A stretch of 64,000 nucleotides of DNA from NCBI GenBank assembly GCA_021234155.1, contig JAJEKV010000020.1, forward strand, positions 7,734,563 to 7,798,562, written 5' to 3'. The number at the start of each line of letters is the position of its first letter. The first letter of the stretch is position 1. The stretch comes from Isoetes taiwanensis. Lineage: Eukaryota; Streptophyta; Lycopodiopsida; Isoetales; Isoetaceae. This document shows positions 1-64,000 of this stretch, piece after piece. Below the pieces are notes generated by a model. The model was not told the origin of the DNA, did not search any database, and worked only from the letters and a program-made list of their open reading frames with translations. The translations under genes and the position numbers were made by a program.

Positions 1-72
1 GTTTTAGGAACTGTCATTTTTACATCCATATGAAACCCCCCTGGAACCCCCTCTTATTGTGCTACATATTCT
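1..72. repeat. Direct repeat copy 1 (partner at 4723)
   Basis: This stretch, around 'gtcattttnacatccatatg' and 'attattgtgctacatat', recurs with a few substitutions at 4723-4797 in the same orientation. The two copies bracket about 4.65 kb. They could be ends of an old element or scattered copies of one repeat family. Neither a coding frame nor an LTR signature (TG..CA plus PBS) is visible here. Confidence 0.6.
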
Positions 73-1072
73 AAATGATGTGCACCCTGGACTACCACAG
101 TCGTCGAATCCATCGATCCTACGACCTAAATCGTATATTGGAGCCTCTTGGCACCTCTCGTTTCGCTTATGGTCATTCATGATTGGGGCACCTATGATTT
201 TAAAGTATGAAATATGACTTTGTCTAAGGTTTTGATGGAATATCGAGCTTCTATATGGCTTTGCCTAAGATTTTAGAATATGAAATATGGGGGCTCGATC
301 TATCAAAATAACGCAATTTTCTAATAAGACTACTTTGAGCAACACAACCAATGAGCTAATGTGATTATTTTTGGGTTGCCTCTAAGGGGGAAAACCCTCG
401 TCCATGTGGGTTTATGACATATTCCAGGTATGTACTGGTATATATATACTTGAAATATGCCATAAACTGCTCCAAACCCCTTATTGGCTATAAATTGGCA
501 GTCAATTATGTTGCTGGTCAGCTAATGTGGAAACTGGATAACGGTGCTTCTTTCTCAAAGGAGGCTATGGCGAATTTGATCCATAAGCCTACGGCAGTGC
601 GATGCGAAAAAGGTGTGAGATGCTGGAGCCTAAGAACTCTAGTCGGAATAATGGTACCATGTTGTGGATGTCTCACCTTAGAAAAATTCCAGCAGGATAC
701 TGAATCTTCTGGTAAGAGAAATGTCTGGAAATGTTATGATAGGAGCACTGAACGGTGGTTGGAGCAGAGACTAGTTTTTGATGTGTTAGTTGACAAATTG
801 AACAGATTAAATTTAAACCATTGGATTTGAAGAATAGCTTTTGATCATGGGTTCTTTGGAAAGGACCCACAGTGCCAAGGAATAGTGTGATCGCAGAAGA
901 TAGCTCTAAAATCTGATAATGTTCATTCTATTGCTACCACGAGGCATTTGTTCCTGAACTCCAGTCGAGGTTTTTGGTTTTTGTGTTCCCAAGAGAATAG
1001 CTTTTGATTATGTATTTCACCTTAAAATCATGCACAAATTTGGGGCCTTTGTTGTGAATCCCCTATTTGCAG
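73..1072. other. Non-coding stretch, nothing recognised
   Basis: I see no recognisable gene. Open frames are short. One plus-strand frame near 530-830 reads without stops for about 100 codons but has no family motif I know. It may be intron or flank of the bzip-like scrap that follows. Confidence 0.4.
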
Positions 1073-1178
1073 GATTGCTCTGTGATTCTTCTAGGGTGCT
1101 TGCATGCAATCCAGGTGAATATGAAAGTTTTTTGAAGCAGAAGCTTGATCTTGCCTGTGCTGCAATCGCCTTTACAAG
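1073..1178 (+). pseudogene. Possible exon scrap of a group C bZIP factor
   Basis: A candidate exon lies between an acceptor 'tttgcag' and a donor 'acaag|gtcaga'. It reads CNPGEYESFLKQKLDLACAA and then IAFTR. From memory of the family this resembles the conserved N-terminal segment of plant group C bZIP factors (CPRF2/OHP1-like), where a 'YxxxLKxKLxLACAAVA' pattern precedes the basic region. No basic region or leucine zipper is seen within the next 2 kb, so the piece looks isolated and is probably a duplicated or decayed fragment. The family call rests on one short motif and could be wrong. Confidence 0.3.
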
Positions 1179-2361
1179 GTCAGAAATTAGACAAGTTCAT
1201 CCATCTTGCTTGGCTATTCCTTTGAAGGTTATGCTACTTGGCACTATGCTTTCAAGATTTGTGGTTTTCTGTCGCGTTTGGAAATTTTCTTCACATGGAT
1301 TTTAATCAAACTTTTTATCTACAATTGCAGCATCATGAACATATTCAACACCTTATTTTAGTACGACCAACAGGATTCTCAGCAGAATCTAATAGATTTT
1401 CCTTTGTGTGGAGTGGTTTTTCTGAATGTTACTGTATACGATATTAAATGCAACTGGATTTAAAACAGGTTTTGCAACATCTGGATATGTTGAAACAAAC
1501 TTTTTATGCTATGATAATTCAGCTAGGTTTCTTTGACCCAGGGCTTTTGTAATCTATAGGATGCAATCTTTTATAGGCCACAATCTGTTGGCTATGTTGG
1601 CTATATTGTGACTTTGGCAATGAGCAGGCATGCATCCATGGAGATCAGTACATTTTCGCATTTAGCATTAAAGATAGATAGTATTTTTACGTCATGCCAC
1701 ATTGGCAGCAATAGCATGTACTGAAAGAGATATTTAGGCATTTGCCGCTGAATTCGTCTCTTAGTGTCCCACAATGCCCAGGTAATTGCTAAGGGAATGA
1801 TACATCCGTTCCTGGGTTACTAACAAACATGTGTTAGGTGCTAGAAACAGGTAAATATTCATTTTCTATGTGTGCTTGCATTGGATGGTGGGCAAGAGCT
1901 TGCACTGATATTGCTGTCTTTCTACTATGAATGTGCAATCACAATGATGCTCATAATAAAGAAATTCAACGAAATATTATGTTCCGCATTTCTTGTGACT
2001 CAAAACATTATGAACTCTTTGTAGTGTTGCCATGCTCGTATTGCAATTTCAAATGCTCAACTAGGTTTGTCGGGGCGTCAATTGAGAATATTTATTTTGG
2101 AATGGATTTGAAGCATTGCCTTGCTGTTTGTCCGATGCTGTGACTTTTTAAAATTGCAGATAAATGCATCATTATTGCAGCTTGCTATTGCTCTTGATAA
2201 CCTTATGTAAAATTGTACTTTCATGTTTGCAAGGGGGGGTGAGCAGAGGATTTTAATTCACATCTCGTTATCTCAGAGATATTCTGGTTGCATTGACGCA
2301 TATAGGTATTTAAATTCGCATTGCACATGCTATTAATACTAAAACCTGTGATGTTTTGCAG
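1179..2361. other. Non-coding stretch, nothing recognised
   Basis: No family motifs, RNA genes or clear repeats seen. Sequence is AT-rich and intron-like. Confidence 0.4.
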
Positions 2362-2476
2362 GCTTTGTCCGATATCAAGATGAGAAAGAAAAAGGAATGC
2401 TTGCATTTGGGGATACCTTTTTAAATGTTGGATCCATTGATGATGAGCTGTATACGAATATCATGTCTACAACCGG
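2362..2476 (+). other. Exon-like open segment of unknown identity
   Basis: A stop-free stretch sits between an acceptor 'gttttgcag' and a donor 'ccgg|gtaatt'. In one frame it reads as ordinary soluble protein, including FVRYQDEKEKGMLAFGDTF and SIDDELYTNI. I do not recognise the family. It lies downstream of the bzip-like scrap on the same strand, but nothing shows that they belong to one gene. Confidence 0.25.
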
Positions 2477-3107
2477 GTAATTTTCATGCTAGGTTTTACA
2501 CAATAGCAAAGTTTATAGGATCATAGATAGAAATCTAAGGCTCAAAAGTCTGCTGCACAGAGCTCTTTTTCATGAATAATGGGATTTCTGAAGCAGCAGG
2601 CTTGCTATTTTTGAGCTTTCACTGTGTTGGAGAAAGGTCAAAGTATTACATTTTCAAAGAACAGACATTCTATTTTTGATCTTTTACCATGTTGGAGAAT
2701 CACCCTGAAAGTCCAGATGCTTCTATTCTTGGCCCAATTGTGCATGCATTGTAGGGCAGAAGGAATTGTATGATCAACAGCTTCTTCATTCAAGGAGAGC
2801 CATTTTGCTTTATTATGCTGATGTGCTTCATCATGGATACATAGTTGTAACATCTCAACAGTCCTCTTTGTTCTTTTTTCTTTTGTTAGCTCCAATAAGC
2901 AGACTTCAAGGAAGTTAGATTAAAGTACGTAATCCTTCTATTTCTAGATGTCTATTGTCAAGTGTTTGGCTGGCAAAATTCTCATCTCTATTGCTGCGTT
3001 TCCTCTGTTTTATCTTTGTTCCTTTGCCACCACCGATATACAACAAAAGCAAACATTGTTTCTCTGTTCCCATTGCCGTCAATATAAGGAGTAGACGCTG
3101 GTAATGC

Positions 3108-3284
3108 GAATTCAACAACTCAGAAAATGGCAGCACATGGACATGTAATTGACGCCTTCCAAATTTAATCTCGACCCTATGCAGGTAACAGCTTAATATG
3201 AATTCAACAACTCAGAAAAATAGGACATGTAATTGACGCCTTCCACATTTAATCTCGACCCTATGCAGGTTACAACTTAATATA
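3108..3284. repeat. Imperfect tandem duplication, about 90 bp x 2
   Basis: Copy 1 (3108-3199) and copy 2 (3200-3284) both begin 'gaattcaacaactcagaaaa' and both contain 'aattgacgccttcca' and 'aatctcgaccctatgcaggt'. The second copy has lost a few bases. No coding role is visible. Confidence 0.85.
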
Positions 3285-3969
3285 ATGCTTTTTTTTGTTA
3301 TTTTCTGCTCAAGACTCGTGTAACTGACATCAGATTAACATGTTGGCTTATTTTTGTTACTTTTTGCTTAGAACTTGTGCAATTGGCACTAAGGGATTGT
3401 CTCTGTACGAAGTTTGGCATCTAATCCTCTCTTTCTGTTGGGGCAGCTATTAAGGTAATTCAAATTGGTGGAGGTTTTAGCCCTGCACCATTTGTCCTAG
3501 ACTTCTCTTGGTAGTGGCTTTTGGTTTACCAGGAATATTTTGCTAGCAAATGGCTACTTGATTGCATGCATTTCAAAGGTTTTGAAAACCATTAGCTTAT
3601 TTTGATGACAGGAAAGGAATGATCCAAGCATAGAGACTTATACAGTATAGAGACTCATCTCGCTTGGTTCATGTATAATAGGTTCTACACCAATTGATGC
3701 CATTGAATTGATTGAAAGTCTAATTGTGTCATGGCTACTTTATGAGGCTGCATTTCTGATAATGAAATTTTGGCCACTGCTAAAAAAGCATAATGTTTTA
3801 TTTCGTTTCTTTATCTCATAGTGACAAATGCCAATTCATCTGGAAACGCCTGCCAGACAGTGCCACTTTTCTATTGTTTATATTGATTGTCATACAACAG
3901 ATACATCATGCTCGTGGCCTTTATTACATTATAGTATGTAGCTTTGCTTTGTAGAAATATATCTAAATA
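3285..3969. other. Non-coding stretch, nothing recognised
   Basis: No gene, RNA or repeat seen; AT-rich sequence. Confidence 0.4.
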
Positions 3970-4164
3970 CTTTTTGAAATGGGAACAAGCATGGATAGAA
4001 AGGGAATAGAACCAGATGCTATTACTTTCATGTGCGTTTTTACAACACGTGGACATTCCAGCTTAGTGTTTAAGGGCAGAAGCTTTTTTGAGGCAATGAG
4101 AGAGGAGTATGGAATTGTTGCAAATGCACACCATTATAGTTGCATGGCCGTGTTTGTAGTATGG
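3970..4164 (+). pseudogene. Isolated PPR protein fragment
   Basis: The frame reads MDRKGIEPDAITFMCVF, then FFEAMREEYGI and NAHHYSCM. This is the typical text of a plant PLS-class pentatricopeptide repeat protein, where a 'GIEPDAITFxxVLxACSHAGLV' repeat is followed by '..YFxxMxxxYGIxPxxxHYxCMVDLLGRAG'. Such proteins bind organellar RNA and guide editing or processing. Only about 1.5 repeats are present. The usual HAGLV has decayed, and the frame stops soon after HYSCM where a longer repeat series would be expected. It is a gene scrap, not a working gene. Confidence 0.65.
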
Positions 4165-4170
4165 GGATAA

Positions 4171-4460
4171 CATGGGGACTTGTGCAAACTTGAATGTAAC
4201 TATTTTGAGGCATTGTAGATAGTCTATTAAGGTTTTGTGAAATAACGTGTAAACATTGTGAAAGGTTTTGGACTTAACATTCCCTAATGTTGTTTCAATG
4301 GAATTTTGTGAAGAATCGTAGATTGTTGACATTCTGTGTAAATTTCCATATTCTTGTTATAAAATATTACATTTGAACCCCCCATATAATCTGTAAAGAC
4401 AAATAATGTTGCCACATATGGAATTAGACCATTGTAAAGTGCAAGACCATTAGCAATTGC
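4171..4460. other. Non-coding stretch
   Basis: Nothing recognised; flank of the PPR scrap. Confidence 0.35.
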
Positions 4461-4518
4461 AAACAAAAGAAACAAAAAACAAAAAAACAAAAAAACAAAA
4501 AAAAAAAAAAAAAAAAAA

Positions 4519-4554
<36 letters not shown>

Positions 4555-4568
4555 AAAAAAAACAAACG
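4461..4568. repeat. A-rich low-complexity tract
   Basis: Runs of A interrupted by single C or G (aaaacaaaaa-type). Apparent proteins here (poly-Lys/Asn on plus, poly-Phe on minus) are artefacts of composition. Confidence 0.9.
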
Positions 4569-4722
4569 CAACCGCCCAGACTAAAAAAGGCCAGACACAC
4601 AAAACAAGAAACAAGAAAACACACTCTGCCGGAGGGCAACCCATCGTGCGCAGCACCTTGTTTTTTTAAATCTATGTTTTTTTTTTATAACAACCCACTC
4701 AATTGTTTTTGAAATATGGTCT

Positions 4723-4797
4723 ATGGTTTCAGGAATTGTCATTTTGACATCCATATGAAATCCCCGTGGAACCTCATATTATTGTGCTACATATGGA
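4723..4797. repeat. Direct repeat copy 2 (partner at 1)
   Basis: Same orientation and order of words as bases 1-72, including 'acatccatatgaaa' and 'attattgtgctacatat'. Confidence 0.6.
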
Positions 4798-6486
4798 AGG
4801 CTCAAGTCACTAAAGACCTGCCCTTAACGTAAAAAGTCATGCCTGGATTTCTCTTATAAAATAGAGCAGAAGGATTTATAATCATTTGAGCTGTCTCTCT
4901 CTGTACGACTAAGATCTCAGGTTACGACATCCATTACTGGTTGATGCATGGAATGACGCCATGTTTGATCCAATAAGAGAAAATAAGCATTCCATTCTAA
5001 TAATTTGAATCATTTGATCTAATAATCACTAGTTTAGTTTTTTTATCGGGCGAGACATAAGTTCGCAATCCCTTGAATTTTGTTAGCCAAATTTCGGGTC
5101 CAACCTAGCAAATAATCTTCAATAACATAACAAGGAGGGTAAGAGATTTCTTCGCCATGGCCATGGTTGCTGAGCGATGGCCAATTTAATGCTTCTCATC
5201 TACAGCAAATGCATGTCCATACATATCAAGCAAAATGAGCCCAGATATTTCTGATCTCGACTGCCACACAAAGTAAACACGAGTTGCAGTTGCAGCATAA
5301 AAGCAAACTGTAAAAGTAAAGACTATCATAGAAAAAAAAAAACAAATTAGCTTGATGAGGGGCTGACAATGAAACAAGCCAGGAAGAAAAGAAGGAGGGA
5401 AGAACGGCAAGATTGCAACATGTTCTATCTCCTCCGTGGGTGGGTGGGGGTTTTTTTTTTTTTTTGGCTTTTCTAATTTCGACGGCCATCGATGGTGAAA
5501 GTTATAGATCCAAAGGCATATCCAACTGCCACATCAGGTTTTAGTGAGGTCGAGGTGCGACGTGGACAGCCTAGAATAGCAAGAAAGGTTGCAGGCTTGG
5601 TTGCATAGGAAAGGGCATTTTTTTTATGTGACAAAGTGCTTGAAGCAGAGGTGCGATTTTGCCAAACATAGATAGATTGCCTATGCCGATATAGACAAAG
5701 AATCATTTTTACTATGCCTTGCCTAGGAGACAGATTATTCTCCAAATGTTGTTGCCTATGACGACATCTACAAGAAACAATTTTTTTTCTTGTCACTTGC
5801 CTAAGACTTCATAGACCATATCATTTTTATTTTTTACCTCTTGCCCATGCTCTTATGTTTCTATGCCTTTATAGAAGTGATAATTTTTTGTTTTATTAAC
5901 TTGTGCACAGGTTGAAGATAGATTCTAAATGGTCACTGATTATCAGAGTTACGATTTCGAAGAAAGCATTCTCCACTCCAACATAACAAGAATGGACTTG
6001 ACAAATATTTTCCAGCAAGTCTTGCAGTTCTTAAAAGCTTACAAACTTGTCAACCATTCTAGAAGTCTCAATGATACTTTCTAGTTCTATGGCAAGTACA
6101 ACTTGCGCCCGTGCCTATGCCTATGTCTGTGCCTTGAGGAAAGGGAGGAAATGTTTTGATAAAGACTCTGTAGCTTTCATTAGATTGAGAATTAGTTATC
6201 TGTATAGAGTATGCCTGATGGGAATCTTGGTGCTAATAGTGCTGATGGTAGTGTCAAGCCAACAAGTTTTGAGGTTCAATTGCCATTCACACGGAATAAA
6301 AATGGTCTTGCAGATTTTACTAAATCATTCCTCTTGATGAGATAGAGAAATGGGAGGAACCAATGGAGCAATTGAACCTATTCTCGTTATTACTGGTATT
6401 ATTGCAGTTGTTGAAAGAAGACGACAAAGAACCTCTTGTTGATAAAGAGGCTCCTCTTGATCTTTGAGTTTCTATCATCTGAGAGG
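4798..6486. other. Non-coding stretch with homopolymer runs
   Basis: No family motif found on either strand. Short A or T runs occur near 5330 and 5453. Open frames around 5226-5800 (minus) are low complexity or unrecognised. Confidence 0.4.
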
Positions 6487-6574
6487 TGATACTTGCACCT
6501 TTTAAAGTGTTGCTTACTTAAGTTGAAAAATGATACTTGCACCTTTTAAAGTGTTGCTTACTTAAGTTGAAAAA
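6487..6574. repeat. Perfect 44-bp tandem duplication
   Basis: Two back-to-back identical units (6487-6530 and 6531-6574), each starting 'tgatacttgcacctttta' and ending 'acttaagttgaaaaa'. Identity suggests a recent slippage event. Confidence 0.9.
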
Positions 6575-6970
6575 TATATCTAATTTTCTTTTTTTTATAT
6601 CTTCTTCCATTGTGTAATTATTTTCTTAATGCACATTGTATTTTATAGTTGTCTTGGAAAAATGCTTGTTTCAAATTGCAACCTATTAGTTTAAACAATT
6701 TTCACAATAAAAACCTTCAAAACAACCAAAATTTCAATTTTTAGAAAAGGTATCTGCAATTGCACTACAGGTCATTAGTGCATTTGCTAGGTCCTATAGT
6801 TAATCAAAATTTATGCTTTATTGTAAGATTTATTTAAACTATTAAAGTGAGGGCTTCTTGTATTACCGGTTGATATGCTACATCTGAAGAGACATATTAT
6901 GCTCAAGGGTGAACCTTGTTCATTTTTAGCACTTGGGCTTCATCTAAAACTTTATATCCAGAGAACATGG

Positions 6971-7005
6971 AATAGAATAGAATAGAATAGAATAGAATAG
7001 AATAG
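6971..7005. repeat. Pentanucleotide microsatellite (AATAG)n
   Basis: Seven uninterrupted AATAG units. Confidence 0.95.
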
Positions 7006-8262
7006 TGGCACCCTTAAAATGGTTGATGGGTTCCACTAATTGAGAATATGGACTTCTTGTCGTCGCACATAACCAAAAGTTTAGAATATGTGATTTGTGC
7101 ACAGATTTATTCTTATAAACTTGCAATATATACACCATGTGCATTCTCTAGCAAAACATGGAAGAACATGGTCTCCTACCTCAGATCTAGACACATCTTC
7201 ATCAATGCTTTCTATAAATATGCAAAAAATGTAAAATGATACATTTTGCAAGTTTTTAAAAGCAAAAGTAACCCGAAGAGAGAGCTTTTGATGAGAGTAC
7301 CCTACAACTTCATGTCCAAGAATATTTCATGTGTCTGCAATTTGAAGATGATTAAAATAGACTGTTGTCTTCTTTGAGTGATGACAAGAAAATATGAGAA
7401 AGAAAAATAAGATAGAGCAGGGCTACCCTTCCCAAACAAATAGGACATCAATGTCGCATAGCCAAATGTGGATTTTTGATCCAGCCTGAGGAGGATCTAC
7501 AAAATTCCATGTTTGTCTTTTCTGATTTAAGAAATAATTTCATTATGCATAAGATAAAACAATGCCAAAAATCCCAGGCTTACCATCCTAGTCATATCAA
7601 TCACTGTATTGTCTTTTCAATATGCTTCATGTCCACAAGGCCTGTCAAATAAAGATACTTATCTCATGATCCCCCAAAAAAAAAAAAAAAAAAAACCACC
7701 CCACCCTAAGTGCCATCTAAAGTATTGATCATGGTAAGATATGTTTTCTTCAACTTGATCCTCAGATGTTCAGTGAAAGATAATCTTGAGGCTGCTAATA
7801 TTTCTCCATATGTAAGGCAAGTAGACTGTGGAAAAGGCAAGCTGATTGTGGATCAACCTTCCAAAGACTTAAATATCTCAATATTTTTGGGGGACAAGGA
7901 ATGGGTTTTCAATTTCAGATCCTTGCAAAGAGAAAGACAAAGCTAGTTTAGACAATTCAGTTCACAAAAAGGCCAGAAGAAAAACTTACCTCATGTTCAA
8001 AATGGCTCTGTTGCAATGGTCATTGCATGCAAGTGGGATCAATTGACTACCATATTTAGGGAAGCCCTTGAAGCAAAGCACGGAATAAGATCGATGAATG
8101 TACATGAGGAAACTCTTCTTTGAAAAGCTATGGATGCATGCAACAACATCCATTGCGTTTTTTGGCGACATTTCCTTTTCCAGAGTGTATTCTTTGTTGG
8201 TGACAATATTTCTTTTTCGGGGGTCTATTCTTTATTGGATTCTATCCCAAACAACCTTACAT
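7006..8262. other. Non-coding stretch with a poly-A run near 7676
   Basis: A 78-codon plus frame at 7710-7946 has a protein-like look but no motif I recognise. Nothing else is seen. Confidence 0.35.
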
Positions 8263-8430
8263 TGAATGTGATACTGGGCAGCCTCGAACTCTGAGATATA
8301 TTATTTGTTCTAGAACTAGTATATTACCACTAGACTAAACAACCAGTGAACACGACTCTGGGCAGCCACACACTCGAGATGTATTATTTGTTCTGAAACT
8401 AAGTATGTTACCACTAAATTAAATACCCAG
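8263..8430 (-). repeat. Tandem pair of tRNA-like / SINE-head units (84 bp each)
   Basis: Two 84-bp units lie head to tail (8263-8346, 8347-8430). On the minus strand unit 1 reads 'ggttgtttagtctagtgg', which matches a tRNA 5' end with an internal A box. About 40 bases on it has 'gagttcgaggc', which fits the B box consensus (GWTCRANNC). Unit 2 keeps the A-box area but its B box is eroded. The spacing suits a tRNA-derived SINE head or tRNA pseudogene (Asp/Glu-like). No clean cloverleaf can be drawn, so I do not call a functional tRNA. Confidence 0.45.
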
Positions 8431-9158
8431 ATGCAAGGAATTAGAGGGATTGTTAGTAGATGCAAGGAATGTAGGTTGCAAACTTATCTAGAAAAGAAGA
8501 GAAGTAGGTTGGTGGGATTGTGTACACATCAACACGGTGGATTGTTACTAGCTTAATGTACCCTATCATTGAATAAATGTATGGAAGGATAGAGGGTGTC
8601 TTTCATAGATGCATATTTGGTAAAGACTAGGTCAAATTCCTTTGATAATCCTAGTCTCTGGTAGAAATTTGGTAATTGGCATTACCTAAATTTATATGTT
8701 TGCTTTGACGGATTTTACTTTACATAAAAATGACAACCCTTTATATCCGAAAAGCATTTGCTGGTAGAGTTAGGTTCCCGATGTGCAGACTAATTGCCGC
8801 ATTGAGCCCACGTTTGCTCACAGAGCAATCTGTATTCGAGTGTATTATTTCGGTTTATTCTATGATACCTGATCTGGGTTCGAAATTTCTTTTTTGATTA
8901 AGTCGCTCATGCCGATGAATGCAGACAAGAGGGCTTTTGTTTGGATCTGTTTTGGCCTAAAAGTATCGCTTTACATTCTTGGGGTTTGATTGCCTGAATT
9001 GGGCTTCCTTTGATGCAACCCAAAAGGACCTGTAAGCAGAATGTACAAATTAGGCTTCAAAGGTACCCTTTACTGCGCGCATGAAATGTTTCCTTTTTTA
9101 CCATGGGGTAAAAATTGGCAAGAAAGACTGTAGGGTTTCTCAGATCTAATACAGAGAT
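8431..9158. other. Upstream region of the 9159 gene
   Basis: No gene seen. It should hold the promoter and 5' UTR of the gene at 9159, but I cannot point to a convincing TATA box. Confidence 0.4.
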
Positions 9159-10293
9159 ATGGCACAGGTTGTGGCAGCAGGTTTAGACAGATTCCGGTGT
9201 TCATACAAGAAGATTACTATTATTCTTTGTGCAGCTAACGTGTTGGTTGTACTCTATGTGCTTCATAATCTTCTCGCACCTCTCTATTTGCGTTCTTCAG
9301 GGATGAGAAATTTTCAACAAGGTCTGGTTTTCGATTTTGCTAATTGTATTACTGTTCTTATTTTATTTTCCAACATCTCTGTTATCTGGTTGTACATGCA
9401 ATTGAGTTGAGTAGTGTTAGTGCAGTGACCAGATATTCAGAGACTGAACTCAGGCGTATACAAGAATCTATTGAAGCAAGGAAAGCAGTGGAACCTCAAG
9501 AATTGATCAAAAGAGTAGGTTTTGACACTTCTGTCCTATATTTGAACATAAAGAGTACCTAATTGCAGGTTGCTCTTCCAGGTTAAGGAAATTCAGCAAG
9601 AAACTGAGGCAGATCTACAAAAAGTAAAAACTGCAGGGAATCACAGGCATAAAGCTGCTGAAGAGCTTGCAAAGCGTCTGAACGAGCTTAAAGAAATTAA
9701 CAGCCAAATGAACCAACAAGGTTTGTATACTGTCTTGCTTATTTGCTGTACTTACCTACTGGCATAGACAAACATGCAGGCATGAATTTTGAGCTTCTTT
9801 AGTGCTTCTAATTTCTTAAACATATCCTTCTTGCCATTGGCTCCCCCTGATCAACCAATTTTATGCATTAAACCATTGGAAGCCACACTGAAAAGCTAAT
9901 ATCAGGATGTTTTGGCAACTTATTTACTTCTTTAGTAGACGGTAAATAGCATCTGCATTCTATGAAAGGACAAAGTGTTTTACCAAAAGGCAGAAAATAA
10001 AGTCTTTTCTTCCATTTAACTAGGTTCTCAATGTCAATCTGAAATTGTTAACAAGGATTATTTTTTTTAAAGATTCACCATAGCTATTGTTGATTACTTT
10101 AGGCCTGAAGTATTTCTTTAGCTGCTCCATTCTTGCTCTCATGAATTTTTTGATAATCTCATTAGCTATAATGTCTTTAATTGGAGTCAAGACACTTAAA
10201 GATAATCTCTTTTCAGCCTTGGAAGAATGGAGAAGAAAGAAGATGGAAGATGCAAGAAAACGTGAAGCAACAAAAGCTTTATCACATGATTGA
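9159..10293 (+). CDS. Small membrane-anchored coiled-coil protein, 4 exons, 155 aa
   Basis: Exons are 9159-9321, 9426-9514, 9582-9720 and 10217-10293. All have GT-AG borders and the phases agree (163+89+139+77 = 468 nt). Split codons join to V at exon 1/2 and A at exon 3/4. Residues about 18-45 form one hydrophobic segment (IILCAANVLVVLYVLHNLL), a likely membrane anchor. Then comes RYSETELRRIQESIEARKA and PQELIKRVKEI, a charged helix with coiled-coil character, and a C-terminal LEEWRRKKMEDARKRE. I recall short uncharacterised plant 'transmembrane proteins' with the same order: an anchor, then Y[ST]E.E[LI]R..E.S...R.A.EP.ELI..V, and EEWR..K near the end. The function is unknown. This is the only host gene in the window that looks intact. 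Confidence 0.8.
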
Positions 10294-11701
10294 TAACAGT
10301 GTGTTAGGTTATATCTTTCTCAATGTTGGAGTAAGACAGCCAAGCCATTGATGCAGCATGTTCTTTTTTTTATCACCTCACGATGTCATTTATGATGTCA
10401 GTGTGTCATTGAAGCTGTTGCTGTGAGGTGATTCAGTGTGGTGACAAGAAGCAGATTTTGCATTGTGATCATAGAAAATTGCTTTTTGAAATTGGGGACT
10501 TCATTACAATCCCTTTTAGGAAAATGTTTTGTAATTGACTGGAGTAATTTTATAAAAATGAAATTGTATATTTTATTTGATTCAATAGTATTTTTGCACC
10601 TGGTGTAAAATATTGCAGACACAGAAATGGTGTTTTGGTTGTTGTAACAGCAAATTAAGTGGCAGCCAGAACATATTCGGTCCTTGTATGGAGTATCTTT
10701 GTCCCGGCCAACTATGTTGGGAAACAAATATCACTTGGCACTGCCTCGGTCGGCATGATACATGTTCCTTAAATATTAAATGTCACCCCATGATTTCTTA
10801 ATCGTATGGAAGAAGTATTTAAAATTTCAACAATATTTCACGACCACTGTCCGGGCGTGCATGGACGTTGTAAGTGAGTTAGTCTATGGCAAACTTGCGA
10901 GAAGTTTTATTACATAGTGAATTGAGTCAAAGCAAATGAAGGAAAAAGGCGTGTATTTAACATCTAATATCATTCCACAACCATGGGCATATTAAGATGA
11001 ACCTAAGATTTTGGTTTTTTTTTTTTTGGATTTTGGTTTGATTTAAAGTTCTAGAAGTCAAGAATCTCACATCAAGAAGTTTTAAATTTCTTGTAGAAAA
11101 GAAGCATTTCTTTACGTCCATCCAACATCGTTTCATAACAAGGCCATGCTATTAACATCAACCTAAGAATTTGTTTTATTTTTCATCACGATAGGTACCA
11201 CGAATTAAAATTCTAGAAATCTAGAATCTCAAGTTTTGGATCTCTTACAAAGAAGGGAAAGAAAAGGAAATGAAGGGAGGAAGAATGTATTTAATGCCCA
11301 ACAAGATTTTCACAACCATGGATCATGCATTAAGATGAACCTATGATTTTGTTTTCGAAGAATGCCAATTCATTCACAAGTCACACAAGTGGTATATTTG
11401 CTTAATGACTATGAAATAAGAGGTTATTCTGCTTAAACTTTAAGCTTGTACCTGAGTAACTAGCAATAAAGTCATGCATCAATTGTGTTTCCATTAACTT
11501 CCTGCATGACAATCCAAGTTGTGATGTTGTCATGGTCACTTATATGTGTCGTATTCATGCTTGCATTTTCATATACTACAGTAGTATCGTCCAACTATCT
11601 TTGTTCATTTGCCCTATCTATGAATGTATGCAGATTATCATAATGCCTGAGGCATAATCTCGAAGGAACACCACCACCATTTTGATAATTGGATGAAAAT
11701 C
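10294..11701. other. 3' flank and non-coding stretch
   Basis: Contains the 3' UTR of the preceding gene and AT-rich intergenic sequence. No other gene or RNA recognised. Confidence 0.4.
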
Positions 11702-11919
11702 TCTTAGATATAGAACAATGGAGAAATATTGGATAATGATGAATATGAGCCAAACGTGGCTTGTACACAGATATGGGTAAGTACCTACAAAAGGACATGT
11801 CTCTATACTAGAGGACATGTCTCTTCACATGACTAGGATTGCCACCTAGGCGTGGTCACATGGCACTTGCCATATCATCAATCCTTGATCTATATGATCA
11901 CTAATATTATATTCTAACA
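11702..11919 (-). repeat. 3' LTR of the small element
   Basis: Matches 13879-14082 over its length apart from a few substitutions and a short segment (catatcatcaatc) missing from the other copy. The minus-strand start is TGTTAGAATATAATATTAG. Confidence 0.9.
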
Positions 11920-11928
11920 CTCCCCCTT
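11920..11928 (-). promoter_or_regulatory. Polypurine tract of the small element
   Basis: Minus strand reads aagggggag directly before the 3' LTR start TGTTAG, the expected plus-strand priming site. Confidence 0.75.
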
Positions 11929-12172
11929 GATCAATAGATCAAGAAGGATTGAACTCTCCTTTGGCAAATCTCCCCCTTAATGGAGAGAATTCAAATGCCC
12001 TTCGAATTTGAGAATTCAAACTCTAAACTCTAGCTTACTAGATCATAATGCTACGAGGATGCCTAGATCATATAAGTTAGGCCTTCTCCCCCTTGATCTA
12101 TAGCATCCGAGAAATGCTAAGATCTTACAATGGGATCCTCAATATTATGACTGCTATCTCAGATTCTAGACA

Positions 12173-12643
12173 CTAGAACACTTTACATAATAATTCAGAA
12201 GAAATTCGTCCCAACAAACATGGGCCTTCATCATGACATGAGTTTCCCAAATTTAAATGGAAAAATTGATAATGCTTATCCATGTACCTCTGTAAAATGT
12301 CATCAATTTGTTTTGTCATGGGTTGCTTGAGCGACGGTTTCTGGGCTTCCACAGGTTTCAGGTAAATCCGAAACGCCTTCTCATCTATTGCTATGAAATT
12401 CTCTGAAGTTAAGGCATGCTTCATCGGCATGTAATCTTGCCTTCTAAGCATCATTTTCTTTCTTGGATTCAAATTTCTATTTCGCCTAATTTCTAGGGTT
12501 TCCGAAACTGCATGCTTACCATGGTTTCTTCTGGGATACGCTGGCTTCAATCTTTGATTTTTATCTGTCTCCAGGTGTTGCGCAATGGCATTTGCAGGGA
12601 CATTACGTATACAGGAATGTCCCCTAAACGGACATTCTTGCAA
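12173..12643 (-). CDS. Basic open frame inside the small LTR element, unrecognised
   Basis: A 156-codon frame is rich in Lys/Arg in the middle (around RRNRNLNPRKKMMLRR). I see no retroviral motif: no zinc knuckle, no DSG and no RT block. It lies 3' of the LEA-like frame in the same orientation. It may be another piece of captured host sequence or leftover interior. Expression is unknown. Confidence 0.3.
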   Translation of the reverse strand: MQECPFRGHSCIRNVPANAIAQHLETDKNQRLKPAYPRRNHGKHAVSETLEIRRNRNLNPRKKMMLRRQDYMPMKHALTSENFIAIDEKAFRIYLKPVEAQKPSLKQPMTKQIDDILQRYMDKHYQFFHLNLGNSCHDEGPCLLGRISSELLCKVF

Positions 12644-12923
12644 CGTGGAAAAGACTTAGGAGACATTCTGATGCAGGTAAAAAGCTTAAGGATGCAGATA
12701 AACAGTTCGGAATGCAGGTAAATACTTCGGAATGCATGGTAAACTCTCCGGAATGAAGGTAAACGAGCAAGTAGAAGCAGAGCAGCCGCCGTAGAAGCTC
12801 TGATCCGTGATCGAAATTTTTTTACTAACATTTCTTTGTTTGAAACAGTGCCACGTGGCATGGCGCTACTGGCGGACGCAGCAAAATGTCTCCTAAGTAT
12901 TTTTTACGGTTTTCTATCAAGGC

Positions 12924-13592
12924 TTACACGGTATCCATAGTCAGGGCTTGTTGCATGGCATCCATACAAGGCATCTGATTGTCCTTATCTTTTGCATTTT
13001 GTGTAGCTTGGCCAGCCTTCTCCATTGCATAGTCTGCAGCCTCTCCAGCCTTCTCTTTGGCAGCATCATAAGTCTGATCAGTATTACGGCTTCTATCTTC
13101 AACAAATTTCTCTGCCATATAAATTTTCCCTTCGAATTTTTCTTCCACGGGTTTGCATCTCTCCAGAAATCTTGCTGATATTGGTGCTTTTTCATGGCTG
13201 TCTTCTTTATAAAATGATTCTTTTGCTTCAAAGGAGTACTTTTCCAGAAATTCTTCAGGGAGTGCGTCTTTGTCTGCATCATCTTCAGATCCATCTGCAT
13301 CGTCTTTGGGTGCCATTGGAGCACATAATTCATCCAAGACAAATTTGGGTCCTTCAAATGCGATCCCATTACAGCCATGGCCATCTCTGCATGCCAGGTG
13401 AAAAGTACCTATTGCTGCAATTAATTTTGCACTGGGTGCTGCTTGAATCTGCATATCTACAGCCTGTGCTTCATACCCTGTAACTAGACGTGCTTCATAG
13501 CCTGTAAGACCTGTTCCTTGGTGATCTTGAATCTTCATCACTTCAAGGATTATCTTCCTGAACCGGCACTGGGCACTTGTTGGCATCCTCAT
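12924..13592 (-). CDS. LEA-like captured sequence, 222-codon open frame
   Basis: The C-terminal part (about residues 170-205) reads YDAAKEKAGEAADYAMEKAG followed by QATQNAKDK. This is the 11-residue repeat style of group 3 (LEA_4) late embryogenesis abundant proteins (TxxAAKEKAxE). Those proteins form amphipathic helices on drying and protect membranes and proteins. The rest is acidic (DDADGSEDDADKDALPEEF) and unrecognised. The frame lies inside the LTR element on the element's strand, so it looks like captured host sequence carried by a non-autonomous retrotransposon. It is unclear whether it is translated. The first methionine is arbitrary, because an upstream frame overlaps it. Confidence 0.55.
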   Translation of the reverse strand: MRMPTSAQCRFRKIILEVMKIQDHQGTGLTGYEARLVTGYEAQAVDMQIQAAPSAKLIAAIGTFHLACRDGHGCNGIAFEGPKFVLDELCAPMAPKDDADGSEDDADKDALPEEFLEKYSFEAKESFYKEDSHEKAPISARFLERCKPVEEKFEGKIYMAEKFVEDRSRNTDQTYDAAKEKAGEAADYAMEKAGQATQNAKDKDNQMPCMDAMQQALTMDTV

Positions 13593-13815
13593 GGAATAAT
13601 AGGACGTCTCCTATTTCCTTTCTGCCTGGTTCCTCCTCTTGCTTGACAAAATCTCTCTGCAACCATTCTTCTGCCTTTTTCTGCAAACGATTGCATTCTT
13701 CAAGAGACTCTTCTTCCTCCCTGATAATTTCATCAAAGAAATAGCTCTTCCCAAATTCTTCTTCCATAATCAAACAATCTGATTCTTCAAATCCCTTACT
13801 TCTATCTGATTGCAT
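13543..13815 (-). CDS. Acidic coiled-coil open frame near the element's 5' end
   Basis: A 90-codon frame starts about 50 bp inside the PBS. It is Glu-rich with heptad-like spacing (EIIREEEESLEECNRLQKKA). It overlaps the next frame (12924-13592) by 50 bp in another phase, so the two may once have been one reading frame broken by an indel. By position it could be a gag remnant or the 5' part of the captured gene. No capsid or zinc-knuckle motif is visible. Confidence 0.35.
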   Translation of the reverse strand: MQSDRSKGFEESDCLIMEEEFGKSYFFDEIIREEEESLEECNRLQKKAEEWLQRDFVKQEEEPGRKEIGDVLLFHEDANKCPVPVQEDNP

Positions 13816-13866
13816 TGCTGCATTGCTTGATGTTAAGTCTCCTCCCAGGATCGATTCAGAGCTCAG

Positions 13867-13878
13867 GCTCTAATACCA
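13867..13878 (-). promoter_or_regulatory. Primer binding site, initiator tRNA-Met type
   Basis: Minus strand TGGTATTAGAGC differs at one position from the common plant PBS TGGTATCAGAGC and abuts the LTR. Confidence 0.85.
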
Positions 13879-14082
13879 TCTTAGATATAGAACAATGGAG
13901 AAATAATGGATAATGATGAATATGAGCCAAACGTGGCTTGTACACAGATATAGGTAAGTACCTACAAAAGGACACGTCTCTATACTAGAGGACATGTCTC
14001 TTCACATGACTAGGATTGCCACCTAGGTGTGGTCACATGGCACTTGCTTGATCTATATGATCACTAATATTATATTCTAACA
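13879..14082 (-). repeat. 5' LTR of the small element
   Basis: Direct repeat of 11702-11919, followed on the plus strand by the target duplication AAATC. Confidence 0.9.
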
Positions 14083-14769
14083 AAATCCATTTCCAACTTG
14101 GCAAAGTTCATGTCCAAAGCAGGGCCAATCAACAATTTAGGTGATACCAAATTATTTTCGTTCTTAGCTGCTATATTTATGGTTAGCATTATCGACAACA
14201 GTAAGACTTGTCTTGATGTCCATGTCCATCTCTCCATAGGTAGAAGCACAACAGACTCATGTCCTTCAACTCTAGACTGTGTTTTGTTCTATCATGCTGT
14301 TCTTCATCGTAAAGACAATCTAAATTTTCTATATTTCCTCGTCTGTCCAATGCAATAACATGCTTGCAAGTTCTTTAAAGTCATTTATTGTTGTTAAGCA
14401 TTTAGACAACACAAAATCACCATGATCTGTAGCTGAGAATGAAAATGCAATGTTTATGTAAAGAAGCTACTACAAAATTATGAGAAAAGTAGCATATACC
14501 CGAGAGAGAAGCAACATGAATAGCTCTCCATTGTGAAGGAGAGCTATATGGGCGGGAACTCTTCACCCGTTTGATACGGCAGGGGTTCTTCAAGATCCAA
14601 AGATCTGAATCGTAGGGGTTCTTCTTCAAGCTCTGGTTTTTTGACTAAAAAATGTAAAACGTGTAAAGAGGAGGTGGGAGCTTTGATGGGGCAGCTTTAT
14701 AGCCGTTCTTTATCCTCTTTTTTTTTTTCATGAAGATAACCTAGATACTTCCTTTAACTGTTTCTTCCC
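14083..14769. other. Non-coding stretch
   Basis: Flank of the LTR element; no gene recognised. Confidence 0.35.
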
Positions 14770-14865
14770 GCAAGTCACCGTTTTTGAGAAGCCAAAATCG
14801 ATTTTGGCTTCTCAAAAACGGTGACTTGCCAAAAGGATTAATCCTTTTGGCAAGTCACCGTTTTT
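14770..14865. repeat. Two overlapping perfect palindromes (60 and 52 bp)
   Basis: 14770-14829 is a perfect 60-bp palindrome with no spacer, centred on ATCGAT. 14814-14865 is a perfect 52-bp palindrome centred on ATTAAT. They share 14814-14829, so the word 'gcaagtcaccgttttt' or its complement appears three times in alternating orientation. Either could extrude as a cruciform or, if transcribed, fold into a long hairpin. Neither arm matches an element end I recognise. Confidence 0.95.
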
Positions 14866-16915
14866 TGCCATGATCATGTTTTGAAAATACTTGAATCGTT
14901 CAAAAACTGATCTTTGTGGCTTTTATGTAGATGCATGGTCGACAAATCCAAAGCACAAACATTCGGATCTCTTTCTCAGACTCTTGGGAATTTGAAAGGC
15001 CACAAAACAGGTAAGTGCATTTTTTCCCTCCTATTTTCCACAGATTTGTAGATGTGAACTCATGCAGGACTAATGAATATGTAAGTATAGATCTGGAAGA
15101 AGAAGAATATGGCCGGAATGTGAATGTAATGCTATGTAACGTCAGTTGGCTTTGGTAATGCAGAGAAATGGCATTACAAAGTTGCCGGTAGAGCTCCTGT
15201 TTTTTGCCAGAAGAAAAAACTTTGCATCCCTTAAAAAAAGAGCCATTTTAAAGTACTTCATGGCCATCTTAACCAATTTTTGCTGCTGGCTCCTACTTAT
15301 TTTAACAATGCTTGGCCCTGGCCTCCATTTTTCTCAAAGTCGGAGTTATGAGGGCACCATCATGCTTCTCCTTGCAAAAGTTACATACGATATTAAGGTG
15401 CACATCTTTCCAAGTTACGTTTGATGCATTTCTATTCATTCTCTGTCCCTGTTCTGTTTGTTTGGTGTTTGGTACATTTGCATATGCATGTTTTGCATGT
15501 TGTTTGGTTCAATATTTTAGAACTTTGGACTTTTTGCAGCGGCGTTGTTCTTCTCAAAGTGGATTGCAAATTGTTTGCACATTATGAGCTGTTCAAAACT
15601 TCTGTATGCAACTAAAGGTGCATAAAATCTTATTTCTTTGATGTTATGCTTCCTTTTTTTGATAGGTTGAACCACTGTTTCTTTGCAGAGTAAGAAAATC
15701 AGCATACTTTCATGTAGTTGGTTTTTTTTTTTCCTTCAATATCAACGTAAGTTATAATCTTTTGTGAGCACAAGCCGCAGTTTTAGCATCAGCCCAAATC
15801 CATTTCCTTCTCGATAGCTCCTCCAATTTTTAGCTGTTGTACACGTTGGAAAAAATGTACATGATTATTACTTAATTGTACCACTGTTTTTTGCTGGAAA
15901 TTGTACTCGAGCAAATATATAGGTCGCGGCCATATTTCTTGCCAACAATATTATTACGTTGAATGTGGTCCAGGCTTAGCATATAAATGTATCAGGCTTA
16001 GATGTACATAATTTTAACTGCTCAAGATGTAGAAATGCAGGACTTTTGCAGGGCTGTATATGGTTTTCATTATTCACTTATTTATCTGTAGTTGGATATA
16101 CTTTACCATATGCCTAGATAGGTCAATCTCGAAAACAATGCCTCCAGCTATGTGCATATCCATTGCAATTTCAAGTTATATGGGAGTACCAAACCCATGA
16201 ATCCTCTAAATGAGATATTGGTTTGGATATCATGATCAGTGTGGCGGTGCCGGCCAAGATTGTTGATCTATGTGAGGCGATGTATGGCAGTTGGTGGCAG
16301 TTTCTAGGATCTGTTTTATCTTATATTCCAGTTTATCAATAACTTCCTCTTTGCTTCTACTGTGATAGGAATTTTTGGACTAAGTAGATAGGAGCAAGGT
16401 ACTTCCAATGTTATATAAAGCTGCAAACAGATCGCTGGCAATGCTGGCCTTGGGTAACCAAAGATGTAGGAGGCGCACTATACATGATCAAAAGTTGGAT
16501 TTTTAGATCAATTGATTCCTCTATCTATTTGATTTGAGTTCGCTTTCTATGCAATCTTAAAGGGCTTGCCATTTTGCTGCTGGACTGGAGCGGAGATCCT
16601 TGCTCATTCTATCCGCAAAACTTTTTAAAATCCTTGCTTTGTTTTTTGTGCTCCAAGTTTTTCCACAGAAATTGTATCAATTGGAGTTAGTAATCTATGA
16701 AAATTCTTTGTGCATTCAACTTTGTGTACTCTGTGCATTTGATCCCCTTTGATTTTTGTTTACTATTCCCCTTGATTTTTGTAGGTTTATTGTGTGTAGT
16801 TTAATGTTGTTTTAAGACAAACCCTTTGCTGGGGTAGGGGTATGTAAAGCGTAAGATAGTCCATAAGTACATCTAGAGTGGGGGGCAGGGAAACTAGCTT
16901 TTCCTATTTACGTAT
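14866..16915. other. Non-coding stretch
   Basis: Open frames are short and unrecognised. A minus-strand segment near 15300-15420 reads VCNFCKEKHDGAL, faintly like a BED zinc finger, but is too short to call. Confidence 0.35.
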
Positions 16916-17018
16916 GTAGGGGTTTTCCACATCCAAAAAGTCGTATGCAGGGGTTTTCTGGTGACCCCTTGCACGCACATGAGGTATCCCCATATGCCTA
17001 AGGTGAGACCCCCGGGAT
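16916..17018. repeat. Dispersed repeat, copy 1
   Basis: Contains 'ggggttttc', 'ccaaaaagtcgtatgcagg' and 'gacccccgggattg'. It aligns in the same order with 21493-21595 ('ccaaaaagccgtatacagg', 'ccccccgggacc'). Both copies lie just 5' of fragments of what looks like one reverse-transcriptase family. Confidence 0.65.
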
Positions 17019-17259
17019 TGCTTCCATCTAATGGCAAGTTTTAGTGACCATGATAGTCATGTCATCACTTTAATGATGTGCCATAGTGGCTTTCTTCCAT
17101 TACAGTGCAGTACAGAAATATCGATTATTCGATCCTGGGCTTTGCCTAGAGAAAAGGTTAACCTAGCAGCAATAAACGACACAGGCTGCAAAAGAAAAGT
17201 CCCTGGAGCTATGGACTGCCAGAGAATAAGGGGTTGCGGATTGCCAGTCTGTAACAACC

Positions 17260-17610
17260 TTGCCATCGCAGATCCCTAGCATACTACAGGCCAGATGGAA
17301 TGTGCAGGAGCACAGGTGCATCCGAGTGCAAACGGAGGCAGATCGCCGCAGTCTCAGACAGTACCTTGACACATGCTTCCTCAGCAAGCTATGGGATGCC
17401 AGCACCCTTGAACAAGACAAGACGACACATTATCAATGCCACATAAATCCCATGTTGGAGCAGGGCCTGCAATGCTACCTGCACACTCATCTACCCACGA
17501 AAAAATGCAGATCCATTGCCTTTATCCGCACAGATGCACACCATCTCCGGATTGAGGCAAGGAGATAGATTGGGGAGCTGCATCAGGAGAGGCTTTATCA
17601 ACGTCACCAG
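17260..17610 (+). pseudogene. Possible non-LTR reverse transcriptase C-terminal fragment
   Basis: The frame reads LRQYLDTCFLSKLWDAST, then RSIAFIRTDAHHLRIEARR, a stop, and ELHQERLYQRHQV. This resembles the region before the zinc-binding tail of LINE-type reverse transcriptases, whose usual text is '..FRTGSHxLxIETGRW...ERxCxxC'. An in-frame TAG and the loss of both cysteines mark it as dead. The matching tail seems to turn up at 21601. The call is by pattern memory only. Confidence 0.35.
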
Positions 17611-18275
17611 GTTCAAGGGGGGTTCACCTAATGGTCACGTATGAACCAACTGCGTGAACGTTTAGGGTTTTTTTTTGGGGTGAGTCGACCGTCTACGGCC
17701 GAAGTTCTCATCTTGGTCGAAAGTCCATACTTAGGCTTTGAGCGTGAAGGGAGCAAGGCGGGGAAGGAGAGATCCGTAGAGGTGGTCGATTTGGGCCTCC
17801 GGTCCGATTTATGATGGTGGTTTCGAAGTTTATGGTCGAAAGTACTTGATCTTGCTTATAGCAGCTAGTCTACAAGGCTTCTGATTTTATGCAAAACATA
17901 GCTCTATTTGTTCTATTCAGCTTCTGCCATTTTCTTTTTTGTTGTAATTTCTAATTTTCAAGCTTGTATTTTTATCCTTAGTTGTGTTCGTAGTGAAACA
18001 CAGGGCCGGAAGAGGCCATGGATTTTCGCACTCATGGATTCTTCTTTACAATATCTTGCAGTTCTGGCAGCAGCAGTGGTCTAAAAGGTAAGAATCTGAA
18101 GCATTGCCTATTTCAAACTGGAGTTTTGTCCCGCTAAGGGTGTCTTAATTTATTAAATGTTCTCTCGAGGCTATGAGCTTGCTTACAATTTACATTGCGT
18201 GAGTGCTTTGCATTGTTTCTTTGCTATGTTCTATAGTTCGGTGGTCTATTTTGATAAGTTTGATATGCGGATATA
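17611..18275. other. Non-coding stretch
   Basis: Could hold earlier exons of the KUP pseudogene that follows, but I cannot identify them. Confidence 0.35.
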
Positions 18276-19806
18276 GTGGTGGTGATTGCCATAATAGTCC
18301 TAATTTTTACTGTTCTTATTGCAACGCCATGGCACATCAAAGGTGGGGTTTCGTTTTGCCCCCGATGGCGTCGATCTAGTTTGTTTCTATTGGCCTTCTT
18401 GGAGCATATAATGTTTATCTATATGATTGCCTTTGTGTTTGGGCACTCAATCCCCTATACATCTATTATTATTTCAAGAAAAATGGTAAGGATGGATGGA
18501 TGTCGCTTCGATGGAATTGTACTGCATAAAAGGTACCATAAAGCGCAAAGTATGATTTCCTTGGGGCAGATGAGTTATTTTCAATGGAATTTCAGGCACG
18601 AAGCCACGTTTGCGGACTTGGGTCACTTCTCTGTCAAATCTATTCGGTCGGGTTTCTAATTTTCTCATGCCTTGCTCTTTTCTATTGTATAGTTCTTCGA
18701 TCTGATGGTAGATCTCTTTCAAAGATGATAAAATTTAAGTTTCTGTCGATACGCATGAAAGCCCCTTAGATTCTGTGTTTTCTTCTTATGTTGTCTACAT
18801 GGAGAACTTTTGATGGATGTTTATATCTCAAGTGCAAATTGCCTTCGGAACTCTTGTTTTACCTTCATTGGTATTGGCTTATCTTTGGTCAAGCTTCCTA
18901 CTATTTGAAACATCAGAGGATATATATCGATGTGTTTTACAAGTCTATTCCAGGCAATGTCATGTTTGTACTTTATAAACTTTGGGTACTAATTTGTTGC
19001 ATTGCTTTTGAATGATTGTCACACTTTTCCTTTGGATATTCTCCTGTTCTTTTGTGTTGAAGCATTTGTATTTTTGCCCTTGCAATTTCCAAATTTGTTG
19101 CATCTACTTAGCTCTATAGAGATTGAACTTGCATCAGCGCTTCGTTTTTCCTTCTAGGCCACATCAGTCTTCCACAGACGTTAATGAATATTTTGTTCTT
19201 TCTATGCGACCTTTCCATTTTTGGTGCTTTTATTATCTAAATGCGATCATTCTTGCAGAGTCCATTTTTTGGCCTATGTTCATAGTTACAGCAATGAGTG
19301 CAATTGTTGCTAGTCAAGCTATGCTATCCGCGAGTTTTTTCGTCATAAAATGGCGAATCATTGGGGGCTTCCTAGAGTCAATATCGTGCATATCGTCAAG
19401 GCGGTTTCTGGAAGGATTTATATTCAGTAAATTGGTTTATTATGATTGCTCTTGTTATTTAACAAAGACTCTTCAGAAATTCAACGGAGCTTGGTAGTGC
19501 ATATGGTGAGAGACCACAGCTGGTCAGATCTTTGGTGTTGGGTGATTTGTCTTTGTCATGTTGCTTACACGACTCCTTTGTTTTCTCTATGCAGGCATTG
19601 CTGTGGTGACCACAATGTTTGTAACGACATGTCTTCTAACCTTTATTATGCTTATGATTTGGCAAATTAACATGGTATTAGCACTGGGATTCTTCTTCCT
19701 CTTTGGATCAGTCGAATTGGTGTATCTCTCATCAGTTTTTTATAAGATTAAGGATGGTGGTTGGGTGTCACTAGCCTTTGCTCCAAGGGGTATTATTGCC
19801 ACTTAG
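18276..19806 (+). pseudogene. Decayed HAK/KUP/KT potassium transporter, partial
   Basis: Several blocks of the plant HAK/KUP potassium transporter family appear in the right order but in shifting frames. They are HGTSKVGFRFAP near 18325, YIYYYFKKNGKDGWMSL near 18455, ATFADLGHFSVKSIR near 18605, KHQRIYIDVFYKSIPGN near 18905, FWPMFIVTAMSAIVASQAM near 19270, RIYIQ-IGLL near 19415 and AGIAVVTTMFVTTCLL, then FGSVELVYLSSVFYKIKDGG, near 19590-19770. KUP proteins move K+ across plasma or vacuolar membranes. Some gaps fit introns, but frameshifts (near 18325 and 18450), in-frame stops and missing blocks show the gene is dead. The N-terminal third and the hydrophilic C-terminal domain are not seen. Confidence 0.85.
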
Positions 19807-20619
19807 GAAGGGAAAAATGCATAAGAAACTTCTAGTACTGCAAATTGGCTGAGTGGTGGTATGAAGAAAACCATGCAGGGGTGCCAGAGCTGCTGCTAGC
19901 CAAGTATTGAAGAATTCATGTCTTTCACATGATTTACAGTTTGACTCCAGATTATAAAGCATAGCAAAGTTTCATGACATTCTTTGGCTTATGATAAGAT
20001 GGGACAGGTACTGAAAGCTGGTTTTAGAAGTACCAAAGATTCAAAATTCTCCTAAATTGGAATGGTTGCTTGCTGTGAAGGGAAAGGCTACTTAGGTGGT
20101 GGTAATGTTATGACTGGTTTCCGCACTCAAATGAAGTATGGCAAAACAGAATGATTGGTTAAAACGGTGTCTCTACCTTATTAGTGCCAAAACAAAAAGA
20201 AAAGGAAGCGCCCAGAATATGCTTATTGTAATTTTAAGGAGAGACTAGGGACAGAAGGTTGGTAGAATGTTCAGCTTTCTTTTCTGTTCTTATTTTCCTA
20301 CGGGGCACCATTTGGTCTGAATATTCATTCATTTGGCTTTACTTACATTCATGCATGACACATATTTATATTGCCTATCGATTGTTTGTTTGCGTGTAAC
20401 ATTTTTAGAACTGTGGCGGTAGAGCAAAAGCAATTTGGCACTTGAGACTCGAGACTTGCAAATTGAAGGATAATAGAAATGTTTCTGGGCATTCCATAGT
20501 TTGTTTGTTGTAATGCAGCTTGTTCCGCAGTTTTTAAAATTCGGTTTTGCTGGTCCAGTGTTCTGGGTTCAATTCCCAGTCTCCATTCAATTCCTGTTTG
20601 TGTGTCTTCTTGTTTGCAG
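19807..20619. other. Non-coding stretch with an isolated tRNA T-arm-like stem
   Basis: Near 20560-20576 the plus strand has CTGGGTTCAATTCCCAG, a perfect 5-bp T-stem with a tRNA-like loop. No A box or anticodon arm precedes it. It may be a SINE remnant. Nothing else recognised. Confidence 0.35.
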
Positions 20620-20878
20620 TTCATTCCAGGTATCAACATTCAATATATTGCTAATATACGAAGGGCAGGCATTTGTGGAAATGGCATGTGTGAGATAGGT
20701 GAACGGTGCAACGTTAATGGTGAAAGCGACTCTTTTGATGGATATCCTTGTTCTTTAGAAGATTGCCCTTATGTTTTGTCAGCCTGCCCAATACCACTCG
20801 TTGGTCCTAGAGCTATGGAACCTTGATATGGAAATGGAGCTTGTTTGGTTGTGAGTGGAAAATGTCATTGCTACAAAG
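20620..20878 (+). pseudogene. EGF-like cysteine-rich exon with in-frame stop
   Basis: An exon runs between the acceptor 'tgtttgcag' and the donor 'caaag|gtatag'. It encodes ICGNGMCEIGERC, then CSLEDCPY and, after a TGA at 20824-20826, YGNGACLVVSGKCHCYKG in the same frame. The last block has the form of an EGF-like module (C..G.C....G.C.C..G). The first resembles the CGNGxCExGE motif of secreted or receptor ectodomain proteins. Neighbouring exons are not found. The TGA inside the module argues for a pseudogene or a sequencing error. It follows the dead KUP gene on the same strand, but the two are unrelated families. Confidence 0.55.
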
Positions 20879-21492
20879 GTATAGTATCGTGTCACCTTAT
20901 TTAATACAAGCCAACTAGTTGAATCACATAGGATCCCATGTTTATGTCCCATGTTTATGTTTAACTATACGTTCGTGTATATGCATAAGAGCTATTTTTT
21001 TGCCACTAAAGATATTGTTAGATCCTTCTATTAAGAAGATAACCACCAAAGTAAAATTGGGCACTGCAAATTTAGGCATATGAATAGAACCTACTGAATT
21101 TGGCATGAATATTGGCCTTAGGCAGTGGCAATAAAATTGGATAAAAATTAGCAAAAGTAAATGACAATTTGTTCAGAATTATATGATCGGCCACTCATGT
21201 AACGAGTTTTAATATCTAACCACTAGCGTCTTTTTACTTTAAGCTGGTTTTTAGAGGTTAACATTTACCTCAAGCAATAGAAATAACCCTTGAGGCCAGC
21301 GGAGGTTGGACTTCAACTGGTTCATATCATGGTGAAAATCGTGATGTAAACAATAACAAGAATAAACCATCTCCCACAAAGTTGCTGGCATGGCAAAAGG
21401 TACAAAGTCGGAAAGGGATTATATAATTTGGCACAATCAATCGTAAATCTACGGATAGGGTCTATATTGTATGTTAGTTCGAAAAACCGTAT
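20879..21492. other. Non-coding stretch
   Basis: No motifs recognised. Confidence 0.35.
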
Positions 21493-21595
21493 GGTATGGG
21501 TTTTTCTACTCCAAAAAGCCGTATACAGGGGTTTTTCTATGACCCCTCGAACGCAGATGCCATCTGTCCATATATAGAGGTGCACCCCCCGGGAC
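21493..21595. repeat. Dispersed repeat, copy 2
   Basis: Diverged copy of 16916-17018 with the same order of words (ccaaaaagccgtatacagg, gacccctcgaacgca, ccccccggga). Confidence 0.65.
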
Positions 21596-21800
21596 CAGGT
21601 TAAAGCTGTGGAAGACGAATGCCACACCCTTCAGAGTTGTTCAGCATATGATGATATTCAGATATGCTATGCTGAGCTGATCTGTCCTGGCCAGCCCCTG
21701 CATGAGATGCTGAGCATGAGCTCGGTACGGAGGTTAGGATCATATCTTCAAGAGATCATGGATCGCCGAGATCAGCTCGGTCCTCGGGCACTTACCTGAT
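21596..21800 (+). pseudogene. RT-associated zinc-binding tail fragment
   Basis: The frame reads AVEDECHTLQSCSAYDDI, then ICYAELICPG and LGSYLQEIMDRRDQL. The pattern 'EDExHxLxxCxxYDDIRxxY..L' is typical of the zinc-binding tail after the RT domain in LINE-like proteins. It begins with 'accaggtt-aaag', close to the words that end the fragment at 17600 ('caccaggttcaag'). It therefore looks like the next part of the same protein, displaced about 4 kb. No intact frame remains. Confidence 0.4.
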
Positions 21801-21822
21801 ACATGTACATATTTTTGTCCCC

Positions 21823-22019
21823 CATGATATGTATTTGTATTTGTATTTGTATTTGTATTTGTATTTGTATTTGTATTTGTATTTGTATTTGTATTTGTAT
21901 TTGTATTTGTATTTGTATTTGTATTTGTATTTGTATTTGTATTTGTATTTGTATTTGTATTTGTATTTGTATTTGTATTTGTATTTGTATTTGTATTTGT
22001 ATTTGTATTTGTATTTGTA
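21823..22019. repeat. Hexanucleotide microsatellite (TATTTG)n, about 190 bp
   Basis: About 31 nearly uninterrupted TATTTG units. The apparent proteins (Ile-Cys, Tyr-Leu, Asn-Thr and Lys-Tyr dipeptide repeats) are translations of this array. Confidence 0.98.
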
Positions 22020-22920
22020 CAGTTTGATGGCAAACCTATTTCTGTCACAGTTTTTTCCCCAAACAACCTTCGGGGCGGCGAGGGGTTTTTTTAATCCGGA
22101 CAGTAATACGCTTGCTGCGCCTTCAGTTTGGGTCCCATAAGCCAATTGGTCTCCATGGACGATAAAAACTCTATTCTATTTTATTCTATTCTATTCTATT
22201 CTTAAAATCTCAACATGTTTTCCTCTCATCTTTAATGCAAAGAATATGAAGGGTCTAGAATTGTGCAAGCTAAACCTAAAAATATGGTTTCTCTTTTCTT
22301 CAGATAGAATCCATTCTCGCATGTCATTCCTGAAATTTTTTGAACCTTTCTTTTGTTTCATTTTTTTCCTCGAATGCACATGAAGATGCGGTCGTAAACT
22401 AGAAAGGGAATATAAAATAGAATCTCACCCATAAGAATTATGTGTGTTCAGATAAGACAATCTCCATAATACTCTCTTTTGTTTACTAGAAATTCGCACA
22501 GGGCGGCATTAGACAGCAAGATCCCTTTTTTTTTCCCTCCCTACATGTGTATGAAATCAACAGCACAATAAAATACCCCCAAGATGATGAAAACCACAAC
22601 AGTAGTGATAGCATGAAATTTGTGTAGTTAGAAAATTAGATTGCATGCATTACTTTGAATTATAATAGCACCATCATATCTAAATATGGTAGCTTGCTAT
22701 TTATAGCAGTTATATTTTTCATTTAAACGTGCACTTTTCTAGAACTCGCTCTTATCTGCATTTCGATTTGCTCACATCTTGTTTCTTGCTCTTTTACCTT
22801 CTTGATACCATCTCTTAACATTTCTATCTTTCTTGCTCCATTCTTCTCTGTGGCTACAAAGTGGACACTGCCATGAATCTCTCTTCAATCGAATGGCGCC
22901 TCCTTCGGACGTTAAAAATT
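22020..22920. other. Non-coding stretch with (TTCTA)n near 22171-22201
   Basis: A short TTCTA microsatellite, the complement of the unit at 6971, lies near its start. No genes seen. Confidence 0.4.
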
Positions 22921-22952
22921 TCTTCCTTCCTTCCTTCCTTCCTTCCTTCCTT
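22921..22952. repeat. Tetranucleotide microsatellite (TTCC)n
   Basis: Seven to eight TTCC units just upstream of the copia gag remnant. Confidence 0.95.
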
Positions 22953-23079
22953 TATTTTAAAAGAAAGGACTACTGAGATGGCGCTTCCAGATGATTCTAG
23001 AAGACAAAAATTAGTGGGAAGTTTGTTTTAGTGCAACTGATCTTTCTGATGCCACTATTCCTGGCAACATTGAAGTTGT

Positions 23080-23870
23080 AACAATGAGGCCTCTGAATCC
23101 CATATTCCCTTTGTTCCTAAAGCTTCTCATGCACTTAATCCTAAGATGCTTGAAAAAGATCGTAAGGCCCACTTGATTCTTTGTATCAGCCTCACAGATA
23201 CCCCTGCTCGATTAGTTAAAGGGCCCACCACTGCTTATGACATGCTTTGCATGTTTGATAATCATTATGCCTCAAATATTGCCAGAAATTATCTTTCTCT
23301 ACACAAAACCTTGTAAATCTTCATCTGCCTGCTGGAGAGGATGTCATGAAACATATTTGTCAACTCAAGGCTATGATTGCCATTGGTGTTGCTATCAGTA
23401 ACGATGAGAAACTTTGCCTTCTCCTTAACAGTCTGCCAACCAGTTACAAAGACCTCATCATATTAGAAGGTTCCTTTGTTGATTGTTTTGAAGGGGCTAT
23501 TGAGCATGTGAAGGTTGAAGCACTTTGTCAAGGGAATTGAAAGTCTCCCACAGATTATGTCATGGTTGTCACCATTGCAACTAAGGCCTCTTCTCAATGA
23601 CCCAGAGTGGATCGGAGAAATATCTGCTATCGATGCCATAAAACTGGCCATCTTGCCAGAGAATACAAGGCCGTTGCTCATGCTTCAATCTTGCCCAAAG
23701 CTTCTTCTCCTTCAATTGAGCAAAGCAATCTTTTTCAAGAATTATCACCTCTTCTTCCTACTCTCTCTACTCCCATTGAGTACCTATTTGATGTCACTGA
23801 ATTTGACCCTTTCTCTCCCCCTGATCTTACATCTAGACTCTGGTGCTTTGTCAGGTATGTTTAGTATGAT
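23080..23870 (+). pseudogene. Ty1/copia gag remnant with zinc knuckle
   Basis: Pieces of a copia-type gag are spread over two or three frames: LEKDRKAHLILCISLTDTPA and GPTTAYDMLCMFDNHYAS near 23145-23280 (the UBN2-like capsid region), LKAMIAIGVAISNDEKLCLL and LNSLPTSYKDLI near 23365-23460, then NICYRCHKTGHLAREY near 23616-23665. The last is a zinc knuckle CX2CX4HX4C whose final Cys is now Tyr. Just after it, in another frame, LHLDSGALSGMF matches the protease start (DSGA). RT, integrase and LTRs are not found nearby, so this is a fragment. Confidence 0.75.
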
Positions 23871-24332
23871 ACGTGTATTATATGTACTTAATGTACTAAT
23901 ACCATATTCATGTCTCTCAATTAAAAAATACTTTAAATACATTTTCTAGAAGTATAAAATACCTATTAAATACGTAAAATACATACTTTACATATAGTAT
24001 GTTAAGTACTTCCTGTAATGTTGAAACTATTAAATTTTGTATTACAATTGAAATAGTTGCAATAATAATTAATAGGAAAAGAACTTCAGGTTTTAAATAA
24101 TAAATCAGAATAAATACTATTGCGCGTTAAAGGGGAGCAAATAATAGAAATAGGAGCAAAAGGAATATTCCTCAAAGATTTCTTTTTGTTTACAAAAATG
24201 GGACTAAAATGAGGTAAAAAAGGGGACATGAAATTGTATTTTGACACACTCACCCCTCCCCCCCCCCTCCAAATCACTACTTCTTTTGTGCAAAGAGAGA
24301 ACTGACTATGTCGAAGTGATACTTTTCCTTGC
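23871..24332. other. AT-rich non-coding stretch
   Basis: No gene recognised; ends at the first of three long repeat units. Confidence 0.4.
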
Positions 24333-24338
24333 AAGTAC

Positions 24339-24372
24339 GATTTGTCTGCGTTTCGAGATAAGCAGATAAATC
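24339..24372. repeat. Hairpin at the start of unit A
   Basis: Inverted repeat: GATTTGTCTGC ... GCAGATAAATC with a 12-base loop (one mismatch here). The copies at 29459-29492 and 33825-33858 have perfect 11-bp arms. Confidence 0.85.
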
Positions 24373-24422
24373 CGCTTCCTGAGACTAGTTGACGTGTCCT
24401 CTTTAGAGTGTTCCCTTTGGAG

Positions 24423-24430
24423 TATTTAAG
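24423..24430 (+). promoter_or_regulatory. TATA-like box in unit A
   Basis: TATTTAAG follows the hairpin by about 50 bases and is repeated at the same place in unit B (29543-29550). About 30 bases downstream is a pyrimidine-rich stretch suited to a start site. This is compatible with an LTR-type promoter, but transcription is not shown. Confidence 0.4.
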
Positions 24431-27400
24431 TCTGTCTTTCTCCTTTGTCTTTATCAGCCGTTCTCAAGCCTCTCCTCATTAGGTCGCTTGTCATGTCAGA
24501 GTTTTGTGCTTGTGTGCTTTGGCTTCCCGTTATGTTGGTCTCCTCACTTACCCAGTCCCGGCAGAGGAGGCTCGATGGGTTATGTTATGTATTTCATTTT
24601 ATTTCTTGATGGCTTCTTCCCGGCTTTCTCTATTTGTTAGGTGCTGCATGTCATCATCTCAGGTTTGTTCTTGTGTCCTCCGGATGGTTTGCGCTACTCT
24701 GGGTCATGACAGCTTCGGATGTGTTTCCTTTATTCTGTATGCCTGGGTTCGTGATGCAGATTGCTTGTTCTAGTAGCTTTAGTTTTCGTATACAGAAGAT
24801 GGTTGCGGTAAGATCTTAGATAGTGGGCTTGTGCTTATTTGGCTATCGGTGCATCCTTTTTCCGCGGAGCCCATGCTTGGCTATGACCAGTCCAAGACAG
24901 TGTCAGCCCACGAAAGCTCTAGGGATGGGCTCGAGTTCATGGCCGACAGTACTTGGGCGTACTTGGGCGCTGATTCGGAGTAGCTGTTGCCGGTTGTAGT
25001 TTATGTGGTAAGTCTTCAGATTATTTTTTGTCCCTTTTGATTTGCTAACCGTGGACGCAGAGGTTGTTGGCTGCTACTTCTAGGCTTGGTCGGCAAGCTG
25101 AGCCTATGCAGACGTTTGCTAGCTTCCTGTCTCGTTCCTACATGGGCTTGCACCCTTACTTTGTTTCTTGGATTTTTAGTATTTCTTATGTTCTGCCTTC
25201 GTTGTTGTTCAGTAAGTTACAGGTCAAACTTAAGATCTAAGGAGTTGTTTGGCAGTCTGGAGCAGTTGTTTGCATTTGCAACCTTTCAAAGATTTCTGCC
25301 AGGCTCTTTTTATTTGGCTGTTTTCTTTTGCTTGAGTTCACCTCATCTTGATTTTAGCTTCCTATACTTTCTTCGTTTGTTGTCCATAATTGTTCCTCTG
25401 TTTCTATAGATTTTAAGTTGAACCTCCTTTGCATTTGGTTTTCTTACGAGGTTCCTAGATAGGGCTATGTTGGCCCACTCCTCTTTGCAACATCTACTAC
25501 AGCCGTGTCTCTATTATTTGTCCTAACTGGATGGTGGCGGAAATTTGTGTAAGGAGATAAGGGATCAGAACATACACCAGTGTTTTGCAGCCTTTTTGCT
25601 ATGAGAGATTTTAATTCAGGGCTTCTCTGTGAAGACAATCTTGTACATATTTTACATGATCCAGATCTGTTTCGTTACTTTAACATTTGGATGGAGTGAT
25701 TGCATTGCCAAAGTACCCATCTGTTTCAGCAAACGGGACCTGTTTGTGGTTTTGGTGCACAATATAAGTCTTCTTTCTCGGATAAGTCTTCTTTCTCTGT
25801 AAGTTCGTCCGGTTTTGATGGTCAGTTTTGGCTGCATCTTTTCTAGAGAGGAGATTTATTTGTAGTTTTCTATAGCCTACCACTGCGTGTTGGTGCACAT
25901 GTTAAGTCTTCCTTGTAAGTTCATCCGTATTTGATATTGAAGGTATTAGGAGGGTCAGATTTGGCTGCATCATTTCTGCATCATTTCTAGAGCTGTCTGT
26001 GTTATATATGATTGAAAACTCTTGATGTGTTCTGCCTTCTATCAGTCTATCTATTTCCAACTTTGAATCCTTTCTAGCATGTTATCTAAATACCTAGGCT
26101 TGTACATTTTGTTTAAATGTTTCAAGTAGGAAGGCATCGCAATAATCTACTGATGAATTATTTTCATATAAGCTGCATTAGTTGGATGGGTATGCGTGCC
26201 ACATTTTTAGACAGTTGCCATGGATATTGTGCTGCAATTTTCAGCTGCGGAGGGTTGCAGATCCAGGAGCTTTTAGATCTCTCTTTGGGAAGTTTTGAGA
26301 AGATGTTTTCACCTTAGACTATATGTGGGCTCGTGTATGCGGTGTTTTTTGCAGTATGACTCTTATGTTGAGACTTTTATGTACATCGAGATTCTGCAAT
26401 GGCAAAATTCAATCCTATGGAAGCTGGTTTAAGCATTTTCCCAGTGCATTTCATTAAGCTCCAATGGCTCCCCATTGCATGTATCACAAAGCTGTACAAG
26501 GAATTCTACTTTGTGCGGACAACCCATGTTACTTTGACAATGTTCGGGCTGTCCATCTAGGCTGTAAGTAATGGTTGTAGTTTGTGGTACTGCGTATGCC
26601 TTTTTATCAGTGCATTCCTCTTGACCAGTTTGATCCTTTGAATCATTAGTGCTATTTATTTCCTGTTAACATACCAGTTTGATCCTTTGAATCGTTGGTG
26701 CTGTTTATTTCCAGTTAACATTTTCATGTATACTCTCACCTAGTTGATAGTTTGTGTATACCCCTTTTATAACTAGCATGGTTGTCTGTCCTCGTACCAT
26801 TGCACTGGCTGATTGTATCCCCATACACAACCTTTGCATTTCCCTTTGGCGGTAGCCTTACTTGCCATTGCTTGCATTTTCAAGGCCATGATATTCTAGT
26901 TGGCCTTTGTAGTACTAATCCTTTTCACTGTGTTGTTGATTAGTAGTCTTGCAGTTCTTGTCTTTGTAGTAGATGCATTTTTAGCTTGTAGATTTTTTAT
27001 TTATGTCTTGTCTGGGTATGTGCCGATATCTTACCTTTTTGTGCAGTCTCACATGGTATACCTTGTTGTCTAATGCCCATCCGATGCCTTCCTTTGTTAT
27101 TTTAGCCATTTGCACTGGTTCCATGCCATTTTGATGTTCCATATGGAACTGGTGACTTTAGTTGTTACAACCTTCTTTGCAATTTATAGTTTGCATGACC
27201 GGTGCATTGCATTTTTATGTAGCTATCATTTTTTTGTTGGTTACCCCTTGTTGGGGGTAGCTCTAGTTTATCATGCGGAATAGACCTTGAGGTAGACTTT
27301 TATAGGTTCATACACTAACATGGATCGTGCCGCGTGTGTGCCTTAGGCTTGGGAATGGGTATGTCTTCTTTAGACCCGTACGTGAGTTGCTTTATTGTCT

Positions 27401-29452
27401 ACAGATGTCCTGAATCTTGCTATCGAGCTTGGTTGTTTTGTATATCAGTCCATGGTGGTGTGGTGCTTTAGAGTTGCTTTTTTGGTATGACACATGCATT
27501 GATTCTTAGGTGGTCGCTATTGACCTCTATTAGGGGTATTTTTCTATTATGGTATCTATGTTCTTGGGCTAGTCTATATATTTTGCCTATGTTCATTTCA
27601 TTTGAATCGAGTTGCTACCTTTTTCGTTTGTTCTCTTGGCATGTTTTGCGAGTTGTATGGCCTTCTTTACCTCTCAAGTTGTTTCTTTCTACAGATTGGT
27701 CTAGTGGCATAGGACCACTCGCATTCCAAAGTATAGGTGTTTGTATCTATCCTAAGTTGCCTTTTTATGTGGAGCGACCTAGTTGCAAGGTTTAGTTTTT
27801 CTTATGCGCATCTTGTATCACCTATTTGTAGGGCACGAGCTTTGTGGTTTCTGGACCCCTGTCTATTAATTGTTTTTCGTTGACTCACACATTTAAGGTT
27901 CGCGCCTTAGGGTTGCTATTAGTCATGACTCATCTTATGTGATGGCTTTGTTTAGCTTCTAGCTGTGCTCATATTCTTTGAGTTGATCTGCATTAATAGC
28001 TTTGCTGCTCTAGGTTGTCTTTCTTGTAGAGTCTTAGTTTTAATATATTTGGATCTTCTAGACCTTCGGTAGGTTGGTTTTTGCATCTTTGCCATTTGGT
28101 TATACTCGATCTTCAAAAGGTGAATATTGGCATATGGTCTTTGATGTGTACTATGTAGCATTACTCATTTGTATGCTTCACAGTTTTATCTAGTTTGCCA
28201 TTTGTTATTAAGTTAGTCCCTTGTAAAGTTTGAAGACATCCAGTTTCTCTCTTTACAAGAGTTGGTTGGTCTGTGTAAGTTTAATTGGATGCCTTTAGCT
28301 TAATGTTAGCATTGCAACTTTGGAAGGACGCTTGTTAGTTGGGCACTATAGTTAGTAGTTTCCCAAGTTTGCTAATGGTTTTTATGGGCTAGGTTCATTT
28401 AGCTAGCATGTTATAGATCTTGCAATTTTGTACCTGTCAGTTTGAGTCGTGTCCACGTGTTCTCATGGGCTAGTTGACCTTGGTTGACCTTTGTGCCGGT
28501 CTCAAGCCTTGCTTCTGCCTTTCTATTACTCACATGCCTTCATCCTTGTGTAGTGTTGTGTTCACGTCTTATCAGTTTTGGTGCATGCTAGCCTTTCTCC
28601 TTGCTTTGTTTTGAGTCGGTTTTTGGGTATTTTACGGGGGCATATAGCTTGATTCTCTCTTTCCTTGGCCTCTTCCTTCGTTTTTTTACTAGCCTTTGCA
28701 TGCTTTAATTTGTGCATAATTTGTTGGGGGTGTTTAGGATGTGTACTTGCTTAAGCTTCTGTTTTGCCTTTCTCAAACTATGTCCTTTTGGATGCATAGC
28801 TCAGTTTTGTAGATTTTGGTCTGTGTGGTGTTTTGAGTACGCTTTGAGTTGCACTGATCTCGTTTCTATTTTGGTGCTGTATTATTCTAGAGCTTGGTAG
28901 TCTTAGGCCTTGTGAAGTTTGGAGCTTTGCTGCTCTTATTCAAGTGGTATTAGACTGGTAGTTTTGTGCTCTTAACGAATTTTACATGTCTTCTTTTGTA
29001 CTTGCTCTCTTGCAGTTGGAGGTTGTATGTGAATTCCTTTGGCTTTTTAGCATTTGTTCCATCTCTATTTTGGTGTTCCTTTTGTGCTATTAGTTGTTGG
29101 GACCTGCTTTGTGTACCCCTCTCAATGTCTTGCTGCTTTTTCCCTGCTCCTTTTGTATGTATGAGTGGCTTCGAACCTTTAGGTTAGCTTGCATGCACTC
29201 GTTAGTTGTCTTTATTTCATTTTGTGTGCTTATTGATTCTCTTTGGTTCATTCGTCGTGCTTCGTTCCACTTTAAAGTTTAGAGATGAGATCCGTGCTCG
29301 TTTCTCTTCCCTTATCTACGCTGTCATGGTTGCATTGGGCATCTTGGTTGCTACCTAGCATTCTAGATGCAAGGACGTGGTCACTATTTGGTTGTACTGC
29401 CTCTTTTTTCAGCATGGTTGTTGGTTCGTGTTGGAGTTCAACTAGGCTCTAG

Positions 29453-32400
29453 AAGTACGATTTATCTGCGTTTCGAGATAAGCAGATAAATCCGCTTCTT
29501 GAGGCTAGTTGACGTGTCCTCTTTAGAGTGTTCCCTTTGGAGTATTTAAGTCTGTCTTTCTCCTTTTGTCTTTATCAGCCGTTCTCAAGCCTCTCCTCAT
29601 TAGGTCGCTTGCCCCCCCTCCCACCCCCTTGTGCCTTTGGGCTCCTAGTATTTTTAGATAGTTTCTTGTTTGGTCATTTTGTTCTCTGCCCTCATTTCTT
29701 TGTTCTTTCTAGGAAGTAGCTTCTAGTACTCTTGTTCTTAATAATCTTGAGCCCTCGTGCAGTAACTTATAGTCCTGGTGCTAAGTATTTGATATTGCGG
29801 TGATTCTCTTTCGTGATTGGTGGTTTTTTTGTTGGGATGCCAATGAGAGGATGGCTCTCGTGTCGGGCAGTAGAGGAGGTGTGGATTTTTTGTGGTGGCC
29901 TTTCGCTTCGTGAGTATTTGCCCTCGTGCCTGGGTTAGAGGCCTTGTGCCTAGTGGATGTTGCTTTTGGTGGTTTTGCATGAGCGTTCGCCCTCGTGCCG
30001 AGATTTGGTGGCCCTCGTGCTTGGGTTAGGGCCCTCATGCCCCATGGGTTGCATTTGGTGGTTTTTGCAGGTTACAGGTTGAGGTCAATTGGCATAGTTG
30101 CATGTATCCCCATGTTTGGTTGGCTTGCAGATGGATGGCCTTTGTAGGCATGACGCGCCTCGCGGAGTTGGGTGGTTCTTAGGATGAGTCGATGTTCCTC
30201 TCGAGTTTTATAAACTCTTATGCTGTTGGCGTCATTGGTTTGTGAACAACGGAGTTGCGAAAGCTTGTTCCATTATTACCTTGTAGTCCACTATACGAGT
30301 TTGTCAGGGTACTTGATTATACTGTACACCCAAAAAGGCCGGTGGGCATGAGGGATTTTGTTGGAAGTGTTCTAAGAATATGTTGTCCTGTTGCCCTGTT
30401 TTTTTCCAAGTGCCGATTGGTCTGTATCCCTTTCCTGGAGTTTTGCTTGGTAGCTCTCAAACATATGTGCAGTGCGCTATCGTCGTAAGGAGTCTAGGAC
30501 TCACGAAGACTAGGATTGACGTTTATTTTTTGGGAACGTTCCTTTGCTACGTAGTTGCCGTGCTGTCGTGTTCGTACGAGGTAAAGTTTTATCCGCTCTC
30601 TAGCAAGATGCAAAATTTGTATTGTTGTTGCCACTGATCCATGAACTCTAGCAGCGTTAACACAATGTTTCGGAGTATATTGTCTTTCACTCGCAGATAG
30701 GGCCTTGAGTGCTGCATCAAGTATATGGTTCCAGGGACTGTTTTATGTCACCCATTGGTGCTCAGGCTTCTAGCAGCTGTAATGCAGATGCTTTAATTGC
30801 AATCATTAGTTTTTGTTGTTTGGTATGTGTTGAAGTCACACTGTACTCAACCTTAGAGGGTGGTATTTTCATTGAATTTTTGTCTAGCTATATATTCACT
30901 TTGATGGCTTTGATGTCATGTAGTGCACATCTTTAGTTTTGCAGCTCGTGAGGCTTTCATCACAAGCTGGACAAGTATTAATTTCAGTATTTGTGGTTTC
31001 AAAGTTATAGTTGTGCGCATTTTTAGACCTGCTTGTACTGGAGCATGACCCTGGTACTGCGGCTTGTTTAAGTGGGAATCGTCAATGGAGGCATTTTTGG
31101 GCACCATGTATAAGCAGTTTGCTTGGTACATTTTAGTGAACACATCTTTGGCATTGCCATGAACTGTACAAGAAGGGTGTCTCGGGAATTTTGATGGTCT
31201 AGATTGCAATTGTTTCAGCTTGATAAGTTCCTAGCTTCCATCTGTGGTGTAATTGAACATTCGTATTTTGAGGCCTCTGACCTAGTGTTTGAAATAGATA
31301 TGCAATTTGTGTAGCCGGACCTAGTTTTGAACAGATATAGAATCTATGTGGGGCATATGATTTTGTCATCGCATTTTAGTATTTTATAGCGTACGCCAGT
31401 TGGTTAAACAATTTCACTTAACCCGTGACCCACTTCTAGATTCCTTTTGTGTTGTGTATTCCCATTTAACATTCACGTCTATGCTGCAAGAATCAACACA
31501 TTCACTATGCTAGTATCATTTGTGTTGGCACTAATGTTAATATCCATGTATTACGTTGCATTCTCTTGGATTAGCTGCGATTCACTTACCCCCTTTTAAG
31601 TCCTTCACGTTCGGATTTGGAGTTCGTTCTTTTTATTAGATTCATAGTCTTGCATTTTACAGATTCATAGACATCATGTGCTTGGTCCTCTCATTTTTCT
31701 TTTGTAAGGAGTACATAGTCTATTTAGAAGGTTAGACGTGGCCTTCTGAGCTTAGGTCTTTAGGCGTTTTTAGTTATTGCATATTTGGTTGGCCGGCGCA
31801 ACAACCATTGAGCCTTTTCTAAGTTGGGTTTTTTTGTACAAGAGTTTGGTTTAGTTTGTCTTTCGCGTTCTTATTGTCCTATTTAGTCCCTCTTTCCTAT
31901 TTTCTGGCTTCTACAATCTTACATGGAGTTTACATGCTATGTTTAGTTTTGAGGTTGGACGTTTTGAGCTGGCGCACCGACCGTCGAGCCTTTACTAAGT
32001 TGGGTTTTTTTGTACAAGAGTTTGGTTTAGTTTGTCTCTAGCGTTCTTATGGTTCTATTTAGTTCCTCTTTCCTATTTTCTGGCTTCTACAATCTTACAT
32101 GCTTTGAGGTTGGACGTTTGAGCTCACGCTTTTATGCATTCTACAGATGGTATGGTTGGAGCAAGGACCATTGAGTCTTTATGGAGTTGGAATTTTTCTA
32201 TACATGTCTTTATTGCCGTATGTTGGTTATGGTTACTTGGTGTTGGCACCATTTTTATTGTGGCTGTAGCCTCTGATTTATTATCCATGCCTTACTTTGC
32301 ATTTCTCTTAGTCTCTAACCTTTGTGTGCAGTTCATCTTAATTGGGTCTAAGTTTTTGGTGTTAGTTTGAAGTTCGTGTAGTACTCACCCATGTAACACT

Positions 32401-33818
32401 TGGAGGGATGAGCACTTGCTTTAATGATGCGTCAAATTGGTTGTACGTCTGTGGTTTGAGGTGTTTTACATGCTTCGTTGGCCTTGTTGGCACTATAGAC
32501 GTAGAGGCATGTATAGTCTTCATTGTCCCCTCTGTTTTATGTGTCTTGTTGCTCTCAAGCCATGCATAATCCTGCTTTTTCCCTTGGTCAGTCTAGAGGT
32601 TTGTTACGTTTCTGAAGTCGTTTGGTTGTTTTCCAACAGTGTTAGCTTACTTCTATGGTTCTTTAGGCCTAATTTTGCTAGCATGATATGGTTCTTGCAG
32701 TTTTGCACCTGTCAATTTTCAAGCCTTGTTCATGTCTCTCATGATTGCTTTCGAATACCATTTTACTTTGGTTCATAGTTATTCCAGTTGTGTGGTGGTT
32801 CATGTAAGATCTCTCAGACTAGTTGTCTTTTGAGCCTTGCTTTCACCTTTGTTCATTCTTTTCTTGTGGGCTAGACTACCTATTATAAGGGTTGACGTTC
32901 GTGCATGGTTGGTCAGTTTGGGTCCTGCTTTCAATCATTCCTTAGTCATATCATTGTTTAATCATTTTCTTTGTTCAAATTGGGTAGGGCAAAGTTGATG
33001 AACCATGCTTCTATTTTAGGTGGCTTACACGTTTACATAGTTGATGGTTGCATTTATTCGTTTGGATGGGTTAGGTTATTGTTTTACCGGTCATACCCTT
33101 GTTCGTTGTTAAGTTTGTCAGACTCCTGGTCGCAATTTTATGAGATATGGCATCGCTTCGCCCTCATGCCTTGCATGTTGTTGCCAAGATTGTTAGGTTT
33201 GCTGACATGACTTTCCTTTGCCTTCTTCTTTCTTCATAGTAGTTGATTGTTACATGCTTAGTCTGGGAGGGTATAATTTGGTGCTTTGGGATAGCATTCC
33301 TTATGGTATTGTTTGGTGTTTTTAAAGCGTATTTGTGAGTTTTGTGTTTGGCATGCGTCTTCAATTGGTATTGCTTAGCCAGGGCTTGGGGAGTGATTTG
33401 CATTTTGTAGTGCTTCATGGCGGGCCTCTTTTATAGGTGAATTTCTTCAATTTTGAGTCGTTGGATTTTTTCGATTCTTGTTTCAATCCTATCTTTTTAT
33501 TTTCTCTGCTCCCCTTGCTTTAGTGTGGCATTGCACCCTTACTTTCTCTTGCAGGCTCTATATAGTTATTCGTCTTGGTGTTTTCATCTTCCTGACAACC
33601 CTTGGGTCATTTCTTTCTTGCATAGATTTGGTCGTCAGGCTTCATTTAGCTTTAGAGTTTAGAAATCTTTGTTGTACCGTTTCCCACACTGCCAAGGTTA
33701 CATCATAGCCTCGTAGCTGTAGCGATGTGGTCACCGTTTAGTCGATTCTTTTGCTGTTTTCTGCCTCTTTTGTTCAGCATGGTTGTTGGTCTGTGTTTGG
33801 AGTTCAACTAGACTCTAG
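29453..33818 (+). repeat. Long T-rich non-coding repeat, unit B (about 4.4 kb)
   Basis: Same start hairpin, TATA-like box and terminal word as unit A. The first 600 bases include several copies of 'gccctcgtgc' (29750-30040), a feature shared with unit C. The 3' third is recognisably related to unit A. It contains an internal direct duplication at 31812-32100. No gene is found in it. Confidence 0.6.
31812..32100. repeat. Local direct duplication, about 113 bp, 175 bp apart
   Basis: Copies at 31812-31924 and 31987-32100 share 'aagttgggtttttttgtaca', 'agagtttggtttagtttgtc' and 'tcctattttctggcttctac' with few changes. Confidence 0.9.
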
Positions 33819-34675
33819 AAGTACGATTTATCTGCGTTTTGAGATAAGCAGATAAATCCGCTTCTTGAGGCTAGTTGACAGGTTCCCTCTACAGTATTTA
33901 TGTCTGGTGCCCCCTCCTTTGTCGTTATCAGCCGTTGTTGAGCCTGTCCCCTTAGGTCGCTTGTCCCACCCCCCACCCTCTTGTGCCTTTGGGCCTTTTA
34001 TAGTTCGGCCTTTAATCCTCGACTGTTCGTATTTGGTCACTTGCTTTCATTTCTCTGTTCTTACTTGGAGGTAGCCCTAGTCGTGTATTGTGGGTGATCT
34101 TGAATCCTCGTGCAATGATTGTTGGCCCTTGTGCCTAGTCTTGATTTTGTAGTGGCTCTCTTTCATGAGTGGTCGCCCCTTTTTTTGGCGTGCTTTTATG
34201 TTCAGGTCTTTCTTTCATTCAGGGATTTAGTGTTGTTGTGATGGTCCTCGTTCCAGAGTAATATTTGCCCTCGCGCCAGGTAGTAGGAAAGATGTGGATG
34301 CAGTGGTGACTCTTGTGATTTGAGTTTTTGGTCCTCATGCTAGCGTTTTGGCGGCCCTCGTGCCTAGAGAAGGGCCTTTGTGGTCCGTGGATGTTGGATT
34401 GGTGGTTTTGCAGGTTATAGGTAGAGAAGGGCCTTTGTGGTCCGTGGATGTTGGATTGGTGGTTTTGCAGGTTATAGGTCGAGGTCGATTGTTATGAATG
34501 TGCTGGTCGTCATGGTGGTTTTCTTCGGGAGTGGCTCCTTATGCCAGCATAGAGTTCAAGGCTTCCATATTTGTTTAAAGATCGATGTGGAGACGTCATT
34601 TGCGAGTTTTGCAAGGATCTTGACATGTTGGGAGCATGGTTGTTGGTTCGTGTTGGAGTTCAACTAGGCTCTAGA
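33819..34675 (+). repeat. Short copy of the long repeat, unit C (about 0.86 kb)
   Basis: It keeps the start hairpin (33825-33858), the early 'cttgtgcctttgggc' and 'ccctcgtgcc' words and the exact terminal word (34633-34675). It lacks about 3.5-4 kb of the middle. It is most simply an internal deletion product. Confidence 0.65.
34365..34478. repeat. Perfect 57-bp tandem duplication
   Basis: Units 34365-34421 and 34422-34478 both read 'tagagaagggcctttgtggt' to 'gcaggttatagg' without differences. Confidence 0.95.
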
Positions 34676-34833
34676 ACTAGAATTTTCCTGAAGTACGTTT
34701 TTAGAGAGAACCTCCAATTTAAAGGAATATAACTTTTCACAAAAAATTGAAGTGGTCTGTAACTGAAATTGTAGTATTTTTCAAAATTGAAGATAAAATC
34801 TTTATATTCACATACAAAATTTACAATCTTTTC

Positions 34834-36594
34834 CTAAGATTCAGTTATGCCACCACCACTCCCTTCTTCGTCTTCGTCCTCGTAATTACAAGGCTTCTTA
34901 AGCAAGCCGATCGTCCTCTCGCATAGAGGATTGTCAGATTTCAATTTGAAATCATAGCACAGTATAGTCACTTCATGTAAGTTTAGCTCATCCCTACAAC
35001 CCACTTTCTTGGACTTTCTCCCCTTTTCTTGAGTTTTCATTTCTAACTCATATCTACGTTCAAAAGCATTTTTTGAACATGTACCAAGCCAATGAATCTT
35101 GAGTTTAGTCATTAAGCCTTCCTCTTTGACCGTGTCAATTACTTTCATCCAAAAAGTTGAACTTTGTCATCCTCCTCAGTGAGGAGAGCAATTAGCATAC
35201 CTTTAACAATTTCTGTGATATTACCCTGAGGCTCATTCTTGCGTCGTGGTCCGAGGTACATGACTCGATCATTTTTCTTCCTCTACTGCAGGTGCCATTA
35301 TAGCATTGCTTGGATCTGCCTGGTTCTTGGGTTGATAGAAGGCATCAGGCCACTGAAAAGGTTCCCGCAACTGCCGTAGAGCTAAGTTTTGAATTACAAT
35401 CTTTTGTTCAAGAAAGAAACTTCTCTACCACATCTGTTCTTCTTCTAAGAAGTACTTAAAGCCCAAGGAAATCCATTTTCAATGGCTTTCAAGGATCTGA
35501 CTGGGGTACTTTTCTTCCGCTTTGATTCTTTCGGATTTTTTAGAGGAAGTTGCTCAGCATGTTCTACCAAAGAAGTGTCTGGAACAAATTTGAGGAAGCG
35601 CAACCCCTCTGGTGGGCTTCAGTCTTTAGTTGTGGTTTATTTCTTCCCCTATAAAAAGCTTTGTCCATTCTTCAAATAAAACTTCATGTGATGTTGAACG
35701 GTGAGATCATTCAACTTGTTCACAGCTTGTTCTCTATCTGAACGTCGAGAGAAAATAAATTATCTAAAGTCAGCAGCCTCCTTGAAAAGCTCAACCATTG
35801 GAATAGGAGTGTAAGAGTCTTCAATGATTCGAACTAAAGTAGGAAGACAAAAAGCTTTCTTCCTTCTACGACACACAGAAACTTTGCTACACATCTGCTC
35901 TATTTGATTATGAGTGTGCCCTACAAGTAAAAATCCGAGATTTACTTTTCTGAAGATCCTTAGCTCCACTAGCATGGCACAATAAGTAAAGAGTGTTTGG
36001 TTCTTGTTCTTCTTAGTAGTGTTGTCAAGTTGCAGGTAGAGCACTGGTGGTAATTGCTTTTGCTCACACAGCACCTTGGTAAGAATTGTAATTGTGAGGT
36101 TTGAACTTTGGGTCACCATGCAAGTTAGGATACGTTAAGAAGACTTTGCACTTTAGACTTCCTTTGAAGACCATAGCTCCTACAAGGTGGACCTTGACAA
36201 AGCATTCCTCTCGCACATCTTTAAGAATATTCAAGAAATGAGGTAGAGTTGTCTTTTTTTTATCCATTCCATCAAACAATAGACATGTACTGCAGTGGAC
36301 GCTCAAGAGCTTTTTCTCTATGCTTAGCACGTTTTCTTCTCTCGGCTGCTTGTTGTTCACGGTGTCTATCAAGGTTCTGTTGTACAATATCTGTGGCAAA
36401 AATCGGGTTAAAAAAATTATGTGAAGCAAATGTGAGAATGAAGAACTTTAACTTACTTCTTTCGATCTCTGTCTTTGTAGTTTCTCTTTGACTCTTTAAT
36501 TCTAAATACCTTTAGCAAACAGACGTCCTATATCTTCTGGGAATTTTTACAAGATCGAATTTACTTTTCCACAATGAAGTGTGAGTATGAGATG
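34834..36594 (-). pseudogene. DUF7869-type gene, C-terminal part, interrupted
   Basis: Minus-strand text in order: DRHREQQAAERRKRAKHREK and LERPLQYMSIV (about 36390-36285), a frameshift, DGMDKKKTTLPHF, GAMVFKGSLKCKVFLTYPN, another frame change, PPVLYLQLDNTTKKNKNQ, VNLGFLLVGHTHNQIEQM and DSYTPIPMV. This matches the DUF7869-type proteins I know from plant, fungal and invertebrate databases ('..LSIIIDGMDQSKTxLPHF', 'LYLQLDNTxxENKN', 'FLxVGHTHEDIDQ'). They are multicopy, suggesting a mobile origin; the biochemical activity is unknown to me. Past 35760 the frame is broken by stops, and text such as PPEGLRFLKFVPD still fits the family. The 5' end is cut by the LTR element at 36595 and resumes at 47644. 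Confidence 0.75.
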
Positions 36595-37177
36595 TGTTGA
36601 TCTCGAAGCTGTTAGTCATTGCCTCCCGGTGCGGGACTATTCGCTCCTCGTCGAGACCAGGTCAAGCTCAAAGATCCTCGGTCAACCACGATTCGGACAT
36701 CCAAGCTTCTCTGAAGACTAAGCTGTGCCCTTGATCAAAGCCTTTGGCTCTGTCAAGGAGCCCGCTCGGACAAGTGGCGGCCCCACCGCAGCGTCGGCGT
36801 CGGCGTGATTCTAGGCGCCGGGGAGGCACCGCCAACATTCTGCAAATCGGGGCCTCCTTCCGTGTCGGCAGAGATCGGTCGAGTGTGTCTATATTGGGCC
36901 CAAGGCCATTGTACTATATATATGAGTAGAGTTAGCTCATAAGTTTTTAGATGAGTTTTGAGTCTTGTCTCCTTTCAGTTTTCTCTCTATTGCGAGAGCT
37001 CATGTATTTTCATCATTGATATCAAGGAAGCTTATCATCTTTCTTCCATTTGTTCTTTTCTCTTCTTTTTCTTCTCTTTTCAAAGCCAAATCGCGTGACA
37101 TAGTCCCAGGACTCTCTGTTAGATCCACGGGTCCTCCACAGAGGGTTGTCTTCGAGTTCGAACCCGGACCCCAAACA
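36595..37177 (+). repeat. 5' LTR of gypsy element 1
   Basis: Aligns with 47072-47643, closely from 'gatcggtcgagtg' onward and poorly in the GC-rich first third, where indels are frequent. Confidence 0.8.
36915..36922 (+). promoter_or_regulatory. TATA box in the 5' LTR of element 1
   Basis: TATATATA, in the same place in both LTRs (47379-47386 in the 3' copy), is the likely Pol II promoter of the element. Confidence 0.55.
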
Positions 37178-38824
37178 CATGTCCGCCACTGCCGGTCCGA
37201 TTTTCTCCTACTTTCTTACAATACGCCATATGCGTCCAGCAATTTCACGCCGGAAGAACTCCTTTCTCGGCGGCATCTCGCTTGGGCGCCATCGGCGTCG
37301 AAAGCTGTTCGCGACATGTATGGATCTGCTTATGACATAGAGGGAGGCCATCTTCGGTCTAGGGCTCGGTCCGCGCCACCCACCCTCGTGTCGGTCTCGT
37401 CCAGTTCCCCCCAAAGCGTGCAAACATTGCTCACAACCTCGGTCCCCTCATCATTATCGGGAGCCTTATCGGCTCAACCTTCTCAACCATACTTTCATAC
37501 CCCAACATGCCTACATCCATCATTCTTCGGGCCATACGCCACTTCCTTTCCAACCATCATCTCCCCGGGTGGCGCGGCTATCCACATGTCTCCTTTCGCC
37601 TGCCGAGGAATATCCTTTCCCTACGTTTCCCAATTGCTCTTCTGTTTACAACCTTACGGATCTCAAAACCAATGCTCCGGCTACTGCCGGTTTCTCAACC
37701 CATGATCACCCCTTCATCGAGGTCCGTCGAGGCACAATGCCCAATCCACCTCAACCTCAATATCCTCACTATCTGTTCGGTCCAGCCCAAAGACTTTCCC
37801 ATCTACCTTCCGGACTGGAACCGGGACTTATCCCACCTTTGGCAACACGAAAGGCAAACCGTTAGACCAAAGTGCTCAGGCCCACATGGAAGAATTTGAG
37901 GCTCTAGCTGTCCTAAATGGGCACGCGCAACCTCAACTGAAATTTCACATCTTTTCCACCACACTGCGTGGCTCTCCTCATCAATGGCTCATGTCCAACA
38001 AAAGCCATTGGAAACAAGATCTGGTCCGAAATGCGCCTTTGCTTTTACGTCTCATTCTGGGGACCACGGATGATGATCAACTTCATCTCAAGCAACTCAA
38101 TGAACTTCAACAAGAGCCCACGAGATCGCCGGGATTTTCGCGGATCGACTTCACATTACGCTTCCGAAGCTCAAGGAGTACCCTACCGTGAGCAGATTTT
38201 GGTCGGTTTCTCCAAGGACTTCCTCGCTATTCGACTCATGATGAATACTGCGTCCAAAACTTTGGAGCGGGGCTATCGACTTTGTCAATCACTCGTCAAT
38301 GTTTCTCCCGAGGCGTGGCTCTTCAAGAGCTCCGTTCATTCCACCTGTCATGGTTCCACAAAGCGGTTTATTCGGCCTCAACACGCTAATCCACAGTAGC
38401 GGTCAAATCTGGTGCCATATTTGCAAATATCAAGGCCATTTGGCCAATGAGTGCAACTCCACCAATGGCCGCCTCATTGCAAGCGATGCAACATGTGCAA
38501 TCATGCCCGCGGAAGAGTGCACTCGCACTCATCCCACACCGTTCGCAACAAAATGGTTTATCAAGTACAAACCACACCTCGGTCCCAAAGCGCACTATCG
38601 GTGACCACCTCAAAAAGGTGCAGGCCGCATAACTCTATCGACAGCGGGACCAACCACGGGGATCCAACCAACGTCCTCCTTTTGATCCTTCTAAAGCTCG
38701 GTGCTATCTTTGTCAAGAATGGGGTCATACCACCACGGCGTGCCCTCAACTTCCACAAGTTCAGGTCCGGCTTCACGGCACAAATCGGACCACATCGGTC
38801 CGCCTCACGACTTACCAACTCGGC
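37178..38824 (+). pseudogene. gag region of gypsy element 1, frameshifted
   Basis: Capsid-like text is split over frames: FTPEELLSRRHLAWAPSASK near 37243, EEFEALAVLNGHAQPQLKFH and STTLRGSPHQWLM near 37890-37990. A possible zinc-binding block, CHICKYQGHLANEC, lies near 38410. It keeps a CX2CX4HX4C spacing (C-H-I-C, H, C), so a nucleocapsid knuckle survives. A second one, CYLCQEWGHTTTACP, is in another frame near 38700. Gag would package the element RNA. No single frame covers the region. Confidence 0.6.
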
Positions 38825-40156
38825 TTGCTAATGGCAAACAAGGCCCGCGACCGATCCTCAAGAAGCCCCCAAGCGCCTCGGCAATCACGCTATCAACCAG
38901 CTCCAAACAAATCAACCTCGAATTTGGATCAACAAGCCCAAGAGGAAATTTTTCGGGCACTTAATCCTCCCGCAAAACCGTCAAATTGGGTTGGTCTAGT
39001 TTCACGCCGGACCAAGGCATCACGCCCCTTGACTATTATTCGGAAGGACCGCGAACCCGCTTTGCGGTTGACACCCTTCCTCATCAGACGAAAAAAAGGT
39101 TCACTTTGCACTGACTTAGAAAAGCTCATGCCAAATGTCATGCCCAAAGTTCGCCAAAGCATTTTGAATCTCATGCAAGCAGCTGAAGGCCGCACATTGG
39201 CCAATGTTCATGCCACCACTCGAGCTCAACAAAGACACGATCCACCTTCAACATCTCAACCTCCACGCTCTCAGACATATCCCAATATAGCAGCCGAGGT
39301 TGACTTACTCAAAGAAGTTGCTGCTTCCCTGCCACGCACTCCCGCACCTGTGGAACCAGCAGATCCTTTTTCTCATGTACCTCTAGAACTCCAAGAGGAG
39401 CTTGCCAAGATCAAAATTCCTTTAAGCTTGGCAACCATTTTAAAACTCTGTCCTGCTCTCAAGGACCAGTTACCACTCCCAACTGTTTTAGTTGGGGCTG
39501 TGGCTACCTCTACACCCACGGTCCATGCAACGGTGGGAAATCAGCAAGTCAACCATGTTCAAATCGATGGAGGTAGTGCAGTCAATCTCATCACGGACAA
39601 ACTCCGCAAACAAATGGGCATCACACAACTCTTTCGTGCCCCATATGACATCAAATTGGCTAATGGCCATATCACGAGACCTCAAGGCGTCACACCTATT
39701 CTACACATCAACATTGGTGATCTCCGCTTTCCCATGGAATTTGGAGTTTGGAAAGCTGGTGAAGATCCAGGTGACTATGAAATGCTGGTGGGAAGACCCT
39801 TTCTCCGCCAGGCAAAGAGTATCCATTACTGGGCCACGGACCAGTTAGTCATCACAGATGGTCATCTCAATGCCACAATGGACTTGCAAACAGGCCGGAT
39901 CATTTCCGTTGACAATGCGGAACCCTCTCTCTCAGACACTGATTCTGAAGACGCTCAGAATATTTATCAAGTTCAGGCTACCCCTGCGCGTCTGCCTCTG
40001 TCATCCTACCCCGAATATGCTGATCCTTGGGGAGAAATGACTCTTGATCAGGACCAGGCTGTGGCTGCCTTGCTTGACCCCTACCTGGCTCCTTGCAATG
40101 AATCCAACGCGTTGATCACTTTTTCAGATACGGACACACCGGCAACTCCTGGCTGA
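38825..40156 (+). CDS. gag C-terminus plus aspartic protease, 443-codon frame
   Basis: This is the longest intact frame of element 1. The N-terminal 200 residues are basic and proline-rich with no motif I recognise. From about residue 245 the frame reads VQIDGGSAVNLIT, the active-site motif of retropepsins (D-G/S-G/S), followed by MLVGRPFLRQ, the usual distal protease motif. The protease would cut the polyprotein. The frame ends before RT, where stops and frameshifts begin, so pol is no longer continuous. Confidence 0.65.
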   Translation: MLMANKARDRSSRSPQAPRQSRYQPAPNKSTSNLDQQAQEEIFRALNPPAKPSNWVGLVSRRTKASRPLTIIRKDREPALRLTPFLIRRKKGSLCTDLEKLMPNVMPKVRQSILNLMQAAEGRTLANVHATTRAQQRHDPPSTSQPPRSQTYPNIAAEVDLLKEVAASLPRTPAPVEPADPFSHVPLELQEELAKIKIPLSLATILKLCPALKDQLPLPTVLVGAVATSTPTVHATVGNQQVNHVQIDGGSAVNLITDKLRKQMGITQLFRAPYDIKLANGHITRPQGVTPILHINIGDLRFPMEFGVWKAGEDPGDYEMLVGRPFLRQAKSIHYWATDQLVITDGHLNATMDLQTGRIISVDNAEPSLSDTDSEDAQNIYQVQATPARLPLSSYPEYADPWGEMTLDQDQAVAALLDPYLAPCNESNALITFSDTDTPATPG

Positions 40157-40569
40157 TGTACACGCCGCCATGAAGCAACCATCGCTAGATGACACCGAGC
40201 AACCCTCTTTTTACCACGCCAAAGTGCCACGCATCCGTTATGCTCCAACCTCCCGCACACATTGTCCGGGATATGAAGTCATACCCCATATTCGGACTCC
40301 ACTCAAGTCGAAATTGTGGATGTTGGCAACAATCAACCCGTCTCAGATTGCTGCAAACCTTAGGCTCCTTATCGTAACAGGCCCGTCCGCATTTTGTTCA
40401 AAAAAAATTCAAACACATTTTCGCCGAGTTACAAAGATCGCGGGGAATCAACAAAAGCTTGGGGAACTCACCATTCCTACCAAATCTGATGCCACGACCC
40501 GGCAGCAACAACGATGCGATGTGAGCTCAACCCTAATTACGCGGATCGCGTCAAGGCGAAATTGACAAA

Positions 40570-41640
40570 CTCCTTGCCGCAGGTTTGATCTATGAGGTCA
40601 AACATTTCGAATGGGTGAGCCCTATCGTCATTGCCCTTAAGCACAATGGTAAGATCCGTACCGTGTAGACTATCGGAAACTCAATCGGGCCACGGGCGTG
40701 ATCATTTTCCACTTCCCTTCACGGACCAAGCCCGGAAGAAGTGGTTTGGACATGAGATGTACTCCTTTATGGATGGTTTCTCGGCTACAATCAAATCTCC
40801 ATCAAAGAATCTGATCAACTCAAGACCACTTTCACCACCCCGTGGGGCACTTTTGCCTACAAGGTGGTTCCTTTTGGATTATCCAACTCTCCTTCAACAT
40901 TTCAACGCATCATGCTCTCCGTTTTTCATGATTTCATGAAGGAAAATCCCTTCTTGCAAATTTTTCAAGATGACTTCTCTGCCTACAGTTCCATGGCTGA
41001 CCATTTGGATAAATTGGAACTCGTCTTTCAGAAATGTGATGAGTCCGGCATTAGTCTCAATCCTGAGAAATGCACCTTTTGCGTCACTTCTGGTGTTCTG
41101 TTAGGCCATGTTGTCAAAATAAGCGAGGAATCACCACCGATCCCCGCCAAAATCAGTTGTGTGCTAAAAGCTCAAGCACCAGCCAATATCAAAGAGACAC
41201 GCTCTTTCCTAGGAAAGGTCAATTATTACTCCACCTTCATACCTGGACTGGCAGCCATTGCAGATCCCATTCATAAACTCACGGGTGACGAATCCACCTG
41301 GGCTTGGAATTCCTGTGCTGAAGTCGCTTCCAACAAATTTGAAGCTTTTGCTTACTCGAGCACCGTACTTGTTCCTCCTCAATGGGACAAGCCCTTTCAC
41401 GTTCATGTCGATGTCTCGGCGTTTGCTATTGGAGCTGTTCTTTCTCAAGAATATGATGCGCACACTGATAAACCAAATCGCTATGCCACCGAAAACTCAA
41501 TTTCGGCTGGCGCAACTATTTCGGGCCACGGGCGTGAAGCTTTGGGTCTCATTTTCGTGTCCAACGCTTCCGTCATTACCTTTTGGGCAGTCAAATCAAG
41601 TTCTTTGTGGACCACCAAGCACTTCTCTATTTGATCAACA
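40570..41640 (+). pseudogene. Reverse transcriptase and RNase H of element 1
   Basis: RT blocks in order: a damaged VDYRKLN and FPLPF (about 40660-40720), HEMYSFMDGFSATIK, TTPWGTFAYKVVPFGLSNSP (in two frames) and the catalytic LQIFQDDFSAYS, with the Asp pair at 40969-40974. Then come EKCTFCVTSGVLLGHV, SFLGKVNYYSTFIPGL and the RNase H start HVHVDVSAFAIGAVLSQ. The last has DVS where most gypsy elements have DAS. Several frameshifts before 40860 and after 41460 make it non-functional. Confidence 0.75.
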
Positions 41641-41766
41641 AATCCACGCCCGCGGTCGCATTGCTTTCGTTGGGTCCTTCTTCTCCAAGAATTTGCTCCT
41701 TTTGAAATCGTTCATAAGGGTGGCAAATCTCATGTTGTTCGGATTATCTTTCACGCATCCACACGG

Positions 41767-43172
41767 ATGATCCCGCAGAGGAGTCTCGGGCGCCTTCCAC
41801 GATGCTCAACTTTTTTAGTCACGGCAACACCACATTGGTTCCATGATTTTCAGCGTTACCTCCTCACCGGTGCTCTTCCACGGAAGATGAGATGCTCTCT
41901 CGCCTTGGCGACAATCCCGTCGCCATCAATTCCTCAGGAGGTCCGTGACTACACCATGGTTGCGGACATCTCTACAAAAAAAGGTAAGGACACCATCCTT
42001 CCGTATTTGTGTGTTCTCCCTCATGAAGTTCCGGACATTGTTCGTGAAGCTCATCAAGGGCTAGGTGGTGGTCATTTTCATGGTGACACCACGACGCATA
42101 AAATTCTTCTTCCGGGTATTATTGGCCCACGCTCTTCAAAGATGCTCACGCCACGCCAAGACGTGTGACGCTTGCCCGGCCGGGTGGGGCGCCCCACGCC
42201 CGTGGCGCTCTTCCCTTGGCGCCGGCCGCCACGCCCACTTCCGCCGACAAATGGGGAATGGACTTTGTGGGACCTATAGACCCTCGGTAGCGGCACACTT
42301 CGTGCGATACATCCCGGTTCTCACCGACCACGCCACCAAATGGGCGGAAGCTTGTGCACTTCCGGCACAACACTGCTGCCCAAAGCCGCGGCTGAGTCCT
42401 CTATCAACAAATCATCACGCGATTGATACCGCCCCTACCTGAGCTGGTCGGTGATCGTGGTGTTCATTTCATCAATCATACTATCAAAGAGCTGACGGAT
42501 TATCTCTTGATACATCATCACAAGAGCACACCTTACTATCCTCAAGGCAATGGGTTGGCCGAAAGCACCAACAAAACTCTGGTCACCATTCTAAAGAAAA
42601 TTTGTGACGCTTCCCGCACAGATTGGCAGACAAAACTTCCTACAGTTCTTTGGGCCTACAATACTTGTTTCAAGATTGCTACGGGTCACACTCCTTTTAA
42701 ATTGGTTTATGGTCAGGAAGCTCTAATGCCCTTTGAATTCATTCTTCCAACACTCCGGTTTCAACTGGCTACTGCTCATAATCCACCAGCTGCTCTCAAA
42801 GAACGGGTCTATCAATTAGAACAGTTGGATGAACTTCGCAGGGATGCTTATATTCGTGTTCTTCATGGACAACAGTTGCAAAAATCTTTACATGACAAAC
42901 GTTTGAAGACAAAAACATTCAAACAAGGAGATTTGGTTCTTCTTTATGATTCCAGGTACAAAAATTTTCCGGGTAAACTCAAGTTTCGTTGGCTTGGCCC
43001 TTATCAAATTGTTCAAGTGGTTAGACCCAGTGTTTTCCAACTAGCTGAATTAGATGGCACTCCATTACCTACATTAGTTAATGGTTTTCGTCTCAAAGCA
43101 TTTCAGCACACAGAAAGTGAACATCCCAACACAGAGACAGTTCCAGAATCAAACACCACAGAAAGTGACTAG
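41767..43172 (+). pseudogene. Integrase of element 1, DD35E core
   Basis: An H-H zinc segment appears near 42035-42075 (VREAHQGLGGGHFHG) with a CDAC in another frame near 42168. The first Asp is in KWGMDFVGPI near 42250. From 42423 one frame of 249 codons runs to the end. It has D at residue 11 (LVGDRGVHF) and E at residue 47 (GNGLAESTNK), exactly 35 residues apart, the retroviral integrase signature. The C-terminal LKFRWLGPYQIVQVV is the usual GPY/F module. No chromodomain follows. The N-terminal half is split by frameshifts. Confidence 0.75.
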
Positions 43173-46100
43173 AAAGGCGGTAGATTATATTATAGTGGAG
43201 AATTTTTACAAAATGTGGGCGCCGCCCAGCTATTTCCGCTATGGGCACTGCCCTATATACAAAAACGGGCTCAGAGCCCTATCTACTAAGTCCTAAGAGG
43301 AAAAACCCTCTACTCCGGGTTCGGAGCAGAGGTGATGCGGAGGAGATGGTAGAGGTTACGCCCGGATCCGAAGGGTGCGAGAACCACCTCCATCCGTTGG
43401 TCTTCGGTCGGGATGTTCAGCCATCCCCAAGCACACCACCCGTCCATGCGAATGCCACGGTTGTGTGGGCGAGAGATCGAGCAGTTCATCTTACAAGTGA
43501 TCCACTCGGCGGTTAAATTCACGGCATGGTGCAATCTTCGTTCAAACCAGCGGCGACCATCTTGGCGCCATCGGATGCCTTCGTTTCTCTTGGTTCGTCT
43601 TATATAGCCAAGCGAGGACCTCCTTTGTCGGCGTGGACCAATCACACAAATCGCCAGCGTGTTTGCAATGCAAAATTTGTTTCTAAAGGAGAATCTATTC
43701 TCCGTAGCATATCTAGCAATGGTACCTTCGACACATTCCTTTTAATGATATCCCACTTCGAAGTTGCCCGGCATTGAATGCCATTCCTTCTTTCCACGCC
43801 CGTCGAACATTAATGGGTGTCCTTTGCCATCTGTCACATCCGATCTTTCTTTCACGTCTCATCCTCACCGTCCATTGCTTCTCCCTTACGTTTTTGGGGA
43901 CTTAGCCAAATTTTTGCCTCTCAATCCCCTTCTTCGCATCTCTTGACACCTGGCATCATCAACGGTTCCTGTTTCGCACTCTTCATACCTCTTCACCTCC
44001 AATTGTGCGCCCTAAAACAAACCTTTTCGTTCCTCTGCGCCTTCATCCTCTGTGCTCGACTTTCGTCTTACGCCTTTGGCATCTCTCTTCGATTCGCAAA
44101 TCATTCTCATGGCTGCCCAAAGATTTTCTACACTTCAACTCTTGCTCCCAAGGATCCGCCCTTTTGCATCTCAGATCTTTCTTGACGCCCACTTTCCATG
44201 AAGCCCTTTGTTGGCCCCAATAAAGATGTCATTTGAGCGACACGGCTTTTGAATTTTCTCAAATGGAACTTCCGCTCCAAATCTGCCCGATTCGCGGTGA
44301 GTTCATCGCCAATATTGTTAACAGACCGCAAAGAATTACACCTGCGCGTGGTCGATGGCACCACTATTTCATTGACTCAACACTTGATTTACGAGGTATT
44401 TCATATTCCCTTGCACTCTTTTGTGTATCATGGTGCGCTATCCGGGATATTGATGTCACGAGTTTGGTGCACACCGCTTATCACGCCAATGTCCATCGTC
44501 GACCAATATCGCCAAGCCTCATGAGAGACTTTTTGTAAAATTTTTTGTATGAAATTCCTTGGGTATTCTATCAAGAACACCCATATCAATAAGCCTTTCT
44601 ATAACCTGGTCCTTATTGCTACACATTCCAAGCACCACATAGATTGGCCCCAAATGATGTTCTATCGTCTTCTCCAAGAAATGGACCGCCGGGCACCACT
44701 TCCATTTTCGAGGTTTACGTGGGAGGGCACTTTCAAGCCCTCATCCGCCATTACTTCCCTCCCACACCACCAAATTCTCATACTTCCACTCGGCAGCTCC
44801 TTCCAAGTCAATCACCAAGTGGGCACATCACGCCCATCTTCCCCCGGGTCATGACCCAGTCCACACTCATGTCTTTGTCTCTTCCTCCGCTACACCATCC
44901 ACTTCACACCATTTTTCACAAACCTCCCACACGTGCAACAGCCAATTCCACCACCACAACACCCTCGCGTCGGTTGTTGTATCAAGATCGCCAGGATGCT
45001 CAAGCCGCCGCACTTAAGTTCTGAGGAATCGGGGCGGCTCTTATGGCGAGGGGTTCAACGGGCACTAGAGGCCTCGATGCGGTACACCAAGACCTTCAAG
45101 GCCGCAACTGCCCAAGTTGCAACTTTGGGAGGCCAAACTTCAAGACAAGCATGAAGCTCTCTTACGGGCTCATGCGGATCTCAAGAGTACACAAGCTCAA
45201 GTCGACCAACTTTCGCGGATCAAGGCGGGCTCGGCTCGGTCAGAAATTCGGACTCTCTTGGAGCACAACAAGTCCAAATTTGCTCTCCGAGTACCAAGGA
45301 TGAAGATATTGCTAAACTCAATGCCTTGTACTTCGGGCGTGTGAAAACTTCCGCACTCAAGTTCAAAATCTTTCACCTAGAGATGCTCAAGTTGCCTCCT
45401 TGGCGGCTCGACTTTCTACGGAGACCTCTCGGATCACCTCTCTTCAAGATCGACTTACAGAGGTGCGAGAAACAAAAAATACTTCGATGGCGGAGATTGC
45501 CGTGCTTCGTCTCAATACACACCGGAAATCTTCCTCCCGGTCAATCCTTTCGAAGCGGGTCGTGACGATCCACGCCTCCTACTTGAAAAGGACAATAGGA
45601 TCCGTGATCTCGAACAACATTTGCGGCAAGCTATTCGATCTGGCGATGAGGCTCAAACCAAACTTGGCCGGACTTCAATTCTTCCTGTGAGAATGCCGGT
45701 GGACTTCCCGGCTCCCTCCCCGCTATCATGATTATGTGGTTGCTCACGCCACCTCTTCCTTTCAAAAGTGGCACGCGGTGATGGCCCCTGTGGATATCCC
45801 GAAAGCGGGTCTGATTTTTTCTCTCGGATTTGGCGAACTCTCCATTGAAGACAAAGGGTTGTGTTGTGCCCTTGTTGTCTTTGATCTCATACACTTGCCG
45901 ATCCCGACTTTCTCACATTCGCGTGGTTCAGCCCATGGCTTATATTTTCATGATTTCTATCCGGGTGATACGGGAAAATTTTGGCAATGGGCCACGCCAA
46001 TTGTTCGGTGGTGACCCCTTTGCAAGCAATGGGTGCTTCGGGGATAACAATCCATATCTTGCGGATCCTTTCGGACCCAAACTTTTCATCGAGGTACATG

Positions 46101-47057
46101 CGAGCTTGCCAATCATTTATCTCTCGGTTTAAGCGGGGCCTGAACAAATCGAAGTATCTAGGACATCCCAAGATCTTCCCTATGCACAAGTCTATATCAA
46201 GCACCTCGCTGGATTTACAATCGCCATGAGGGCTCGTTGGATAGCAAGGCGGTCCCCCCAGGATGGGATAGCCCTCTGTCAACTCTCGACTCTCTGCTTC
46301 TCTTTGGGATCGCTGGTGTCGGGCACTTGATCCGATCTTGTCGATCCAATTGAGGGAGGAGCTTTCAAGAAACCCGCATACCGGGCATGGTTCCTTCTCC
46401 CTATGCTTCCACGGGTGTACCTCCCGCCCGGGTTCGACTTCGATTGGCGCCTTCCTTTTTGGACCAAGGTCATGGATGGTCATGCGGCTGGACACCACCT
46501 CGGATCTCGGACGGATCTCGGTGGGATCCACGTTTTGTTCGCCCGATCACATTGGGAAGAAGGTGCTACTACGGACAACACCACAAATTGGATCTACATT
46601 GCTAATGGCGTGGTTGGCAACGCCAGCGGATGCGCTTCATGGTCTCAACACCTTCTTGCGAGCGCCTCCACCTCACGATCCTTGTCCATCTTCAAGCGAG
46701 GATTTTGCGCTGCCCTCAAATGCATTTTGCTCGGCTCCTTAAATCGGCGTCCCATTTTCATTTTTGCAATCCAAATGCGGCGTCGGTGCTTTTGGCCTTC
46801 GATTTGTCTCCTCATGGAGTGTCGATTACATTTCTTGAGGCGCCCACGCGCACTTGAAGACATGGTGCGCTCTCGTTTTTCTTATTGATGCTGATCCTGC
46901 GGCTTGGCCAAGACACACCTCAAGCTCTTCAATCACGCCAAGATCTCATCGGCCCAATTACCATAATGGGGCGATCCTCACTCCCGTGAGGATCACTTTG
47001 AGGCCGATGGCTTCCCCTCCGGCAAACGCTTCCTCCTTTTCTTCACTCACGAGTGTC
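43173..47057 (+). other. 3.9-kb accessory region between integrase and 3' LTR
   Basis: Sequence with coding-like composition but no intact frame. It has no pol domains. A coiled-coil protein is visible at 44930-45690. A second protein-like stretch at 46403-46640 (PPGFDFDWRLPFWTKVMDG, HVLFARSHWEEGATTDN) is unrecognised. Position and strand match the extra 3' open frames reported in some plant gypsy lineages. Confidence 0.45.
44930..45690 (+). pseudogene. Broken coiled-coil accessory protein of element 1
   Basis: Plus-strand blocks in successive frames are all heptad-rich: DRQDAQAAALK, EESGRLLWRGVQRALEASMR, LQDKHEALLRAHADLKSTQA, SLAARLSTETSRITSLQDRL, and LLLEKDNRIRDLEQHLRQAI (about 45570-45630). 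Read together they point to one long coiled-coil protein encoded 3' of integrase, now broken by at least three frameshifts. It has no membrane segment, so it is not an obvious envelope protein. I do not recognise a family. Confidence 0.5.
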
Positions 47058-47071
47058 GTTTGGTGGGGGAG
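47058..47071 (+). promoter_or_regulatory. Polypurine tract of element 1
   Basis: The purine-rich run 'tttggtgggggag' directly precedes the 3' LTR start TGTTGA. Confidence 0.7.
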
Positions 47072-47643
47072 TGTTGAATCTGTGCCTCTGATGCAGGACT
47101 ATTCATGCATATCGTCGGACCGAGGTCAAGCTCAAAGATCCTCGATCAACCACGGGTCGGACATCCAAGCTTCTGAGAAGACTAAAGAGCCACTTGATCA
47201 AAGCCTTTGGCTCTGTCAAGAGGCGCCGCATAAGTGACAAGTGACGGCCACCACCTTGCGCCCGTCGGATTCTAGGTGATTCTAGGAGGAGGCCGCCAAC
47301 ATTCCGCAAATCAGGCCTCCTTCGAGTCGGCACCGAGAGATCGGTCGAGTGTCTATATTGGGCCCAAGGCCATTGTACTATATATATGAGTAGAGTTAGC
47401 TCATAAGTTTTTAGATGAGTTTTGAGTCTTGTCTCCCTTTCGGTTTTCTCTCTAAGAGAGCTCATGTATTTTCATCATTGATATCAAGGAAGCTTATCAT
47501 CTTTCTTCCATTTGTTCTTTTCTCTTCTTTTTCTTCTCTTTCAGCAAATCCCGCGTGACATAGTCCCCCGGACTCTCCTGTTAGATCCACGGGTCCTCAC
47601 AGAGGGCTGTCTTCCAGGAGTTCCCGAACCCAGACCCCAAACA
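47072..47643 (+). repeat. 3' LTR of gypsy element 1
   Basis: Direct repeat of 36595-37177, ending '...gaccccaaaca'. Confidence 0.8.
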
Positions 47644-47932
47644 TGAACATATGTGTCTTTATATTCTTGGAAGACATTTTTTTGTGATGTCTGTCAAATG
47701 ATACATGTTGCTGGTAGGCAACTTTTCACATGTTTCTCTAAAATATTTCTCCATCCGTGAGACAACAGCTAGGGCGTGCATTGTTACAACTCTTCTTGGA
47801 CCACAGTGATCATCAACTGCTGCATTTTTATTCAGTCTTTTATGTATTCGAGACATTCTAGTGGACCCTAAACGGTGGATAACCATGAAGCATTTCTGGC
47901 AAACTTGTTCACGGTTAATGTAGTGCACGTCT
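47644..47932 (-). pseudogene. DUF7869-type gene, upstream part
   Basis: Minus-strand frame: VCQKCFMVIHRLGSTRMSRI, then RLNKNAAVDDHCGPRRVV, SRMEKYFRETCEKLPT and MYHLTDITKKCLPRI. DUF7869-type proteins have this order ahead of the 'IIDGMDQ' block: a 'VCKxxFLxxxGISxxRL..' helix-turn-helix-like start, a 'D.RG.H..RP' linker and a '..I..FP....HY' segment. The piece is colinear with 34834-36594 once the LTR element between them is set aside. At about 47933 it meets gypsy sequence, so the true 5' end is lost. Confidence 0.6.
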
Positions 47933-48495
47933 GCCGGCAGTTGAACACTCGAGCAGACTGAAAATACTCTAGATTTTGATGATCTGTATAGACTGTGGCG
48001 TTATAAGGAGATCCCTCTAGGAAGTGTCTCCACTCCTTGAAAGAATCTACTAACTCCTTGTCATAAATGGGATAGTTGATTTCAGCAGCCTGAAACTTTC
48101 GTGAGTGATAGGCGATTGGATGCAATTCATGGTCATCCCCCTCCTGTGACAGGATCCTACCAAGAGCAAAATCAGACGCATCTGCTTTGACGACATATGG
48201 GCGCAAAGGATCTGCATGAGCAAGAACTGACGCCGTGGTAAAAGCATGCTTTAGAGTAACGAAGGCAGATTCCGCTTCCACACTCCATTCAAATGCACGT
48301 CCTTAACCGTGAGACGTGTCAAAGGAAGGGACATCTCCAAATAATCCCGAATGAAACGCCGATAGAAATTGGCAAACCCAAAAAATCATTGAACATCTCG
48401 AATGGATGAAGGTGTTTGCCCCTCCAAAACAGTGCTAACCTTTTCGGGATCTATAGAGACTCCATGTGGGGTGATATGATAGCCTATGAACTCCA
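47933..48495 (-). pseudogene. RT C-terminal end and RNase H of element 2
   Basis: Minus-strand text: EFIGYHITPHGVSIDPEKVS, a stop after [24 protein letters not shown] and the RNase H block YVVKADASDFALGRILSQEG with VYTDHQNLEYFQSARVF. The catalytic Asp of DAS is present. The sequence changes to DUF7869-type text right after ARVFNCRQ, a clear breakpoint. Confidence 0.75.
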
Positions 48496-49527
48496 GACAT
48501 CATCGAGAATATGGTAAGAATATGGGGCATGAACTGGAGCAGAGGTAAGAGTTGAATCAGAACATGGAGCAGAAACAGGAACAACAAGGATGGAATCAGG
48601 GGCCCACGATACTGCACGAATCGAAGTCGATGTTGGTGTAAAGACCTGAACTGCAGATGAACTGGAACTAGAGCTAGAACCAGCAAATCAAAATGATCTA
48701 GTACGCCAATCAATCTATGGGTTATTTAGCTCGAGCCAGGGCAGACCCAAGATTATTGATGCATGTGGGCTAGCGATGAGATTGAAGGAAATACTACAAG
48801 AAACTCCCTCGAACAAAACCTAAAGAGGCGCAGTACATTCTGTGACTGCACCCGTGGAGATCTCCCGTCCATCAATCACTTTCACAAAACCGGGTTGCTC
48901 AACCTTGCTTCTAGGGATGGCGTACTTACTGGCAAACACACTATCTATAAAGCAAGCATTTGCACCACAGTTGTGCCAATGTTTCCAATATTCCAACCTC
49001 TGATTTCAATGATATAGAGATGAAGAATGCTTTGCTGACCTTATCCGATGGAATAAACATGTCAAGATGTGTGGAAGGAGTCTAGGAAAAGGCGGCCAGC
49101 CCACGAGAGACTCCTACTACTTGGACCGGCCCCTGAAGTTTTCCGACTGATTTGAGTGCTTCACAGGGCATCCACGAGCAATATGTCCAGTTCCTCTACA
49201 GTAGAGGCAAAGATTAGCCTCTCTCCAACGCTGCTTCTCGGTGGCAGATAAAGGTCCTTGAATTGCCCGATCAATCTGCATAGCTCAGGTCCGGACCTGC
49301 TAGATTCTATAGATGAGACCAAGGAAGGCATAGCTATAGGCGTTTGTGTGATTGGAAAGACCTGACTACGTCTCTCTTGCCTACATTCGAAGAACCGATT
49401 ATCACATCGAACTACAAATCTGATGGCTTCTTCCAAAGTCTGAGGGTCCTCCATAGACAACAGCATATCTTTGACATCCTCACGCAACCGCCTTTGAAAA
49501 CAATCTCGAAGTGCAACATCATCCCAG
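48496..49527 (-). repeat. 1.03-kb duplicated gag segment, copy A (inside RT)
   Basis: Nearly identical to 50312-51344 and in the same orientation. On the minus strand it contains gag C-terminal text ([20 protein letters not shown]). It sits exactly where the central RT domain with the catalytic YxDD should be. Confidence 0.9.
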
Positions 49528-50160
49528 ACATTGGTAAGTCCAAATCGGATAACTATGTACTCAAAATGGCCATACCGAGTACGAAAAGTTGTTTTCCATT
49601 CATCACCCTCCCCGATCCGGATAAGATTATAGGCACCCCGAAGATCAATCTTCGTAAAATAATGTGCACCTTGGAGTTGCTCCAACAACTATGGGATCAG
49701 AGGAAGCGGATACCGATTCGGCACTGTGATTTTATTGAGACCACGATAATCAACGACCAGACGCAGCGAATCATCCTTCTTTTTGACGATGAAGATAGGT
49801 GCTCCAGCAGGGGACTGAGAATGTCGAATGAAACTAGTGGCTAGATTCTCTTCAATATAATCCCGCAAAATCTTCAACTCAGTAGGAGATAGACCATATA
49901 TCGGACCATATGGCGGCATTGTCCCGGGCTGCAAATCAAGAGGACAATCATATGGAAGATGCTCTGAGAACTTGTTGGCCTTGGCTTTGTCAAAAACATC
50001 AGAGAAGTCGCCATATTTATCTAGGAGCATTGGAGCAGACTTCACTGGTGCCAAGCTAGCCGAGGGGTGGATTTGGATTGCAAATACTAAACTTGGATCT
50101 TACTTTCCAGATTTAACGAACTCGCGAAGAGAAATCTTCGAGATACAAAACTGAGGGTGT
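49528..50160 (-). pseudogene. RT N-terminal half of element 2
   Basis: Minus-strand frame: [75 protein letters not shown] (first catalytic Asp), [14 protein letters not shown] and FGLTN. It then runs straight into gag text ([14 protein letters not shown]) of copy A. The palm segment with the Asp pair is missing. The frame changes once between 49688 and 49689. Confidence 0.8.
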
Positions 50161-50311
50161 GAAGAAGCCTCTACAGAAGCAGGAGCAGGAACGGGAATAG
50201 GAGTAGGAGCAACTAGAACAGGAACTGGAGCAGGACTGGAGCAGGAGCAAAAGCAGGAACTGGAACAGGAGCAAGAGCAGGAGCAAGAGCAGAAACTGGA
50301 GCTGGAGTTGG
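50161..50311 (-). other. Pro/Ala-rich linker
   Basis: Low-complexity sequence encoding alternating Ala-Pro-Val (APVPVPAFAPAP) on the minus strand, of the kind that joins gag and pol. A protease motif is not seen, so that domain has probably been lost. Confidence 0.5.
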
Positions 50312-51344
50312 GACATCATCGAGAATATGGTAAGAATCTGGGGCATGAACTGGAGCAGAGGCAAGAGTTGAATCAGAACATGGAGCAGAAACAGGAACAA
50401 CAAGGATGGAATCAGGGGCCCACGATACTGCACGAATCAAAGTCGATGTTGGTGTAAAGACCTGAACTGCAGATGAACTGGAACTAGAGCTAGAACCAGC
50501 AAATCAAAATGATCTAGTACGCCAATCAATCTGTGGGTTATGTAGCTCGAGCCAGGGCAGACCCAAGATTATTGATGCATGTGGGCTAGCGATGAGATTG
50601 AAGGAAATACTACAAGAAACTCCCTCAAACAAAACCTAAAGAGGCGCAGTACATTCTGTGACTGCACCCGTGGAGATCTCTCGTCCATCAATCACGTTCA
50701 CAAAACCGGGTTGCTCAACCTTACTTCTAGGGATGGCGTACTCACTGGCAAACGCACTATCTATAAAGCAAGCATTTGCACCACAGTTGCACCAATGTTT
50801 CCAATCTTCCAACCTCTGATTTCAATGATATAGAGATGAAGAATGCTTTGCTGACCTTATCCGATGGAATAAACATGTCAAGATGTGTGGAAGGAGTCCG
50901 GGAAAAGGCGCCCAGCCGACGAGAGACTCCTACTACTCGGACCGACCCCTGAAGTTTTTCGACTGATTTGGGTGCTTCACAGGGCATCCACGAGCAATAT
51001 GTCCAGTTCCTCTACAGTAGAGGCAAAGATTAGCCTCTCTCCAACGCTGCTTCTCGGTGGCAGATAAAGGTCCTCGAATTGCCCGATCAATCTGCATAGC
51101 TCAGGTCTGGACCTGCTAGATTCTACAGATGAGACCAAGGAAGGCATAGCTACAGGCGCTTGTGTGATTGGGAAGACCTGACTACGTCTCTCTTGCCTAC
51201 ATTCGAAGAGCCGATTATCACATCGAACTGCAAATCTGATGGCTTCTTTCAAAGTCTGAGGATCCTTCCATAGAAAACAGCATATCTTTGACATCCTCAC
51301 GCAACCGCCTTTGAAAACAATCTCAAAGTGCAACATCATCCCAG
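50312..51344 (-). repeat. 1.03-kb duplicated gag segment, copy B (original position)
   Basis: Continuous with gag on its 5' side ([14 protein letters not shown]), so this is the native copy. It differs from copy A by scattered substitutions. Confidence 0.9.
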
Positions 51345-51895
51345 GCAGTATCCACCGTAATTTGACGAAATTCTGCTGCATATACTGAAGTTGGGCGAGA
51401 GCCTTGCTTGAGATTACAAAGTTTTGTGACTGCTGTGCGCTGACGATCGATGTCTCCAAAGTATGCCTTGAGCTCTACAGTGAAAGAAACAAAATCTTGC
51501 AACTCTGGGGCTCCTTTCTCTAACAAAGGAGCAAACTAACTTAGAGCTGGCCCTGTGAGGAGAGAACCAATCAGCCCAACTTGTTCCTGGGCCGGGGGAT
51601 ATCTTTGAGGGTGGAGCTGGATCACAAGCCTGATCTGATTCAAAAAACCATGGAGTTTGGACCGAGTGCCATCAAACTTCTCTGGCAGGCTGATCTTAGG
51701 CTCTGATAGCCTCAATCCAGAGCTAGAAGTATATTCATGTGAAGCAACATGTTCCTTAAGCTCTTTATTGTCCAACTGCAACTGCTGGCATGCTTGAACA
51801 AGCTGCTGGACCTGCTGTAATAAAGTCGAAACCTCCTCCATAGATATAAAATCACCAAATACGAGCAAAAAAATGCTTAGGATCAGAGCAGGCAA
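50977..51895 (-). pseudogene. gag of element 2 with one in-frame stop
   Basis: Minus-strand frame: a coiled-coil start (MEEVSTLLQQVQQLVQACQQ), PEKFDGTRSKLHGFLNQIRL, IGSLLTGPALS, TAG near 51536 where the family has Trp, FAPLLEKGAPELQDFVSF, AYFGDIDRQRTAV, SVYAAEFRQITVDTAWDD and [20 protein letters not shown]. This is the common capsid text of chromovirus-type Ty3/gypsy gag. A CCHC knuckle is expected next, and decayed traces occur further 3' (CRLIGQ...). Confidence 0.75.
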
Positions 51896-52130
51896 GAACC
51901 GGTAAGAGATTCCGGTTCAAACTTTCATGAACCTATGCGAAAACAAGGAAAATACGTGGAAAATATGCAAGAAATACGGGAGGAATATGCCAAAATCAGT
52001 AAAGAATCTGGTATATGAACAAGAATCAAGAGTACAATGGCTCGAAGGCAAGCAGGAACACAAGACAGATGCCTAGAAGGCTCAAGACTAGCATTGAACT
52101 GGAATGGTTCGACAAGAAGGACGTGCCTCC

Positions 52131-52137
52131 TTATATA
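52131..52137 (-). promoter_or_regulatory. TATA box upstream of element 2 gag
   Basis: The minus strand reads TATATAAGGAGG about 240 bases upstream of the gag start, consistent with the U3 end of an otherwise undefined 5' LTR. Confidence 0.4.
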
Positions 52138-52223
52138 TCTAGGCCAACGATCAAGATCACGCCACATGGATGAGATCTCGCCAAGTGTCGCGCATGCATT
52201 TAGGTTCTAAAATGTTTTAGAAC

Positions 52224-53730
52224 TGTGACGTCCCCTACTCGTATACGATGCCCGCACCATATACAAACAGGAGTTCATCCCCCGCACCAGCTCCACACTG
52301 ATACAGGGCCCTCCACGTATCACTGTGATCATCTAGAATCCACAGTGGGAAGAGTGAAGGGGTCATTTACCCCGTCTTCCTCAGGGTCTACCTAGCTGCG
52401 GAAGCGTAAACATACATGTCAGTAACATAACATCATATATCCACCTCGAAGGGTGGTCCATCACATCTGCATAGACAAAGATCAGCACAATACATAGGGG
52501 AAATCCTACCCAAGGCTCAGACTCAAAGGGATGACTGACGGCTTGGGTCTCCGTGAGTTCATTGCGCATGCATAATTCATGGCAATGGATTTGGCGGGCA
52601 TAAGAACATGGCTTAGGGTTGTCCACACCATCCGCCCCCTCCGTGCACACTTTGCGAGTAGGTTGATAAGTGTTGGGACGATCAGAGTTCGCCGGGTGCA
52701 TAGCCAAAGGGGCTATTCCGGGTTACATCTCCCGGTCCCGATGGGGCAGGTAGGGATCGCTCCCTCCGAGATCTACATGCTGACCCAAAGGTGACTAGAG
52801 GGCCCCGCCCTTATTCGACTTAACCTTTGGAAGGTGAACTCCACCCCGGAGGTGTCGAGCCCATGCCTTACCCACACTTTCGGTGGCAAGCCATTAGACC
52901 TAGTCACTCACGATCCCAGGTGAGGGCCTTACACACCGGAGGGATCGGTCCAAGGGTCTAAACACTAACCTCATTCTAAGCCAGTCTGGCCCCTTCACCC
53001 ACAACCAGGTGGGGTTCTTGTACACAGGCCGAAATCTAGTAATGCACTAAGAGGGACTAACTAGGAGCATCATCTACTAAGCTTTAAGTCTCTACCCCCC
53101 TTCCCAATACAATGAGTTCACAGAATCCATCCGTTCATCATATCAACCTAATAAGTAATAAAGAACTAATCTATCTCATAGAGTTAGGTTCTTTAGTTAA
53201 GTCAATCTCGGGATCTACTTGGATGCTAGGGGTGATCTAATAGGCTAAACCTACTGATTCGAAGGCTGGAGTAAGGTTTATGCTATTTGATCGACCAAAT
53301 ACCTGATCCCTGGTTCGCTCCTCTTGATCCGAAGGCGTCCATGTCCCTGTTCTGCTTTGGGATGCGGTCGGAGGAATGATCTGACTAGCTGGGGCGCACA
53401 GGCAGATCGTGGGAGTTGGAATTGACTCTCTAGCGAATCGAGGCTCGAGGCGGAAGGTCCGTGGGGCTAAAAGGGGACTGTTAGGGTTTAATGCCTTATG
53501 TAGGCTATCAGTTAGGTTTAGGGTTGTCCATGACCCTTGGTCTACCTTTAATGGGTTAAAGGTCTAAAGGTGCGCGCATTGCCAAGTGTGCGCACCATTG
53601 CAAGTTGCCCCCTAGGGCGTCCCCCTCGGTATGCGCCGGCGCATATGTCGACCGGGCGGCGCGATAATGCGGACGGGCGCTTGAGACGGTATAACGTCTT
53701 GAGACCGTGATATCGTGATCGAACGTCACA
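52224..53730 (-). repeat. 3' LTR of element 3, 1507 bp
   Basis: Begins TGTGACGTCCCC (plus strand) and ends GAACGTCACA. The first 260 bases recur at 63739. Contains no protein-coding frame of note. Confidence 0.92.
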
Positions 53731-53742
53731 TCTCCCCACCTT
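53731..53742 (-). promoter_or_regulatory. Polypurine tract of element 3
   Basis: Minus-strand aaggtggggaga directly precedes the LTR start TGTGACG. Confidence 0.85.
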
Positions 53743-54555
53743 AAATTGATGTCGTCCGCAAAGATCATGTTCTCCCCCACCTTGGGATCTTCTTAACCTG
53801 CAATCAACCTCATGCATACGATATACCTATTATTACATTTATACACTTAATAGAATTACCTTAAGGTAATATTTACAGGACATTATTGCACTATTATTCA
53901 ATCAAATGCTTAATTATTCACATGTCCTTACAACGATTACTCATAATTTATTATATATACTATTATTCTTCGAGGTACTCTTTATTCCTTGCAACACTTT
54001 TAGACAAAATTGTGTTGCAAGTCTTCGTAGTCCGACCTCCTAGCCCTCCGGAGCGCTCTATTGGCCTGCAGGTCACACTACGTTAGTACCATATTTAATT
54101 ATTTATAAAGTTTTGGTTATATGGTGACCACCCCACCTATCTACATGGATGCGTGGCTAATCTCCCGGCGTAGGAAGAGGGTGATTCTTCCATTATGGCC
54201 GTGGAGACAGCGTCTATATGCCTATATGCCACTCCTGCCTACACCTTTAGTTGCCCAGCGTGGAGGATAGGTCCTTCCCGTATATGGGGCGTGAAGGCCA
54301 GATTCCTCCTATCAAAACATATATGGGGCTAGAGGTGCTTTTCCTATCAATGCATTCCTTAATGACCTCCTTTCTCTCGAGGTCGTCTATTTCCGTGGGA
54401 CAGAGATAGACTTTCCAAGCGGCACCGCGGTCATGCCTACATTGACATTACACCACGTCCTAGAGATTACCGTAGTAATCTCATCATCGGTTACAACGCA
54501 TGCAACCCTTACCTCATAGGTTGCATGCGTAGATTATACCTAACTAGGCAGTTTG
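53743..54555 (-). other. 3' untranslated part of element 3
   Basis: About 0.8 kb between the integrase stop and the PPT, partly AT-rich. No coding frame recognised. Confidence 0.5.
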
Positions 54556-55590
54556 TTAATCTACACAAATCGACATGCCCGGCCGATTTCTTGAGGAGAT
54601 GTTTTTTTTTGCCGTCCCATTGCTCCATAAACCGTGGGTCTTGTTTTCCATATCTCTTTTAAGTACCCATGTTGCGTCTTCCACCGGCAAGTGCTTCCAC
54701 TTGACCAAGTATTGGAGGAACTCCGATCTCCTTGTTTTCTTGAATGCTTTATCAAGAATTAGCTCTGGAACTATCTCCAATTGCTCCTCTGTCATTTCCA
54801 ACATCGTTGGGGTTTCCAGTATTTCATCTGGGTTGGGAGTGTGCTTCTTCAGCAAACTCACGTGGAAGACTTTGTGGATCTTTAAGTGTGCTGGCAAGTC
54901 TAACCTGTAGGATTGGTTACCCACTCTCTTGACTATTTTGAATGGTCCAGCCCACCTTGGAGCAAGTTTCTTGCAATTCCCGATGCGGAGCTTTGCCTGC
55001 TTCACCTTGATCTTGAGCCACACATTGTCGCCAACTTCAAACTGCCTGACTGTTCGATGCTTGTCGGCGATGCTCTTTTGACGACTCCTTGCTGCTAGGA
55101 GATATCCCCGTACTTCTTCTACGAGCTGCTGCATGTCGCTTAGCATTTGTTGGGAGACTTCCACTTTTGACACGGGATTGTGCCAAGTGTCTGGAGTTAG
55201 GCATTGGTAGCCGTAGTTGATCATGAATGGCGACATTTGGGATGATTCTTGCTTGGTGCTATTTATGCATAAACTCCACCAAGTGAATAAATTCCTCCCA
55301 CATACCTTGCTTGTTCGGACATAGTTTGAGCATGTCTTCCAAAATCCTATTGACACGCTCTGTTTGCCCATCCGTCGTGGATGGTAGGCGTGCTCATGGA
55401 TAGCTTCGTTCCAATCGTTGTGAAGAGATCCCGCCGTATGCCGATGAACCGGATCTCGGTCGGAGATAATTTCTCTTGGCATGCCATGAAGTCCGAAAAT
55501 CTCTTTGGTGAAGAGTTTTGCCGTGTCCATAGTTGTGTCCGTGGTCGCAAGGCACAAAATGGGCCATCTTCGACAACTTGTCGACCACAA
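54556..55590 (-). CDS. Integrase C-terminal part with chromodomain (344 codons)
   Basis: The first 100 residues are a frameshifted integrase core; ISDRDP (second catalytic Asp) is kept at residues 43-48, then the frame slips. From about residue 110 the text is normal: SPFMINYGYQCLTPDTW, VRQFEVGDNVWLKI, KLAPRWAGPFKIVKRVG (the GPY/F module) and SYRLDLPAHLKIHKVFHVSL. Residues about 272-320 form a chromodomain (EIVPELILDKAFKKTRR, LQYLVKWKHLPVEDATWV), with the W-K-x-L-P-x-E-x-A-T-W core. In chromoviruses this module directs integration to chromatin marked by histone methylation. An upstream indel prevents translation of this frame as an intact integrase. Confidence 0.8.
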   Translation of the reverse strand: MWSTSCRRWPILCLATTDTTMDTAKLFTKEIFGLHGMPREIISDRDPVHRHTAGSLHNDWNEAIHEHAYHPRRMGKQSVSIGFWKTCSNYVRTSKVCGRNLFTWWSLCINSTKQESSQMSPFMINYGYQCLTPDTWHNPVSKVEVSQQMLSDMQQLVEEVRGYLLAARSRQKSIADKHRTVRQFEVGDNVWLKIKVKQAKLRIGNCKKLAPRWAGPFKIVKRVGNQSYRLDLPAHLKIHKVFHVSLLKKHTPNPDEILETPTMLEMTEEQLEIVPELILDKAFKKTRRSEFLQYLVKWKHLPVEDATWVLKRDMENKTHGLWSNGTAKKNISSRNRPGMSICVD

Positions 55591-56715
55591 CCATCAAGGC
55601 ATCCTTACCTCTTACTGTTCTTGGCAATCCTGTTATAAAATCCATGCTGACGACCTCCCACTTAGCGTTTGGTACAGCTAATGGTTCCAAAGCACCCGGG
55701 ATTGAAGTTGTTCGCGCCGTTTGCTTTGGCATAGCTGACACTCCTTGATGTGGCGAGCTATGCGTTTCTTCATTCGGCCAATAGTAGCTGCTACGCACTT
55801 TGAAGTATGTCTTCATGAAACTGCGTGGCCAGCTATTGGCTGTTGTGGGTGTCGTGGAGGATCAACTTTCTTACTCCGGATGATTCCCAAGACGCACAAC
55901 TTGTTCTTATGGTATAGGAGGTTACCTTCCTTTTTAAAGTTTTTGAAGGTTTCCCTCTCCTTGTCCGTTCTTGCTTCCTTGGACAAGCTTGCCCATACTT
56001 CTTTGAAGTCCTCATCCGTTGGCAAGGTTTCTTCTATCTTTTTCCCGAAATCATTTGAAGAGCGTCGAGATTGCATTGCGGTGCACTCACGGTTGTCGGT
56101 GGATGCCTTGAAAGCATCTGCTTTACGACATTAAGCTTCGGGGTTTGTAGACTATCTCAAAGTCGTACTCTTCAAGAAATTCCATCCACCTTCTGCGCCG
56201 CCAGTTGAGATGTGGTTGCGTGAATCGTATTGGAGCTCTCGGTGATCGGTGTCCAACTGGAATTTCCTCCCTAAGAGGTAATGCCTCAGATTCTCAATGC
56301 CCCGACAAGCGCTAGCGGTTCTTGATCATCGCGTCGGTAACGCATTTTGGCGTCGTTCATTTTCCTTGAGTAAATGCGCTATTACCAGCTCTTCTTGCAT
56401 CGACCGCACTGTGGCTATCTTGCTTGCATCCGTTGCCACTAACTTATCCTTCTCTCGGGTGCGGCGGGGTTAAGGCGAGGCGGTTGTCAAGGCTTCCTTC
56501 AACAACTCAAATCTGCTTGGGCCTTCTTGAGCCAATGGTGCGCCAATTTTTTACTTTCTCGCCTTTGTTAAGTCGATTGGGGCTGCTATCTTTTGCGAAG
56601 TTCTTCGAACTTCCTGTAATACCCTGCTAGGCCAAGGAAACTTCGACCTCATGGGCGTTCTTTGGTGCGGCCATTGGATTCTTTGCCCGATCTTGGCGGG
56701 TGCAGCCGAGATTCC
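55394..56715 (-). pseudogene. RT end, RNase H and integrase N-terminus of element 3, decayed
   Basis: Just after the RT frame stops (VISA then TAA), text continues as GISAAPAKIGQ and APIDLTKARK in drifting frames. LPTDEDFKEVWASLSKEART lies near 55990 and LLYHKNKLCVLGIIR near 55910. SSYYWPN, then HIKECQLCQSK (zinc motif, shifted frame) and WEVVSMDFITGLPR with the first catalytic Asp follow near 55630. Frequent 1-base slips and missing bases make the region non-coding, whereas the neighbouring gag-RT frame is clean. RNase H is barely recognisable. Confidence 0.7.
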
Positions 56716-59307
56716 TTACGCTGAAATCACATGACCGAGGTATTCCACCTTCTCTGTTGCGAAGTGACACTTCGACAACTTGGCATACAACTGATGCTTC
56801 CTTAACTTCTCGAGCACCTTCCTGACGTGCTGAGCATGCTCTTGAATGGATTTACTGTACACCAGAATGTCGTCGAAGAATACTATGACAAAGGTGTCTA
56901 AGTATTCTCTGAAGATGTCATTCATGAGTCTCATGAATGTAGCTGGGGCGTTGGATAGCCCAAATGGCATTACAGTGAATTCATAATGCCCGTACCTGGT
57001 CCTGAAGGCTGTTTTGTGGATGTCCTCTTCTTTTATTCTGATCTGGTGATACCCTGATCTTAGGTCGATCTTGGAGAAGACCTTTGCGCCTTGGAGCTGA
57101 TCCATCAAGTCATCTGATCTGGGGAGTGCGTACTTGTTCTTGATGGTGTGCTTGTTCAATTGTCTGTAATCTATGCACATACTCAAACTTCCATCCTTCT
57201 TCTTGACAAAGAGGATGGGTGCCCCAAATGGTGAGACACTAGGCCTGATGAAGCCTAGATCGAGCAATTCTTGTAGTTGCTTCTTCAGCTCCGTGAGTTC
57301 ATGTGTGGTCATTCTATATGGGGCTTTGCTTGTCGGCTTGGTCCCTGGCTCGAGTGCTATCTCACACTCTACTCCCCTGTAAGGAGGAAGTTTCTCGATC
57401 TCATCTGGAAAGAGATCGTGGAATTCTGTAATCAAGTTGGCGATTGGCTTGGGTAACTTGCCGAGCACCTTGTCTTCCTTGCTTTCTTCCGACTCTTGTT
57501 CCTCCATCTCGAGTTTGAAGATGTATGCTACCTTCTCGCTCCTTATAGATTTGAGCAGCTTCTTAACGGACATACATTGCATGATGGGGGTAACTTCTTT
57601 ACCTGTGATCTCAATGGCTTTTCCGTCGGGCGTTGGGAAGGTCACCTTCCGCTTCCCACAATCGATGATGGCCCCTGCTGGCCCAAGGTACTCCATTCCA
57701 ACAATCAAGTCGTATTTGCCAATGCCCATTACTTCTGCCCCCATCTGGATACTAATCCCTGGCAAGTCAATGTCGAAGTTGATTCTCTTCCCAGCTGTAT
57801 GTCTTATTGCTCCGCTTGCCAAGATTACGGGCCTTGGTTTGGACTTTAGGGGTTTCAGTTTCAGCATTTCAACCATCCTTGGGGATGCGAAGTTATGGCT
57901 ACTTCCGGAGTCTATCAAGACTATGAAGGATTTGGCCTTTGCCTTCCCTACTGTGGTGATTACCTTATACTGGGTCTCTGCCTGTTCTGTATCTATGGCA
58001 GCGAAGATGTGGCACTCACCCTGAATGTAATCGCGTGCCTCCTCGCCGTCCTCGTCTGACGGAGTGTCCCATCCGCCCAACTCTGCCAGCGCTGAGCTCA
58101 TAACAAATGGGCAATTTGCTGTTCGGTGGCCCGGCTGGAAACATCTGAAGCAGAGCTGCTTCTCCATGCATTCCTGTCTTTTCTCCTTGGGCAACGCCTG
58201 TAGGAAGGACCGTACTGCTTTCGAGTAATTGGATCCTTCCTGTTTGTCCTTGAAGGACACCTGCTTTCTTTCCTGTTGTTTCCCCTGGTTGCTGTTGTAT
58301 GGGGACTTTGCTGGGCTTGGGCTGGCTGCCCTAGGACTGTAGCTTCCTGTTGCTTTCCCTTTATCCTGATAGTATGGCTGTCTCTGTGCGCTGCTCTGCG
58401 GCCCTGATCCTTGCAAACTAATTGCCTTGGACTCCGCTTCAGACACTGTTCTGGGGTCTATTGCCCGTACTAGTTTCCTGAGTTCTTCATTCAGCCCTTC
58501 TATGTAGCTTTCCACGGCGTGTTTCTCGCTTAGCTTCGGCACATATAGCCTTAGTCTCATAAACTCCTCGGTGTACTTCTGCACCGTTTTGTATCCCTGC
58601 TGCAATCTGTAAAACTGCTGCATCATGTTCGACTTGTGTTCTCGAGGGACATAGTGTTTCTTGAAAGCTTTTGAGAACTTCTTGAAGCGGCATGCGTCTC
58701 TGCTCAACCCATGGGCCTTGGCATAGCCTTTCCACCATATGCGTGCGGCTCCTTTCAGGTTGGCTGTCGCCACCCTGCCTTTGTCTTTGTCCTTCATGCC
58801 GTAGGCATTGCCGTACTCACTCATTTCGTCCAGCCATGCCTCTGCCTCTAAGCCGGATCTGTTCTCGCCTGAGAACTGTTCGAGTTTCCGGGCTTTCCAC
58901 ACATTACCCAGTGCTGAGTCCACCTTCTTCTGGTAATCGAGGGTCTTAGTGTCCTTCTGCCTTCCGTCTCTACGGTCCGGCGCCTGCTCGGCCTCTTTTT
59001 CGGACTCAGAGTCCGAAGTTGAGCTTGATTCGGAGGTCTCTGTGCTAGGGGACCTCCTTCTTTTACTCCTCCTCTTGTCTTTCCCCGACTTTCGGGGTGT
59101 CGTTTGTGGCCCGGATGATGCTTGGGCTGCTAGTAGGGCCTTTATCTGGTCCAGGTCTGTTCGCATCTGCGACAACTCTTCTTCTGGTGTCATGGGGCCA
59201 TATCCCTCGAAGAGGTTCCTTTGAAGGGGTTGCCTGTCAGGAGTCTCTTCGTCCATGTTGGGCCTCCTGTTTTGTTCGACCATTCGTTGTTCTCTATCTG
59301 CACACAC
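56716..59307 (-). CDS. gag-protease-RT polyprotein of element 3, 863 aa, intact
   Basis: One uninterrupted frame. Residues 60-100 are Ser/Arg/Glu-rich. Residues 130-290 are gypsy capsid ([35 protein letters not shown]). The zinc knuckle CX2CX4HX4C is at 386-399 ([14 protein letters not shown]). The protease motif [11 protein letters not shown] has its Asp at 466, and IVGMEYL lies distal. RT runs from about 640 with [13 protein letters not shown] (Asp 748), [12 protein letters not shown] and [10 protein letters not shown] (Asp 812-813). It stops at YLGHVISA, so the RT connection, RNase H and integrase are cut off by a TAA. A splice-acceptor-like 'tgtgtgcag' lies over the first codons (ending 59298), so translation may start at Met9 from a spliced mRNA. 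Confidence 0.93.
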
Positions 59308-59491
59308 AGTTGGTTATGGCTGTATGGTTAGTTTTATTTGTTCTCTTGGCTTTATATGTGATGTTGGTATAATTGTGGGGGAACGAAATTACATCAACAA
59401 AACATTCCAAGTGCAAAAAGGACAAAGAAGTTATATTCATATTTTATAATATGCTAATACAAATTAAAGCTTCCGGGATCAAGATTGCTAA
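59308..59491 (-). other. Leader between accessory genes and gag
   Basis: No frame here. It ends at the acceptor-like site just inside the gag frame. No TATAAATAG box like those of the two accessory genes is seen, so gag is more likely expressed from the LTR transcript, perhaps spliced. Confidence 0.35.
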
Positions 59492-59974
59492 CTAATCTTG
59501 ATGTCGCCGGTAGGATGGATTGTCCTCTAGGAACTTCTTCACTTGGGCTGTTCCCACTGAATGACCCAAGTTCCTAAGGACGTTGACTGACGATCCACCC
59601 TGCAAGGCTCTCGCCAGTTCTTCTACTCTGCGTCCGGAGGTGTAGGCTGCGGTTACTGCTAGCCTTCCTTGCCGCCTGTAGGGTATGGCGAAGTCAAAAA
59701 CATCGAGTGCTACTGCTCTCTTCACCAGGATGGCATACTCGGTGTTGAGGGGCAACCGCGCATGCCGGCCAAATCCTGAGAGCGCAATTAGCATCGATAC
59801 TCCTTCCTCGCCTCTGGGGGTGAACTTGCGGTGAATTACCGCTATTCTTCCATTCATCAGCAGGGGGAGGTAATACCGCAACGACCTGTCGTTGCGAGAT
59901 GGGTCCTCGGCCGCTCGGTATCCTGCTCTGTGTCTTCCCGCAAAATCATCAACCTCTACCGTGGTGAGCTCCAC
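59492..59974 (-). CDS. Accessory protein of element 3, 160 codons, unrecognised
   Basis: The intact frame, starting at a GTG, covers VELTTVEVDDFAGRHRAG, YYLPLLMNGRIAVIHRKF, SMLIALSGFGRHARLPL and VKKFLEDNPSYRRHQD. It is basic and of mixed secondary structure, with no motif I know. Upstream text in another phase (RGEFDLVRASKQQLRDYE) runs naturally into it, so it is probably the 3' part of a longer protein broken by one indel, perhaps joined to the 319-codon frame. It lies between that frame and gag on the same strand. Function unknown. Confidence 0.55.
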   Translation of the reverse strand: MELTTVEVDDFAGRHRAGYRAAEDPSRNDRSLRYYLPLLMNGRIAVIHRKFTPRGEEGVSMLIALSGFGRHARLPLNTEYAILVKRAVALDVFDFAIPYRRQGRLAVTAAYTSGRRVEELARALQGGSSVNVLRNLGHSVGTAQVKKFLEDNPSYRRHQD

Positions 59975-60109
59975 TCGTAGTCCCTAAGCTGTTGCTTTGA
60001 AGCTCTCACGAGGTCGAATTCACCTCTTCTTTCAGGGGAGGCGTTAGAAGAAGAGCTTCTTTGTTAAGATGTTAGATGTGCGTGGCGAATCCCCATCTGT
60101 TCTGAAGAG

Positions 60110-61069
60110 CTAGGAACTCTTCCTCCGTCGGTAGTCTATTTGCGGCCTCATCGCCTCCATCATTTGCACGATGCGTTTGTAGGCTTGAATGTCGGAAGTC
60201 GACTCTCCTGTGTAGGTGTCGGCTTCCCTTATTTGGAGCGGAAAGTCAGATGCTCCTCGGACGATGAAGTCGTCCAGGTCCGTTCTTCGGAGTTGGTGCA
60301 GCAACTCTTGGTCGGTACTCCCTTTCTGCACGCACTCGGGAGGTTTTGGATGTCGGCTTAAAAGCAAAAATTCCTCTCCCTCGACAATAATGGGGGCTAG
60401 GCTTGTAATGCCTAGCCCAAGAAAAGCGACTCTAGGAGTTTGCGGCTTCTTTCGAAGTCCTGCCACTTCTTGCTCGCTTGTCGCCCGCTCCTCTGCTTTG
60501 GGTCGAGCTTCGACATAGTCTTCCTCCTCTTCTGATTCTTGTTCTTCTGAGTCCTCCTCTTCTTTTCCTTCCTGCTCCTGTTCATATTGCGTAAGGAGTC
60601 GTTGTTCTGCTGCTATGGCTATTGGGTCGACGTCCATGGGGGGAATGGAGGTTTCTCCCACAATGTTCTCCGACACGATGGAAAGAAAAATTGCCGAGGC
60701 GGTGTTGAAAGAGAAATATTTGGTCCTATTAACAGTTAGGACCATTGGCTCGGGTGTGCGCTGCGCCTTGTTTGTCAAGTATTTGGCAATGTTTGGAACA
60801 TCACCTAAAGCTGCTTGCAGGGATTGCCTAGGAACAAAGTACCCTATGCAAGGTGGGAGCTGCACTAGTGCTGGTTCTATCCTAGCTTGGAATTTGGACA
60901 GGACTCTACTGTAAGCTGGGGTTGCATGCAGAGTTGCTTGGACATCTACCTCTTTCCGGAAGACATGGAAAATTTGGTCGATGTCGGCCTCGGCAAAGAT
61001 GTTATTGGCGGCTGTACCATCTGCGGAAATCAGAGGTTGCCATTGGTTAAATGCGAAAGAGGGTATCAA
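60110..61069 (-). CDS. Accessory protein of element 3, 319 aa, unrecognised
   Basis: Intact frame starting MIPSFAFNQWQPLI. The N-terminal half looks globular (ADIDQIFHVFRKEVDVQATL, VQLPPCIGYFVPRQSL, NIAKYLTNKAQRTPEP). Residues about 165-195 are an acidic run (EEEDSEEQESEEEED). The C-terminal half has VAFLGLGITSLAPIIVEGEE and ends in a basic DYRRRKSS. There is no gag, pol or envelope motif and no signal peptide. Its own TATAAATAG box sits 88 bases upstream and two 67-bp palindromes lie further up, suggesting separate transcription. Length and intactness argue for recent selection. I cannot assign a function. Confidence 0.65.
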   Translation of the reverse strand: MIPSFAFNQWQPLISADGTAANNIFAEADIDQIFHVFRKEVDVQATLHATPAYSRVLSKFQARIEPALVQLPPCIGYFVPRQSLQAALGDVPNIAKYLTNKAQRTPEPMVLTVNRTKYFSFNTASAIFLSIVSENIVGETSIPPMDVDPIAIAAEQRLLTQYEQEQEGKEEEDSEEQESEEEEDYVEARPKAEERATSEQEVAGLRKKPQTPRVAFLGLGITSLAPIIVEGEEFLLLSRHPKPPECVQKGSTDQELLHQLRRTDLDDFIVRGASDFPLQIREADTYTGESTSDIQAYKRIVQMMEAMRPQIDYRRRKSS

Positions 61070-61156
61070 ACGGTTGCAAGAGCGCGTCAGGGAGCTGGAA
61101 AATCGGCTAAGAAGGCAGGAGCAAACTTGTAGGGTGTTATGTGTGAAATGAGGGAC

Positions 61157-61165
61157 CTATTTATA
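61157..61165 (-). promoter_or_regulatory. TATA box of the 319-aa accessory gene
   Basis: Minus-strand TATAAATAG followed by tccctcattt. The box at 63162-63170 is followed by a related ccccctcattt, so the two promoters look homologous. Confidence 0.6.
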
Positions 61166-61356
61166 GAAAAGGGGGAAACCCTAATTTTTGGATGACTTGG
61201 AAAATTCCTGGGGTTGAGCAATTCTAGTTTATACTGAGGTCAAAATGGGAATTTGAAGACTAGTTCAAGTGTTTGAGCATGGTTGGATTACCTAAAAGAT
61301 GCTATACAACAGGTTGGGAGTCCTTCGGGCAAGTTCTGGTGAAGAAATGATAGGAG

Positions 61357-61423
61357 GTCTCACAGCTTGCGCCTCGCTCAAAAACTAAAGTTTAGTTTCT
61401 TGACCAGGCGCGAGCTGTGAGAC
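61357..61423. repeat. 67-bp palindrome, copy 1
   Basis: Starts gtctcacagcttgcgcct and ends aggcgcgagctgtgagac. The two 33-base arms pair with few mismatches around a single central base. Copies 2 and 4 have the same length. Confidence 0.92.
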
Positions 61424-61557
61424 ATCAGTCCCATTTTGATCAAAACATGTCCGATTTGGATAAACTAAGGATATAAGGATGATGGGCTCATCAAATCAGG
61501 TAGAATCGACCCTTTATTTGGTCGATTTGGGGCTGTTTTGGGCGAGTTTTGGGCAAG

Positions 61558-61624
61558 GTCTCACAGCTTGCGCCTCGCTCAAAAACTAAAGTTTAGTTTT
61601 TAGTCCAGGCGCGAGCTGTGAGAC
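61558..61624. repeat. 67-bp palindrome, copy 2
   Basis: Same as copy 1 with minor changes in the inner right arm. 134 bases separate copies 1 and 2. Confidence 0.92.
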
Positions 61625-61771
61625 ATCACGTCTTTCTGTCTGCACTTGTCCTATTTTACCAAAATAAAAGCTAAAACTTGCTAACTTATTCTAATTAAGC
61701 AAGTTCAGACAATTAAAGCACTCAAAATTGTTCTATTATCACAAAAATTTCTCGATTATTTACAAAAAAGT

Positions 61772-62365
61772 TTAGGGGCGTTCTCCCTTGACGCGAGTAG
61801 CCAGTTGCATGTCTTGCCTCATCAAAGTCACTTTCGCCGCATGGACGATTGCAAAATTTGTTGAGTCTTCAAAATCTTTGCACTATCTTACGCTTTCATT
61901 TGCTTCACGGAGTCTTGCAAGCATCTCATCTGTAACCCTGTAGTCCGTCCTGAAATCCTGCATTACTTCTCTAACTAGCCGAGCAAAGGGGGCGCGGGGA
62001 ATCAGGAGGCCGTAGCTGCGTTGAAAGTGCCGAATCTCCCGTAGTGCTCTTTGCTCGAGCTGCTTCTTTGTGAGCTTCTTCTGTGCAGGCTTTTTCGGGA
62101 CCTTGGGTCTTGGTGGTGGCGGTCTTAGGGTGCATTTGCTTGGTTGGGTGTCCTCGCCGATGGCCACGACCCTGTTCTCCTGGTAGTACTTGTCGTATGC
62201 CTCCCACTCCTTCATATAGGCATGGTGCTCCCGCATCTTGCGCTCATAGACCTTGACCGGGTTTGTGACATACGACTCTCGAGCAGGCCGGGGTTGCTTT
62301 TTCCTGTCCCATTTCGGGTAAGGAGGGGGCTTCTTCACTGTGTCCTGCTGCTCCTCCTCGGCCAC
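61772..62365 (-). pseudogene. Histone H3-like histone fold, one in-frame TAG
   Basis: From about 62047 the minus strand reads ALREIRHFQRSYGLLIPRAP and FARLVREVMQDFRTDYRV. These match the H3 alphaN helix, alpha1 and loop 1 ([38 protein letters not shown]). LARLREANES matches the first half of alpha2. A TAG follows at 61885-61883. The same frame then continues with DFEDSTNFAIVHAAKVTLM and QLATRVKGERP, matching the H3 end (LFEDTNLCAIHAKRVTIM, QLARRIRGERA), to a TAA at 61774-61772. The whole H3 core is therefore present. Before the fold lies a basic, proline-rich stretch (RPPPPRPKVPKKPAQKKLTK) and a unique N-terminal part. The GTG start is arbitrary; this frame probably continues the H3-tail frame upstream. 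Confidence 0.9.
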
Positions 62366-62387
62366 TTCACCTTTCGGTTACTACTGT

Positions 62388-62843
62388 TCAACTACTACAT
62401 TTCAGCAGTAGGGGTTTGGAAGAACTTGCCCCTTCTGTGTTGGGGTTAGGCTCTTCGTCGGAACTCTCCGAGGGGGTTGGGGGATGATCGGGTGGCCGTT
62501 CAATAATGGTGATCTTCGGTTTGGGCTTTTTCCCCATAGGGACGTCCTTGAACTTCCTTGGGCTCCCCACCCATTTCCCTTTCTTCTTTTTGTGCTCCTC
62601 GGCCGATTTCTTCTCTTCTTCTTCCCTCTTCCTCTTCTTCTCCTCTCTTTTCCTTTTCGGCGTTAAGTATTTCACGATAAACCCGGCGGGGGTGCCTTCC
62701 TCTTCGGCTGAAGTCTCGGCTCCAACTGCTCCTGTTGCTCCTCCGCTTCCTTTTCTCTGATCCAGGCTTCGACTTGTTCTTCGATAGTCGGCTCTGGAGT
62801 TGGCATCCTTCGTTCCTCTCGGGCCTTGGTTCTCCTTTCCCAC
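62388..62843 (-). CDS. Middle part of the H3-like accessory protein (charged linker)
   Basis: This frame overlaps the H3-tail frame in another phase. Its plausible part starts near EEEGTPAGFIVKYLTPKRKR and runs through a Lys/Glu-rich helix (EEKKRKREEEEKKSAEEHKK), GKWVGSPRKFKDVPMGKKPK and ITIIERPPDHPPTPSESSDE to a TGA at 62388. Composition suggests a nuclear, disordered or helical charged linker. The tail frame seems to slip into this one near 62710, and this one into the histone-fold frame near 62375. One protein broken by two indels is the simplest reading. Confidence 0.5.
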   Translation of the reverse strand: MGKENQGPRGTKDANSRADYRRTSRSLDQRKGSGGATGAVGAETSAEEEGTPAGFIVKYLTPKRKREEKKRKREEEEKKSAEEHKKKKGKWVGSPRKFKDVPMGKKPKPKITIIERPPDHPPTPSESSDEEPNPNTEGASSSKPLLLKCSS

Positions 62844-63061
62844 TGCGCTTCCTCCTCCTCTTCCCCAATTACTTCCGTCCCTGCTTCCGAGTGTGCTTCA
62901 TCTTCTTCATTATGCTCGTTCGAATGTTCTTCCCCACTCGAAGAAGGTGCGTCGTTAGGGTTAAGGGGCTCTGCAACATCGCCGATATCGTCTTGGCATT
63001 GGCGATTGGCGGTCGCTTCGCCTGGGCGGGCTTTCCTCGCAGTCTGCTTGGTCCGTGCCAT
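62672..63061 (-). CDS. Accessory frame starting with an exact histone H3 tail
   Basis: The 129-codon frame begins MARTKQTARKARPGEAT. Residues 1-10 equal the start of eukaryotic histone H3 (Met then ARTKQTARK), including the K4 and K9 positions. Residue 10 is Ala instead of Ser, so the S10 phosphorylation site is lost. The H3 similarity then stops, and an acidic stretch follows (SSSGEEHSNEHNEEDEAH, EVIGEEEEEAQWERR) and a helical EEQVEAWIREKEAEEQQEQL. A TATAAATAG box is about 100 bases upstream. With the H3 fold downstream on the same strand, this looks like a much-expanded H3 variant carried by the retrotransposon. Confidence 0.85.
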   Translation of the reverse strand: MARTKQTARKARPGEATANRQCQDDIGDVAEPLNPNDAPSSSGEEHSNEHNEEDEAHSEAGTEVIGEEEEEAQWERRTKAREERRMPTPEPTIEEQVEAWIREKEAEEQQEQLEPRLQPKRKAPPPGLS

Positions 63062-63161
63062 GTTTGACGGATCGTCAATCGGATCTCGGGCGCCAAAGAT
63101 CGCCTTAGGGAGCGAGAGCTGGTTTCTAAGGCGGGAATGTTCAAATGAGGGGGGTCTACTT

Positions 63162-63170
63162 CTATTTATA
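63162..63170 (-). promoter_or_regulatory. TATA box of the H3-like accessory gene
   Basis: Minus-strand TATAAATAG, about 100 bases upstream of the MARTKQTARK start, with a downstream ccccctcattt shared with the other accessory promoter. Confidence 0.65.
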
Positions 63171-63275
63171 GCTTTTCAAATTTTTTTAGGTCAAACTTCA
63201 AGTTACTCTATTTAACATGCTAAGATACCTATTTAGTTAAAACTTACACTTATTTCAGACTTTTCCTACTTATTG

Positions 63276-63325
63276 GTCTCACAGGTCGCGCCTCGCTCAA
63301 AAACTAAAGTTTAGTTTTTAGTCCG
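63276..63325. repeat. 67-bp palindrome family, copy 3 (right arm lost)
   Basis: The left arm and centre match copies 1, 2 and 4 (gcctcgctcaaaaactaaag). After 'tagtccgg' the right arm is replaced by unrelated sequence. Confidence 0.85.
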
Positions 63326-63464
63326 GTATGTATGTGAATCTCACACACATTTTTAAGTAATTTAAGTAATCAAATCATGCTATTCTTACTAATTCCTATC
63401 TTAGAATTAGCTTTACCCTATTAGTTTTCTCAAATTCATCATATTTAAGTGATCTTGGCTCGAT

Positions 63465-63531
63465 GTCTCACAGCTTGCGCCTCGCTCAAAAACTAAAGTT
63501 TAGTTTTTAGTCCAGGCGCGAGCTGTGAGAC
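63465..63531. repeat. 67-bp palindrome, copy 4
   Basis: Full-length copy, about 400 bases upstream of the H3-tail start codon. Confidence 0.92.
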
Positions 63532-63725
63532 CACCTCACTTTGGCAAAATTTTTGGCTCATTCTTTTTAGTTTTATTAATTTCCAATTCACTTAATTGTT
63601 ACTAGCTTAGCATAAACTACAAAAATGAGAAAAAAAATTTCCCACTTTTCGAAGCTCAAGAATCCTACCAAGTTAGTACTACTGGGAGTATGGCCAGTGC
63701 TTTGCTCTTGGTCTCCAAGAACATT

Positions 63726-63737
63726 GCTCTGATACCA
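63726..63737 (-). promoter_or_regulatory. Primer binding site of element 3
   Basis: Minus-strand TGGTATCAGAGC, the perfect complement of the initiator tRNA-Met 3' end, one base from the LTR end. Confidence 0.95.
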
Positions 63738-63738
63738 C

Positions 63739-64000
63739 TGTGACGTCCCCTACTCGTATACGATGCCCGCACCGTATACAAACAGGAGTTCATCATCCCA
63801 CCGGCTCCACGTCGACGGGGGCCCTCCACGTATCACTGTGATCATCTAGAATCCACAGTGGGAAGAGTGAAGGGGTCATTTACCCCGTCTTCCTCAGGGT
63901 CTACCTAGCTGCGGAAGCGTAAACATACATGTCAGTAACATAACATCATATATCCACCTCGAAGGGTGGTCCATCACATCTGCATAGACAAAGATCAGCA
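63739..64000 (-). repeat. 5' LTR of element 3, truncated by window end
   Basis: Matches 52224-52483 almost base for base, apart from a short divergent patch around 63790-63820. Confidence 0.92.

Follow-up and report, generated by a model that had tools for sequence, protein, structure and literature searches.

A histone H3-derived open reading frame (ORF1) lies between the primer-binding site (PBS) and gag of a 13.0-kb chromodomain Ty3/Gypsy retrotransposon with 5-bp target duplications in Isoetes taiwanensis. ORF1 belongs to the element, is under purifying selection, and occurs in two or more diverged types. One is the type found in the window, that is, the whole 64-kb stretch analysed here. 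This window type carries the H3 tail and a diverged fold, and a second, fusion type carries a near-canonical fold. The reading we favour, with moderate confidence, is that ORF1 is an H3-derived chromovirus accessory gene, kept by selection, whose product engages host chromatin together with H4.

The element possesses long terminal repeats (LTRs), PBS, polypurine tract, target-site duplication (TSD), gag, protease (PR), reverse transcriptase (RT), and an integrase with a chromodomain, the set that defines a chromovirus (Table 1). Since the LTRs match and GTTCT is found at both flanks, the element extends from 52224 to about 65234, past the window end, and the 5' LTR starts beyond that end, at C1019:7799796. 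Each LTR measures about 1.5 kb, begins with TGTGACG, and ends with GTCACA; the two differ by 53 mismatches in about 1,477 ungapped columns. The PBS, TGGTATCAGAGC, is presumably of the plant initiator-Met type. No Pfam match to the integrase core domain was obtained in the window pieces scanned. ORF2, which contains an acidic stretch and has no Pfam match at the thresholds used, is located between ORF1 and gag, so the H3 ORF does not adjoin gag. Four copies of a ~67-nt palindromic hairpin flank ORF1, two per side with ~200 nt between the members of a pair. Three of the four fold at about -43 kcal/mol (z -8.7 to -10) and the truncated copy does not; the hairpins perhaps serve the separate expression of ORF1.

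Table 1 Features of the ORF1-bearing element in the window.
Feature	Position	Strand	Evidence
5' LTR, runs past window to about 65234	63739..64000	-	LTR alignment
PBS TGGTATCAGAGC	63726..63737	-	sequence; exact in 31/39 loci
Hairpin repeat copy 4	63462..63534	.	repeat and fold analysis
Hairpin repeat copy 3, truncated, no stable fold	63275..63324	.	repeat and fold analysis
ORF1, H3-type ORF (tail, linker, fold), broken in window copy	61775..63061	-	translation, Pfam, PDB
H3 tail MARTKQTARK	63032..63061	-	sequence; kept in other copies
Linker middle, other-frame stretch (two frame changes)	62388..62693	-	frame translation
H3 histone fold, TAG inside at 61883-61885	61775..62080	-	Pfam, PDB matches
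Hairpin repeat copy 2	61556..61628	.	repeat and fold analysis
Hairpin repeat copy 1	61355..61427	.	repeat and fold analysis
ORF2 first part	60110..61156	-	no Pfam match; matched in 18/19 downstream stretches
ORF2 second part, same frame	59492..59983	-	31-34% identity behind 2/3 fusion-type H3 ORFs
gag, protease, reverse transcriptase, single frame	56716..59313	-	PF03732, PF19259, PF08284, PF00078
Integrase C-terminal part with chromodomain (54640-54771)	54556..55593	-	PF24626, PF00385
Polypurine tract AAGGTGGGGAGA, one T inside	53731..53742	-	sequence
3' LTR	52224..53730	-	LTR alignment
TSD GTTCT, partner outside window	52219..52223	.	flank comparison

In a by-eye alignment with HP1, the element chromodomain lacks the first and third of the three aromatic cage residues. 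Canonical H3K9me reading by this chromodomain is therefore unsupported, and reading of ORF1's own K9 is not predicted. The element chromodomain resembles those of plant group II, which lack the same two aromatics, and plant group II chromoviruses share the single gag-PR-RT frame, the 5-bp TSD, and the TG...CA LTRs (PMC3350952, PMC6317226). In contrast, the accessible text of these two papers mentions no H3 ORF, whereas the window element has two extra ORFs before gag. The binding partner of group II chromodomains is described as not known in the accessible part of PMC6317226.

Other parts of the window contain the remains of a Ty3-like element at 38633-43172 (+), with frames similar to the RT and integrase of the ORF1 element, and two direct repeats of ~1 kb at 48496-51347, 96.5% identical, with RT-like fragments nearby. 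An open frame at 12924-13610, which we take to resemble an LEA-type protein, and two overlapping palindromes of 60 and 52 nt at 14770-14865 were also observed.

On the minus strand, ORF1 starts with MARTKQTARKARPGEA (frame 1 of 61772-63061), and its C-terminal part, ...ALREIRHFQRSYGLLIPRAPFARLVREVMQDFRTD...FEDSTN...KGERP*, is encoded in the same frame; only a middle stretch of ~300 nt is shifted. An earlier note, made from the letters alone, had described an exact H3 tail and a full H3 fold on the strand of an LTR element, placed between PBS and gag and broken by two frame changes and a TAG. Minus-strand translation, Pfam, and PDB matches confirm the tail and fold, the positions of PBS and gag-PR-RT confirm the placement, and the other-frame stretch and the TAG inside the fold bear out the breaks. 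The same note had considered that tail and fold might belong to unrelated frames, which is not the case. With X at stops, the ORF1 translation matches the Pfam Histone family (PF00125, E 2.1e-16), and its fold part matches histone H3 chains in the PDB at about 1e-21, all 60 of the matches listed being named H3; with these values, the similarity to H3 is not due to chance. The window type retains about residues 1-9 of the canonical H3 tail, after which a strongly charged linker begins.

The genome, 1,658,258,908 bases in 1,110 contigs, has on another contig an rbcL of green-plant type that appears nearest to land-plant enzymes, and it contains further copies of the ORF1 region. A DNA search with the ORF1 region, in which 40 of 1,294 candidates were scored, gave 46 match rows, from which 39 loci were fetched; these carry the ORF1 region by construction, as this region was the query. 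The element's LTR lies upstream in 37 of the 39 and is absent from the stretches fetched for L004 and L008, the exact PBS is found in 31, and hairpins flank ORF1 on both sides in 34. Five loci have the full open MARTK-to-GERP frame, and 34 are without it; in one of the five, an internal segment is deleted and a patch of the fold is scrambled. An open but altered frame is found in two more copies, L023 (both ends) and L028 (C-terminus), and L004 is open apart from shifted first codons. Among 19 downstream stretches, ORF2 was matched in 18 and gag-pol in 14. Copies with the same LTR and copies with an unbroken frame, both of which the earlier note had proposed to look for, thus exist, and the outcomes that it had named as refuting, the absence of any other copy or a host pseudogene inserted in one copy only, did not occur. 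Its proposal of a captured, expanded H3 variant of the element is supported by the shared LTR, the open frames, and dN/dS values below 1. Two H3 regions lie about 2.2 kb apart in L036, with hairpins, apparently a tandem arrangement within or between copies.

In the seven open copies, dN/dS was 0.098 for tail codons 1-17 (bootstrap 0.034-0.198), 0.146 for the fold (0.092-0.217), and 0.282 for the linker (0.226-0.345). These values come from non-independent pairs, and the linker's first half occurs in two poorly aligning versions. The dN/dS below 1 that had been proposed as a check was therefore obtained for tail, fold, and linker alike (0.10, 0.15, and 0.28). The tail was compared in 31 loci, leaving out 8 of the 39 in which it was not locatable within 14 mismatches of 48. 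All 31 have A, T, K4, Q, R8, and K9, and 25 have the exact ten residues; dN/dS of tail codons 2-13 is 0.10, whereas at the nucleotide level the tails of ORF1 and host H3 share only 18-22 of 30 positions. The residue following K9 is Ala or Pro in 29 of the 31 loci, Ser in one, and Arg in one, so the S10 switch is mostly lost.

Copies were also compared without filtering for open frames, giving dN/dS values that include post-insertion decay. These are 0.294 for the fold (0.223-0.393; 39/39 loci, 11 stops), 0.267 for the last linker part (38/39 loci), 0.271 for the gag capsid (14/20 stretches), 0.265 for the protease (13/20), and 0.213 (14/20) and 0.382 (18/20) for the two ORF2 parts. Sequences with less than 60% of codons aligned were dropped from this run (fold 0/39, linker 1/39, gag 6/20, protease 7/20, ORF2 6 and 2/20). 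The bootstrap ranges of fold, gag capsid, and protease overlap, and the similar values indicate comparable constraint on ORF1 and on the core genes of the element.

A Pfam Histone search of the genome, in which 150 of 8,704 candidates were scored, returned 15 matches that score as canonical H3 and 135 others. L060 and L061, read from the 15, were confirmed as canonical H3; four of the 15 lie within 0.3 Mb at C1025:2980447-3280160, apparently a histone H3 cluster. Among the 135 other matches, the open frame reaches 300 codons or more in 55 and 400 or more in 36. Seven long ORFs (L064-L070) were read along with two shorter pieces (L062 and L063), and in all seven a new N-terminal part, some 310-360 residues long, is joined to an H3 fold at the C-terminus. 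ORFs that place a near-canonical H3 fold on another N-terminal domain are probably many beyond these seven. Their folds are 82-88% identical to host H3, and three of the ORFs match PF00125 at E 1.2e-43 to 2.6e-41. The N-terminal parts form three subtypes, with identities of 66-88% within and 30-34% between them, and the H3 folds remain 79-90% identical across the subtypes with synonymous sites mostly saturated. In the 7 of 21 pairs that are measurable, some with high dS, dN/dS is 0.03-0.16 in the fold and 0.09-0.23 in the N-terminal part; in the other 14, synonymous sites are saturated in one or both regions. The canonical-type tail is absent from the seven fusion ORFs read, and a search of L060-L073 for the hairpins did not find them.

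Related gag is located downstream of each fusion ORF whose downstream side was examined, three in all. After L065 (stretch L071), an ORF precedes gag and protease. L068 is followed (L073) by ORF2, gag, protease, an integrase match that narrowly misses the Pfam cut-off, and, in a frame interrupted by stops, the same chromodomain motif; L067 is followed (L072) by an ORF2 match and a decayed gag. The gag-protease regions are 50-51% identical to that of the window element over 465-493 residues in two cases and 45% over 131 in the third. The second part of ORF2 matches L072 and L073 at 31-34% identity (E 1e-7 and 5e-6) and has no match in L071. The L071 ORF shares 49% identity with the first part of the L073 ORF and, over 113 residues, 24% with window ORF2 (single-comparison E 3e-5). 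The ORF2 link between window and fusion types is thus weaker than the gag link. The window LTR has a similar stretch upstream of one fusion ORF, L074 (75.7% over 152 bases, E 1.6e-18), where no exact PBS was found.

The H3-H3 contact residues C110, H113, and D123 are present in all 17 window-type and all seven fusion folds compared. The listed DNA contacts are also present in the fusion folds, except R63 in one of the seven. The window-type fold keeps R49, R69, R72, and R83 but is without R63, L65, F84, and K122 in 17 of 17, and the upstream RYRPGT stretch is lost. Since these residues and this stretch are missing, nucleosome assembly by the window type is doubtful. At the alpha-2 chaperone site of H3 (described in the accessible part of PMC9145170), the host, as judged by eye in the alignment, has SAVL, the fusion type FAIL or HAIL, and the window type mostly EMLL. 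Structure prediction contributes little, its models being weak. A model of the 101-residue window fold has a pLDDT of 61, and its nearest PDB entries are nucleosomal H3 with 50-56% identity (best E 4e-3, TM about 0.27). The model of a fusion ORF has a mean pLDDT of 53.8, with values mostly of 60-80 and one poor stretch in the N-terminal 230 residues, and matched nothing in the PDB at E 1e-3 or better.

In a profile comparison of the two ORF1 types, the fold and some 50 residues before it align; the alignment is limited to this region, and kinship of the N-terminal domain with the window linker is therefore not claimed. In a tree of 29 folds, which omits 3 of 32 rows (one partial and two with altered folds), the window type forms one group (98/97), and the fusion type forms another (80/76) beside host H3. 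On long branches, the window type joins an Arabidopsis CENH3 (91/90). Loop 1 is longer in CENH3 than in H3, and it has the H3 length in all 17 window-type folds, which speaks against CENH3. A CENH3-like query of the genome (150 of 8,003 candidates scored) returned host H3 and H3-bearing ORFs, and no CENH3 was identified among them. No relative was found in viral contigs when the fold piece, gag-pol, the two ORF2 parts, or fusion alignment A1 served as query.

Silencing of retroelements works through histone H3 marks, which chromodomain elements are believed to use in choosing their targets. Our inference is that chromoviruses of this lineage keep a protein derived from H3 to handle host chromatin. 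The ORF1 protein would pair with host H4 and enter chromatin or dock there, bringing an element-specific part with it, either the charged linker or the N-terminal domain. Bound in this way, it may anchor the integration complex or shield element copies from silencing. The fusion type would be nucleosomal, the window type more doubtfully so. In the window type, the K4/K9 epitope may be read or modified by the host machinery for H3 tails, and its constraint suggests traffic with H3 readers or writers. A bolder version seems possible but doubtful: the lineage may make its own chromatin, loading its DNA or its targets with an H3 that it encodes itself and that bears an element-specific domain. It would thereby mark copies, steer integration, and resist silencing, and would have done this for so long that several protein types could diverge.

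Of the competing explanations, a decoy is the most serious, although we consider it rather unlikely. ARTKQTARK on a flexible charged linker would titrate the silencing readers and writers of H3K4/K9 outside nucleosomes; viruses are known to have histone mimics (accessible parts of PMC6972770 and PMC10208167). The tail is indeed the most constrained part of ORF1, its S10 switch is mostly lost (29/31), and several DNA contacts are missing from the window-type fold. However, the fold is constrained too (0.146) and keeps its H3-H3 contacts, and the seven fusion ORFs read are without such a tail. The strongly charged linker would also suit a role in packaging, in which ORF1 condenses the element's nucleic acid in the particle, and some giant DNA viruses use histones on their genomes (accessible part of PMC12297534). 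This role is improbable on two general grounds. Ty3 gag itself already provides for nucleic acid binding, and H3 alone, without H4, is not expected to wrap DNA.

Passive capture, in which a host H3 hitch-hikes unused like transduplicated gene fragments, is quite improbable. Plant LTR elements commonly capture genes (accessible part of PMC13317346), and 34 of the 39 window-type copies are without a full frame, but dN/dS is 0.10-0.15 in tail and fold, the constraint about equals that on gag, and the fusion-subtype folds remain highly similar despite mostly saturated synonymous sites. The lack of constraint expected of a passive fragment was thus not borne out by the selection tests. That the H3 ORFs are host genes beside retroelements or assembly artefacts is highly improbable. 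For the window type it is refuted by the shared LTR, which precedes ORF1 in 37 of 39 loci. Upstream sequence of the fusion type comes from one copy, with partial LTR similarity and no exact PBS, but related gag follows all three ORFs traced.

Element-borne histones are already known, and an LTR retrotransposon with H3 appears to be a class for which we found no report in the open-access literature, as far as its text was accessible. A close likeness is with the hAT transposons of Dothideomycetes, which carry a mobile, many-copy H3-like ORF (H3L) as well but are class II DNA transposons rather than LTR retrotransposons (PMC3538342, PMC6710886). In six Mycosphaerellaceae species, extra H3L copies are RIP-inactivated, and the Pyrenophora H3L event is termed recent and independent; the accessible text of these two papers describes no fused domain like that of the fusion type and mentions no element with a chromodomain. 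The single H3 genes found in DNA viruses, such as that of the clam xenomavirus, are likewise lone H3s with host histones as the expected partners, one of them with a predicted N-terminal addition, but their carriers are DNA viruses, and a retroelement-encoded histone is not described in the accessible part of PMC9145170. The bracovirus H4 (PMC9145170) is also virus-borne, has an extended tail, and acts via host nucleosomes; it differs in being an H4 and a virulence gene of a DNA virus, a wasp provirus. The word 'histone' is absent from the main text of the I. taiwanensis genome paper as accessible (PMC8566536).

The presence of an element-borne H3 under strong selection makes it directly testable how transposons respond to chromatin silencing. 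The ORF1 types provide natural variants of H3 in which the tail is replaced or a domain is fused on, and transposon H3 can inflate histone gene counts in such genomes.
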